A stretch of 64,000 bases of DNA from Brassica napus (Eukaryota; Streptophyta; Magnoliopsida; Brassicales; Brassicaceae): the NCBI RefSeq assembly GCF_020379485.1, contig NC_063439.1, positions 22,196,098 to 22,260,097 on the forward strand, given 5' to 3'. Numbering within the stretch: the first letter of the stretch is position 1; every line of letters starts with the position of its first letter. A program made the position numbers and the translations under genes. The notes beneath the pieces were generated by a model, which was given only the letters and a program-made list of their open reading frames with translations, was not told the DNA's origin and did not search any database. This document shows positions 1 to 64,000 of this stretch, one piece after another.

Positions 1-237
1 TAATATTTCCTCGGAATTCATCGGTTTTTTCCGAGGAATACTAGTTTCCTCGGTATTCCGTCGGAATATTCCGACGAGATGAATTTTCCTCGGAATTCCG
101 TCGGAATATTCCGACGGAATACCGAGGAAGCAAAATTTTGTGTTTCCTCGGAATTGCCTCGGAAATGCCTCGGTATATTCCGAGGAATTCATTTTCCGTC
201 GGAACGTCCGTCAGAATACCGCTGTTTTCTTGTAGTG
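1..237. mobile_element. Right terminus of a CACTA (En/Spm) element, cut by the window edge
   Basis: The sequence is a series of short direct and inverted copies of a TTCCTCGG / TTCCGTCGGAA motif, typical of CACTA subterminal repeats where the transposase binds. It ends at 237 with TTTTCTTGTAGTG, the reverse complement of the CACTACAAGAAAA terminus. TAG at 238-240 would be one copy of the 3-bp target duplication; the other copy lies outside the window. The subterminal motif differs from the TTTCGTCGTAAA motif of the element at 34327-41828, so this is a different CACTA family. Confidence 0.85.
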
Positions 238-1783
238 TAGGCCCCTACAACCCTTCGCACGGCACTGCGAGTACTACCTGATTTTCGAAATGTTTAGTGT
301 CATGCTCCTTTCAGATATTTTTCTAGAAACAAATCGGATCGGGAATTCGGGATCAGATTTTTTGATAGAGGTTGAGTCAGATTCCTGGTTAAAAGTATTT
401 TTAGCCCAGCCCTAACCTAATTACTAATATGCAGTGCTGTTAGTATCACTATATGAACTTATATAGGAGAAAAATTGTAGACGAGAAGAAAAAACTAATA
501 AAGCTGTTCTGAATATCAAATACAGTATTGCATATATAACTCCTAAATAATTGATCTATGAAGTTAAACACAGTTTTCTTATACTAGCATAGTCATATGT
601 TCATACAACTTAACTAAACACATAAGTTCACAATTACCAAAAGATCCATAAGAAATCATTAAATTAGAAATTATTGTCAACTGGAGTCACTGCTCGAGTG
701 TTGGCGGAGAATAATAGATGGCGCATCTAATACGTGTCTCTTTTATACCTTTAGTCATAGTTCCACAATCCATGTTAACTAAAACATAATTACGGACTAA
801 ATAAATAAAATAAACTACGCAATTAGTGTTTCTTAGTGATATATGAGTGAGAGAGGCCCTCGATGACGATTCTAATAAGTAAAGTGTACATCACTTGTTA
901 AAAAATAAAATTTCAACTGTTAAAGTCAAATTTTTGTAACAAAAAGCAATAGCAAAGCTAACTTTTTATCCATTTTAGAAAGCACCCTCACAAAACAATT
1001 TTAAACAACTTATTATTACAAAACACTAAAAACAATACTAAGTTCGTAAATTTGGGGAAAATTTCAGTAACTTTTCCAAAAGTAATAAAAAATTTCTTTA
1101 ACCCACATAAAAGAAAGCAAGAATGTTCATCTTTCTAAGCTCTTATATCTTTTGCTTTTGTCACATTCTTCCTAATGATTTATATCTTTATGCAAAGTAT
1201 GCATTCTCATGGCCAGGAGTATGTATTCTCGATAGTTTGGATAAAAAAACTCATTTTTTTTTCCTTTTAAAGGCCGTATATGTATAGTACAATTCTACCT
1301 AAAAATTCGAATTATCCGCAGGAGTTAAGAGGCTAATTTGTGTAACATTTTTAGATCTAAATTACTAGTCCGACTCAAGAATCTTATAATTTTTGTATAA
1401 AAGGATATAAACATGATCAAATAGTACTATACCTTCTTTTATAATATGCAAATCTATTATTTAAAATCCCTATTTAAAAACAACATACTGAAAATCCGTA
1501 GGACTGACACGAACTATATAAAAGAAGATTCGAACTTCTAATGCATATATAAACCACTATATATTAAAGGGTAAAATGCTAAAGCGAAACATAGTGATTT
1601 CGCAACAGAAACATTACATTTTATTATCATATTACGTAAGAAAGAATCATGGCTTTTTTGTGAATATGTTTAGAAATATATTTTTACCAAGGAACATGTA
1701 TGTGAAACTACATTACGGGACTTCAATGGCAATAATTAAGATATAGAAAGCCAAATAAGATTTTTTGGCTTTCTTGTGATTAG
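238..1783. other. AT-rich intergenic stretch, nothing recognised
   Basis: No reading frame with coding character, no terminal repeats and no RNA gene were seen. The base composition is AT-rich like the other non-genic parts of the window. Confidence 0.6.
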
Positions 1784-2095
1784 AGTTTGGAGGTGTGGAG
1801 TGGAGACTGACTATCACTAGGCTTAACCCGCCGCTAAATCTCTTTGAGAACTGGTCTCAACTCCTCTCATGGATTCGACTATCATCAACCCGAGCTCCCA
1901 CAACTCTAAGAAGAATAGCCACACACTCCACCCTATATCACATTTGGAGGCAGCGTAACAACCTGCTACACAATGCTGTTTCTTCGTCACCTCTTGCCCT
2001 GCATATAGGATCATCACCAAAGAAGTTAGGAACATAATCACTGCCAAGAGACATAAAAAGCAATTCCATAATTTAATGGGTCTTTGGCTACTGTA
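1784..2095 (+). pseudogene. LINE reverse-transcriptase C-terminal remnant
   Basis: The frame from 1795 reads WSQLLSWIRL, then TLYHIWRQRNNLLH, the pattern at the C-terminal end of plant non-LTR retrotransposon polyproteins (zf-RVT region, where the family reads roughly ATIYxIWRERNxRLH). A second frame from about 2008 continues with IITKEVRNIITAKRHKK and LMGLWL, the usual end of that domain. The two halves are in different frames, so at least one frameshift separates them. No upstream endonuclease or polymerase domain remains. It is a dead, 5'-truncated LINE fragment. The hAT MITE starting at 2109 landed just downstream of the coding end. Confidence 0.75.
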
Positions 2096-2108
2096 AACTG
2101 ATCGTGTT

Positions 2109-3014
2109 TAGAGATGTCAAATGGGTTGTCCATGTTCAATGGGCATTTTCAAATGGGCAAATCAATTTATTAGACTTTATTTTTTTAGTTTAAATTGTAC
2201 AAAGTCCAAATTGTCCAGATTCAAAATGGACTATTCCAAATGAGCTTTCCGCGGAGTCCAATTAAAAAATCAGTGTTAACATACAAAAATTCATATTTAA
2301 TATTTCATTATGTTTTGTAGAATACAAAAGCATATATACGATTTTGGCGGGAAATCTCGATTTACGGTTTTTGCTGGAAATCTCAATTTACGGTTTTGGA
2401 GGAAAATCTCGATTTTATGGTTTTGGCGGAAAATCTTGATTTTACGGTTTTGGCGAGAAAACTAGATTTTACGGTTTTAGCGGGAAAACTCGGTTTTGAC
2501 GGGAAAACTAGATTTTACGGTTTTAGCGGGAAAACTCGATTTTACGATTTTGACAGAAAACTAGATTTACGGTTTTGGCGGGAAAATCTCGATTTACGTT
2601 TTGACGAGAAAACTCGATTTACGGTTTTGGCGGAAAAACTTGAAAATTTGATTTTACGGTTTTTGCGGAAAAACTAGATTTACGGTTTTGGCGGGAAATC
2701 TCGATTTTACGGTTTTGACGAAAAACACGGTTTTAAAGGTTTAACGTGAAAATGTGATTTTGGCGAGAAAACGTGATTTGGAAAAATATAATGTTACGAT
2801 TTTGGCGGAAAACATGATTTTTCCCCAAATACATTAACCCTAGATATTTTTAAAATTTGGGCCGTCTAGTGTCCATCTGGTTTTGTCCATTTGAGTATGG
2901 GTGTATTTGGGCCTCGTCCATTTAGACAAAACAAAATTACGGTTAAATATGGGCATGTCTATATTGATTTGGATATGGATTATCCATGGACAGCACGCCC
3001 ATTTGACATCCCTA
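2109..3014. mobile_element. Non-autonomous hAT element (906 bp) with 8-bp target duplication
   Basis: Both ends carry the inverted repeat TAGRGATGTCAAATGGG. The element is flanked by a perfect 8-bp direct repeat ATCGTGTT at 2101-2108 and 3015-3022, the hAT hallmark. The outer parts hold further inverted copies of short motifs with CCAT and TGGGC. The centre (about 2343-2790) is a degenerate array described separately. There is no transposase frame. The intact duplication points to a fairly recent insertion. Confidence 0.92.
2340..2795. repeat. Degenerate tandem array of TTTTGGCGGGAAAA-type units inside the hAT MITE
   Basis: Units of roughly 22-28 bp follow the pattern TTTTGGCGGGAAAA then TCTCGATTTTACGG, with many substitutions. 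Exact TTTGGCGGGAAA occurs near 2343, 2575 and 2687, and one-base variants are frequent. TTTGGCGGGAAA and its complement TTTCCCGCCAAA fit the plant E2F binding consensus. The reading frame across 2396-2677 is only a by-product of the repeat. Confidence 0.8.
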
Positions 3015-3406
3015 ATCGTGTTGATCTAATATTTGCCTCATCTTGTTTTTTTATTCTTTTTGCCAAGGTGATGCAGCTTTTTTAATTTGCTTTTGTAAAC
3101 CAAACAATTTCATTTAAATGATATTTACATGTTTTAGCAAAAAAAAAAAAAAAAAAGATTTTTTGTGAATATGTCGAATTGATGATTAAGGCTCTTAGGC
3201 CTTTTTAAAATTCTTATTTCTTCAGGCCCATTTATGATCCAAACATAAACAGCACTTCCATCTCTCATCTCCTCTCTCACAGCTTCACTCGTCATCAGAA
3301 GCTTAGCTTCCCTTCTCTTCTTCCAAATCGCATTTCACTTCTTTTCACGATACAGATGCACTTTCATACCAAATTTGATTTCTTTGGCAGAGAATCATAC
3401 ACGTAG

Positions 3407-3502
3407 ATGAATCAAAGACCCTATGTTTCTTCGGGTCAAGAGTTGCATTCAAGCTGTTCGTTGAAATTCCCAAGAGAGAAGTCGCTTCCAAATGTTGGGT
3501 AA
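3407..3502 (+). promoter_or_regulatory. Upstream ORF overlapping the start of the next gene
   Basis: An ATG at 3407 opens a 31-codon frame that stops at 3500-3502, overlapping in another frame the ATG at 3492 of the downstream gene. If the transcript starts in the CT-rich leader around 3250-3340, ribosomes would meet this ATG first, which would lower initiation at 3492. Transcription is not shown by the sequence, so the role is inferred. Confidence 0.4.
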
Positions 3503-4730
3503 TGTACATTACATAACAAGGCATCTAAACTCTGTATTCAGGGGTTGCTTCTCCCGTTCAGTCAATGCCCTGTTTCATTCTTCTGTTGGTTCCCAAGAAG
3601 AAGCACTTCCTTATGAATGGTACAGAAACAAACTCTCAGTTCTGACAAAACTAACACGTGCGTTAAAAGACATTGATTTAGTCGATGGGAAGCTAGAGGA
3701 CATCAACGGCGTAATCGTCTATGATGACGCTATCAAACAAAAGATGTAAGCTTTCAAGTCTCTAGCTAGAATCTTCGTTGGGTCTCCTTCACTTCAGCAG
3801 AAGCACAAGCAACAAGGAAGAGGGCGGTTACTTTTTGGTACTGAAAGCGAAAGAGAGCCGTTGGTGGTGAATTCACTGACCAAAGTTTGCAACTTTCTTG
3901 ACATCTCTGCGCAGCAGAGGAAGCTGGTGAGGTGCACCGTGTGTTCGCAGGTGACTCAGCATCGTATCTGGAGAGGTGCTCTTGAAGATGTACTGAATAA
4001 TCTCAAGGAAGAAGTTGATTGGTTACTTGAACATAGCGAGGAGAAGAAGACACAAGGCGTGAAGTTAGGTCAGCAAGTGATTTTGTCTTGCCTCAAGTTC
4101 TTATCCGAGTCATCGGTTTCTTACAAAGCCGAGAACTCGACTTCATGGATGCGGCCTGTGCCAGCTCGTTACGCAAAGGCGAATGCTTCTGCGAAGTGGG
4201 AAGATGTTCTCGACATTGTGAATGATCTGAGAAGGTACCTCCTCGAGCATGACTTTTACCATCTGGAGAAGCTTTTGTCGATGAAAGAAGGGCTTCTACA
4301 GATCAAAGACGTGTTTCTGGACAACACTATTGGATTCAGGGAGGTTAGACATCAAGAGCACCTCGTGCATAGAAAGCTTTCGAAGATGCTGGGAAGTCCT
4401 TCGCCGTGTTTGTTCACTCTCCTCGTGTATTTCCTCTACGGCCGTGTGCGTGACATAGAAGTTGATCTCTGCGGAGGGTTCTACAAGGAGGAGAAGAGGG
4501 AGTTATTTTGCTTGAGCATGGGGAGGATCTTGACCTCAGCGGATGAGAAAATGGTTCGGAGAGGGGTTAAGCAGTTAGATAGAGCTTTAGGGATGTTTGA
4601 GTTTATGCGGGAAACAGCAGGAATGAAAGAGACTCTTGACCTGCAAAGACATTTGTGGTGCCTTGGAGCTGAAGAAAAGACCATCACATACCGTGGGAAT
4701 GCGTTCTATTTGCATGACCTTAGCCTATGA
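3492..4730 (+). pseudogene. Intron-less plant gene of unknown function with one in-frame stop
   Basis: One frame is open from ATG 3492 to the stop at 4728-4730 (412 codons), except for a TAA at 3747-3749. The frame resumes directly after it with coding-like sequence (AFKSLARIFVG). The N-terminus is rich in Arg and Ser and low in acidic residues, as in organelle-targeting peptides. The rest is mostly helical, with features such as LNNLKEEVDWLLEH, a hydrophobic stretch FTLLVYFLYG and the end GNAFYLHDLSL. I do not recognise the domain. Its position beside the PP2A B'kappa gene suggests the counterpart of Arabidopsis AT5G25500, whose function I do not know. The stop could be a nonsense mutation or a sequencing error. 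Translation could restart downstream, but about 85 N-terminal residues would be lost. Confidence 0.65.
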
Positions 4731-4941
4731 AGTTTTGTGAGGTAAGAGTGCTTTGAGATGAACAATGTAAACTTAAAATTGAATACAAAGAGTTTGATAT
4801 ATATATGTTTCATTGCTTCCAAGCTTTTTAAAGGAAGCAATAGATTTAACATAAACCCCACACAGACACACAACTAACTATATAATATTACAAAGGACAA
4901 CAACTACTTCATCATCTTCTTCTGATGTTGCTGCTGAGAAT

Positions 4942-6502
4942 TTAGCAGGCAATGGAGGTTGCTAAAGGAGTTACTAGAACAGCCGTCTTTCCAGTTATAG
5001 GCTTCACACTTGCTGCCTTCTCTAGCCTCTCCCATGTTTCTTTCCTCTTCTCCGCTGCAGAGCTTTGCTCTGCTTCGTCCTCTCGAAAGCGTGCGTGGCA
5101 AGACATGAAGAGAGTCTCGTCCATTTCGCAGAACATTTTCCTCACATTTAGGGTCAGGTTCAGCACAGATTGGTTCCAGTGGTTCTCAGCATTCTTCTCC
5201 AAGGCAGTGAACATGATCGGTAAGATGGCTTGCCTGTTGTGCGCAATCAAATCCACAATCTGATCGTTGTTCCACAAGAACAACGCTCTTTCAGAAACCT
5301 GAATCACATGAAACGGTTCAACTTTAAAACCTTATATTGTCTTTCAAGACTTGAGAGAGATTAAGAAACCTAACCTGAAAGTGGCAGCTGTTGACACAGC
5401 AAGCAATCCGCAAGAACAACGGCACCATCACTTTTTCAAACTCCACCACGCTCATCGCCTCAACAATCTCCTCAACCTCCCCAAGAAACATCACTTCCTT
5501 CTGGCTGTTAGTGATAGGCCAGAACTTCAACAAACCTTTGATCACAACACTCCCCAGCTTTGGCTCCTTATCTATAAACTGAGTAATACAGAAAGACAGC
5601 TGCTGGAAGTAGTTCCCAAGAGACTTAGGCTTGTGGAGCGGAATCAACACTCTCCACAAGAAGATCTTGTGCTCCTCTTTCAAAGGCAACGCGAATCCAC
5701 TCACTATACTCCCCAAAAACTCCAGAAGCTCGGCGATCCCGCAATGCTTCTCCGTCTCAAACACAAACCGGTGGAAGATATTGCTCATCGCCCTCCGGAT
5801 AAACGGCCTGTGAACCATGAACTTCCCGTAGACACGATGCAAGATCGTCTTCAAACACTCTCGCTCTCTAGGATCCTCTGAATCAAACAAGTCAAGCAGC
5901 CTCACAACGAAGGCATTGTCAAGATACTTCTTCGCAATCTTGGCATCTAGACAAGGAGAGGTGATGAACTTGAGCAGGAGATCGTAGACGATCTGCAGAT
6001 GAGGCCAGGCAGGGTCGAACACAGGCTCATCATCATCGTTTTCACCGCCATTAGACCGGTAACTCGGAGGGAAGACCCTAAAGAGATTCACAGCGCACAT
6101 TCTACACATTGCGAGAATAGCCGGCTCGGTGAACCTAACTGAACCAGAAGCTACAAAGTCAAGAAGCTCCAGGAGAGTCTGTCTCTTCACAAGCTTCTCG
6201 ATAGAGTTTTTGTTCGGGTCGGAGAAATCAAACGCGACGCAGCAGAGGCTGACTTTACTGACGAAGAGGTTCAGTTTCTCGGAGTTTGGTACGTCTTTGA
6301 AGGGAAGCAAAGGCTCTATTCCAGAAACAACGCTCGCTGGGAAGACGGCGGAGGACATACGCTTCCCTGAGTTGGAACGAACGGGGGGAGAGACCACACC
6401 ATTGGGCCCGGGTATCTGAACCGGATCCGAGCTGGAAGGAGAGAGATCTTCTGATGAGTCGGGTTTTGAAGGCTTACTCTTCCTCAGGAATATCTTGTAC
6501 AT
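4942..6502 (-). CDS. PP2A B' (B56) regulatory subunit, B'kappa-like
   Basis: Two exons, 6502-5375 and 5298-4942, joined at CAG|GTTAGG...CAG|GTTTCT, give 494 residues; I recall about 500 for Arabidopsis B'kappa (AT5G25510). B56 subunits direct the PP2A A/C core enzyme to its substrates. The short variable Ser/Pro-rich head (residues 1-45) is followed by [20 protein letters not shown] and then the HEAT-like B56 core, including [48 protein letters not shown] and [20 protein letters not shown]. Exon 2 carries the C-terminal helices ([24 protein letters not shown]). The start at 6502 is preferred because the in-frame sequence upstream is only a (TG)n-encoded run without ATG. That CA/TG microsatellite (about 6514-6536) lies in the 5' leader. 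The subtype is assigned from gene order, not from diagnostic residues. Confidence 0.93.
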
Positions 6503-7338
6503 TCTTTCCTCCAAACACACACACACACACACACACAAGAAAGCAGAAGAGAGGTGAAGAAAGCTCAAATCCACATAAGAGCCCTAAAGAGAGAGAGAGA
6601 TCTCCGTGGAATGTGGGTTTAGATCCGAAACGTAAGAAAGGTTGCCACTTTTTGTAATCCCCAATTTTACATGGAAACCCTAATCATTACCTGCTTTCTC
6701 ATCAAATCTCAATCTCATGATTCTTGTATCCATGGACATTAAGAGAGAGATTATATAAGAGGAAGGGGAGAAATTCTGAATTTAGAGAGCAAATTGAAGA
6801 AGAAAACAGTTTGAATCGAGGAGAAAGTTATGATCTCAAACGTATGACCTTTCTCAAATTGCAGGAAAAATAATTAATTGCAAAATTTTAATTTTAGGAC
6901 AGGATTTTATTCTTATCGGAAAAAAAAAAACAGCAGTTTTGTGTTTGTCCAATAACGACATGTCTCATGCAGTTAATTAAAAAAAAAAAGAAAAAGAAAA
7001 ACGACATGTCTCATGCAATTATAGCGTCCGTTTGATAAGACGCTCACACGTGACTACAACCGTTGGATTTCATTAAGAAGGAATCCTAAGTAGCTAAGGC
7101 CCATATATGTTTTGGGCTTAATTTTGGGCCTCGTATGTGTATTACATCCCACATGACATGTGTCTTGTGTCTCTAGAAGACACGAACTCTTGTCTTTTTT
7201 TTTTTTCTCTCCTCCTTCGTTTTGTCACCGAAACAGCTGAAACTCTATCCAGAAGAAACCTTAGGGTTTGCTTCTCACTTTTGCGTCTATCTGCTCCGAT
7301 TGATTTGCAGTGGAACTGTATATCTACCTTGTTATAAG
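6503..7338. promoter_or_regulatory. Divergent promoter between the PP2A B' and TFIIS/SPOC genes
   Basis: The two genes point away from each other. The shared region has three TCP-type site II motifs (GGCCCA 7098-7103, TGGGCT 7113-7118, TGGGCC 7125-7130) and a telo-box on each side: AAACCCTAA at 6675-6683 in the PP2A leader and TTAGGGTTT at 7261-7269 in the TFIIS/SPOC leader. In plants, site II plus telo-box is common in promoters of genes expressed in dividing cells. The first TFIIS/SPOC leader exon ends at 7338. It is followed by a 5'UTR intron at 7339-7529. Confidence 0.6.
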
Positions 7339-7570
7339 GTATGGTCGCTATGTATGTTTAGTGTTTTCTAGATCCAGTGGTTTGATTCGGTTTAGATTTT
7401 TTCTTAGGTTGAAGTTTCTAGTTTGAGACAATTGATATATGAGTTCTTAGGATTGGATCGGATTTACTGGGAAAGTATATAACTTTAGAAATGTCTGAAT
7501 CTTTATATTACTTTTGCTTGTCAAAACAGCTGTTGAAGTGAATGTTGTAGTAAGCAGCTGTGGTTTTATC

Positions 7571-10500
7571 ATGTCTGGTGATATGGGAGCTGAGCAAGTC
7601 TCTACCAACATGGAGGAGACTCTGAAAGCGGAGGATCCAGATACTTTTAAAGATCCGAACTTGGTTGAGATAGGATCCAACGATCTTCCTGTTCAGGATA
7701 TGAGAGTTTCAGACATTAAAGAAGAAGAGCCTGTCGCTTCACCGTGTGGCAACGGGGTGGACTTTCCGAAAGTGGAAACATCTGTCTCCGGTCCAGAGGA
7801 CGTCTGTTTTCAACCTTCTGTTCTGGCTGATTCTCAGCCGAAAGTGGAATCATCTGTCTCTGGTCCTTTGTCATTCACATCTGAGCCAGAGGGTAGCTCT
7901 TCTCAGCCTTGTGTTCTTGCTGATTCTCAGTCGAAAGTGGAAACATCTGTCTCTGGTCCTATGTCATTTGCTTTTGAGCCAGAGGGCGTCTCATCTCAAC
8001 CTTCTGTTCTGGCTGATTCTCAGTCGAAAGTGGAAACGTCTATCTCTGGCCCTATGTCATCCGCATTTGAGCCAGAGGGAATCTCTTCTCAACCTTCTAG
8101 TTTGGCTGATTCTCAGTCATTGCAGACTCGTTTGCAACCTCTCGTTCCGCGTGGATATTCTATCGATAGATCATTAGCTGCTTGTCGCAGTCCAAGGTCA
8201 TTTCAACTGACAGGGAAGCGGAAGTTACCACCAGAGTCTGCATCCGAGAAACCAAACAAGCGAGTAGAATCAGTGCATCACAGACCATGGCTAGAACAAT
8301 TTTATTCAGAGCCGGCTCATATGCCATCCGCTACTCTCTCTCCCAAGACTGAACATCCACAAGCGCCCGCCAAGAAAGTGAAACAAACGGAACCAGCTTC
8401 CCAGAGGAAGCAAGTGATGAACAAGAAGCAACCAGGCCCATCACAAGGGTCAACAAACGAAGGAAACGAGTCTTTGAGATCGAAAATGAAGGAGTCATTA
8501 GCAGCTGCCTTGGCTTTGGTTCATGACCATGAGGAATCTCCCAAAGGGAAAAAGACTTCAGAAACTGATGAAACAAGTGCTCCAGTACCTGAAAGTAATG
8601 AACCTTCCTCAGCTTGTGATGTCAGTGTTCCAGCAGATGATGTCAACGGAAGAATGTTGCAGCAACAGAGTTCCAACGACACAGAGATGAATTATGTTAA
8701 CCAATCTGATGTGCAGAAAACTCAATATGATGATGTTTTCCCCAGTGATGATGGTCCTTTTAGCGGTAGTTATTTCTCCAGCGATGAGCTTCTACAGGGT
8801 AACGGCCTCTCATGGGTTTTAGAACCTGTTTCAGATCTTGAGGAGAGAAAGGAGAACGAGGATCCAAACGTCTTGGCGTCTAAAATAGAGTTGGAACTGT
8901 TTAAGCGCTTTGGAGGCGTTAACAAGAAGTACAAAGAGAAGGGAAGGTCTCTCTTATTCAATTTGAAAGATAAGAACAACCCTGAGCTAAGAGAAAGTGT
9001 CATGTCTGGGAAGATCTCTCCTGAGCGGTTGTGTTCCATGACGGCTGAGGAGCTTGCTTCTAAGGAGCTTTCTCAGTGGAGACAAGCGAAAGCAGAAGAG
9101 ATGGCTGAGATGGTTGTCCTGAGGGATGCAGACATTGATGTGAGTCGTCTTGTGAGGAAAACGCATAAAGGCGAGTTCCAGGTGGAGGTTGATCCTGTTG
9201 AGAGTGAGATGGTGGATGTCTCTGCTGGGATCACCTCACGTAGTAGACCTCGAGCCAAAGCCAAGTCCAGTTTAAATAAAAACGACTCAGATGAGCAGAA
9301 GGCAAGTTCTGACAAGGGAGACATGACGGAGGAGGAGACTGATCCAATGCAAGGTTTGTCGATGGATGATGAGATGAAGGATGTGGGTTTCCTTGCTCCA
9401 ATTGTATCGCTTGACGAGTTCATGGAGTCTCTGAACACAGAACCTCCATTTAGAAGCCCACAACATGGGAATGCTGTAAAGGAGGAAGTGGCTGCATCTG
9501 ACTCAGGAGCTGTGTCAAATCTAAAGTCTCCTTCGAGATCTCCAAAGGAAGCTTGTGAGAGTGTTTCTCCTAAAACAGAACTCCAAAAGGCTATTGTAAC
9601 TTCCCCAAAACCGGATCCGGGTGTCAAACTCGGTGTTGATGTCTCTAAGCCAGAGGAAGAAGCACCTTTGGTTGCTAGCACTAAAGAAGAACATATATGG
9701 GAGGGTATACTGCAGCTTAGTGCCTCTTCAGTTGTCTCAGTCACCGGAATTTTCAAGAGGCAAGTCTCTCCTAATTTACCTTAGCTTTACTTGTTAGCAT
9801 TTCTGAAAATTTGCACATGATTGAATTGGGATTTGTAGTGCCAGTAATATGAATGAATCTAAGTGTAGGCTTGAATTGAGAATAGGATATTATAGGTTTT
9901 ATTGAACATTATATGTCTGACTGGATTTGGTGGGTGCAGTGGTGAGAAAGCAAAGACAAGCGAGTGGCCAACGATGGTGGAGGTAAAGGGGAGAGTGAGA
10001 CTGAGCGCGTTTGGGAAGTTTGTACAAGAGCTTCCATTGTCTAGAAGCCGTGTCTTAATGGTATTCAAAGTTTACTACTTGCATTATCATTGTAGCATTA
10101 GATTCAGTCTCTCTTGTTTGTTACTTCTACTACTACTACTACGAGAGGATTCATTCAAAGACCCACAAAATCTCTATCTCAATATTGCAAGTCATTATTT
10201 CTCAATGCAGACACAATAATAGGGCCTTCCAGAAAGCAAAAGCTCACGGTTGGTCTACATGTGTGAGACAAGACAACGAGCCCTTATTGACCAGAGAGAA
10301 TCAACAGTGGATTGAATCTGAAAGTTTTGTATTAAACAGATTCAAGAAATTTTGGATATTAAATCACTTGTGGATGTATTGTTCGGTGGCATTAACAACT
10401 TAGGATATAGAATCGTTACCAATAATCTTTTCCAGAAAGTGACAAGACCACAAAACATGGTCCATAAAGTACATGTAGATCATGACCCAAAATAGAAACT

Positions 10501-11583
10501 CTTGTGAAGGAAAAAAGTGTTATTACATGCATTTTTAGCAAACAATGTATATAATTGAATCCTGAACCGGTTCTATTTGTTTGGATTTTGCAGGTAATAA
10601 ACGTGGTTTGTAAGGATGGCATCTCTCAGAGCCAGCGTGACAGCCTTTTTGAGGTAATAATAATTCTTATTACTATTATTTTCTAAAATTATATATCTAA
10701 TTCTGGTCAAGACATTTATTATTGTTTGGTCTTTGCTCTTTTGTGTCAGGTTGCCAAGTCATACGTTGCTGACCAGAGGGTTGGTTACGCAGAGCCTACT
10801 TCAGGCGTAGAGCTTTACCTCTGCCCTTCACGTGGAGAAACTCTGGACTTACTGAGCAAAGTCATCTCCAAGGACCACCTCGATGAGGCCAAATCTTCAG
10901 ACAGCATCGGTTTGATCGGCCTTGTTGTCTGGAGGCGTGCAGTCTCGTCTCCTGCCTCACGTCATAAGCCAGGATCCAAACGTCAGCATTCTTCTTTAAA
11001 GAATCATCAGCCTCCTGTTGTTGCTGCTAGCACCAAGAGCTCTGTGTTGGCTCTAGAAAACAAAAAGTCTAGTACTAGTCTGAATGTAAAGAATCATCAT
11101 CAGCCTCCTGTTGTTGCTGTTACTATGGGGAATCATGGTTGTGAAGATGGTGATGATGATGAAGACTTGCCACCTGGATTTGGCCCAGCAGCTGCCAAAG
11201 ACGACGATGATGACTTACCAGAGTTTAACTTCAATCCCTCCGCTGCACCACCGGTTACTTCTTCTCCCAGGCCAGCAGCGCCTCAATCTCGGTCTTTGAA
11301 TCAAGTAAGGGAGCTCATACTCAAGTACGGAAACTCAGCAGGTAAACAACCATGGAATGGTCAAGACGATGACGATGACGATATTCCTGAATGGCAACCG
11401 CAAGGCCACCAGATTCAACCTCCACCACCTCCTGCTCCTGGTCCTCCATTTCATAGCAGAGCCATGGCCAGACCACAAGGACATGGTGCAATACCATCAG
11501 ATGGATGGAGGGCCAATCAAAACGCATCTAGGCAACAGCAACAACAACAACAGTACAGTGCACGTAGGAACAGAGGATTTTGA
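7571..11583 (+). CDS. TFIIS-central / SPOC domain transcription regulator (AT5G25520-like)
   Basis: Four coding exons, 7571-9759, 9940-10060, 10594-10653 and 10750-11583, give 1067 residues. A 5'UTR intron precedes the ATG. Residues 60-185 hold four imperfect 31-residue repeats (KVETSVSGPMSF ... SQPSVLADSQ). A TFIIS central domain spans about 431-545 (ELELFKRFGGVNKKYKEKGR, LCSMTAEELASKEL). A SPOC domain spans about 705-845 (IWEGILQLSASSVVSVTGIF, VELYLCPSRGETLDLL, SIGLIGLVVWRR). The tail is acidic and Pro/Gln-rich (DDDEDLPPGFGP). The family includes yeast Bye1 and animal PHF3/DIDO, in which the TFIIS-like domain contacts RNA polymerase II and SPOC binds phosphorylated partners. A nuclear role in transcription elongation is inferred. 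Intron 1 uses a GC donor (AG|GCAAGT), required to keep the SPOC frame (IFK-S-GEKAKTSEW). No PHD finger was seen. Confidence 0.93.
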
Positions 11584-11766
11584 TTTGTGTGAATGCGTTT
11601 GTTCCTCTTTGTAATATTAGTTTGTGTTTTTGTTTAGGTCATGTATTGACTTCACTCTCGTCTTGTAATGTAGCTTTGTAATAGAATGACAATAACGGAA
11701 TCTTTTTATAATAAGCTTCTGAAACAATCAAAGATTTGTACAGATTTTCAAAACCTCGAGGCTTGT

Positions 11767-12915
11767 TCAACCTACTAAGACCCGCTTGAGTGCGGACTTC
11801 TGGTCAGTAGTCAATCTTGTGGGAAACTCAACATCGAACTTGATCTTTAGATCACCTTTGTTTCTTGGTTCTTTAGCTACTGGCATCCCTTCCCCTGGAA
11901 CCACATGCTCATGGCCAGGACTGATGATGTCAGTGACACCAACGGGTACGTTACGTCCATCAAGCGTGTTGATACTCACGGTTGTCCCACCTATAGCTTC
12001 TGCAAGCGTCACTCGTGTACTCGTGATGAGATCATTCCCATCTCTTTTAAACAAATCGTGAGGCTTCTCGTCGATCACAAACACCAAATCAGCAGGTAAC
12101 TGATTCACCGTCTCGTTTCCTTTGTCAGGAAACTTGATCTTGGTCCCTTTCTTCCATCCCGGTTTCACATCAATCGTCAGAACCTCTGTCTCTTGCCCTT
12201 GTCTCCTGTTCAAAGAAATAGCATTGATAAACTTGAAACTACGGAGAAGGGATCTTGTAAGTGTATTACCCGTTGGTGTCAATAAGGGATCTAGAGATCT
12301 TCATTTTCCTAGTTGATCCAGAGTAGAGCTCTTCAAGGGTACAAGGGAGTTTGCTCTCAACAGGTGGAGGTTTCTTAGGCACAGTGCCGTCGGTGTACGT
12401 TCTTCCTCCAAACATTCCTCCTCCGTCGGATTGAAACCTCATGGACCTTCCAGCTGATCCGAAATCAAAGGGGCTGCTTCCAAAGAACTCAGCAAATATG
12501 TCTTCTGCATTTCTCGGGTTATAACCACCGGCTCTTCCGTTGTTTCCAGTGCTCCCTGGAGGTGGCCTATCGCTTAATCCTTCTTCCCCGTATTGATCAT
12601 ATATAGCTCGCTTCTGGGGATCACTCAGTACCTGAAACATAAAATAAAGGATCAAAGGAATGAAAACGCAGGATGTTTTGGTTACATTTTACTTGTATCT
12701 CAAGAAACTCATTATTAGCCAAAGGATTGGATCTCATGAAACAACTTTACATCATAAGCCTCGGAGATCTGTTTGAATTTGGCTTCAGCTTCCAGTTTGG
12801 TGTTGGGGTTTTTGTCAGGATGCCATTTCATTGCCAACCTTCTGTAAGATTTCTTCAGATCATCCTCCGTTGCATTTCTGTTCACTTTCAATATGTTGTA
12901 ATAATCCAAACCCAT
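11767..12915 (-). CDS. Class II (B) J-domain co-chaperone (AT5G25530-like)
   Basis: Three exons, 12915-12751, 12631-12270 and 12205-11767, give 321 residues. The J domain covers residues 1-70 with the HPD triad at 32-34 (MKWHPDKNP). A Gly/Phe-rich linker follows ([18 protein letters not shown]). The C-terminal substrate-binding domains of the DNAJB1/Sis1 type include [36 protein letters not shown] and [20 protein letters not shown]. The zinc finger of class I DnaJ is absent. It would stimulate Hsp70 ATPase, probably in the cytosol, since no targeting sequence or HDEL is seen. The two GT-AG junctions keep the frame through [16 protein letters not shown]. Confidence 0.94.
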
Positions 12916-12999
12916 GTTTTTGTATATTCTATTTAAACTTTGTATTTGATCTTCCTATATAGAACAAACCAACCAAGAAAAAACAATCAGATCTTCAAT

Positions 13000-13480
13000 T
13001 ATCACCAATAGATGATGAACAAATGCGTATAACTAACTAGAACAAGAAGTAGAATCCTCTGTAGAAAGAGGAAAAACAAAAGATCACAGATGATCTTAAT
13101 TGCTATGGATCATATTATAAGCAGGTCTAAACAGACATGCAGAGAAATTCACGGAATCTATTTTCCTCCACTTTCTCACAACTTTATTTTTTCAAGGACG
13201 GACGTGTTTAGATGATTCTGATAATAGTACCCAGAGAGAGACCATAGGACCGCAAATGTAGCTAGCTGCACGTACGTTTATTAACTATATATTACATACC
13301 CACAGGCAAATAGCTAGAATTTGTGTTTAGATTCCATCCTTTGAACTTAAACATACTATATAACATTGACAGTATCAACAAACGTTTCAGGTTTACTCAA
13401 ATGATTAATGGATATAATCGTTTACATTGATAAATATTAGAATACGAAACAAAAATGAATGTAGCGAAGCCAACATACTA
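13000..13480. other. Spacer between the DnaJ and CID6 genes
   Basis: This stretch holds the presumed promoter and leader of the DnaJ gene (minus strand) and the 3' side of CID6. No terminal repeats or reading frames of interest were seen. Confidence 0.5.
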
Positions 13481-13799
13481 TATCACTTCATGAGTCTGTA
13501 GTATTGAGCAGCAAAAGAGGATAGTAAAGACTCATAAATGGGCAAAAGAGTAGAAAGGCTAATTGATTCATAGCTTTTGTCCACCATAAGAACAATCCCA
13601 ATTCTCAACACCCAAACTTGTAATATTCCAAAAAAAAAAATAGCTATACATTTTTGTACTCTCTCTCCCCAGGAAACAAAGCAGGGGAGGATGAGGAAAA
13701 CATAGAAAGAGATCTCTCCTAAGATAACCATCAAGCTTCATATGATATCATATCCATTGCAAGAAATTTATAATACTCCACATTTAAGGACTCATCAAA

Positions 13800-14402
13800 T
13801 CAGGAGGAAGACACAGGAGCTTTGAGGGTACCCGAGGATGTTGATGATGCGCTTGCTTCATTACTCACTTTCTTTTGTTCTGGAGCTGAGGAAGTTGAAG
13901 GCGTGATGGTTTCAGGTACATCGCCAATGTCCAGTGTGTCTGGAAGGTATTCTTGCGCTTCAGTACTGTAAATCTGGAGGAATGCAACACCAAAAGGTCT
14001 CATTATTACAAAGCTATTGCAGGGATGATGCAAGGTGAGTAGTGAATGAATTACCTCGAGCTGATTCAGCATTTCGATAGTTGCATCAAGATCACCATTG
14101 TTGGCCAAGTAGACATCACTGATAGACTCATGTGACAAATCAAAGAACGTGGCTGAAAGGTACTCAATTTCCATGTCCATCTCCAAATCCTCATCCCTCA
14201 ACTGCTTATCAGAGGAGTATGTTGTCTTTGGCATGTACATTTGAGAACCTTGGTCTCCATAACCATATGCTCCGTAGGGTTGGTACTGCACGTGATGTGT
14301 GGAAGCAGCAGCAGGCTTTGCAGAAGCAGAAGCACCCTCTCTTTTGGAGAGTGGTACGTAAGCTGCTGCGTGGGGATTCAATGCTGATCCTCCTGGCTTC
14401 AT
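13800..14402 (-). CDS. CID6: CID6-like PAM2/CUE protein (poly(A)-binding protein interactor)
   Basis: Coding exons 14402-14055 and 13973-13800 give 173 residues. The PAM2 motif at residues 8-18 (LNPHAAAYVPL) is the peptide that binds the MLLE/CTC domain of poly(A)-binding protein. A CUE-like ubiquitin-binding domain follows at about 75-115 (YLSATFFDLSHESISDVYL, DLDATIEMLNQLE). The C-terminus is Ser/Thr-rich and low in complexity. An intron in the 5'UTR (14869-14419) separates a leader exon ending at 14870 from the ATG exon. The gene lies between the DnaJ and LRR-extensin-like genes, as I remember for Arabidopsis CID6 (AT5G25540). Likely role is linking mRNA poly(A) tails to ubiquitin-related factors; the latter is inferred. 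Confidence 0.92.
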   Translation of the reverse strand: MKPGGSALNPHAAAYVPLSKREGASASAKPAAASTHHVQYQPYGAYGYGDQGSQMYMPKTTYSSDKQLRDEDLEMDMEIEYLSATFFDLSHESISDVYLANNGDLDATIEMLNQLEVIHSLLTLHHPCNSFVIMRPFGVAFLQIYSTEAQEYLPDTLDIGDVPETITPSTSSAPEQKKVSNEASASSTSSGTLKAPVSSS

Positions 14403-15378
14403 CGCTACGTGTTGTACTGAAACAAAGAAGAGATCAAACTGATTAATCCAATCATATAGTAAACTAAAAAACGATCCCAATCAGAAGAACAAATCCGAAT
14501 CAGAATGATTCGTTTCGTTTCCATACATTGATTGATCCACAAAGAGATAATCGTAACCGATATAAAACAAATCTCTGATAATATGATAAAGCTTCGCTTG
14601 TTCATCGCAACGTTCTAGGTCAAAATCAATCTAAAGGCATAGATACTACACATGGCTTCCTGGAAACGATTCTCGAATCAAACGCTATGTATTGCTGTTA
14701 CATGAACATAGATCGCGAGACTACATACACAGATATTGAAATTTTCTTCAGAAATTATATGATCTAGAGAAACTGATTCACAAATAAAACAGAAGCGAAC
14801 ACGAACAGGAGCGTCATCGTTGCGATCACGTCAACGGTGAAGCAGAGACGAGAGAGAAAACGAGCTTACCAGAAGAAGAAAGCAATCGAAGGCGTTGAAG
14901 AAGATCGAGAGACGATCGAAACTCTCAATAATGGACTTTTATTGTAAAGAAGAAGCGTTTACTTGAAGGTCGCATCATGGTAGGGTCTGTTTGGTGACGT
15001 TATTAACTTTATCCCTGACCCGGTTATTTCTCCAATAGTCATTCTCGTCCTCTCTGATATTTTCTCCGGAATGGTGACGTGTCTATTAATAACTGGCTGA
15101 CTCGTCGTATCTGTGTTTGAATAAAAAGAGAATACTAGATTTTGATCCGCGCTTAGCGCGGATTTTTTCGGTAAAAATAAAAGTTTAAATTGATTTTTAT
15201 TTTGTGTTCATATAAATTTTTTAAGATTAGAGTCATCATGATTTATATTGATGTGATCAAGCATCTGCGTTTTTGAAATTTGGTTGAAATGTTTTTAAAA
15301 ATGATGTTTGTTTGTTTAATAGTGTAGGAATTATGAAGTGTAAATATATATGTTGGTATTGGAAAGATTATTTCACAC

Positions 15379-15437
<59 letters not shown>

Positions 15438-15761
15438 CTATCAAAATATAAAAATATAAAAGCAAATATATAAAAGGGATTTAATCTATAGTTATTATAA
15501 AGCTATATTATTGCTTATATAAGATATACGATGGTGTTTTTCGGTAAGATAATAGTCTCATTTAGTTAAATATAAAGATTTGTCCAGGACCATACGATGG
15601 CATATTCTAAAAATATTCTTTATAGGTCCGATAAATAAACTCACATGCTGTTATAATAAACGCTGATGTCCTCTAAGTTGATAAGGTTTGTTATAATAAA
15701 TAGGATTAGGCCAAAACATAATAAAAGGAAATGGTCCAAACAACCTTTATAAGTAGATTTA

Positions 15762-16996
15762 CTAGATTTTGATCCGCGCTTAAGAAGCGCGGATTTGAAG
15801 TTTTTAATCTTTAATAAATTTTAAATCTAGTATAATATTTTTTGTTTCACATTATAACTATTGACTTTTAATGTTTTTATTATTCATTATTTTTTATAAT
15901 GTGAGATTTGTTTGAAATAGATTTAGAGATGATATGTATGTTTTTAGTAGTAAAGATATTCATTATTAAAAATATATTTTAATTATTGAACTGTATTAAC
16001 CAATGTTTTGAAAATCTGATCGGACTGTACGATCGAACCAGTTGGATCCTGACTCGCTCTTCTAACTGGTTCTGAGTTGTGCTAAAAACCGAATTTGAGT
16101 TAAATCGGACCTAGTTCAATATTAAATCCAGTTTTCGCAAATTCAAGTTAAAAAATAAAAAAATTGCAAATTTTAATAAGATTTCATCAAAATTTAATAT
16201 TGTTTTCTGCTACATATATAAATAAATTAGTTTTAATATTTAAATTTTTAATTTTATTTTTTATATCAGTTTTAAAATATAACATTGATATAATTTTATA
16301 TCTAAATTAATTTATAGTTATACTTACATATATATAGTGACTTAATTTAAAATTAATTAAAATTAAGCGGTTAAACGGATTAAACCGGTCTGACCATTGA
16401 CCCAGGTGCAATGTTTGAATCAGTGTCCTATTCGGTTTTCAAAACATTGTCATTAACACACAAGCTATCAATTTTAAATTAAAAATAAATTTTCCTCGCA
16501 TATATTTATATCATAGTTACAATTATCAATTTACATTATTATAAAACCAATTATTTTTAGTATTGATATAGTTTTCAATTTCAGATATTAAATTTGTGAT
16601 AACATTTCATAAAAAGAGTCAAGAAATACATGAATAACATATCACTTAAAAAGTGCAATGAACATTGTTAAGTTTGTAATACAAAGGTATGCATCATATG
16701 TTCGATAATCTATATGTTGGGTCCAAAAATATGTACATTAATATTAATCCGTTTGTTATGACTATTTCCTTAAGTTATTTTTTGTATTGAAAAAATAATA
16801 ATAAAATCTTTAGGTAAAATATCATTATTAGTTACAATATTTCTTTTTGTGCATTAAGTAAATTATGAGTTGATGTATGGAATATTACTTTGGCTTAAAA
16901 ATAGGCTGAATTATATGGTGTTAGTCTAACTAATAGGTCTAAACAACTTTGAATAAGTAAATTTTTTTAAGAATGCTTTCCTTTTAATAGTATAGA
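15762..16996 (-). mobile_element. Helitron (inner, 1235 bp) nested in a relative
   Basis: On the minus strand the 5' terminus at 16996 reads TCTATACTATTAAAAGGAAA. The 3' terminus at 15762 reads ATCAAAATCTAG behind a hairpin around 15773-15795. The flanking bases are A and T as expected. The interior is AT-rich and non-coding and contains a further inverted-repeat element at 16004-16452. Ends and 5' subterminal sequence match those of the outer Helitron, so both belong to one family. Confidence 0.85.
16004..16452. mobile_element. Inverted-repeat element inside the inner Helitron
   Basis: The left end reads CAATGTTTTGAAAATC. The right end, on the reverse strand, reads CAATGTTTTGAAAACCG. Internal motifs with GATCGGAC, AACCAGTT and TTAAACCGG resemble MITE-like repeats common in Brassicaceae. 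ATTAAC appears close to both ends but is not precisely adjacent on the right, so the target duplication and superfamily are uncertain. Confidence 0.45.
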
Positions 16997-17026
16997 TTAA
17001 AACTGTTTCCTTTTTAATAGAATAGA

Positions 17027-18201
17027 TGGAAAACCGTTAATATATACACTCTCTCGACGGTTCACTTTAAACCAGTCTCTAATATACCAAGACATCGACG
17101 GAGTTAAACCATTTATCCAAATTAAGAAACTAAATTAATAATTAATTAAATGATATTTTATCAGATCATGCTATGATTATCTGTAGTTCTGTACCAATTT
17201 ACATTACGACATCACTCGAAATTTAAGCACTAGAGTCAAATCAAATGAATTCATATTTTCTTCCTTGTTTACGAGTTTGCTGTTTTGGTATTTTCTTGAA
17301 CACTTTCCAAAGCACTTGCTCTTCGTTTTTTCAATTTCATTGACATGTAGGAGTATTACGTATCAATGTCATAGATAAGATAACCATGTCAATTCTGATT
17401 AACTAATAATTATAACCTAAATTTACGTTAAGTCACAGACACACAACTATGTTAAGCTCAATCATCACATATAAATATTACAATTTTCTTATTAAAATTA
17501 ATCAAGTACCCTAGAGTCCTATATAAGTTCGAGTCAGCAAAAAGTAATATCAAGGTTAACTAGACATTTTTTTAGCAAAAGAAAAAAAAAAGGTTAACTA
17601 GACATTTCCACGGATTTTTATATCAAGGATGACAGTAAAAAAAAAAAAAGTAAGCGGTAGCCAGTACCTTAACGATAAACAAACCCCTGAGTTTAATCCC
17701 TAAAAACTAGCATCATCACATACTATATGTGTATTTTTAACTCGGCTTTCGTTAAACTTGGGTTACTTGGACGCTAAACTAGTGGTATGATTTTCATTTC
17801 ACATTTGCCAAGTCAATTCCAAATAATAGGATTAATTTAAAAATCTTTTTATTTAGTTATTGATCATTACACTAACAGAATAATAATGAAAGACAATATA
17901 CCGTTTTTTATGTTCTCATTAAAAAAACAATACAGCCTTCGGACATCTGGGTCAACGCCAACGATGTAATAGGAAAAAGATTTGACAATCTACTAATGAC
18001 TAATCAAACATCTAAAAATAGCGATGCATATAATGTTTTACTCCACTCTCACATCTAATAATAAGAACCTGTAGCATTCACTGCTAATCTTTCTCTTTCA
18101 CAGACTTAAATCAACAACTAAAACAAAACAGAAAAATAACGAAAGAAGAGGAAGCAGAAGAAGAAGAGTGAATTAACAAAACTAAACACCATTACACTGT
18201 G
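17027..18201. other. Intergenic and promoter region upstream of the LRR-extensin-like gene
   Basis: AT-rich, with no gene seen. It includes a small A-tailed insertion with 17-bp duplication (17553-17607). The last 150 bp are the presumed leader, rich in AAC and GAAGAAG. Confidence 0.5.
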
Positions 18202-19461
18202 ATGAGGATCTTTCAACCGACCCTATTATCGTTCGCCGCGACCATCATCTTATTTTACATATCGCCCGTCGCAACCGCTTCTTATAGTGGGTCCCGGCAA
18301 CTTCTTTACGTCCGAGACGACCCAATAACGATACCTCCATACTTCGTCTTCGAAAACGTACGGCTCGAGAGAGCTTACGTGGCGTTACAAGCGTGGAAGC
18401 GGACCATGATCTCTGACCCGTGGAATCTAACGTTAAACTGGTTCGGACCCCGTGTGTGCGACTACAACGGAGTGGTATGCTCTGAATCCCTCGACGACCC
18501 TTCCATCAACAAAACTGTCTCCGGCGTCGATCTGAACCATGGAGATATCGCCGGTCATCTTCCGGAAGAGCTTGGTCTCCTCACAGACATTGCTCTGTTT
18601 CACGTCAACTCGAACCGGTTCTGTGGGACCCTCCCACTCGGGTTTTCGCAGCTGAGTCTCCTTTTCGAGCTTGATCTCAGCAATAACCGGTTCGCTGGTA
18701 AATTCCCGGAATTGGTTATCGGTTTACCGAAACTAAAGTACCTTGATCTCCGGTACAACGAATTTGAAGGGGGATTACCAGAATCTCTATTCGAAAAAGA
18801 CCTTGACGCTTTGTTTCTGAATAGTAACCGGTTCACTAGTAAAATCCCGGTTAACATGGGGAGTTCCCCGGTATCGGTTCTAGTTTTGGCGTCAAACCGG
18901 TTTGACGGATGTATACCGACGAGTTTCAGCAAGATGGGTAAGACTCTGAACGAGATCATCCTGATGGATAACGGTTTACAGTCATGTCTACCCAATGACA
19001 TGGGGCTGCTTCAAAACGTCACCGTATTGGATATTAGTTACAACTCTCTTGTCGGAGAGTTGCCGGAGTCAATGGGTCAGATGGAGAGTCTAGAGGTGTT
19101 AAACGTAGAGCGTAACATGTTCTCCGGTGTAATACCGGAGGAGATCTGTTTGCTTAAGAATCTTAGAGAATTCATATACGGGTCTAACTACTTCACTGGA
19201 GAACCACCAACGTGTCGTTATCTAGAGACTTATAATAGCACGATGAACTGTCTCAAGGATGTGAAAGTGCAGAGGTCGACGACCGAGTGTAAGGTGTTTT
19301 TGTCGAAGCCTGTGGATTGTGACTCCTACAAGTGTAGTCCTGTCACTTCTTCGTGTGTTTGTCCAGGCCATCTTTCTCCTCCTCCACCTCAGATATCACC
19401 GTTTTCTCCGCCATCGGCGCCGTCTCTTCCACCAGCGCCGCAGCCGTCTCCGAGTGCTTAA
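18202..19461 (+). CDS. Secreted leucine-rich-repeat protein with short Pro-rich tail (LRX-like, AT5G25550-like)
   Basis: A single exon of 419 residues starting at ATG 18202; the GTG codon before it is not a start. Residues 1-27 form a signal peptide (LLSFAATIILFYISPVATA). Next come an N-terminal cap with paired Cys (NWFGPRVCDYNGVVC) and about ten extracellular LRRs of the plant LxGxIPxx type (HLPEELGLLTDIALFHVNSN, LPESMGQMESLEVLNVERN). Then a Cys-rich hinge (NCLKDV, CDSYKCSPVTSSCVCPG) and a 35-residue Pro-rich tail (SPPPPQISPFSPPSAPSLPP). It has the LRX ectodomain plan but lacks the long Ser-Pro extensin domain. It probably sits in the cell wall and may bind RALF peptides as LRX proteins do. 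The frame reopens after the TAA for ten codons. Confidence 0.92.
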   Translation: MRIFQPTLLSFAATIILFYISPVATASYSGSRQLLYVRDDPITIPPYFVFENVRLERAYVALQAWKRTMISDPWNLTLNWFGPRVCDYNGVVCSESLDDPSINKTVSGVDLNHGDIAGHLPEELGLLTDIALFHVNSNRFCGTLPLGFSQLSLLFELDLSNNRFAGKFPELVIGLPKLKYLDLRYNEFEGGLPESLFEKDLDALFLNSNRFTSKIPVNMGSSPVSVLVLASNRFDGCIPTSFSKMGKTLNEIILMDNGLQSCLPNDMGLLQNVTVLDISYNSLVGELPESMGQMESLEVLNVERNMFSGVIPEEICLLKNLREFIYGSNYFTGEPPTCRYLETYNSTMNCLKDVKVQRSTTECKVFLSKPVDCDSYKCSPVTSSCVCPGHLSPPPPQISPFSPPSAPSLPPAPQPSPSA

Positions 19462-20217
19462 CAGGCCGGCTCTTCCTCGCAGCCACCGGTGTGAACTGAT
19501 CGATCTATTGTAGAGACTAGAAAAGGGCATGTGTTGAAACGAGATTGTTTAGAGCCAGAGGGAATTTGTTTGAGACAGCAAGCTGCAAATCTATAGGACG
19601 AAGTGTAGGACTTGTCTCCTTTAATAGATTTTGCATGTGTGTGTTTATTTTTAACTTTACATAATTTTTTTTATTATATGATTCTTGTTTGTTAAGCCTT
19701 TTTCAGGTTCATTAATAAGAACGAACGGTGGCAACCATTTGACCGCACATATCACATGATCACCTCTTGTCCCCACCAAACTACTAACCTCATCATTAAA
19801 TTACAAAATATAAAAAAATCCATCTAAAACCACCCAAACTATATAATTCTACTTAATTATACCATTAAATTTCAACTCGTTTAATTTCTAAAAGTTTTAT
19901 AATGTTTACGTGATTTGTATGCTTAATGACACAAAATATTCAGAAAAAGTTGATACGTGTGACGTGTCTAGATCATAGAGATAAGCTTCATGTTTTGGAC
20001 CCTTTGTTTTTTGTGTGTAAATACGCAAACTAATTACAATCCAAATGTTCAAAAATTTTTAATTATTCAAAATTTCAAATTTGTCGCATAGCTCCGGAGT
20101 TTTTAAAATGGGCCAAGCCCAAAACACTCACACTCGTCTTCAAACAAATCGGCACCCTCACAGCAAAGTCACAAATACACTCACACTCGTCTTCGAAATA
20201 TCTCTCTAACAGCGATA
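19462..20217. other. Intergenic region between the LRX-like and AT5G25570-like genes
   Basis: No gene was seen. Two site II-type motifs lie near the right side: TGGGCC 20109-20114 and AGCCCA 20116-20121. A short direct repeat, CACTCACACTCGTCTTC, occurs at about 20126 and 20177 just before the ATG at 20218. In Arabidopsis, as I remember it, a CHY/RING zinc-finger gene (AT5G25560) lies here. No trace of it was found. Confidence 0.55.
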
Positions 20218-21075
20218 ATGGCGGAATCACCGGCGCAGAGTGGTGCGGAGCTGGTTCCTCAGCAAGCTGAATCGGATCTGGCATCTCTCGTATTCGGTTT
20301 GTTTCCTCCATTTTCCAGATATTCTTTTCATTCTTAAGCAACATTTGGAGACTGCCATAGGAATCAGTAGTTCCGTATTCATACTCCCTCATCGCAAAAA
20401 CTAATACAATTCGTTGTCAAAATCGAATGAAATGCTATACGATTTGGTATTTGAACCAGTTTGTGCATTATCGCTTGATCTAAATTCGAATTCGCGTTTC
20501 TTCTGGTGCTGAGATGTTTATTAGAAACCGCCATTGTTAGTTGCTTCTCTCGTAGATGAAAATAACTGTAGTGTAGGTGTGATACTATCGCCGTGGTCAA
20601 TGTTATTTTATTCATGGATTAGATCAGTGCTGGGACCGAGATTACAGGTTAATATTTTCTACGTTTCGTTTTGAACAATGTGTATAGAGGCTTTGTGTCC
20701 CGTTGGCTTTATACAAATAGCATTAGTAGACTGACGAGTACATGTTTTCTCAATCAATGGTCCCCTGATGCATTTCAATTTGGCAGAAATGTCACAGCAA
20801 GTTCAGATGGGGATGGAGAATATGCTCAAGTTGGTTAAGTAAGTATATTACCTAACTAGTGGATACTGCTGACTGCTCTTATTCATTACCTCTTTTTCTC
20901 TTCGTTGGAATTAAAACTATGCAGCGAGATCGATCAAAACTCTGTTGGAATAAAGGACGAGATTGAGAAATCAAAGGATTATGCAATGGAGAAGAAAAGA
21001 GTTCTCGAGGAAGAGAAAGAACAGTTCCAGAAAGCTGCTTACACCATCCTTGACATGCTAAGCAACCGAGGCTAG
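20218..21075 (+). CDS. Small coiled-coil protein of unknown function (AT5G25570-like)
   Basis: Three exons, 20218-20296, 20787-20838 and 20925-21075, give 93 residues. The reading starts MAESPAQSGAELVPQQAESD and continues through EMSQQVQMGMENMLKLV into a highly charged helical C-terminus (IKDEIEKSKDYAMEKKRVLE ... FQKAAYTILDMLSNRG). All junctions follow GT-AG and keep the frame (F|E, K|N). The heptad-like charge pattern suggests a coiled coil and a structural or scaffolding role. I recognise it only by position next to the LRX-like gene. No enzymatic motif is present. Confidence 0.75.
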
Positions 21076-21817
21076 CTAGATGCGGTACACTCAGATTTTA
21101 AACTCTCCTCTTTATCTTGACATGGAACTGCTAAATTCATTTTTATACCTAAAACGGTTCCTCATCTCTCATGTAGGAGGGGATGCATGCTCTATGGAAA
21201 GAAAGAAAAACTTCATCAGGTAAAAGAAATAATAGAAAATGTCCAAAAAAATCCACTTGGCTTGTATTTAGATTTGACTTTGCTATTACCATAAACTTTT
21301 AACACGGAGTGGTGAATTCAGAAAATACAAGTGGATGACTCTACAGTCACACACACACCTCATGATTAAGTATATTCGAATTGAACTTGAAGTGAAAGAT
21401 TAATAAACAACAATGAACAAATGTCCATCGGTTTGTTCAACATGTGGTATATAGTATAACAAATGTACAATGACCAGAGATGTTTGAGACCATACGGTTG
21501 CATAATTCGTATGGATACCACTTACATTATCAGGAATCAAACTATCTACGGTTCAAGACTAGTGAAAGAAAGGAATTGTACAGCTGTTCAACTACAATCT
21601 CGTCTCAGCAAAAGTAAAATACTAAAATTTTAAGAATTTAGGAATTGAAGGGAAAAAAATCAACCCTAGGATGGGTCGGGGGTAAAATAGTAAATTGCAG
21701 AAAGCATCCCCCCAGTGGCGGGAGAATTCTCCAAAAAAAATTCTCCATTTATTAATATTCCCACTCCCCACAAAGCCCTTTCATCCTCTCTCTCTCTCTC
21801 TCACTCACTCTCCGAAT

Positions 21818-24214
21818 ATGGTGACTCTCCGCCAGAGACCAACGGTCGCGACCACAGAACCCGAACCGGTGTTGGAAAACTGCGTCGACGGCTTGACGAT
21901 TCTCTCGGACGACGAAGATTCACCCTCAGACGCAGCAGTAAAGCACTTGCGTGGAAGCTGGGAACTTGCTTCCGTTCTTAACTTCATCAATGTATGAACC
22001 TCTTTTACGTGTTTAGATTCTAGGGCTTTTTGTGAGAAATTTATCTGCTTGTTGCTTTGATATAACTGGGAACTAAACGTTTCTAACATTGGTCATGTGA
22101 TTTGGATGTTGCTGTGACAACAGGTCTTTCGACCACTTATCTCGGAAAAATTAAAGGTAACAGCTGAAGAAATTGAGATGGGTCTCATCGGTTCCGACGC
22201 TACAAATGCTCAGCTTCACATTGCACTTCTAAAGGTCTCGACTTTATCTATTATTCAGCTGTACTGACAAAAAAACATATTGCTTAAGTTTCACAAAAAT
22301 CTCTTTTTGATTATTTTCTAAACCGTGCACACAAGTTTGTTTATTATTGCCCATAAGAAAAACACCTGGATCTGATTTTCGACAGGGAATACCACCGGTG
22401 AATAATAAATCGCTTGAGGGCGGAGATGCATGGATCACTGCGTTGTGTAAGAAACTCGATCCATGGTGGCCATCGGTAAGGCCCACTCTGACCTGTTTTT
22501 GAAACTGGTTATGGTTTTCCTTATTTGACTCATTTGATACCATTATTGCAGATTGCCAATGGTGAAATTCCTGTAACCGCTAACAAAGGGTATTGGTTGG
22601 TTAAATGATGTTACATCTTGCGAATTATGTATTGCTTCAGGTTGTAATGGTATGGTGTTGGTAACAACTTTCTTCTCTTCTTTATGGTTAGGGAGGAAAT
22701 ATCTGGATACAAAGGACTTGACCCTACTGATCGCCTGCAGTTTCTGAAAGCACTTTGTGAGCTTCGTGCCCAAGTAATATCTTGTTTTCATTTAGTATTT
22801 TAACTATATATTATGGTTACATTTCATTTGCTACTTTTTCTTACAAGTTTATTTTGTTTGTTTGTTTGTTTCCATTGGTTGATGATATAGCAAGATGATG
22901 CTCGTAAGTATATTCAAGAGAATGCCAATGAAGGAGCCCTGAATCCATGTTTCGGCAAAAGGAAGTTAGGAGGAGATGGAAAGAAGACTTCTTACTGGTA
23001 GTTACATTACATGTCCCATTTACTTCTTTCAATATTTTTACATTTGGGTTTGACTAACTTTCATTGTTTTTTTTCTGTTCTAGGTTTGATGGTAATGACA
23101 TCCTGGGGTACAGATTATATAAGGAAGTCAATGAAATCTCAAAAAGCGCCAAAGCAAGGAAGAATGTGTTCTCAGATGCATCCTGTTTCTGCTGGGAAAC
23201 TGAAGCAACCAATCTAGATGAATTTCAAAGAGTTGCTGTAAGCTTTTCGATTTTTTTGTTTCTGCTTCTAGTCTATAAGATTTGTTAAATGGTTTCATTT
23301 CCCATTTTTAATGATACTGATATGCTGTAATGGCAGAGAGAGTTATCATCAAGCAAAGCATCTTCTTTGGCTGCTGTCGGCAAGACGATTGAGACAGATG
23401 CCATACCCGTTGTTGAGAAATTTCATAAAGTACGTTTTCCACTGTTAGCTACATCCCTCAAGTTTGTTCTTTACGCTTATGCACATCTGCTGTATCATGT
23501 TAACAGAAAAAAGAAAGAGCCATCAAAAAGAAGATGAGGCAAGAGATGTTGGTTAGTGTCAACATATCCCGTCCTATCCGCTTTACCCGTTCTTGTCGTA
23601 ACCGCAAGCCTGTTACGTACACCTTTGGTAAAGTCATTTTACTTGTGCTGCTTCCTCTTATTTGATCCCGTTACTCGTGGCTTATGCGTTTGCACATCTT
23701 ATTACGCAGACGAGTATGACAAAATGATCACAGATGCTGTTGAGGATACAGAGTAAGAGCTCGACTGCTTTGTTAAGGGAACTTATCTAGTTTTAATTAG
23801 TATTTTCTTCTCAGATAATCTGATGAACTCGAATGTGAAAACTGTTGATCCCTCACCTGTTTTTGTAGAACTTAGAAAAATCAAAAATATTTTGAGTGGG
23901 TATGAGTGAAGATCTTTAGCATGAGGGAGGGAACTCATCATTCAATTATTTTCTTGATCAGTGAAACGGATAGAGATGACGAGGAAGGAATAGAGCAACA
24001 AAATGCCTCACTGGCGGGTTCAAACAACAGTTCTGAAGATACCAAGATGAAGTCAGCAGAGGATGTTTCTAAAACAGAGGAAGAAGCACCTGAAAGCGAC
24101 ATTGATGATGTGAAGGAGACCGAGAAAAGCAAGGAAGACTCAGAGGAAAAGATCCACTTTGGTGCCAAAAACAGGATGAGGCAAAGAGTAACTAGGAACT
24201 CAGCTCTCTGCTAG
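21818..24214 (+). CDS. DDT/WHIM-type nuclear protein (DDR4-like)
   Basis: Eleven exons: 21818-21991, 22124-22234, 22386-22475, 22552-22589, 22692-22773, 22891-22997, 23084-23237, 23337-23429, 23507-23627, 23710-23752 and 23962-24214, giving 421 residues. Every junction keeps frame. The first third has the DDT pattern (SWELASVLNFINVFRPLI, AQLHIALLKGIPP, DAWITALCKKLDPWW). It is followed by GLDPTDRLQFLKALCELRAQ, typical of DDT/WHIM segments of ISWI-partner proteins. The middle is basic (KKERAIKKKMRQEM) and the end is very acidic (EEEAPESDIDDVKETEKSKE). Plant DDT proteins act with imitation-switch remodellers; that role here is inferred. The start is supported by a CT-rich leader (about 21780-21812). 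The exon 10 donor sits inside GAG|TAA-like sequence, so retention of intron 10 stops translation at once. Confidence 0.88.
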
Positions 24215-24736
24215 TTTGTAAACGTCTAACGTTGTTGAAGTAGTGGTAAAAGGACCAGTTATCGTTTTGTCTCTTTTTGGATGCTGGTGGAGAGACCGCA
24301 GAGGGTTTAGGACTTGGGAGCCGGATAGTTTTTCTTATGTTCTATGTGGATGTACTACATTCCCAACAATGTAGATCTTACTTGCTCACTATCGCCTATA
24401 TAGGATGCTCAGTATTTTAAAGTTTCTTTGTGTATTTGTTTCTTGAATTGTGTTCTCTGGAGATGTTTTAGACTAGTCCTTATATTGTAGTTATGTTTCA
24501 TTTTCTGTATTTCATAGTCCAAAAATGTTAGTAACAGTCAGGGTGGACGAGTGGTACTATCTTACCAACTTTTCTGCGAGACAGCACTAATCTTTTAAAG
24601 GTACAACTACTACAAAACTATTCAAACGAGTTCTTTTAATACATTAGCAGAGAAAGAGACATGTTTTCATCTTTTCTTGGGTCTAAAAAGAACTAAAACA
24701 GGTTCAGGAAGAGTTGCTCAAAAGAAAAAAACTGGT

Positions 24737-27562
24737 TCAGGAAGATAAAGTGGGTTTCTGAGCCTGAGATATGATTCTGAGCTTCTCGTAAGAGTCAGCA
24801 CAAGCGTGAGCATAATCAGACAATGCCCTGAAGATCTCAGGCAATCTGATCTTCAAACTATTCAGAGATTTCTCCCTCACCTGAACACAATGCCTCTGGT
24901 GAGCTTCTTCTTCATCTTCAAGCCTTTTCTTCAAACTCTCCACAACAATTCTCCTCTCAGTCACATGATCATCTTCCCCACCTTCCTCCTCCACTGGTCC
25001 TCTCTTCTCCAAATGTTTCTGATACCATTCCTCAAACCCTTGCTTCTTCCTAATAAACTCCCTCCTCGTATCTTCGCATCTCTCCTTCAGCTTCATCTCC
25101 TCCTCCTGATGAAGCAGGATCGTTCTGATAACCGCTGCGAACGACGAGATGGCTGATTTGGCCACCTCGTCGGGTAGTTTCTCGAGACGGTCGTGCCACG
25201 AGTGGAGAAGGGCTTGGATTGGCGGATGCTGAGGCCTTGGAGGAGAGGAAACTCTCTCTTTGAGACTGCTCTCTATGGGGATAAGGTTGAGCTTCAACCA
25301 GGTGTTTAGAGAGTTAATGTACTGCTTCTGATGCGTCACGAGCCTTTCGAACTGAACGTGCCATTCTTCCAAGACGGTGCAGAACTGCCGCGTCTGCTGG
25401 TGATGCTGCTTTGTTGTTTCTTTCTGAGAGGTTGAGATCTCGAGAGATTTTAGCTCTCCGACAATGTTTAGTTGTGTGTCGTGTTGTATGCACATGTTTG
25501 ACCACATCTTCGCCATCCTAGAAGAGATGTGTCACACGTTCAGAAAAATTAGTTGGCTAAAATGCTAATTTGAAGGAGAGAGAGAGAGAGAGAAGTTACC
25601 CTTCGACTAAGGAGACAAGTCTTGGATACAACTGGTCATCTCTTAAACGGTTTACTTCAGAGACAGTTGAATCCATGGATTGCATGTCGACGATGTATCT
25701 AGTGTGGAGATGACTCACGGCAGCCTTTGTTTTCTCCACGGTTTCTGCACTTGCGCCTCTTTTTTTATACCTGTTGAGTAAAGATACCTTCTTCTGATAC
25801 TCTATCTTCATAAGCTCACCTTGCTTTAAAAGAGAGAAAAAAAAAATGTATTCAACTAGACATATCCTTCACACACGTAAGGTAGTAGAGACAAATGATC
25901 AGCTAGCTAGCTACCTTGACTTCATCATAGAGTTTCTTCTCCCATGCTAACAATTTGTCCAACACGGTGGCGTGAGTCTCATGCTCATCTGATTCTTGAT
26001 CTTCTTTCCCACCTTCGCCGTTTGAAATGCCTCTCAATGATTTGTTCCAAGTTATAACCCGCATCACCCTAGCGGAATGATCAACATATCCTGATAAAAA
26101 AAGAAACAACACTTTGCAATAATGGAAGGGATAGGGAGAAAAGGATGTTAAAGTGTTTGATTACTCAAATCTATAACTTTGTTTAATATCTTTACACGTG
26201 AATAAGCAAATAAGAAAACCACCAGAGTCTATTAACTTAAAAGGTTCATTATTGGATTCTCAGACAAATGTCAAAGTAGACCATACCAAAAAAGTGCAAC
26301 GTAAAGGAATATTGCAGACACTAAACCATGATCTGATCTACAAAAATAAAACTCTTTTAACTAAAGTTTTTTGTCTTAGAATGCCTTGTAATAAAGCTGA
26401 ACCAGAGAACAATCACAATATACGACCAAAGGAAGTGTGAGTATTTTGGGTTTAGAAAAACACAATAATAAATGTATGATTCAATCAAAAAAAGAATAAG
26501 AGAAAGAAGAGGAGTTGAATATAGCATACCTCTGTTATCAGCAAAATTGGAGTGATAATGTAACCTTGTTGCTTCCAGCATCTTGGAAACCTCCTGTGCG
26601 CACTCTGACGCTTTCAAGAACCGATCATCAATCCCGTCCAGAATCTTCATCAGATTCACGTCTGACGCCGTGGTCGCACGCCGGAACTCCGGTGGAGCAG
26701 TGTTGGCATGCTCAATCTTATTCTTAGCTCTACCTTTCTCCTCCTCCTCCTCCTCTTCTTCTTCAACTTTCTCAGGTGTCTTTGGCTCCATCTCCTCAAC
26801 ACCAATGTGACCTGAGTTCTTACGGAACATGCCAGCTTTTTCCTCCTCCTCCTTCTCCTCCTCTTCTTCTTCTTCAATCTCTTCATTAAAGCGAAAGTTA
26901 TGATTTTTTTGAGACTCAAACCCGTTTCCAACTTCCCTATCTTCTAAGTCAGGCCCAGGCACATTCTCCACCATGAAAAAGTAATCCCAAGCCAGGTTAC
27001 TCGCCGGCGACGCACTCACAACCTCCGGCGTCTCTTGTCTCTTCCTACCCTTCCCAACATTCTCCGGCGTTCTCGGCGAAGACTCTTCCTCCTCCTCCAC
27101 CTTACCAACACCCTCCTCCTCCTCCTCCTCCTCTTCCTCTTCATCTTCCTCCTCAATCGCCATATCATCAACACCACCCTTAACCTTCCTTCCTCTACCC
27201 GCCACACCCGTCGGCAAGCTCACGGCCCTTTTGATCGGAGAAGGAGAGAACTTCGGGAGAGGCGGAGGCGGAGGAGGGAGACTCTCGATAGGCGGAGGCG
27301 GCGGAGGAGCGGGATCCACCACCGCGGCGCGTTCGCTCTGTTTCTCGAAACGGCTCTGTTCCAAGAGATCCAAGGTTTGGTCGGATTCGCCGTGGCCGTA
27401 GTCGCTGAGAGCGGCTCCGGTGTTCTTTAACGCAATGGCGTATGCGAAATGGCCGGCGGCGAAAGCCTTGCTCGCCGTGACCGCTTCCTTGATTACGTTA
27501 CGCCGCTCTTTGCATCTCGCCACCGACTCTTCGTTGTCGACCTTAGATTGCGCACACCCCAT
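24737..27562 (-). CDS. DUF630/DUF632 protein, N-myristoylated type (AT5G25590-like)
   Basis: Four exons, 27562-26530, 26090-25915, 25823-25600 and 25517-24737, give 737 residues. The N-terminus MGCAQSKVDNEESVARCKER is the DUF630 head. Gly2 and Cys3 suit myristoylation and palmitoylation, so plasma-membrane attachment is likely. Residues about 85-330 are low complexity: polyproline (PPPPPPIESLPPPPPPLP), then long Glu runs. DUF632 begins near ATTASDVNLMKILDGIDDRF and continues through KLLAWEKKLYDEVK, MQSMDSTVSEVNRLRDDQLY, NSLNTWLKLNLIP and LPDEVAKSAISSFAAVIRTI, as helical coiled-coil-like segments. The N-terminal end is followed by a presumed promoter at 27563-27840. Relatives include APSR1 and the NRG2 nitrate regulator; the specific role here is unknown. 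Long antisense frames over the Glu runs are artefacts. Confidence 0.93.
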
Positions 27563-27959
27563 CGTGAACCCTCGGAGGTTTTTTGAGAGAGAGATGGAAA
27601 GGGAGTGAGTACTGACACAGTGAAGGACAAAGATGCGCACAAAGAGAGAAAGAAAGAGGTGTTGTGATAATTACCACGCGCCACCGCGAGTGGAGTTTAT
27701 CTTTATGTACCTACTTCTCGTCTGAATATCCATATATATATTTTTTAAAATAGGCTGTCCTAACGGTCGGTCACATATCTCAACGCACTACGGCGTCGTA
27801 TTCTGCATAACCTTTATAACACCGTAACGCTTTGTATCCGTTCAATCAACACACGAATGAAAATGCTTCTTTTGGTTTCCTTTTCTATTTTGCTCCTCTT
27901 TTCTTTTCTTTTGATCAAATCTTTTTTGTTTCCTTTTTAACGGTTTGAGCTGCAAGAGT

Positions 27960-28740
27960 TTGGTTCGTATGGGCACTTCGGTTATTTTTTCGGTTCGGTT
28001 CGGTTTGGTTAGTTCGGTTCTAGTATTTTTCCAACTAAAATAAACCATAATTAGTTTGGTTTGGTTTGGTTCGGTTTGTGTTCAGTTCAGTTTATATTCA
28101 GTTCGGTTTGTATTCGGTTCAATTTGTTTTTTGGGTCATTTTAATTAGGTTCGTCATAGTTTAATTTTTTTAAGATAAATTATGTAAACATAAACTATTT
28201 AAACTAAATTTAATATAAAACTGAAACAAAAAATTTCTAAAAGTCACAAAAAGTATATAAGAATTAAAACAAATGAAAGTTAACTAAAAAAAAAATCAAC
28301 ATCATTAATAATGTCTATTATATCATTATTAAAAAGTCTGCAAAGAATCATCTTCCATGTGCTTTTGTTTTTAATAAAATGTGCTTTAGTTTTTAACATC
28401 CATGTTCACATATATAAGAATATAAAAATACAGACTTTTTTATTTTTTTAAATCAAATATCTTGATGATTACATATTAGGTTATAAGAATATATGTTAAT
28501 GAATGAAAAATGGAAATATGTGGTTTGGTATTAGAATTTTAGTATTGGTATTATTAATATATTTTTAATTTAAATAATTACAAAATATATCGGTTTAACC
28601 GGTTCGGTTTTAAAACCGAACCGAACCATTCGGGTTGGAAAAATCTTCAACCGAATAGTTTGAAATAGACTTTGGTTCGGTTTGAATCGGTTTCGGATCG
28701 GTTCATTCGGTTTGACTCGGTTTGGTTTTTTTGCTCATCC
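27960..28740. repeat. Repeat rich in GGTTCGGTTTGGTT with hAT-like right end
   Basis: Both flanks consist of many copies of GGTTCGGTTT / AACCGAACC around an AT-rich core. The right end, on the reverse strand, reads TAGGGATGAGCAAAAAAACC, like hAT MITE ends. The left end (TATGGGCACTTCGG) matches only weakly and no 8-bp duplication was found. It is probably an old or truncated element. Confidence 0.5.
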
Positions 28741-29403
28741 CTAAAATTAAAACATATGTGCCTAACCAGCTATGAGTTGATCTCCTGCGCGCGGATTTTG
28801 ATTGCATGCAAATTGTATTTGGAGAAATTGAGTCTACTGTTTAAAGTTGGTTGGGGTTGGATGGACATGTTCTTTTTGTATGACACTATATTGTAGAAAC
28901 TATCAAAACCTCGTGACTCTTCTTCTATGTGTTCTCCTTCTCATGTACAATTCGTTCTTTCTTTTTTCCCATGTACAATTATTGATGATTAAACAGAGGA
29001 GATAAAACTCTTCACACCTACTTTGTTAGACCATAGACATAGCTTCCGAACCTCGTGTTCTCCTTGATTTGTCGCTACACAGAGGTAAAAAAGATTTGCG
29101 TCCAGAGAAAGTGCATTGAACCTCAATGATAATGTTATATTTGAGACGTAAACTACTATTTGAATTAGTGGTTTTGGAAACTAGTATCACTAGATCACCA
29201 CCACACTTGATTAATAATTAGTTTTATTATTGCTACACAACAAGAAGCAAGTAGGGTCATAAAAGACTCCGTAAAGCAAAACATATAAGATGCCTTCGGT
29301 CATTAATTATATGGAAACCACACACATATATATATGTATACATACAAAACATCCCAGAATATAGATCTTCTTATACATTATTATATAATATAGAAAAGCA
29401 TAT
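28741..29403. other. Intergenic region downstream of RD22
   Basis: No coding frame with support was seen. The right part probably contains the RD22 3' untranslated region on the minus strand. Confidence 0.5.
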
Positions 29404-31432
29404 CTAGTAGCTGAACCAAACAACATGGGTTTCAGGGAGGAAATGGCAGACCGGAACACTCCCAGGCTTCACCTTAAGGACTTTAAAGGCCAAGTGGTTT
29501 GGGTTCCACGCCGAGGTGTTCTTGTGACATACCGCAACCGCTTTAGCACGCAACCCGTTCTCTCCTTCGAGGGGAACCGCGTAAACGCTCGTCATCATCG
29601 CCTTGTGGCAGTAGAACACAGCGAATGGGTACTTCTGTTTGTGACACACCACCGACTTGTCGTCTGACAACTTCTTTACCCCAGCCGCTGCGATTCTGTA
29701 CTTTTGCATCGGTGCATTCTTCTCAGCCACCTGTTGAAGCCAAGGTTACATGTCAACCAGAATATTAGACATAAACACATTAGGCGTTGACAGAATATTA
29801 GACACACTAGACCGAACCAAACGTAAATGTCTTTTCTTATTTTCAAACCAAATAAACTAAACCTAGGGGTTTCAACCAGTTTTTGAGTATAAACAATTTA
29901 TATGTTTCTTATTATTAGCTGAAACCGCACCGAATTCAAACTAAATATAAAGAAAATATAAGTGAAGACCTAAAAAACGAGCATAACCAAACCTAGTTGC
30001 AAATATTTTATTTAGTTTATTGTTTTTTTTGTCAAAATTTAAGTCTAATCAAACATAGCCGACTTGCTTTGGGAAAGCCTAAACAATTGAGTAAAGGGGT
30101 TTAGCAAAAAAAAAAAGTAACAATTTAAAGGCTTATTTTTATATATTTTAACTCAAAAATATTTAAAACTATTTCATTTGGCTATGTTCAAGCCATACCG
30201 GAAAAAAAAGATTAGCTTATGTTTTTTTTTTGTACCTCAGTGGAGACAGCACGAACGTGATCTTTGCCAAGTTTAGAAACGCTAAAGTCCACCATCGACT
30301 CCAAAGACGTAGCACAATACTTCTCCTCTCCACCGACTCTTTTCGCTTCACACTCCTCAATCGTTTTCTTCATCATCTCTGCTTCTCCCGAGCCAGGTTT
30401 CACCGAGAACGTGTTCAAGATCTCCGAGAACTTCTCAGACCCGAACGGCACCGTTTCCGCCTCTCCACGTGGCAAGAACGCAGTTTTGCCGTCGTAGCCG
30501 TCCTCCGCATTAAACCTGAGGTTCATAGCTTTTCCGGGAACCATGTCTTTCTCCAAGAAGAAGAGAGCCGCTTTGGGATCGTCGTGGAGCTGAGTCTCAC
30601 TCGCTGCATAGTTATACACAAAAGGGTTATGTCCTGGTTTCACCCCAACGTAGACCGGCTTTCCCTTGTGGCGCGTGTGCACTATAACGCCACCTTTGCC
30701 AACTCCTACGTCGGTTCTCTTTCCTGGCTTCCCGGTGTGGACGCCGACGCCTCCTCCGTGGCCTTTTCCACCGCTAACGCTCACGTGTGTTCCCTTACCC
30801 TTGCCGGTGTTCACATGTACACCTCCCTTTCCAACGTTCACGGCGGTTCCTCCGCCAGGCTTACCTTTTCCGGTGTAAACGTTCACGCCTCCTTTCCCTA
30901 CTTGGACGTTGGTGCTTTTCTCGTCGCTAAAATCTGCAACAATGAAATAATTTGGTAAGGAGACATCAATCGGCTACTAACGTACACTTCCAAAAATTAC
31001 TAGCGATTGTATAACCAATCAACTTGTGACACATAACTTCAAATACATGTTATAAATAGTAGTATAATATATAGGAATTGTAATAAGTACTCAACCATAT
31101 TTTTCTTTGCATTTAGGTCTATCATTTTCCATTTCTTGTATCTCTGTAAATATAAAACTTGGAAAACATTTTAAAGTATAGAAAATCATAATATATATAC
31201 ATAAGCAGATCCTAGAGAAATTAGAAATTAACAGTGTTTCACAAAACTAGAAGGAAACAAATATGGCATGTTAAAGTGAAAAAAAGTTTCAACCAGACGT
31301 AAAAAGATGGCGAAGAGAGTTTGGTATGGGAGTGTTTGGTAAGGCAGAGTTCCAATAACGCTCCGGTGTTAAATCAGCCGCAATGGCCGTGACTGAAACA
31401 AGGAGGCATATCAACGAAAGACGAATCGCCAT
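29404..31432 (-). CDS. RD22: BURP-domain protein RD22 (dehydration- and ABA-responsive)
   Basis: Three exons, 31432-31294, 30933-30236 and 29730-29404, give 387 residues (I recall 392 for Arabidopsis RD22). A signal peptide (RLSLICLLVSVTAIA) is followed by the BURP family's conserved Y-W-L-P segment (LTPERYWNSALPNTPIP). A Gly-rich TxV repeat region follows (VNVGKGGVHVNTGKGKG; about residues 60-140). The C-terminal BURP domain begins FFLEKDMVPGKAMNL and has the spaced Cys-His pairs in VVCHKQKYPFAVFYCHKAM, AVAVCHKNTSAWNPNHL and VPVCHFLPETHVVWF. BURP proteins are apoplastic; some are now known to be copper-dependent peptide cyclases, but no such activity is shown here. Position next to YUC6, despite the 25-kb insertion, supports orthology with AT5G25610. 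The upstream region keeps the known drought/ABA motifs. Confidence 0.95.
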
Positions 31433-31501
31433 TTCTGTGGGAGTTAGAATAGAAATGTAGTTTTGATGAATTTGAGGAGAAGAAGTGGGAGTGTACGTAG
31501 A

Positions 31502-31670
31502 ATTTATAATGCAAGGGTTTTAGTAGAAAGATCTGAGGTTGAAGTATATTAAAGTATGGATATAGACGGCTAACACTTACCAATCTATTTAAGCTGGTTA
31601 AATTAAGTCGCATACTAGCTCCCTAACCACCAGTTGCCTTCAACTCCTTAAATGTTCTTGTGCCCATGTG
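31502..31670 (-). promoter_or_regulatory. RD22 promoter with TATA box and paired MYC/MYB sites
   Basis: On the minus strand, TATAAAT lies at 31508-31502, 70 bp upstream of the ATG. Further upstream are TGGTTAG (complement of CTAACCA, 31623-31629) and CACATG (complement of CATGTG, 31665-31670). In Arabidopsis RD22 these same two sequences are the MYB (AtMYB2) and MYC (AtMYC2/RD22BP1) sites required for drought and ABA induction, with CACATG distal to TGGTTAG, as here. Function in this species is inferred. Confidence 0.65.
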
Positions 31671-33406
31671 TGGACAAGTGTTTTTAACTTCACCTGTATT
31701 TCTTTGCTGTGTGTTATTTACATACGACGTCGTCTTCTATCATATAGGTCCTTAATTTGGGCTGTCAAGGTATTATTATTGTTATTTTTATTAAAAAAAA
31801 AAAATTCTGTCAAGGTATTATTGTGCGACCATGTCAACCTACTCGCTGGGGATATTCTGATAGTGTCTTGACTCTTGAAGGAAGTCTAACTTGCCGAACC
31901 TATTTTATGTGGTTCACGCGAAAGGCCGACATGTGGATTATCCAAACACCACATCATTCAAAAATTTGGTATCTGAATGGATACTCTCTTATAAAATATG
32001 AATCAAGTCTTCATTAAATATGAATCAATAGGGCCTCTCCATCTTTCCAGAAAAATATATATGATTTTATCAGGATAAACACTAATATCACAAAAACACT
32101 CGTTTGCAACCACATAATCCTTTGTGATTGCCTTATTATTTTGTTGTTCACTATCTTACTTATTATTTTTATTTTTTTGAACTGATCACTATCTTACTTA
32201 TGCGTTGAATATTGTGTAAGTATTTTCTCTGTATTCCTGGAGACCTTGATATTTTCTTCCTTGGTGCATGTCCATTTACTCCAGCAGCAGGCCCGACTTT
32301 GAACACATGCCTAAGATACATTGGTATGGGGCGGCATACAATTTATATAGTTTTTTGGTTTTTTTTTTGTTATTAGCACAAGAAAGGAAAAATGAGTTTT
32401 ACTTAAACCTATTTCAAACAAATAACATAATAAATGCTTGAGTATTTTTTTTTTCTTTTACACAAAATGATATAGAAAGATAGTTTCAGAATTGATACTT
32501 TAAAAAGTTTTAGGGATATTGTAAATTTCTAATTGAAAACTTTAATGTCAATAAATGTTTTTTTAAAAAATTATCACTTAGACCATCCCCAATGTATTTA
32601 GTTATTTTTACTTCTAATATAGAATAACTTTATAACAGAGGTGAGATATGCTCCAATTTATTTTTCTAAAATATCAATCTCTAAATATAGAGTTAAAATA
32701 GAAGAATATTATTTCTTCTTCTATAAATAGAAAAAAATAACAATATTTATTATAAAGGAAGAAATATAAATGTGTTGGAGCAATTTTACTTCTCAATATT
32801 ATTATAGAGTTGAAAATAACAATGAGTTGGAAATGTTTTGAGAACCTATATTTTTAGTTTTGAATTCAACCCGAAAAATTTAAAGACTGGCACTACCCAG
32901 TAGGTGACTTTGAGTCTTTGACCACTCAAGAAAATATATCGATAATGAGATAGATAAAAAATCTGCACGTAAAAGTATGTTCTCTGATAAAATCCTTAAG
33001 AGTTATGGTAATTTCCTTTTGAAAACCAAATAATTATTCCAAAGTTAGAGAGGCATTAATGAAGGTTGGTCACCGGCATGTTACGACGGTTCTTCGGTGT
33101 CATGTGGGCATGGATTTGTTCATTTTCGATCAATAAAGGATTCAAACCCAAACCTAAATAGAGTGAGTATATCGTAGTAGTAACTTGCGTGTGGACTTTT
33201 CAGACGAAGAGAAAATTAAAACGAACAACTAACTCATTTATACCTTACCAACACGTTCGTTTTGATTATTAGTTTTCGACTTATTTTATTATCAATGGTT
33301 GGAGAATGGGTGTACATCGATGTATTTAATGTTATTGATTCTAGATCATACAAATAATTTAGTAGAAGTTCTCACCCCAACAAAAGTAGAGTAACACCAA
33401 CTTATA
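31671..33406. other. Repeat-derived spacer upstream of RD22
   Basis: No gene was seen. The stretch near 32578-32840 starts with GACCATCCCCAATGTA and has MITE-like AT-rich inner sequence with GTTGGAGCA and TGAGTTGGA motifs, but no clear right terminus or duplication. Two small A-tailed insertions with duplications lie at 31762-31822 and 32148-32201. Confidence 0.4.
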
Positions 33407-33641
33407 CTCCTTTCCCTTTCTCAGAGATGAATGTTTTGTTTTTCACACATATTTAAAAAAAAACATTAATTATGTATTGTTTTCTAAAATTATCAAATTT
33501 CAATGTTTTTAACTAATAGTCTTTTAATAATTCTAATTACTTTTATTGAATTTTTTAAATTTTATATTGACAACATAAAAAATCTATTTTTCTGAAACAA
33601 AAATTTTCTCTAAAACTTCTATCTCATTGAAACGAAGGGAG
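33407..33641. mobile_element. Stowaway-type (Tc1/mariner) MITE, 235 bp
   Basis: The left end reads CTCCTTTCCCTTTCTCAGAG. The right end, reversed, reads CTCCCTTCGTTTCAATGAGA. Both sides are flanked by TA (33405-33406, 33642-33643). The CTCCCTYCGTTYC-type ends and TA duplication are standard for Stowaway elements. The interior is AT-rich with no coding frame. Confidence 0.75.
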
Positions 33642-34773
33642 TATCAGTTAGTGATATACATATAATGTACATGAAAAAGGCAACATCATGCGTAGCAAGA
33701 TTTCTTATCCTCTTTTTTCTCCATTTCATTTTGATTCTTTATTCCACCCTTTCTGTTTGAATTCTTAGTTATTTTCAAATAGTCGGTTTTGAGTTTTCAA
33801 TTAGAGATCTAGTTTTTTCTTGAGTTTTCAAGAATTAAGTTTTCAATCCATCAATACTATTAAAACTGAAGAGCCTTTTTTGAAGCCTCCTTCAAGTTTT
33901 GAAGTATTTACATATCTCTGCCACTGATATCTTTTTAGTCTATGCTTTTAATTAAATATTTTTATTTTATTTTTGTAAATCACAGTGATTATCCATTCAG
34001 TATTTAGAGTATTTAAACGATTCACACTATGGTTTATTTAAAGCAAGATTATTCTACGGTAACTGAAGATAAACAGACTTTTTTTTTTTGATAAACAGAC
34101 TTTAATATTTCAAGAACTGAAAAAAATAAGACTTACAAAGCAAATATGGAAATAAAACCCAGAGAGAGATCGCATCGTCCTCTTCACCACCATATTGTTC
34201 TTCCAGCGCCATGTTCACATCTTCCTTCTTCACCCGTTCATCATCAAAGTTTATACCTGTAATGTTTGAAGTTTAGTACTCTACATGTAAAGCACGATAG
34301 TCTACAACTAAATCACATACCAAAATCACTACAAGAAAACATATTTTTTACGAGGGCAATATACGTTGTAATTTCGTCGTAAACGGGGTGTTACGACGAA
34401 TGAACCTCGAAACACGTTTCGTCGTAAAACGCCCGTCGTAACCGACGTTTCGTCGTAAATGACTTGTTAAGTTTACGACGAAATATATTCCTCGTAAAGC
34501 GCAGGGCAGAGATTCGTCGTAAACGACACGTAAAATTTCGTGGTAAACTCCACGTAACGGATTCGATGTAAAGCACACGTAAACATTTTCGTTGTAACAC
34601 CCTCGTAAATATTTCGATGTAAACTCCACGTAACATTTCGATGTAAAGACCACGTAAAAACTTCGATGTAAAAGACTCGTAAATATTTTCGACGGTAATC
34701 AGTAGTAAATGTTTACGTCGAGCCTACATCGACGTTTCGTTTTATAATATATTTTGAATATTGTTTTTAACCT

Positions 34774-34821
<48 letters not shown>

Positions 34822-34953
34822 AATTTATTTAAAATTCAGAATTTTAAATAATTTTAATTTTAAAACGAAATATGAAAATAAAAAACATATATAAAAAAAC
34901 ATTTAAAAGTCTTAATATTTAAATTCATAATACAAACCGAAATATTAAAAAAA

Positions 34954-36607
34954 CTACATATCATCGAAGTAGTCGGTGGGGTAGCTCGGCTGTTGACGGG
35001 TTGGATCGGACTCTTGGGGATCTCGTACTGGCAACCCAAGAGCGGCTCGTCTCTGACTCAACATTCTCTGCATAACCGGGTTTCCCACGACCATCACGTC
35101 TAGCAAATCCTCAAGAGAGTCTAAACGAACCTGCTGGCTATTCATTCGAGCTTTCATCTGAGAAGTCTTTTCATCCCGTCTCGAAGTGTATGACGAAGTT
35201 GCCCTTGCAACTTGGTTAACAGAGCCTATACCGACTATTCGTCCCTTCTTTCTAGGAGCCAGCTATAAAATTAAAACATATATTAATATAGTTATTAAAA
35301 ATAATGTAAACAAAATTTTTTAGTTGTACTACCTCTTCGAAGATTCTGTCGGCTTCTTCGGTGGACAATGTGACGGGTAATCCATCGGGAGACTCCTGAG
35401 TTAGTTGCATCTCCCGTTCTTCAATCCGAGTAGCCACTGCTTGAGCGAGTTTCTCAGATGCAGGATCTACAAAAACTCCGTCGGATGTGGCGTGAGTCAT
35501 CTTGAATAGGTCAGACAGAGATGGTAAGACTCCCGTCTTCTCCAACTACAAAAAAAAAATATTAAAAATTATATTAATTGAATATTTTAAAATAAATATT
35601 TAAAAACAAAACTTACAACTTCTAGACGGATGCCTGCATGTGGTTTTTGGCCGGTTCTGTGAAGCATGGGCAAATTACCATCTTTATCCTTCGTTCTTCG
35701 AGAAGCCGAGCACGAATTGGCCTTTTTGATCGAAGAGGGGTGCTTCCAATAGGAGATGAGGCCATCCCACACATCCTTCGTGAGCTCAGTGGGCTTTCCC
35801 TCATACCCGTCGAGCTCCCACTTGTCCTTCCAATCGGAGACTGTGTTGCAGAGGCGGATCTTTGCTTTTGCAACGAATTCCGCCTTCACCATCTCGGTGA
35901 TTCCCAAAGACCAATGTCACTTTTGCTGAAACACAAAAAATTTGAAAAAATTACATATAATAATAATATTTTAAAAATATATACATATTTAAAAGTGAAA
36001 ATTTAATTAAATTTAAAAATCTTACCGCAAACATTTTAAACCAAGTGATCTTAACGTGATTTGGAGTCTTGCTCCAGTTCGGACATGCCCCGTCGTAGTA
36101 ACCTTTAATCGTTTTCGAAACGCTCCGGCCAACACGGTTGTTAGCTCCAAACCTGAAAGGAAAACAATTTAACCGTTAGAAAATAAAAATAATTTAAATT
36201 TTAATGTAATAAAAATTAATAACTTACCAATAAGTTCCTCGGGGTCTATCGGGGTCTAGAACATCCAAACCCTCCCGTCCAGGCTGGGCAAGCAAATCCT
36301 CTACCGTATATCTCGCGAATGGGGCATATGAAGGCACACGCAAATCCGGATGAACTGCACCTTCTGGGACAGGCTCAGGTGCAGCCGCTGGAGGAGGAGG
36401 TGGAGGCATATGCGGTGGAGGCATTTGCGGTGGAGGCATCTGCGGTGGAGGAGGACTCCAAGCAACTCTCTGAGAAGGCTGAGAGTCTGGAACTGCGGTG
36501 GAGGATGATGGACCGGAAGACGATGGACCGGAAGAAGATGTACCGGAACCATCGTCGCCAAACATATCTTTATAACTAGCTGCTCTGGATTTTCTTCTAG
36601 GAGCCAT
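34954..36607 (-). pseudogene. TNPA-like second CACTA protein (Ptta/En/Spm plant transposase, Transposase_24)
   Basis: Exon 1 begins at 36607 (MAPRRKSRAASYKDMFGDDG) with a Ser- and Pro-rich low-complexity section (MPPPQMPPPHMPPPPPP) and ends near 36230. Further exons lie at about 36150-36030 (RSVSKTIKGYYDGACPNWSK, VKITWFKMFA), 35920-35600 (AKIRLCNTVSDWKDKWELDG, PTELTKDVWDGLISYWKHPS), 35545-35335 (DGVFVDPASEKLAQAVATRI) and 35262-34954 (RKKGRIVGIGSVNQVARATS, the stop after YFDDM). The segment around ELTKDVWDGLISYW matches the plant Ptta/En/Spm domain. A TGA at 35917-35919 is in frame at the start of the third exon if the nearest acceptor is used. Exon ends are estimates. In CACTA elements this protein binds subterminal repeats and assists the transposase. 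Confidence 0.75.
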
Positions 36608-36845
36608 CTAAAAAAAACTAAAATAAATTTAATCAGTTACGACATAATAAAAATATTATTCCGTTACCTAACTAATCACCTAAACTAATTACCTAACTAA
36701 TCACCTAAACTAATTCCGTTACCTAACTAATCACCTAAACTAATTTAAAAAAAAAAAAAAAGAGAGAAGAGAGTGTTTACCTTAGAGAGAGCAAAGGAAT
36801 TTGGGAGGAATGAGCGAGGCAGCCTTGCTCTCGGCGTCTCCTTAT

Positions 36846-37035
36846 ATAGATTAGGATTCGTCGTAAAAGCGACGTAAATTTACGACGAATTTACCAGGCC
36901 CGCGTTTTTCCATTTACGACGAATTTACCAGGCCCGCGTTTTTTCATTTACGACGAAATTACCAGGCCCGTGTTTTTTGTTTTACGACTAAATTACCAGG
37001 CCCGTGTTTTTCCATTTACGACGAAATTACGACGC
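36846..37035. repeat. Four tandem copies of a TTTACGACGAA...ACCAGGCCCG unit between the CACTA genes
   Basis: Units of about 40-48 bp repeat TTTACGACGAA(T/A)TTACC followed by AGGCCCGCGTTTTT. They lie upstream of the TNPA-like start (36607) and include the same ACGACGAAA core as the subterminal repeats. They may be internal binding sites controlling TNPA-like expression; this is inferred. Confidence 0.6.
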
Positions 37036-37212
37036 TTAACCCTAAACACCGAGAATGAAATCCCTAAACCCCAAAGTCACATATCATCTAACATCATATC
37101 TTATTTCATACTACTTCTTACTCTTTCTTTTAGAAAATGTTACAATAGAGAAATCCAACATTTGATACATATATTACATCACTCTAAAGTTTTCGTTCTC
37201 ATCACTATTACA

Positions 37213-40200
37213 TCACTCTAAATCGTTTTCGTTCTCATCACTATCATTACAATCATCATCGTCGCTTCTCTCGAACTCGTCTTCACGTGCTTCATCTGTC
37301 GCATCTTCGGGAATATCTTCATATTGAAAGTTTTGCGGGTCGATCAAAAGGATTTCATCAGTTGGTTGTTTGGTACCTCAACTTCAGTGATAGCGTATTC
37401 TTCTTGCAAGGGCGGTTCTTCTCCAACGACAATGCGTCCACGAGGTGTAACTTTGATAGCAGTTACCCAGTTTATCCCGGAAGTTCGAAGCCGAGGATAA
37501 GGAAGGAAGCTAACTTGCTCGGCTTGTGAAGCTAAAATGAAAGGCTCAAATTTGTTGTATCTTCTCCCAAAATTGACATCCACAACACCAAATTTGTTAT
37601 ACCGAATCCCTCGGTTCACAACAGGATCGAACCATTCACATTTGAAGAGGACGCATTTTAGCTTCAATAACCCCGGAAATTCCACTTCAATAATCTCCTG
37701 CAATATCCCGTAAAAGTCTGTTTCACCTTTCACACATATTCCGTAGTTACTCGTTGCCCGATGTCTCCCATACTCGTATGTGTGAAAGGTAAATCCTCGT
37801 GTGAAATACATAGGTGATGTGGTGACCTTTGCAACTGGACCTTGAACCAATTCGTGAAACCATACGGGATAATAAGGATCGTCATAATCAACCTGCAAAA
37901 AACATATATATATTCTTAAACACTTACTTAATTAATATAATAGTATGAGATATATTACCTGCGATTTTAACCACTTGACAAAGTGCTTATCTTTACGTGT
38001 ATCCACATCAGTTGCAGATATTCCTGGTATTGCTTCTTCAACTTGAGATACAAACATCCTGCAAATTGAACAAATAATCAAATCATACATAATTAACTTT
38101 AATTCATATAATTAACATTCACAAAAATATTTACCTTTCAAAGTAACGGGTCATTACATCCTCGCAGTTGAGCAGAATATAAGTGTGGGCACTATGTTTA
38201 TCTTCTTCACATGACCACCATACTTCTTTCGTTTTACCACCAAACCGTCCAATTTCGCAGAAAATGTCAGGAACACCATCAATTGGATATGATGTCGGTA
38301 CTCCACCATCATCATATCTCCTAGGAACTTTTTTTCTCGTACGAACAGCTGGAGCAAAGTAGTATGATGTGAAGTTAGATGTTTCGGCTGTCAAACTCCC
38401 TGCAACTATTGAACCTTCTACCTTTGCAAGATTTCTTGCTTTCCCCTTCAAATGTTTCATCTGTCGCTCATACGGATACATCTATCCGTTGTGAACAGGT
38501 CCACGAAGCAATGCTTCATACGGTAGGTGGACAACTAGATGCTCCATGACGTCAAAAAATGAAGGAGGAAATATCTTCTCCAGGTTGCACAATATGATCT
38601 GAATGTTCTGATGAAGTTGTTCGATGACTTCTTCTTTGAACGTACGTGTGCTAAGATCTCTGAAAAATGCTCCGATGGCTGTATATTTTAAAAGGAATCA
38701 AATTAATAACATTTCGTAACATATGTATATATAAATTTATAATTACCTGCAAGTGCTTCGTGGACATTTGCTGGAAGGAGCTCGGCAAAAGCAAATGGAA
38801 GCAGTCGTTGCATAAACACATGACAATCATGACTTTTCATTCCGGAGAACTTTTGACCTCGTTCAATACATCTTGACATATTTGAAACATAACCATCAGG
38901 AAACTTAACTTCCGATGCAACCCAGTCAAACAAGGTTGTTTTGGCTGCTGATGACAACCGGAAGATGGGAACATGAACGTTTCCATTGCTCTTGATATGT
39001 AACTCACTTCTTGAGCAAATATCAGGTAAGTCCATCCTTGACTTTTTGTTATCTTTTGTCTTCCCAGGGACGTTAAGTAATGTATTCATGATGTTCTCAA
39101 AAAAGTTCTTCTCGATATGCATGACATCCAGATTGTGGTGTAAGAGAAGATCCTTCCAATAGGGTAGCTCCCAAAATATACTCTTCTTAATAATCAATGT
39201 CCGCTTCGATCTGCTGGCCGGTGAGATATGGAGGAGGACTGTCTCTGACAATTTTTTTGTGTCGAAACAATGTCTTATTTCTTCTGTACGGATGGGCAAG
39301 TGGAAGAAACCGACGATGACAATCAAACCAACAACTCTTCCTACCATTCTTCAGTTGGAAAGCATCCGTGGATCCAAGACAATACGGACAAGATAATCTT
39401 CCATGTGTTGTCCAGCCAGACAACATCCCATAAGCAGGGAAATCACTTATCGTCCACATCAGAACTGCTCGCATCGTAAAATTGTTTTTCAAAGAACAAT
39501 CGTACGTCCTCACCCCTTCTGACCACAATTGCTTTAGCTCTTCTATCAACGGTTGAAGAAAAATATCAAGAGACCGTTTTGGATGCTTCGGCCCTGGGAT
39601 TAATATGGTCAAAAATAGAAATTCTTGTTCCATGCACATATCCGGCGGTAAATTATACGGCGTAAGAATGACTGGCCACAAAGAATATTGTCTACCAGAC
39701 ATTCTAAATGGACTAAATCCATCGGTGCATAACCCAAGATAGACATTCCGAATATTTGTAGCAAAATCTCCGTGTACCTTGTTGAAATGTTTCCACGCTC
39801 TTGCGTCTGATGGATGTGCAACCTCACCATCTCTCTGGACATGTTCGGCATGCCACCTCATCGACGCAGCAGTCCTCTCAGATTGATATAATCTTTTCAA
39901 TCTGTCTGTAATTGGTAGGTACCACATCCTTTGGTACGGTACCCTATTCCTCCCACGGCCTTGCGGTTTGAATCGTGGTTTTTTGCAGAATCGACACTCT
40001 TCTAACTTGTCATTTTCCTTCCAGTAGATCATGCAGTTGTCGATGCAAACATCAATCATCTCCGAGGGTAACCCAAGACTATAAACCAATTTCTGAATCT
40101 CATAATAAGATTCAGCAGACACGTTGTCTTCTGGCAAATACTCTTTAAACAACTCCGCCCATGCATCCATGCAATTCTCAGGTAAATTATGATCCATTTT

Positions 40201-40791
40201 AATATTCATCATTCTAGCTGCTAGAGACAATTTAGAGAGACCTTCTCTACAACCAGTGTAGATTGGTTGATTTGCAGCATCTAGCATTTCATAAAACCTT
40301 TTTGCATCCAAATTAGGTTCTTCTACATTTCTAGTTCCATCTGCTATTGTTGTAGTTGTTTCTAAAAATGCATCACTAATCATATCTTGAACCCTATCAT
40401 GATCTACCATCTGCGTCTCTTGATGATAATTATATTCATTATGCACATAATTCAGTTCTTCATTATGATGAGCAACCTCAAAATTAGCATTACTACTACT
40501 AGCTTCATTTCCCCCATAACCCTCTCCATGTTGATACCAAATGTAGTACTGTGGTGTAAATTCTCTGTTTACTAAATGATTCCATACAGTTTCACTACGT
40601 GCAAATTTCGAATTCTTGCATTTTGAACAGGGGCAGAACATCTTACCGCTTTCCTGCGTGATCGGTGTACAGCCCGCCTGGTGCATGAATGTCTCTAGCC
40701 CGTTCAGAAATGCATTTGTCACTCTCCCATCGGAATCTTTGTGCAAATACATCCAACTTCGTAACTCGTAAATACTACCGCCACCGACCAT
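37213..40791 (-). pseudogene. TNP2-like CACTA transposase, disrupted
   Basis: The start at 40791 is MVGGGSIYELRSWMYLHKDS. An N-terminal transposase-associated domain with CPCSKCKN follows, then the tnp2/Transposase_21 core (PENCMDAWAELFKEYLP, YLPITDRLKRLYQSE, GPKHPKRSLDIFLQPLIEEL, WTISDFPAYGMLSGWTTHG). DUF4218 (HNLDVMHIEKNFFENIMNTL, MYPYERQMKHLKGKARNLA) and DUF4216 (DDPYYPVWFHELVQGP, LKCVLFKCEWFDPVVNRG) complete it. The end is acidic (DDDDCNDSDENENDLE, stop 37213-37215). Lesions: a deletion with frame change at about 39183-39190, where IEADIDY jumps to KKSIFWELPYW; TAG at 38482-38484, where the family has Trp before MYPYERQ; and an apparent 1-bp loss near 37365-37372, before TDEILLIDP. An in-frame ATG at 40887 lies at the TATA box and is not used. 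This copy should not encode a working transposase. Confidence 0.85.
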
Positions 40792-40851
40792 TTTTTCTTC
40801 TATTTTTTTTTTAATTTTTTTTTCCGTTTGGGTCTTGTGAGGAAGAGATTT

Positions 40852-40900
40852 GTGTGTTGTGAGGAAGAGAGTTGTGGAAAATGACATATATATAGAGAAA
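40852..40900 (-). promoter_or_regulatory. Transposase core promoter and leader (proximal copy)
   Basis: On the minus strand a TATA box CTATATATATG (40895-40886) precedes a leader with TTCCTCACAACACAC, about 60-95 bp upstream of the TNP2 start at 40791. The block recurs almost unchanged at 41443-41492. Confidence 0.6.
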
Positions 40901-41146
40901 TTTTTGAGTTGGGTAGTTGAAATATAACAACGATTTTACAAGAAAACTTTTACATGGATTTTACAGAGTTTTTTTACAACGACTTTACAACGAACTTCGA
41001 TAAGTTTTTCACCTAAATATATAGGTAACATGATTCGTTGTAATATCGATGTAAAGTTTTCTTTTCGACGTACTTACGTCGTAATATTACATGGCGTTTA
41101 CGACGAAATTTGGTTTCGTTGGTTTCGTCGTAATTGCGTTGTTAAC

Positions 41147-41406
41147 CCACCATTTACTAATTCTAAGACAACGATAAGGAACCTGTGTCGTTCGTCTGTC
41201 TGCCAATTCAGTGGAACGACAAGGAGAAAGTGGACGGAAGTGCAGCTGGTTTGTACTTGAGAGGAACCTTTGACGATGGTCGGAGGTTCCACTCAAGTAT
41301 AAACCAACTGCACTTCCCTCCATTTTCTCCTTGTCGCTCCACTGAATTGGCAGACAGACGAATGACTCATGTTCGTTATCGTTATCTTCGAAATAGTAAT
41401 TGGTGG
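41147..41406. repeat. EDM2-derived inverted repeat (123-nt arms, 14-nt loop) inside the CACTA element
   Basis: Arm 1 (41147-41269) and the reverse complement of arm 2 (41284-41406) are both 123 nt and differ at 14 positions (about 89% identity). A perfectly paired 25-nt block is at 41191-41215 / 41338-41362. The loop is 41270-41283. Arm 1 on the plus strand reads DNDKEPVSFVCLPIQW, then NDKEKVDGSAAGLYLRGTFD. Arm 2 on the minus strand reads NYYFEDNDNEHESFVCLPIQ, then WSDKEKMEGSAVGLYLSG. This matches the N-terminal part of plant EDM2 and its EDM2-like paralogue as I remember it (EPVSF..LPIQW...EKVDG...G.YLRG). Shared gaps-free alignment and conserved codon phase show both arms came from one coding source. 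A transcript from either strand would fold into a long near-perfect hairpin suitable for Dicer-like processing. Processing and targeting are inferred. Confidence 0.85.
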
Positions 41407-41418
41407 CTGAATGAGGAG

Positions 41419-41492
41419 TTGTGTGTTGTGAGGAAGAGAGTTGTGTGTTGTGAGGAAGAGAGTTGTGGGAAATGACATATATATAGAGAAAT
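41419..41492 (-). promoter_or_regulatory. Second copy of the transposase promoter/leader, reading into the EDM2 hairpin
   Basis: The minus-strand TATA box CTATATATATG at 41486-41477 and the downstream leader (two tandem copies of TTCCTCACAACACACAAC, 41461-41419) duplicate the block at 40852-40900, 591 bp away. The leader runs directly into hairpin arm 2 at 41406. Subterminal sequences beyond it are also duplicated (TGATTCGTTGTAAT at 41031 and 41603). Confidence 0.65.
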
Positions 41493-42355
41493 ATGGTAAG
41501 TTTTACATGGATTTTACATGGAAAATTTACAATGCGTTTACAACGAATTTAGGTAAGTTAAAGCACATTAAATACACGTTGTCACCTTTATATAACGGTA
41601 ACATGATTCGTTGTAATGTCGATGTAACGTTTACAACTATTTCGCATTCCACGTACTTTCGTCGTAAACTTACATTGACTTTACGACGAAAATATTTCGT
41701 CGTAAATTACCATGGAGTTTACGACGAAGTTATGTCTCGTCGTAATTGCGTTGTAAAGCGTATGTAAATTTACGAGGAAATTATTTCCTCGTAAAACGCT
41801 GTTGTTACTGCTACGTTTTCTTGTAGTGAATGTACACCAAAAACCACAGAAAATGCAATAATTATTCATTTCAAGTTGCAGATTATTAATTGAGAGACGA
41901 GGAACACAAGAAGAAACTACATACATAATTCATGTTGCATTTTATTGGAATATTTTTAATCTATGATTTTAGTTAGATGTTTTTTTTTTATGAAACTCAC
42001 AGATAACCATCTCATTATTCTGTATAATCTTTTTCCACTTATTTAGTTAATTTACTGTGTGTAATTATATACAAAATTCCCATTTATTTTGAATATAAAT
42101 TTCGAGATTAACAACTATGAAACAAACTCGCTAAGTTTATTTGCAAATCTTTTTTTTCAAATGCAATTCTTAAAAAAATCTAATTTTTAACTAAGCATAA
42201 ACTGGTATAAAATAGCAACTACATTGTGATATTCTATCTCAACTGAACAACTTCAATCATTCAAAAAAATTAATCATATATGTATATCCCCAGAATATTC
42301 CTAATTAAAACGATTTTATATGTTTACTATCCTAATAGTTTTCTAGCGATAGAAA

Positions 42356-42366
42356 GTATATAAATA
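42356..42366 (+). promoter_or_regulatory. TATA box of the DUF223-type gene
   Basis: TATATAAATAG lies 65 bp before the ATG at 42431, followed by a CAAACACAACAAA leader typical of plant transcription starts. Confidence 0.5.
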
Positions 42367-42430
42367 GCCTTTCAAACACAACAAATATAACCATTCTAAA
42401 CCTCCAAACTGTCTACCGTGATCTACACTT

Positions 42431-42742
42431 ATGGGTTCCATAATCAAAATCAGCAATCTAAGTGATGTTAAGCCTTTCAAATCTGCATACAGAGTTCAGG
42501 TGAAAGTGCTTCATACGTGGAAGTCATGCAATCCCCAATTTGGTTCTTCTCTTCAGATGGTTCTAATAGACGAAAATGTAAGCCCTATGATTATGGAATT
42601 ATCATCTATTATATATTTATAATATATGTACTTCAGCCTTTTTTACATGTTTTAGGGTGTGAAAATCCATGCCAGTTGCAAACAATCATTGTTACAACAC
42701 CTCGGGACACTGTCGAGATGGAGAATGGAAAGTTATTACTAA
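42431..42742 (+). CDS. Small DUF223-type (RPA1-like OB-fold) protein, probably truncated
   Basis: Exons 42431-42577 and 42656-42742 (donor AAT|GTAAGC, acceptor TTTTAG|GGT) give 77 residues. The reading includes ISNLSDVKPFKSAYRVQVKV and LHTWKSCNPQFGSSLQMVLI, then GVKIHASCKQSLLQHLG, the DUF223 pattern of RPA1-like DNA-binding proteins (RVxVLHxWK...MVLxDxxGxKIHAS). DUF223 proteins abound near plant Helitrons. The domain stops early at RMESYY, so this is a fragment or depends on another splice form. A TATA box (TATATAAATAG, 42356-42366) and an AC-rich leader lie upstream, so transcription is plausible. It appears to be cargo of the Helitron spanning 33851-44252. Confidence 0.65.
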
Positions 42743-44220
42743 TTCAGTTCTAATATTAGGTGACTGAATAGTCCTTACTTACCTTATTTTTTAAAGTATC
42801 ATGTAGCATGGCATCTATGTTATTCCTCTTTTATAGATCTTGATTCTTGAATGGTTTGCAGTACATCCTAACTGTAAAATAAAACACAACATAAGAATCT
42901 TGTTATGGCTAAACACGTTAGGTTTGTAAATAATTTCAAACAGTTATATAAATAATTTTATCAAAATCTTAGATTTGTATACAAATATACTATTTTTTCT
43001 CGCCAAATGTATTTTCAAATCTTTTATTAATTGCAATTATATATATATTCAAAAGAGCATAAAATCCGCAAATAAAACCACATTGAAGAGCATCTATACA
43101 TAACAATATGGAATATACTTGGATATTAAAGAAATTTATTTAAAAAATAAGTAATATCTTCTGAAATAGATATATACATAACAATATGGAATACAACCAA
43201 TCATTTAAATTCATTGATTTTCAACATATCAATAAGAAACAAAAAAAACAGGAAACCGCGAATTTTGTTAACTAAAAATAAAAACGGGTTAATAAATTTA
43301 ATACAGATAAACATGACTATATTTAAATTATTAATATATACCTTTTTTAAACAATTATATATTTTGTTTTAATAATAAAAATTATATATTTTAAAAATAA
43401 GACAAGTAATATTTATTTAAGCCGATTGGTTTCTTTAATCTCCATATGAAGGTTATTTTTTATTTTTTATTTTCTATTAACTGATGCATTTGTCTGAAAA
43501 TAACAAAGGAAGAAAGCAATTAGTCTTCCGATCGATGAAGATCAAAACAGTGATATCGGTTTGGGCCAATTTTGTTTTTGGGCTGTTCTAAAGCGGTTGG
43601 ATCCTTAATAACACCTCATCTTGGTTTATATTGATAAAAATATTGAAAAATATTTTTCTGGCCCACTGTTTAGTCCATTCTTAATAAATTAATTCATATA
43701 GAAATTTTTTTAAAAAAAAATCTAAACATTTTAAATTAATGTTATAAAATATATATTATAAAAAAACATTAAAAACATATATATTAAAAATATATATTAT
43801 AAAAAATATATATTAAAATTTTTTTTAATATATATTATATAAAAATATGAGCAATTTTAAGGTTAAGATAAAAATATGTTATCCTATAACGTTATAAAAA
43901 AAATCTATAATCTCACTTTTATTCCTAAGTTATACTTAAAAACATAAATATGATATATGTACTATATATTTTTTGCATATTTAAAATTTTGAAAGTGCAT
44001 ATAGATGATTATCTATCTTGGTGTTTTAGTTAAAAATAAAATAATATATATATATATATATATACTATTAAACTAATAAGAACTGATGTCACTTACTCAA
44101 AACATAAACTAAAATCTCAAATATGTATCTCTGAAATAGTATCATGCATCCTAATATGTGTTTTACTATATACAACTGAAGTATACATTGTTTGATATTT
44201 AAATTTAACATCAAACAAAT
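42743..44220. other. AT-rich 3' half of the Helitron, no gene
   Basis: Long runs of A/T and (TA)n tracts (for example 44043-44064), with no coding frame. It ends at the hairpin before the 3' terminus at 44252. Confidence 0.5.
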
Positions 44221-44426
44221 CCCGCGCTTTTAAAGTGCGGGTCAATATCTAGTTAGATATTAAAAAGTTCAAGCCTTTTTTTCAAAAATTGAATTTTCAA
44301 TTATTTTCAAATCATCGGGTTTTCAATCAGTCAGTTTAAAAAAAAAATACAGAGATCTAAAATTTCAAAATTTTCTTGAGTTTTTAAGATCCATGGCCTT
44401 TTCTTTTTCTTTTTGGTCATTCTTAA

Positions 44427-44810
44427 CAAAATTATTCACTTATAGATCGCAGCCCAGCTCAATCTTTCAATTCGAAAATCCATCAGATTAGAAAACAATA
44501 CATTAACAATCAGAACTATGGCGCTGACTTTTCCCAGCCACTTAATCTACACGAACCGATAACAGATAACGAAGACGAGAACGCCATATTGACGAGAACT
44601 GGAGCCTATTGGCTCACTGTGGATGAGCTGGATATCATCTTTGACCACCAGCACCTGTTCGATGTCATCAACGTCGTTGTGATACCGCCAGGCCGTCAAG
44701 GATTTTACAGAATCGATAACCCCTATCTAGTTGACCGCAACATATTACGCCGGCGCGTATACCGCCAGGGTGGAGCGGCTGATCTTGTATGTGATAAGAA
44801 GAGTCGATAA
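44427..44810 (+). other. Unrecognised open frame of 128 codons without a clear start
   Basis: The frame is open from 44427 to the TAA at 44808-44810. It has mixed, protein-like composition and higher GC content than its surroundings, reading for example NYGADFSQPLNLHEPITDNE, YWLTVDELDIIFDHQHLFDV and VVVIPPGRQGFYRIDNPYLV. The first in-frame ATG is not near the 5' end. It may be an exon or a decayed fragment of a gene or retroelement. I recognise no family. Confidence 0.35.
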
Positions 44811-47800
44811 ATTTTATAGTGATAAATTTTACTTGCGTGTAATAAGAATTATTAATTGTTATATTAAAGGAATATCAATTTCTATATTAATGGAATATCT
44901 GTTTCAATGGAGAAAAGAAGAAGAAAAAGGCAACACAAACTTATAAATTAACAACACAATATATAAAACGTAAACATAACCATTCCATAGTTTAGTGGCA
45001 GACGAGTAATCTAAATAACATTGATTCAAATGTCCTCCACTACATTTCATCATGTAGCCGATCCATTTGAATATTCTGAAAAAATATCAATCTGTGAACT
45101 GTTTTTTTAATAGAAATTTGTCGGAGTTTTTTCTTAGGTACCGGACACAGTTAATAAAAAACATGAACATATTACCGTGCGGATTGTTTTAATAGGACGA
45201 GCTACGGGAAGCCTGTTTAACAATGATGGGCCTGCCTACAAACCCTGAAACGTCTCCCCAGAATTTAGCATTGTACAAACTTTAAGATTCCGAATAACCC
45301 GAGTAGCAGAAAAGATGGGCCTGCTTTACCCAAAAGGCCCGACATCAATCGTTGAGTAAACCCAATACTACCTAAACGTAACAGTGTATACCTCCAAGTA
45401 ATTTGCATATAGGGATAACCCTAACTATCTGAATTCTTCTGTAACGTTTTGTAAAATCAGTAGGAACTTACACACCCAAGATAAAAAGAATCTTGATCAA
45501 AGTATACACACACACATGTCGAGAGATATGATTTGCTTTCTTACTAGTAAAATAAAGATTGAAAACTGAAAAAGCATAAAGATAAAAGATTTGATCATTT
45601 GTGAGAAAATGGGGGAGAGTGAGTGAGTGTTATCAAACTGTCCTGCTTTCACCGACCATTAGGCCCACAACTTCTGATATGCTCTATAAGACTTGGTAAT
45701 AACAGTGATTGTTTCACGGTTGACGGTTAATCATTATTAATTCATTACTAAATAAGTCAACAGACGAAGTAAAGAAACGAGAAACAATTGATATAATATA
45801 ACTGGTAGTTTTAACGGGTTGTATATATATATCTTACATAATATAATATAATGGGTTGCGAAAGCAAGTTACGTAACCATACTATCGTTGACAAATATAA
45901 ATTGACACCCACCTTAGTTAACGTTGTAACTAGTTAACTACGCAATGATAAAGAAGGTGGTCACTGGTCAACTATCACCAACTTACGCATACGAGAATGT
46001 GTATAAATTTTAATTTTCCAATACCAAATAAAATGTGAGACAATGAATTACGGAAATACAGGTTTGAACAGAGGGTACATTCTCTTCTCATAATATAACA
46101 AAAAAAGAAAACAATAGTCTTTGTCTAGTTTATATACACGGCTTAACGACAAAGACTAACAACAACTAAAATATCATATAAACGATGAATAAAATGGAAC
46201 ATCCATTATCAAAAAAATTAAAGGAATTAATTAGGATAAATTGGGAGCCAGCTGCATAAATGAATTTGATAACATATTAACATCTAATCATCTATCTCTG
46301 CAAACGTTCACTTTTGGGTTATTCAATATAGAATTAGAAATGGAAGAACGAGTGATAGAAATTGGTGTTTACAAGGAATACTTTATCGAGTAGGATGAAC
46401 AAAACTCCTATACTAATTGTATAAATATTATATTGGAAGCACATACCCTTTATCTTGCAATGTAAGCTAAGAAAGAAAAACAAAAGAGAGAAAGAAGTAT
46501 CCAATAATGAGCACGCACGATCACGATCCATCTTCTTCGATTGACCTATTAAAGGGAAAAAAGAGAGAGAAGTGGGGACCCTAAAGTGAAGAGACATCAC
46601 TTTTTTAATCTTAATTCGCTTGCATTTCACTGGGAAGGCATTAGTATCTTCTGAGACCTTTTAGTTAGGACCACTCTTTTGCACCTCATTTCGACACTTA
46701 CTTCCACTATAGAATCTTTGTCTCATCTCTTTGCATGTGTAAGAGAGAGAGAGAGTTTTGTCTGTACCCATCTGATTTTCACACATGCATCCGTATCTAT
46801 AGCTACATTTTTCAACATGAAATGTTTATTACTCATCAGTCACTTGTAATAATGATTACATGGAAACCTCAACGTAGAATTGTTGGATTCACATTGCTAC
46901 AGTATGAACTATGTATAATATTTCTCTTGCGTCTGTTTTCGCAAAAGTATCGCTTTGGCAAGAGATAGAGAAGAAGATGAATAACATAAGCTTTAAAACA
47001 CTACGTAATTTGTTTACAAAAAAAAAAAAAACCACTACGTAATATTTTCCATTATGCCTATTTTCTGTTTCTTTTAAGTTTTGTAACCCTAGTATTTAGT
47101 TTCCGTTTGAACCCTTATTTAACATACTCGTTCATTCTTTTTGTTATCTGACCGTGGGATGCATAATCGCTAACTCATTGTTCAGATTCAGCATATAGAA
47201 GGCGCTTAACCAAATCCTTCCACCTAGTGAACCATTTCAGCTTATATTTCGTAAGACAATAAGAAATAGAATGGGTCATAATTACATATGACATTTCATA
47301 TCATGCTTTTGTGTTGGGATACTACGTGGTAATAAGCTACACATGTTGTTAGTTATTGTGGTTTCTTTTAAGAGTACATGAACTGATGTTGATTGTACAT
47401 TGATTGGAGATGGATGAAGTCGCAAGGCCAAAACCATGATTGATTTTGTTTGTTTTGTTATTATTATATTTTCAAGTGTATAACTTTCATCACATCAACT
47501 GACGCGTTTTTCATAATTACGACCACTGCGCTTTTCTATGTATACAAAAAAATATTCAAAAGTGCGGTTCACAATTTTCAGGCGATCGCGTTGATAGTTT
47601 CATTTTGCTATTTCCTTATAAAATAAAAAATATAATAAAAATAAAATTACTTCAATATATTTAAAAAATAATATTCTTCTATATTCAAAGTAAGAATATT
47701 TTTTCCTCACATATAAAGAAAAATATCAGTTATTTTAAAAATAAATAGAAGTAAGTTAGAATATAATTAAGTTACAAAAAAAGTTAGAATATAATTATCT

Positions 47801-47987
47801 ATAAATGTTAATACAAAATCAAATACAGTATAAAATTAGTTTGGAGATGCTAAGTTTTCGTAAAACTAAACACTATTATATAATACTAATAATTACATGA
47901 ATATAATTGACATGATACCGCGAGTTTTAAGTTAAACAAGGACTATACTACCCAAATACATCACGTTTACGTTCAAACTATGATTAA
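44811..47987. other. Repeat-poor intergenic stretch between RD22 and YUC6
   Basis: No supported gene or intact element. Frames at 46334-46630 and 46735-46968 lack coding character. A small A-tailed insertion with 11-bp duplication lies at 46999-47043. The stretch at 47600-47860 is very AT-rich. Confidence 0.5.
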
Positions 47988-48592
47988 GGGTATGACTGGT
48001 TTTCTCGATACCACCCGCAAACGCAGCTTTTGCGGTTGGTAGCGGTTGTTGGCGTTTTGCAATAATCGCTCAAATCGCTCCAAACCGCTCCAAATCGCTC
48101 TGAACCTCATAAATTTAAAAGCTGGTTCCAGCTAGCGTTTGCGGTTGCGGACGGTTGCGGGAGGATAAAAAAATTCTTTTTTTTCCAAAACAATATAAAT
48201 ACAAAAATAAAAATATTCAATAAAAAAATTAAATTAGAATTATAAAAATGCTAAAATATATCTATTATATTTTAATTAATATTATAAAACTTTAAAATAA
48301 AAATATTTTCTATAATTTTTAAAAAATTTAAAGTATAACTTTCTAAATATAACTTTTATATTTATTATAATATTATTATTTTTGATATTTTTATAATTGT
48401 ATAAAATGTAAATATTATTAATTTATTATTTAACCACTGCTGCATTTGGTAGTTAATCTGTCATAAGTATTCCGCACCAATTTCTAACCGCAGAACCAGT
48501 CGTACAAATCTTTTAAAACCGTTAGAAACCGCAACCACCCGCATCTGCAAACTCCCGCAACCGCAACCGCTGCGGTTGAACCAGTCAGACCC
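47988..48592. mobile_element. TIR MITE (605 bp) with TAA duplication, PIF/Harbinger-like
   Basis: The left end reads GGGTATGACTGGTTTTC. The right end, reversed, reads GGGTCTGACTGGTTCAACC. TAA flanks both sides (47985-47987, 48593-48595). The ends contain GC-rich GCGGTTGCGG motifs around an AT-rich centre. The 3-bp TAA duplication favours PIF/Harbinger. There is no transposase. Confidence 0.75.
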
Positions 48593-49189
48593 TAAGTGTG
48601 TGAAATGCATATCTTCTATTAAAATTGGTATTCCTGTTGTTTTTTACAGCTTCTGGTTAACGATTAAGTGGTATATATAACACATGTGTGCGATTAATAT
48701 TCTCCGTTAACACACACCATTTGTGGTTTTGTTGGCTGAAAAACGAACCTAATTTGTTTAACCATATCTCCAAACACAGTTATTAAAATTAGAAGAATTT
48801 TCATATATTTACCACTTTGTTGATACTATTATTCATGTTTATCATTACTAAAAAGATATTTTCAAAAATACATTCTTCATTATGAGGCAAAAGAGTCTTA
48901 TACATTTATTCTATATATATAATAAGTAATTAGTTAAATAAAAAAAACTTAATTTTTTTCTTTCGAATTATATTTTTTTTAATTCAAACTTTTTTATAAT
49001 TATTTTTTTCGAATGATTTTTTTTACAAAATTGTTTTTTTTTTCAAATTTTCATTTTGAAATTCGAAAATTCTTTTTGATTTTTTTTTTAAATTTAAGTT
49101 TTTTTAAAAAAATTTAATTTGTTTTAAAATATTTATTTATATATTTATTAGAACCTTAAACTCCACATTCTAAAAATCATGCATCACGC

Positions 49190-49829
49190 TAGGGGTGGGC
49201 TTTATCTGATATCCGAAGCCGCACCCGAACCCTATCCGAAATCCGAACCGAAGTAGCAAAATATCCGAACGGATATTGAATTAGGAGAGATTAGATATCC
49301 AAACCCGAACGAGTAATATCCGAACCCGAATGGATATCCGAAGATAACCAAACATATGTATAATTAACCTTATATTTCTAGTTTACATCTCTCATTTTAT
49401 ATAAAATATTTATATTGATATACAATTACGGAAAAAATGATTTGTTACACACTTAAAATGCATGTCAAGCTTTTTATTTCAAGAATTAACAAAAATTTAT
49501 ATCAAAATTTTAAAAACAATAACTAAATTAATGTCTTTTTAGTTTCAAAATGTTATGTCCAAATCCATTAACCATTCAAACTATTAAAAATAAAAAAAAT
49601 AGTTAAATGAAAATTATATTTTTTAAATACAAAAAGTTTTGAAAAATGAAAAATTTAATTTTTTTTTTCAAAATCTAAATATTCGAACCCGATCCGAAAT
49701 AACCAAATCCGAACTAAAAATGCATGAACCCGACCCGAATAACAGAAATATCCAAACGAATTCTATACCTCTATACCAAAATACCCAAAAATCTAAAATT
49801 CCCGATCCGAACCCGAAAACCCACCTCTA
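49190..49829. mobile_element. Non-autonomous hAT element (640 bp)
   Basis: The ends are TAGGGGTGGGC and, reversed, TAGAGGTGGGTTTTCGG. The flanking 8-mers CATCACGC (49182-49189) and CATCACCC (49830-49837) differ at one base. Subterminal ATCCGAACCCGAA motifs are repeated in both orientations. The single mismatch in the duplication suggests an older insertion than the hAT at 2109. Confidence 0.8.
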
Positions 49830-50610
49830 CATCACCCCTCAACTTTAAAACCTAAGTTTATATTAGTTAATAGGGTTATAAATGTTTTTTTTCTCTTAAA
49901 AAATAAGAGTAAAACTGATTAATGTAAAGTGATATTATAAATATGGTATTTTTGATAGTTTCTCTTGAAATTAATATGAGTCACATTTTTTTTCGTAGAA
50001 AGATGGAAAATAAAAACATTGGTGAAGTTTGGTGTGGCCTTTATTAGTTAAAATCCTCGTGAGTAATTATGGAGAGATGTATCTTCACGTCAAATCTGGT
50101 GAGTGACAGATATTTAAAATCCGAGATTACTCCTTTTTAATCATTGATCAATCAAAGCTTCAACGAGCCATAACCGTTAGATTATAGGATCAGACACGTT
50201 TGACTGCTAGTCTTACCGTCCGATCTTCATTTCCAATTTTAATTGAATTTATCGAAAACAAATCTCTGACGGACAAAAATTGAAATGGTCCATTTGAGAC
50301 CGTTAAGATCATGAATGCGAAGGACCAGTGAGAGTTTAAAGCTTTTGGAATCGGGTGGTTCATAGAGAACTAGGACCCATGAGTGCCAAATGTACGAGAG
50401 CGGCTGGGTCGTCCAGCGAGATTACTTCCCTTGTTGTGGAGGAGAAGAATATGCACTTACCAGCATATGGACCACATTTCCCTATTTTCACCAATGTGTG
50501 TATACGATGTCTATTTTTAATTAAGTTTCAAACTTATTTCACTCATTGTTTGTCTAAATGAAATATCAACTCAGCTACAAATAAAGCTTACTTCCAAATA
50601 TAAGAAAATA

Positions 50611-50645
50611 CTAGATGTTGACCCGCACATCCGTGCGGATTTTAT
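50611..50645 (-). mobile_element. Helitron 3' terminus, 5' end not identified
   Basis: On the minus strand the sequence ends CAACATCTAG at 50611, after a hairpin (CCGCACGGATGTGCGGG), and A precedes it on the plus strand. The body would extend rightwards, possibly to or beyond the MITE at 51511. No matching TCTATACTATTAAA end was found. Confidence 0.6.
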
Positions 50646-51510
50646 CCTTTCTATACTAAAATATCCTAATTTATATAACATTATTATGTAACAATACCAT
50701 CTTACATAATTTTATATTTTATTTCTAAAATTTAGAATTTATATAGAAATTAAATTAAACTAAACCTATATAATAGAGAAGAATTTTTTTTAGGATACTA
50801 TTAAAAACAACAAAACTTATTTTGAAAAAAGAAACTATAATATTTTGTACTTGCAAAATAATTTTATAGTAAATATCTTATTTGAGAAATTGTTTGAAAT
50901 ACACCAACTTAGATAGCATTCTAAAAAAATGTAATTAAAGATATCATAATATTTGAGCTAAGGATTTAACGATTATTGTTTAGGATTTATTATTTAGGTG
51001 GTGAAGTTGAGTTTCTAAACTTCTGTAAATAATTCTTATATATTTATAAATACTTTGAGAGGGTTAATTTTATCTTTTAATTATAATATTATTAAATATG
51101 AAATAAAATTAAAATTTGTTGGAATTATGTTATATACTGTAACATTACACCAGTTTGAAAAATGAGTGTTCTCTTCGTATAAAATAGTGTTGGAATATTA
51201 ATCTTTTTGATATATATAGATCATTTATGCTATGATATTAGTAAGCATATAAGTGATAAAAGTGTGTTCATGTTTAATGTATTCGTTCAGATATACATTT
51301 ATTTTGTATATATATTGTTCTTCCGTTTATGGTTGGAATAGGAGATGTAAAACTTTATATATAGTGATTAATAAACCAAATTGATATAGTTTTTAAATAT
51401 TAAAATGAAATGGTGATTATTTGTCAGCACTATGATTTGTGAGTTCTCTAGTCTTTAACTATGTTTTCACTGAAAGTGATTTGTCATACGTTCTAGTCTC
51501 TGCACTATAT

Positions 51511-52985
51511 GGGGCTGTTTGTTTCACCATTTGTCATCTCCATCCAAATGATTCATTTGTATGATCTATTCAGATGATCCATTCACATTTTTGTGATTGT
51601 TTGTTTGTCCATCCACATGGTTCATCTAGATGAATCATCTAAATGGATCTTATGTTTGTTTCTTTATTTTCATTTTCATTCAAATGAGTTTAGTAAACAA
51701 ATTACCAAAATACCTTTGTGTGGGTTTAATCATATGTTTGATATTAATTTTAACTATATTACATTTAATTATTTAGTTTAATATATTTACATTAGAATTA
51801 TTTCAAAATTAACGAATTTTCTTTTTGCGGTTTGGGCGGGAAAAAAAAGTTTTTTTTTGGTTTTAGCGAGAAAACACATTTTTCGGTTTCGGCGGAAAAA
51901 CAAGATTTTTCGGTTCTAGCGGGAAAACGAGATTATTCGGTTTTGGCGGGAAAATACAAATTTTCGGTTTTGGCGAGAAAACACGTTTTTGTAGTTTTGG
52001 CGGAAAAAGACGTTTTCGACAGAAAAACACGTTTTTGCGGTTTTAGAGGGAAACACATTAAAATGAAATTTTTCGGTTTTGGCGAGAAAACGAGATTTTT
52101 CGTTATTGGCGGGAAAACGCGTTTTGCAGTTTTGGCAGGAAAACATGTTTTTGGCGGAAAAATGCGTTTTTGCTGTTTCGGTGAAAAAACGCATTTTGCG
52201 GTTTTGGCGGAAAAACACGTTTTTGGCGGGAAATGTGTTTTTGCTGTTTTGGCGGGAAAACACGTTTTTGCGGTTTTTACGGGAAAACGCGTTTTTTGCG
52301 GTTTTGACGGGAAAACGCGTTTTTGCGATTTTGGCGGAAAACACGTTTTGGCGGGAAAACACGTTTTGGCGGGAAAACGTGTTTTTGCGGTTTTGGCGGA
52401 AAAACACGTTTTCGCAGGACAACGCGTTTTTGTGGTTTTTGCAGAAAAACGAGATTTTTCGGTTTTGGCGGGAAAAATACGTTTTTGCAATTTTGGCGGG
52501 AAAATGTGTTTTTGTGTTTTGGCGGAAAAATGTGTGTTTGGGGTGTTAGCGTGAAAACATGTTTTTTTTGTGATTTTGGTATGAAAACATGTTTTTCGGT
52601 TTTTGCAGAAAAATACGTTTTTGCAATTTTGACGGGAAAACACATTTTTGCAATTTTGGCGAAAAATTGCGTTTTTGGGTTTTTTTAGGTTTTTGCGGAA
52701 AAACGTGTTTTTGTCAGTTTTCGTATGTGACAAAAATGATATTATTTTTAGGTTTGTAATTTGTGAATTACATTAGGGGTATAATAGACATTATACCATT
52801 TTGAATGAACTATTTCCATTCAAATGATCCAAATTGGTTCAGCTGAATGGACTTTAAAATTAAGCTTAAATTTCCCAAAGTCATCCGAATGATCCATCTG
52901 AATGAATTGTACTTTTAGTGCCTAAACAAAAAAAACTCTCATCTTCATCCAAATGACTCATCCAGATGGAGAAACAAACAGGCCC
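51511..52985. mobile_element. TIR element (1475 bp) filled with E2F-like motif array
   Basis: The left end reads GGGGCTGTTTGTTTCACCAT. The right end, reversed, reads GGGCCTGTTTGTTTCTCCAT. TAT flanks both sides (51508-51510, 52986-52988). Long imperfect inverted subterminal regions contain CATTTGGATGA / TCATCCAAATG motifs. The central 0.9 kb is the GGCGGGAAAA array. GGGCCTGTTTG-type ends with a 3-bp duplication suggest PIF/Harbinger, though TAT rather than TAA leaves this open. Confidence 0.75.
51825..52735. repeat. Large degenerate array of GTTTTGGCGGGAAAACACG units
   Basis: About 35 or more units of roughly 25 bp follow the pattern GTTTTGGCGGGAAAA, then CACGTTTTTGCG. The exact core TTGGCGGGAAA occurs near 51943, 52105, 52225, 52248, 52347, 52363, 52463 and 52492. 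The motif matches the E2F consensus. Open frames on both strands here come from the repeat and are not genes. Confidence 0.85.
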
Positions 52986-53014
52986 TATGTATTTTATCAT
53001 TTTAAAACATAAAG

Positions 53015-53053
<39 letters not shown>

Positions 53054-53287
53054 TTTTGGTGATGACCGAATAATAGCTTAATGACTCCACTTGGTTTGAG
53101 TCGCCGGGGTTTGCTCCCAAATTTTCATTGACGTGAGACAAATTGTAGGCTTATTTTGAGGTCAAAATAATAATTACAATTTAGGATTGTATAACTTGAA
53201 GCCCGTTAAAAGAAAGATGATGTAGTCGAACCTTGATCAATTAACAGGTCGAGCATCCGAATAAAACTTAAAGCGGGAAGTAAACTA

Positions 53288-53551
53288 CTCCGTTTGTTCC
53301 TTAGAGATCTATTTTTTAGAAAAAAAAATTGTTTCAAAAAGATATATTTTTTATATTTTTAATACATTAATTAATAAAAAATTATACTTTTCAAAAAATA
53401 CAATTGTATTTAATAAAATCTCATTGGTTAAAAGTTATTGGGAATAATTAATTAACAAAAACAATGTATTGGAAAATACAATTTTAATTATTTTCTTAAT
53501 AAGTGTGAAAAAACTATAACATGGATCTTTTAGTTTTAGGAACAGAAGGAG
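53288..53551. mobile_element. Stowaway-type MITE (264 bp)
   Basis: The ends CTCCGTTTGTTCCTTAGAGA and, reversed, CTCCTTCTGTTCCTAAAACT are flanked by TA (53286-53287, 53552-53553). The interior is AT-rich. Confidence 0.8.
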
Positions 53552-53798
53552 TAAAAATGAATAAAAATGAAGCTGGAACTGCCATCACCACAGATTCATT
53601 TGCATTAAAATTGACTATTTACAATGTTTGGGTTTGCGTGATAGAGTTGAAATCACTTTTTTCACCCAAAAAAACTAGAAATGAATGAAAAATGGCCAGG
53701 AAAATGCAGTTAGGAGCCTTACGTCTTAACTCCCTTCTTTTACGGCATTTTGTGCCAACTTCCGTTTAAGAGAAATTAACTGTAGGAATTGATTCTAA

Positions 53799-54135
53799 GG
53801 CTGTAACTGGTTATTCCTAATAGGAATACATGGAATAAAAGGAATAATTATATGTGGAATGGGAAAAATTGGAATGATAAACAAAATGGAATAAAAACTG
53901 AAATTTGTTTTGGAATTGGAATTCCAATCATCCCACACATTCACGATCATTTTTGATCTGGAACAAATGGAAAAGATTTTACAAAGGATTTGTTTTTAAG
54001 TTTTATTCCATTTTTGGAATATGTGGAATTGATTTCAAAAGGTTTTCCATGTAACTGGTAAATATTTTTTGTAATTCTGTGGAATGATGCATTCCAAACA
54101 ATTCTATTCCAAAATTTAGCATTCCAGTTGCAGCC
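53799..54135. mobile_element. Tourist-type (PIF/Harbinger) MITE (337 bp)
   Basis: The ends GGCTGTAACTGGTTATTCC and, reversed, GGCTGCAACTGGAATGC are flanked by TAA (53796-53798, 54136-54138). Internal GGAATA / TATTCC motifs are repeated in both orientations. Confidence 0.8.
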
Positions 54136-54295
54136 TAAATACTTCAAGTTCATGCTAAAAGATCTCTCATAAAAAAATGGACGTATTATTTAAAAACTAA
54201 TATATTTGAACAATTCATTAAAACCCCAACAAATTACTATATATGTCCACAATTAATTGGTAGTCTTTATCATTGTGGTAATTATTAAATATTAA

Positions 54296-54658
54296 GGGGT
54301 GAATTCAATATAACATTGAAGTGATTTGATTTTAATGGAGTTTTAGATGATTTCAATAAGTTGCAGAGATTTAGTTGATTTTTTGTTAAACCGCTATAGA
54401 ATATAACCTAAAACCATGAGATTTGAGTTTTAATTTTTTTAACTAAGAAACTCCACCTAAACACTCTAAAATCATCTAAAAACTTTAAAACTCCACAAAT
54501 TAAATTTTTTTCAATAACAATGAATTTTAGAGTATTCTACGAAATGTTAAGTTCAATAACAGTCGATTTTAAATGAGTTTTTAAAATTCATGTTTGAATA
54601 ATAGTGAATTTGTCATTTTAATATAAATCACATAAAACTCTCATTTAAATGTACCCCC
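54296..54658. mobile_element. Tourist-type MITE (363 bp)
   Basis: The left end GGGGTGAATTCAATATAAC and right end, reversed, GGGGGTACATTTAAATGAG are flanked by TAA (54293-54295, 54659-54661). Inner inverted motifs include AAAACTCCA / TGGAGTTTT. Confidence 0.75.
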
Positions 54659-56805
<2,147 letters not shown>

Positions 56806-57052
56806 CCCCTCTTCTTCTTGGGGCAGATGATCATCAATTCCCACCACGATCACTCTCACTAAATTTCATTTTCATTTTTTCTATCCCCAATTTGCATTGC
56901 AGCTGGAGATAAGTCTTAATTTACATCACGCCCCCATCCTCCCCTTGAAACCCAAACCATCAATTTTCTTCTTTGATCGCTACCCGTCTTCAAGTTATGT
57001 ATTTTTCTTGACAGAAACCTTTCATCTCTCAACCGTTTATTATTAATCTACT

Positions 57053-59723
57053 TTAGGCTTGATCAGGTTTACTTGACATGAACACTTGGATATGTCTATG
57101 GGCTTGATCAGATTTTCTTGAACACTCGTATATATCTTGAGCTATTCTCTTTGCATCCATTGATGCTCCCGAAATCCCACGTTTTGTGAACCCCACCGCA
57201 TATAGCCCACATTCCCCTCTCCATCCCTCCGGAAACTCTTGTATTGGGAATCCATCTTTCTTACTAAACATTTTATTTTCCTGCAAAATTATTTGTTTAT
57301 TAGAAAAAGATGTAATGCGACCTCTTGATAAATATATATTTGTATATTCTTACGAAAAGATAATTTTGATAAAGATTTTAATGATCGTTTTAAACAAAAG
57401 TGAACATATGTAAAATAACTATATTATCATTATTGACTACCTTTAGCCAAGAGGGTACGTTGCTTTTGTAGCCAGTTGCCAATATTATGGCATCAAATCT
57501 CTCCTTTTTCCCGTTATCGAACTCAACTTCGTGCCGTTTTAACCTTCTTATCCCCGAACACACCTTTTGTTATTACAAATCAAATATCACAATCAATAAA
57601 CCGGTTATTAGTGTAAATATATATGATTGAGATATACGGTACCTTGATATCTCCTGTTTTGATCTTGGCAAGCGTCCCCACGTCGAGAACCGGGGTTTTG
57701 CCGGTGAGATTTTTGAGCTCCAATGGACCTAACCGGGGTCGGTTAAGACCTAACAGGGTGGTATCCCCGAGGATGAACCGGGAAACAACCAAGAGGAAAC
57801 GGTCAACAAGCCGGATGGGCAACCATCTGAGTAACAACATGGACAGCCCAAAAGTTGAAGTACCCAACATCTCTCGTGGTAGGACGTGCACCTTCACCAG
57901 TTAAAAATAAACAATTAGCAAATATGGATTTATAAACCTCAGAAGAGAACATCATATTCTATCTATATTTTAAATGTTTAGAGACTATGATTTTTGTGAG
58001 AATGTTTGCGCGTGCTTGTGATAATCCCAATAAAGCTTGTATTCTTATAGTTCTCATTCTCTACAAATACTATAAAAATAGTATTTCCGAATTACAGAAA
58101 TTAGGTAAACCTCTTTATTTAAAAAACTATATTAACAAATTGTTGGAACTTGAAGTCACAAGGGCCTAAAAAGACAGAATAAAATCTTACGGATGAATAC
58201 CATCCTTTGCATTTTCAGTATTAAAAAAAAAACAGACTAATAAAAAAATCAAATGTGAATATTATCAAACTGAAAAGCAAAAGAAGTATAAACTATTTTC
58301 AAATTGTTACTGTAAAAGTAAAAGCACACAAAAATTAACAGCGTGCAAGAACGTTTCTTCTGAAATCTCCAGCTAGTATTAAAGAGACACTAATGATTAA
58401 ACTACAATTAGTTTGTATAAATAATTGGGTTCTTTATGAAAATAGTACAAACGAAATAGATTTTTTTGAAACACTTATTAGTATTGATAAAATCTTGTTA
58501 AAGGGATTCGATTAATAAGAAGAGTAAAGAAAATTTTGGAAAAACATCTTCAAGTTAATGATGTTTAAGATGGAATGATGAGTGTTAATATGTTATCAAA
58601 GTTCTTTTCATCTTTTCAAATATTTGAGGAACATATTTTTTGTTCTCTCTAAAGTTCGTTTAACTTAAAACATATTCATAAACGGGTTAAGGGATATTAT
58701 CTTGTACAATCAAAATCAAATAATCTTATATCGATTTCAACCAAAAATCAGGAAAACACAGAATCATGAAAAGTGTAGGTAATATTTCTTTTTCTTTTGA
58801 ACTTGAAAGTAGGTAATATCTTGAGTTTGAAAAATAAGTTAAGAATATCAGAAGATCAACACGAATTAAAAAAAAAACAATTATGTGATTCTTCTAGCAT
58901 AGAAGAACTCTACCAAATATGAAAGAGCCAAAAAAAAAACTAATATCGGTACGCATAAGAAAACGTTGATTTAATAAATCTCAAAACTTCTTAAAATAAG
59001 AAGAACGAAAAAAAAAATACTCACAGCGTCTCTGACAACGAGAGAAGGCTGAGCACCGAAGTTGCATAGATCCAAACAAACCTCCATGCCGGAGTTTCCA
59101 CATCCGACGACCAAAACCCTTTTTCCTGCGAAATCTCCACCGGTCTTATAATGACTCGTGTGCTTAACTACCCCCGTGGCCGCAAACTTCTCCATCCCCT
59201 CAAACCTAGGGACCACCGGCTCTGCATTCTCCCCCGTCGCAGCCACCAACCACCGGCAAACATACTCCGTCATGCCTTCTTTACCCACGCTCCTCACTCG
59301 CCACATCCCGAGTTTCTCATCAAACTCCGCCGACTCGACCGTCTGACCAAACTCCGGTCGTATATCGAACCTACGAGCGTAGTCCTCGAGGTACTCGATG
59401 AACTGCTGTTTTGTCGGATAAGTTGGGAAGTCAGCGGGAAAGGGCATAAGCGGAAGCTCGCAGAATTGCTTTGGAAGGTGGAGACTGAGGCGGTCGTATG
59501 TCTTGAGCTGCCATAGTGACGCTATGCAGTTTGATCTCTCGAGTAATACCGAAGTTATTCCTTTCTCTTTGAGACAAGCCGCCGTCGCTAGTCCTGACGG
59601 TCCGGCGCCTACGATCACCGGACCGGTGAAGACGCAGATGCGGCGTTGTGACGTCATCATGCCGTGGTTGGAGGACAAGTAGTCATTCGCTAGGTTACCT
59701 TCCATCTCTTTCTTCCAATCCAT
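57053..59723 (-). CDS. YUC6: YUCCA6 flavin-containing monooxygenase (auxin biosynthesis)
   Basis: Four exons, 59723-59025, 57891-57643, 57563-57441 and 57280-57053, give 432 residues. YUCCA enzymes convert indole-3-pyruvate to indole-3-acetic acid using FAD, NADPH and O2. The FAD motif GAGPSG is at 39-44 and the NADPH motif GCGNSG at about 207-212. The FMO-type segment is [20 protein letters not shown] and the conserved late motif is [14 protein letters not shown]. Exon 2 starts [19 protein letters not shown], strongly YUC6-like, and location next to RD22 agrees with AT5G25620. Intron 1 is 1.1 kb. The C-terminus is about 15 residues longer than I recall for Arabidopsis YUC6 (417) because of a short tandem duplication (SDQA ... 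KPDQA). A TATA box lies at 59780-59787. Cytosolic or ER-associated action is inferred from the family. Confidence 0.95.
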
Positions 59724-59778
59724 TAAGAAAGCTAAACCAAGAATCGTTTCTCTCTTTTCTTCTCTTGTTTTTACTGCA

Positions 59779-59788
59779 ATATATATAG
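59779..59788 (-). promoter_or_regulatory. TATA box of YUC6
   Basis: CTATATATAT on the minus strand lies 56-65 bp upstream of the ATG, in a GC-richer context (AAGCCCCTC), and fits a start site around 59750-59760. Confidence 0.5.
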
Positions 59789-60508
59789 GAGGGGCTTGGT
59801 GTGTATTTGTAATGTATTTTAAGTACTTATTCTTAAGAGGATACGAGAAGGGTTTGCAGTAGAGAAGTGATGGTGGTGGTGACAGTATTTAAGGGCAAAG
59901 GACAGATTGAACCATTTGACATTTAAAGCCTGGAGTAAGAATAAAAAGAGGGATGGTAAAGAAAGGTATTTCTTCAAAATATTTATAATTGATTTCTTGA
60001 AGAGAATAATTAATATTATGCGATGGGAATCAAAGAGGTTAGGGTTTGGATTGAGTCTGCCGAAAATGAGGGAGAGCAAATCTTATCCAAATAAGAAGAA
60101 TGAGTAAAGAGAGTGAGATATTATCGTTGATTTGTGTTTTGCTGAGAGTAGAAACCGGATGATGATCAGAGGCTGAGAGAACTACGGGTCTCTTAAATCA
60201 CCATTAAAACTTATAGAAGAGAGAGATATATATAAATTGTTAGTTGTGACTTATGATGTGACTATCTCTCATATGTGTGTATATATATGTGTTTCAAATA
60301 CTTAAGTAGGAGTTTATATATTTAATGGAGTTCTCTTTTTTTCCCACCTATGAGTTTTTTTTGTGCTCCACTACACTTTTTGACTCTTTACCTCATTGAA
60401 ATCTCAAAGATTGATGCAATTAATCTTTTGATTATCTTATGATCACTTAATGTCTCCACAAATAATATGAGTTTATATACAGTATAGAGTATTTGTATTT
60501 TTGTGTCT

Positions 60509-60802
60509 TTTTTTTTGTCGATGGTTAATTATACTATTACAAACTATGATAAATATTACAAGACGATTCTACAGCCGGCAAGTCTACCTGTCTTATAAGG
60601 TTTCACGTCTGACTGCATCATCATGAGTCATCTTATAAGATCTATGTCTGACGGTACTCCTTGCACCATGCCGAAGATTTCATGTATGCTTTTCTCCATA
60701 AATCTGCATAATTCGCTTTTGCTAGAATTCGAAACCCAGATCTCCTAATGTAGAAGCATTAATGAATCATTACTCAAACCACTGGACTAAGAAGGCTTTC
60801 AC
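60509..60802 (-). mobile_element. tRNA-derived SINE (294 bp) with 14-bp target duplication
   Basis: It is read on the minus strand. The head (about 60800-60720) has an A-box-like TTAGTCCAGTGG and a B-box-like GGTTTCGAATTC. The unrelated body follows and the end is poly(A) (poly(T) at 60509-60516 on the plus strand). The flanks are identical: GTATTTTTGTGTCT at 60495-60508 and 60803-60816. The perfect duplication indicates a young insertion about 0.8 kb upstream of YUC6. Confidence 0.88.
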
Positions 60803-61152
60803 GTATTTTTGTGTCTATTACATCATTCTTATTATATGCCATTAACAAAGTATCATACTTTTATTTTAAAAAACTTATCATAATTTTTTTTAAGTTATCA
60901 TAATTTTACATTTAACAATATATCATCTATGGTGAACATATTATACTAGTCTCAAAAAAGAAAATCTAGCCCACAACATATACAATAGCCGGCCAACCTA
61001 GAAATTTTCAAAACTTTCAATAAAGATCTAGTCCACAACATATTCAATTTGCAGTCGGTTACCCCATCAACTGCTTCTTCTCCACTTTCTGTCATGAATT
61101 TGTAAATGGTTTTGGGAGGAACGACAATTCAAATACTTCGACACATATTATA

Positions 61153-61428
61153 TTCTCTCTGTTCTTGAAAGTAAGACTTTTTAAATTTATTTTTTATTCC
61201 AAAATAATAGATTTTCTAAAATTTGAAAGTACTTTAGTAGTTAATGTTGAAAAGTTGTATACTTAAAAAAAAATTAATTAAAAATATTTGAATTAGTTGA
61301 ATACTTTTAGCTGATATTTATTGGAAAATGTATAGTAAAATAAATAATAAATTCAATTGTAAAAAATTAATTGTTTCTTTAATATGCGTAAATACTCTAG
61401 AAAATCCTTATTTTGGGAAGAGAGGGAG
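61153..61428. mobile_element. Stowaway-type MITE (276 bp)
   Basis: The left end TTCTCTCTGTTCTTGAAAG and right end, reversed, CTCCCTCTCTTCCCAAAATA are flanked by TA (61151-61152, 61429-61430). Confidence 0.7.
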
Positions 61429-61608
61429 TATGTGACAGTTTAGTAACTTTTTGATCCATATTATTTAAAATTTTCACCAATGCTAGCATGCTACTACGAA
61501 AATCAGATTTATATCAAGTATTTGCATTAAAATACAATGTTACTAGAAACGAAAAAGAAGAAATTGTCACTTATATGACAGAAATAAAAGTCTATTTGAT
61601 AAAATAAC

Positions 61609-61653
<45 letters not shown>

Positions 61654-61776
61654 CAATGCACAATTTTAATCATATGGAGTCTAAAATATGTTCTAACCTC
61701 TTTTGCTTCTTATTTATTTATTTATTTTTAAACTTACCTCTTTTTTTAATACCAAAAACAATTTCATTAATTACTA

Positions 61777-62923
61777 TCTATACTATTAAAAGGGAAGTAC
61801 TCTTGAAAAATCTATTTAAACAAGGTTACTGCACCTATTCATTAAGGTTAAATTTGTCTTAAAAAAATTTAGTCTAACTGTACCCATATATAAAACAGCT
61901 TGGGCTATTAGATAGTTGTATACTAATTATTAACCTAATAATCAAGTTCTCTCTCGGGTCGTAGTACAAAAATAACCAAAACGTATATGTGCCTTTGTAA
62001 TTATATTTTAAACATTTGTTCCAACCTCCAAAACGTATTCTAAAATTTTATTTTATTGTTATTTTATATTAGCACGTATTGTTGGATTTCGTTTAGTAAC
62101 TTATGTAACAGTTTATGTGAAAGATATAAAAAAATAGAAAAAGCCAAAAGAATATTCCCACAAACTAGCAACCTCTTAAAATATACGAGAATAATATATT
62201 AAACAAAATCGACCATATTTTTATTCCATCATCTTCGATTACCAAATCTAATGAAACTTAAAGAATCTACTTTATTAAAAGAAAATGAGTTTAAATAAAT
62301 CTATATATGAAGGTTGACCCTTTTATAAGAGCTAATAATTTTATGGTCCTACTTAAATTTTGTCTAACAATATATTATCATAGTTAATTTATTATATATT
62401 AATATATTAGCTATGAAAAATATATATAGAGAAACTAAAGTTAAGTATTTCTTAAATATTTTTATAAAACATATCAGGGTTTAAAAATTCATAAATATTT
62501 TTTCTAAAGTGAATAATAAAATTAAATTTCAAATCTGACATTTTACCAAAAGTAAAACATCATTAATAAATTGACGATATCAAAACCGAAAAACCTAATT
62601 TCTTAATTAAAAATTATACAAAATAGATTTTAAAAACAAAAATAAAAACTAAAAAAATTGTCCATTGGTTTTGGTTCAACCAGTGGTTCAACCGGTACCG
62701 GCTTCCGGGCTTTAACGGGTTTTAGCGAGTTTTTAAATTTTGGTTTCTTCACAAAACCCGAATCGGATTTATCTTGCGTTACCGGGTTAACTGGTTTAAC
62801 CGCGGGTCCAGGTCGGGTTTCTAAACACTGCATATAACTAATAAATGGTTAAAAATTGTTTCAATTTTAGCGGATTTAGAACAAAAAAATACCCGCGCTT
62901 CTTAAGCGTGGGTCAAAATCTAG
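61777..62923 (+). mobile_element. Complete non-autonomous Helitron (1147 bp)
   Basis: The 5' end TCTATACTATTAAAAGGGAA follows A61776. The 3' end TCAAAATCTAG is followed by T62924. A GC-rich hairpin at 62892-62912 sits about 11 bp before the end. The interior is AT-rich with no coding frame. The ends match the Helitrons at 15.1-17.0 kb. Confidence 0.88.
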
Positions 62924-63407
62924 TTTCTTAATTAATTAACATTTTCCACAGTGTCATAATGCAATTTCTTGTATATAAATTTTATTAGATGGAAGGCCGG
63001 CACGCATGTGAAAATATTAATATGCTACTTAAATTGATGATTATACTTTTATGATATATATTTTTATGGTAACATATCATATATGTGTATGTAATTATTT
63101 AGGCATGTTTATACGTAGTATTAAAACGATCGTATATAATCTTATGGAAACAAAACTATAGTCATAATATTATCGCACTATATTGACATTAATAAGCATT
63201 AGATACATATGCAATATATAACCATCACACCCAATATTTCTATCTTTTTAGTGCAGATGTAATACATAAACATTATACCAAATAATTCTCTCTATATAGA
63301 TGAATAAATCACAAGTTACAAAAAAAAAAAAGATGAATAAATCAATACATAATATTTAAATCATATAGAGTCTAAAACATGTTGAAACTCTTTTGTTTTT
63401 TTTTTCC

Positions 63408-64000
63408 GTCAAGGTTTTTTTTTTTTTATTATTATTGCAAAACGAAAAACAAACAACAAAAGCCCGAACCCAACAGTACTGGACCCGGGCCCAGCAATAT
63501 GTTACAAACCAAAAGCCCACAAACAGTCGGGCAACCATTCAAAACATAAAACGGGCCTGCAGCCCACCTCACTCAACTCGAACTAGGCGGCCCAGACTTC
63601 TCCTTTTGGCCGACGCGTCAAGGAGACGAGACGCGTGTTGAAATCTCATCTTCAGCACGCCACGCGTCAACCGATGCCTCAACCTGACCGTCACCTACGC
63701 AAGAAACCGCCTGAGCACCGCCACCGACACCCTCGTTACGCCGGAGCTCGAAACCGGAGAGCCTCCAACGTCACCACTTTTCTTCAGCTTTCTGAACTCT
63801 CTGCGGAGAGCATCCTCGATCTCATCGAGATCTCATCCGTCTTACGAGAGCCGCGACCCACAGCAACACATACAACACACGCTATACCCGATCCAAAAAA
63901 AAACGAAACCACCACTTCTCACCACTAGAGCCGGCGACGCAAGGCTGTGTAAGCCTTCACCCCCCGGAGACAAAACCGACGAGACGTTGCTGAAGAAGCC
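63408..64000 (-). mobile_element. Retroposon 3' region with poly(A) tail, cut by the window edge
   Basis: On the minus strand GC-rich sequence (CCGGTTTCGAGCTCCGG, GGGCCCGGGTCCAG) ends in GCAATAATAATAAAAAAAAA, with the tail at about 63435-63408. The abrupt composition change and A-tail suggest a LINE-like retroposon copy. No reverse transcriptase is in the visible part. The plus-strand frame 63635-63928 is probably not a gene. The 5' end is outside the window. Confidence 0.45.

Follow-up and report, generated by a model that had tools for sequence, protein, structure and literature searches.

A CACTA transposon of Brassica napus carries a hairpin derived from the host gene EDM2 behind a copy of its putative transposase promoter

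The CACTA element and its genes

The window, i.e. the whole stretch of 64,000 nucleotides from B. napus that was analysed, contains a complete CACTA (En/Spm) DNA transposon of 7,502 bp. Its terminal inverted repeats (CACTACAAGAAAAC) are identical at 14 of 14 positions, are of the CACTA...TAGTG type and are enclosed by a 3-bp target duplication (AAT). Pfam domains of a TNP2-type transposase are encoded inside (PF02992, E=1.3e-77; PF13963, E=6.7e-18). The ends, the target duplication and the transposase domains bear out the assignment to the CACTA superfamily that was made in a preliminary description of this DNA. The main features of the element are:

34324..34326, no strand: left target-site duplication AAT, matching the right copy
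34327..41828, minus strand (transposase genes): complete CACTA (En/Spm) transposon, 7,502 bp, delimited by terminal inverted repeats and target duplication
35255..35916, minus strand: Transposase_24 (Ptta/En/Spm) pieces of a second transposon gene, from domain matches
37347..37931, minus strand: DUF4216 part of the transposase gene, from domain matches
38134..38697, minus strand: DUF4218 pieces of the transposase gene, from domain matches
39190..40791, minus strand: TNP2-type transposase reading frame with Transpos_assoc (PF13963) and Transposase_21 (PF02992), shortened by a small deletion
41829..41831, no strand: right target-site duplication AAT, matching the left copy

The small deletion lies at 39189, where about 87 bp of the transposase coding region are missing from the window element but present in 12 of 20 fetched copies, the remaining eight being not comparable at that place. 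It breaks the transposase frame of the window element, and one of the compared copies stays open further. Dense subterminal repeats (TTTACGACGAAA / TTTCGTCGTAAA) are located near both ends of the element (34345-34720 and 40900-41800) and are possibly binding sites of the transposase. Elsewhere in the window Pfam reveals ordinary plant gene pieces (PP2A B56, TFIIS central domain, LRR, DUF630/DUF632, BURP and flavin monooxygenase-like) in the intervals 5324-6574, 7514-9784, 18199-19461, 24737-27640, 30212-30886 and 58971-59723.

A hairpin derived from EDM2

The element contains a long inverted repeat between its transposase gene and its right end. The two arms (41142-41274 and 41279-41411) are each 133 nt long, 86% complementary with 18 differences and no indels, and separated by a loop of 4 nt, which results in a total hairpin span of 270 nt (41142-41411). 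The preliminary description reported arms of 123 nt, a loop of 14 nt and 89% identity. The inverted repeat it described is real, but these values belong to a trimmed version of it. A fold of 41130-41420, which had been proposed there as a check, confirmed the hairpin: the folding energy is -199 kcal/mol compared to a mean of -75 (sd 5) for shuffled sequences, none of 200 shuffles folded as well, and the z-score is -25. Eight of the 18 arm differences are transitions, and G-U pairs account for five of the differences on a plus transcript and for three on a minus transcript. Within the arms a block of 25 nt (41191-41215) is perfectly paired, and 112 of 113 arm windows of 21 nt have four mismatches or fewer.

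Plant MIRNA genes are characterized by a foldback whose 21-nt duplex has few mismatches and by a precursor of up to about 300 nt. The hairpin of the window has these properties, namely few duplex mismatches, no arm indel and a precursor of 270 nt. An Rfam search of the window gave no family at the gathering score. Matches to miRNA precursors below that threshold were taken as reflecting the fold and not homology.

According to the preliminary description both arms encode a stretch resembling the N-terminus of EDM2. This could be confirmed by tblastn. Nine EDM2 proteins, of which seven are from named Brassicaceae and two of other source, match both arms with E values from 1e-11 to 4e-18, and no match outside of the two arms was found in the window at E <= 0.1. 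The EDM2 family had been retrieved with an EDM2 protein query, which gave 707 proteins, the best 120 of the 707 being listed. The arms are thus a captured piece of a host gene, and the CACTA element carries a foldback derived from its own putative target, as is the case for miR820.

The B. napus genome contains first exons of EDM2 at C38:5537158 and C262:9587325 (L052 and L053). The two genes are called EDM2-A (the gene on C38) and EDM2-C (the gene on C262) in the following. From the lengths and numbers of the contigs, the ten of about 20-45 Mb are presumably the A chromosomes and the nine of 48-74 Mb the C chromosomes. Another EDM2-like first exon, which is degenerate (L056, G000:C38:5530886-5531119), lies about 6 kb upstream of EDM2-A and differs from the 49-nt zone listed below by three mismatches.

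41142..41274, plus strand = EDM2 sense: EDM2-derived arm 1, the predicted antisense 3' arm of the promoter-driven (minus) transcript
41219..41267, plus strand: stretch of 49 nt identical to EDM2-A codons 41-57, its minus strand being perfectly antisense to EDM2-A mRNA
41279..41411, minus strand = EDM2 sense: EDM2-derived arm 2, the predicted 5' arm of the promoter-driven transcript
41286..41334, minus strand: arm-2 counterpart of the 49-nt stretch, with 5 mismatches

Arm 1 is 91% identical to EDM2-A and 90% to EDM2-C. Its longest exact matches to the two genes measure 49 nt and 43 nt, respectively, and of its 113 21-mers EDM2-A contains 29 and EDM2-C 23 without mismatch. Arm 2 is 88% identical to EDM2-A and 89% to EDM2-C and shares only 2 and 11 exact 21-mers with them. 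The idea of an EDM2-directed RNA had been made dependent on the mismatch load against transcripts of the family; the exact stretches of 49 and 43 nt reveal near-perfect complementarity to both resident genes. The perfectly paired 25-nt block had been regarded as the best candidate region for a small RNA. It does exist, but the longest exact match to EDM2, and with it the better candidate guide region, is the 49-nt zone at 41219-41267.

The hairpin is flanked on both sides by copies of the same segment, each of which is a putative promoter with its leader:

40828..41141, minus strand: inner putative promoter/leader copy, before the transposase gene, aligned to the outer copy
41419..41753, minus strand: outer putative promoter/leader copy, before the hairpin, with a TATA box at about 41479-41485

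Both copies point in the same direction, and the gap between them (41411-41142) is filled by the hairpin. They are 84% identical over 290 columns, with an alignment score of 275 compared to at most 53 in 200 shuffles. The part that comprises the TATA box and the CT-rich leader is 95% identical (41419-41492 versus 40828-40901), and the outermost 75 bp including the terminal repeat are absent from the inner copy. As the hairpin is located exactly between two promoter/leader copies of the transposase gene, it has a putative TATA-box promoter of its own. Transcription from the outer copy would place arm 2 (EDM2 sense) at the 5' side and arm 1 (EDM2 antisense) at the 3' side of the RNA.

Searches of plasmid, viral and prokaryote collections gave one hit, a 20-mer in a bacterial bin (L001), which is also the longest match of that bin to the window and which we regard as chance.

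Copies of the hairpin and the asymmetry of its arms

The preliminary description had suggested counting the copies. DNA and protein searches combined revealed EDM2-derived arms at at least 125 distinct loci of the B. napus genome, not including the two EDM2 genes and the degenerate tandem exon, which means that the foldback, like miR820, was multiplied together with its element. In the DNA search of the 997-Mb genome the best 40 of 140 candidates were scored, and these are 40 hairpin copies of 96-100% identity. In the search with the EDM2-like protein P0128 the best 150 of 276 candidates were scored. Both arms were recognised in 104 of 105 copies examined; in the remaining one (L022) both were mislabelled as arm 2. 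The block of promoter copy, hairpin and promoter copy could be aligned in full or nearly full length in 19 of 20 fetched slices of 9.9 kb, which represent the best-ranked copies of the DNA search. The exception, L013, lacks the innermost 117 bp including the inner leader. Six of these 20 slices contain both ends of the element, in all six cases with matching 3-bp duplications. In short slices the leader motif adjoins the hairpin in 39 of 40 copies, the TATA motif is present in 33 of 40, and 10 of 40 retain a remnant of the start codon of EDM2.

Two older-looking forms of the hairpin were found. One is L054 (G000:C116:6905941-6906498), and no other hairpin that we saw in the family is as long or as perfect. 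It consists of arm segments of 208 nt (97%) and 66 nt (100%) around a loop of 11 nt. The arms follow the same leader immediately, start shortly before the ATG of EDM2 and reach about codon 88. It is an internally deleted CACTA copy, in which the hairpin is followed by sequence like window positions 37124-37370 from the transposase region. In L055 the arms are 173 nt long and 94% complementary. All forms share one codon change in comparison to both EDM2 genes (GTC for GCC in FxCLP), and one capture is therefore enough to explain all of them.

The nine long contigs carry the copies with two stops in one arm; other copies lie on the ten shorter contigs or, in some cases, on small ones. The two hairpin subfamilies thus sort by contig class (long, C243-C485; shorter, C1-C234). 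Leader and TATA motifs are both present in four of four tested copies of the second subfamily. Many copies of the long-contig class score equally, which suggests a separate recent burst in one subgenome. Peptides derived from the hairpin occur in protein records of B. rapa, B. carinata and B. napus, and the family is therefore not confined to one genome.

The two arms differ in how well they have kept the match to EDM2. In the 105-copy set (the window, L010-L048 and L057-L121) the 49-nt zone is identical to EDM2-A in 93 of 104 copies of arm 1 and in none of 105 copies of arm 2, arm 1 being counted once less because of the mislabelled L022. With nine more loci the numbers are 99 of 110 and 0 of 111. 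All 104 arm-1 copies contain an exact 21-mer to both EDM2 genes. Changes present in at least 5% of the copies of this set were called common, leaving out one change shared by all arms, and rare changes were taken as decay of individual copies. Inside the zone there are no common changes in arm 1 and ten in arm 2, while the rare ones number ten and seven. Outside of it the common changes are ten (arm 1) and nine (arm 2) and the rare ones 24 and 19.

Fisher tests on this set gave 0.005 for arm by zone, 0.003 for common and rare changes in the zone by arm, and 0.085 for common and rare changes of arm 1 by zone. The zone was chosen after inspection of the data, hence scan-corrected p values were used. 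Label-shuffling over all positions of both arms gave 0.05 and, for the longest stretch without any common change, 0.034, and random positions in arm 1 alone gave 0.10. The protein search places those copies first that resemble an EDM2-like protein and thereby favours a match in arm 1; two other rankings were therefore examined. Among 40 copies ranked by the whole hairpin, the zone has one common change (here, in at least three copies) in arm 1 and eight in arm 2, with seven and five rare ones. The 40 flank-ranked copies, which are the best 40 of 1,298 candidates scored, again have one and eight common changes, with six and five rare ones (p 0.07-0.09), and mean zone mismatches to EDM2-A of 0.25 in arm 1 versus 5.9 in arm 2. 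Both arms are labelled in 36 of these 40 copies, or in 37 counting L022, which matches the whole hairpin; in the 421 bp fetched, L123 holds no arm and L122 and L125 only an arm fragment.

The direction of the asymmetry is the same in every sample and its significance is modest. It is no more than suggestive of selection to keep the antisense arm matched. Two independent observations agree here, since the matched arm is the one that the putative outer promoter would make antisense. Conservation of the hairpin as a whole was dropped as an argument: pairwise comparison gave no clear excess over the flanks. The window copy and L045 differ at 10 of 270 hairpin positions and at 2 of 100 and 2 of 57 flank positions, and other pairs are mixed. 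In hairpin-ranked samples nucleotide diversity is lower in the hairpin than in the flanks, but that ranking is biased.

Putative function and relation to known systems

We propose that the transposon carries here a hairpin-RNA locus or young miRNA gene which is directed against EDM2 and expressed via the copy of the transposase promoter, and assign a probability of roughly 0.6 to this reading. After taking up the beginning of EDM2 from its host, a Brassica CACTA element would have turned the piece into an inverted repeat, placed directly behind the duplicate of its transposase promoter. When active, the outer promoter would give rise to a minus-strand transcript starting near 41455, which would fold into the hairpin and be cut by Dicer-like enzymes into RNAs of 21-24 nt. 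Products of the 3' arm (antisense of 41219-41267) would pair perfectly with EDM2 mRNA, and EDM2 would be lowered by cleavage and/or by methylation of its first exon. Because the hairpin would be driven by a duplicate of the promoter in front of the transposase gene, this would happen in cells with an active element, and the net effect would be a miR820-like interference with host chromatin control. Transcription, small RNAs, repression of EDM2 and a benefit to the transposon are predicted here from the sequence; siRNA or miRNA output, EDM2 repression and counter-defence become more likely through the number of copies, the promoter duplication and the EDM2-matched antisense arm. That the hairpin is a dedicated anti-host RNA gene, whose promoter was duplicated, whose antisense arm is kept while the other one drifts, and which spread in both subgenomes partly by lowering EDM2, is a more tentative reading to which we give somewhat less than even odds. 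Such a gene would be a convergent, independent counterpart of miR820 with a chromatin reader and not a DNA methyltransferase as target.

For Arabidopsis edm2 mutants PMC7529245 reports a gain of H3K9me2 in 1,124 TEs and a loss in 612, with TE transcripts, mostly of retrotransposons, up in 241 and down in 243 cases. The changes go both ways and concern mostly retrotransposons, and therefore a simple release of CACTA silencing cannot be assumed. EDM2 is also described to affect the expression of NLR immune genes and IBM1 in Arabidopsis (PMC7529245).

The hairpin could also be a by-product of a Pack-CACTA-type capture, which hitch-hiked and is silenced with its element, has no effect on EDM2 and shows its asymmetry by chance. 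The duplicated 5' end that flanks the insert fits the tandem-insertion capture model as outlined in PMC13317346; in this model, duplicated ends around the hairpin are the expected remnant of two neighbouring element ends fused around a captured piece. The absence of a clear conservation above the flanks, the borderline corrected selection tests and the three of 40 flank-ranked copies with no arm or only a fragment in the 421 bp fetched point in the same direction. However, in every form examined the EDM2 piece is an inverted repeat that immediately follows the promoter/leader, with the matched arm oriented antisense, and the common changes in the same zone are zero versus ten between the arms, which makes a mere passenger less likely. 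A still smaller chance is given to siRNAs that are indeed made but serve host silencing or are collateral damage, with 24-nt siRNAs that methylate EDM2 in trans and bring no benefit to the transposon. Methylation in trans is described for captured gene fragments, and long near-perfect forms such as L054 suit siRNA processing over miRNA processing. On the other hand, one arm kept its match to EDM2 in both subfamilies, and siRNAs from the arms would not match the element's own genes because the arms are derived from EDM2 nearly end to end.

A minus-strand frame of 153 codons is open through the hairpin, and similar peptides are predicted in Brassica records, so that an EDM2-like decoy peptide was considered as well. 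However, arm 1 is interrupted by in-frame stops, both in the window and in most of the copies listed, the open frame continues through antisense sequence, and arm 2 has a 1-nt deletion in 43 of 105 copies. A peptide-coding function was rejected on these grounds as highly improbable. Predicted proteins of greater length with hairpin sequence were not found at E <= 0.01 among 695 candidates.

The preliminary description had named rice miR820 as precedent. This holds: according to PMC3459959, miR820 resides in CACTA elements, is derived from OsDRM2 and targets it, and Nipponbare has five copies of it and the BB genome 18 or more. Both cases share the CACTA carrier, a foldback made from a host gene of epigenetic control, copies spread with the element and complementarity of the predicted small RNA to the donor gene. 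The Brassica hairpin differs from miR820 in the plant family and in its putative target, since EDM2 is a PHD-finger regulator linked to H3K9me2 and not a DNA methyltransferase. It also sits behind a duplicate of the transposase promoter and occupies at least 125 loci, compared to the five or at least 18 copies given there. Small RNA and target cleavage are demonstrated for miR820, whereas for the EDM2 hairpin both are predicted.

Capture of host gene fragments is known from Pack-CACTA elements and transduplication (Catoni et al. 2019, as summarised in PMC13317346). A host gene fragment inside CACTA ends and signs of two fused element ends are common to those elements, as summarised there, and ours. 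However, Pack-TYPE elements are non-autonomous and without transposase, whereas the window copy has transposase domains. Unlike those elements, ours retains its transposase genes and holds its captured piece as an inverted repeat. In PMC13317346 the VANC protein of VANDAL elements is described as an anti-silencing protein which leads to hypomethylation of related elements. The putative function of the EDM2 hairpin would likewise be a transposon-encoded interference with host silencing, but by an RNA acting on a host gene and not by a protein.

According to one model young plant MIRNA genes arise by inverted duplication of their target. They have in common with the hairpin an extended similarity to the target along both arms, of which one is close to the target and the other drifts. 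Unlike them, the EDM2 hairpin is carried and multiplied by a transposon, and its small RNA is a predicted one.

An EDM2-derived CACTA hairpin was not found in the open-access literature, judged by titles and starts of abstracts among the matches listed, with subscription papers and preprints outside of this scope, which agrees with the earlier statement that no described case was known for EDM2. Matches in paper text to one 12-mer of the 25-nt block (both strands, DNA and RNA spelling) and one of arm 2 (both strands, RNA spelling only) were unrelated by title. The same is true, among the matches listed, for three 12-mers in both spellings, which were taken from the 49-nt zone in EDM2-antisense orientation.

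To our knowledge rice miR820 is the reference case for small RNAs by which a transposon targets a silencing gene of its host. If the proposed function is true, the EDM2 hairpin would add an independent second case, from a different plant family and directed at a different regulator, and counter-defence by captured hairpins would be a recurrent strategy. In oilseed rape, both epigenetic variation and variation in immunity could be influenced by a mobile EDM2 hairpin that is present at no fewer than 125 sites.
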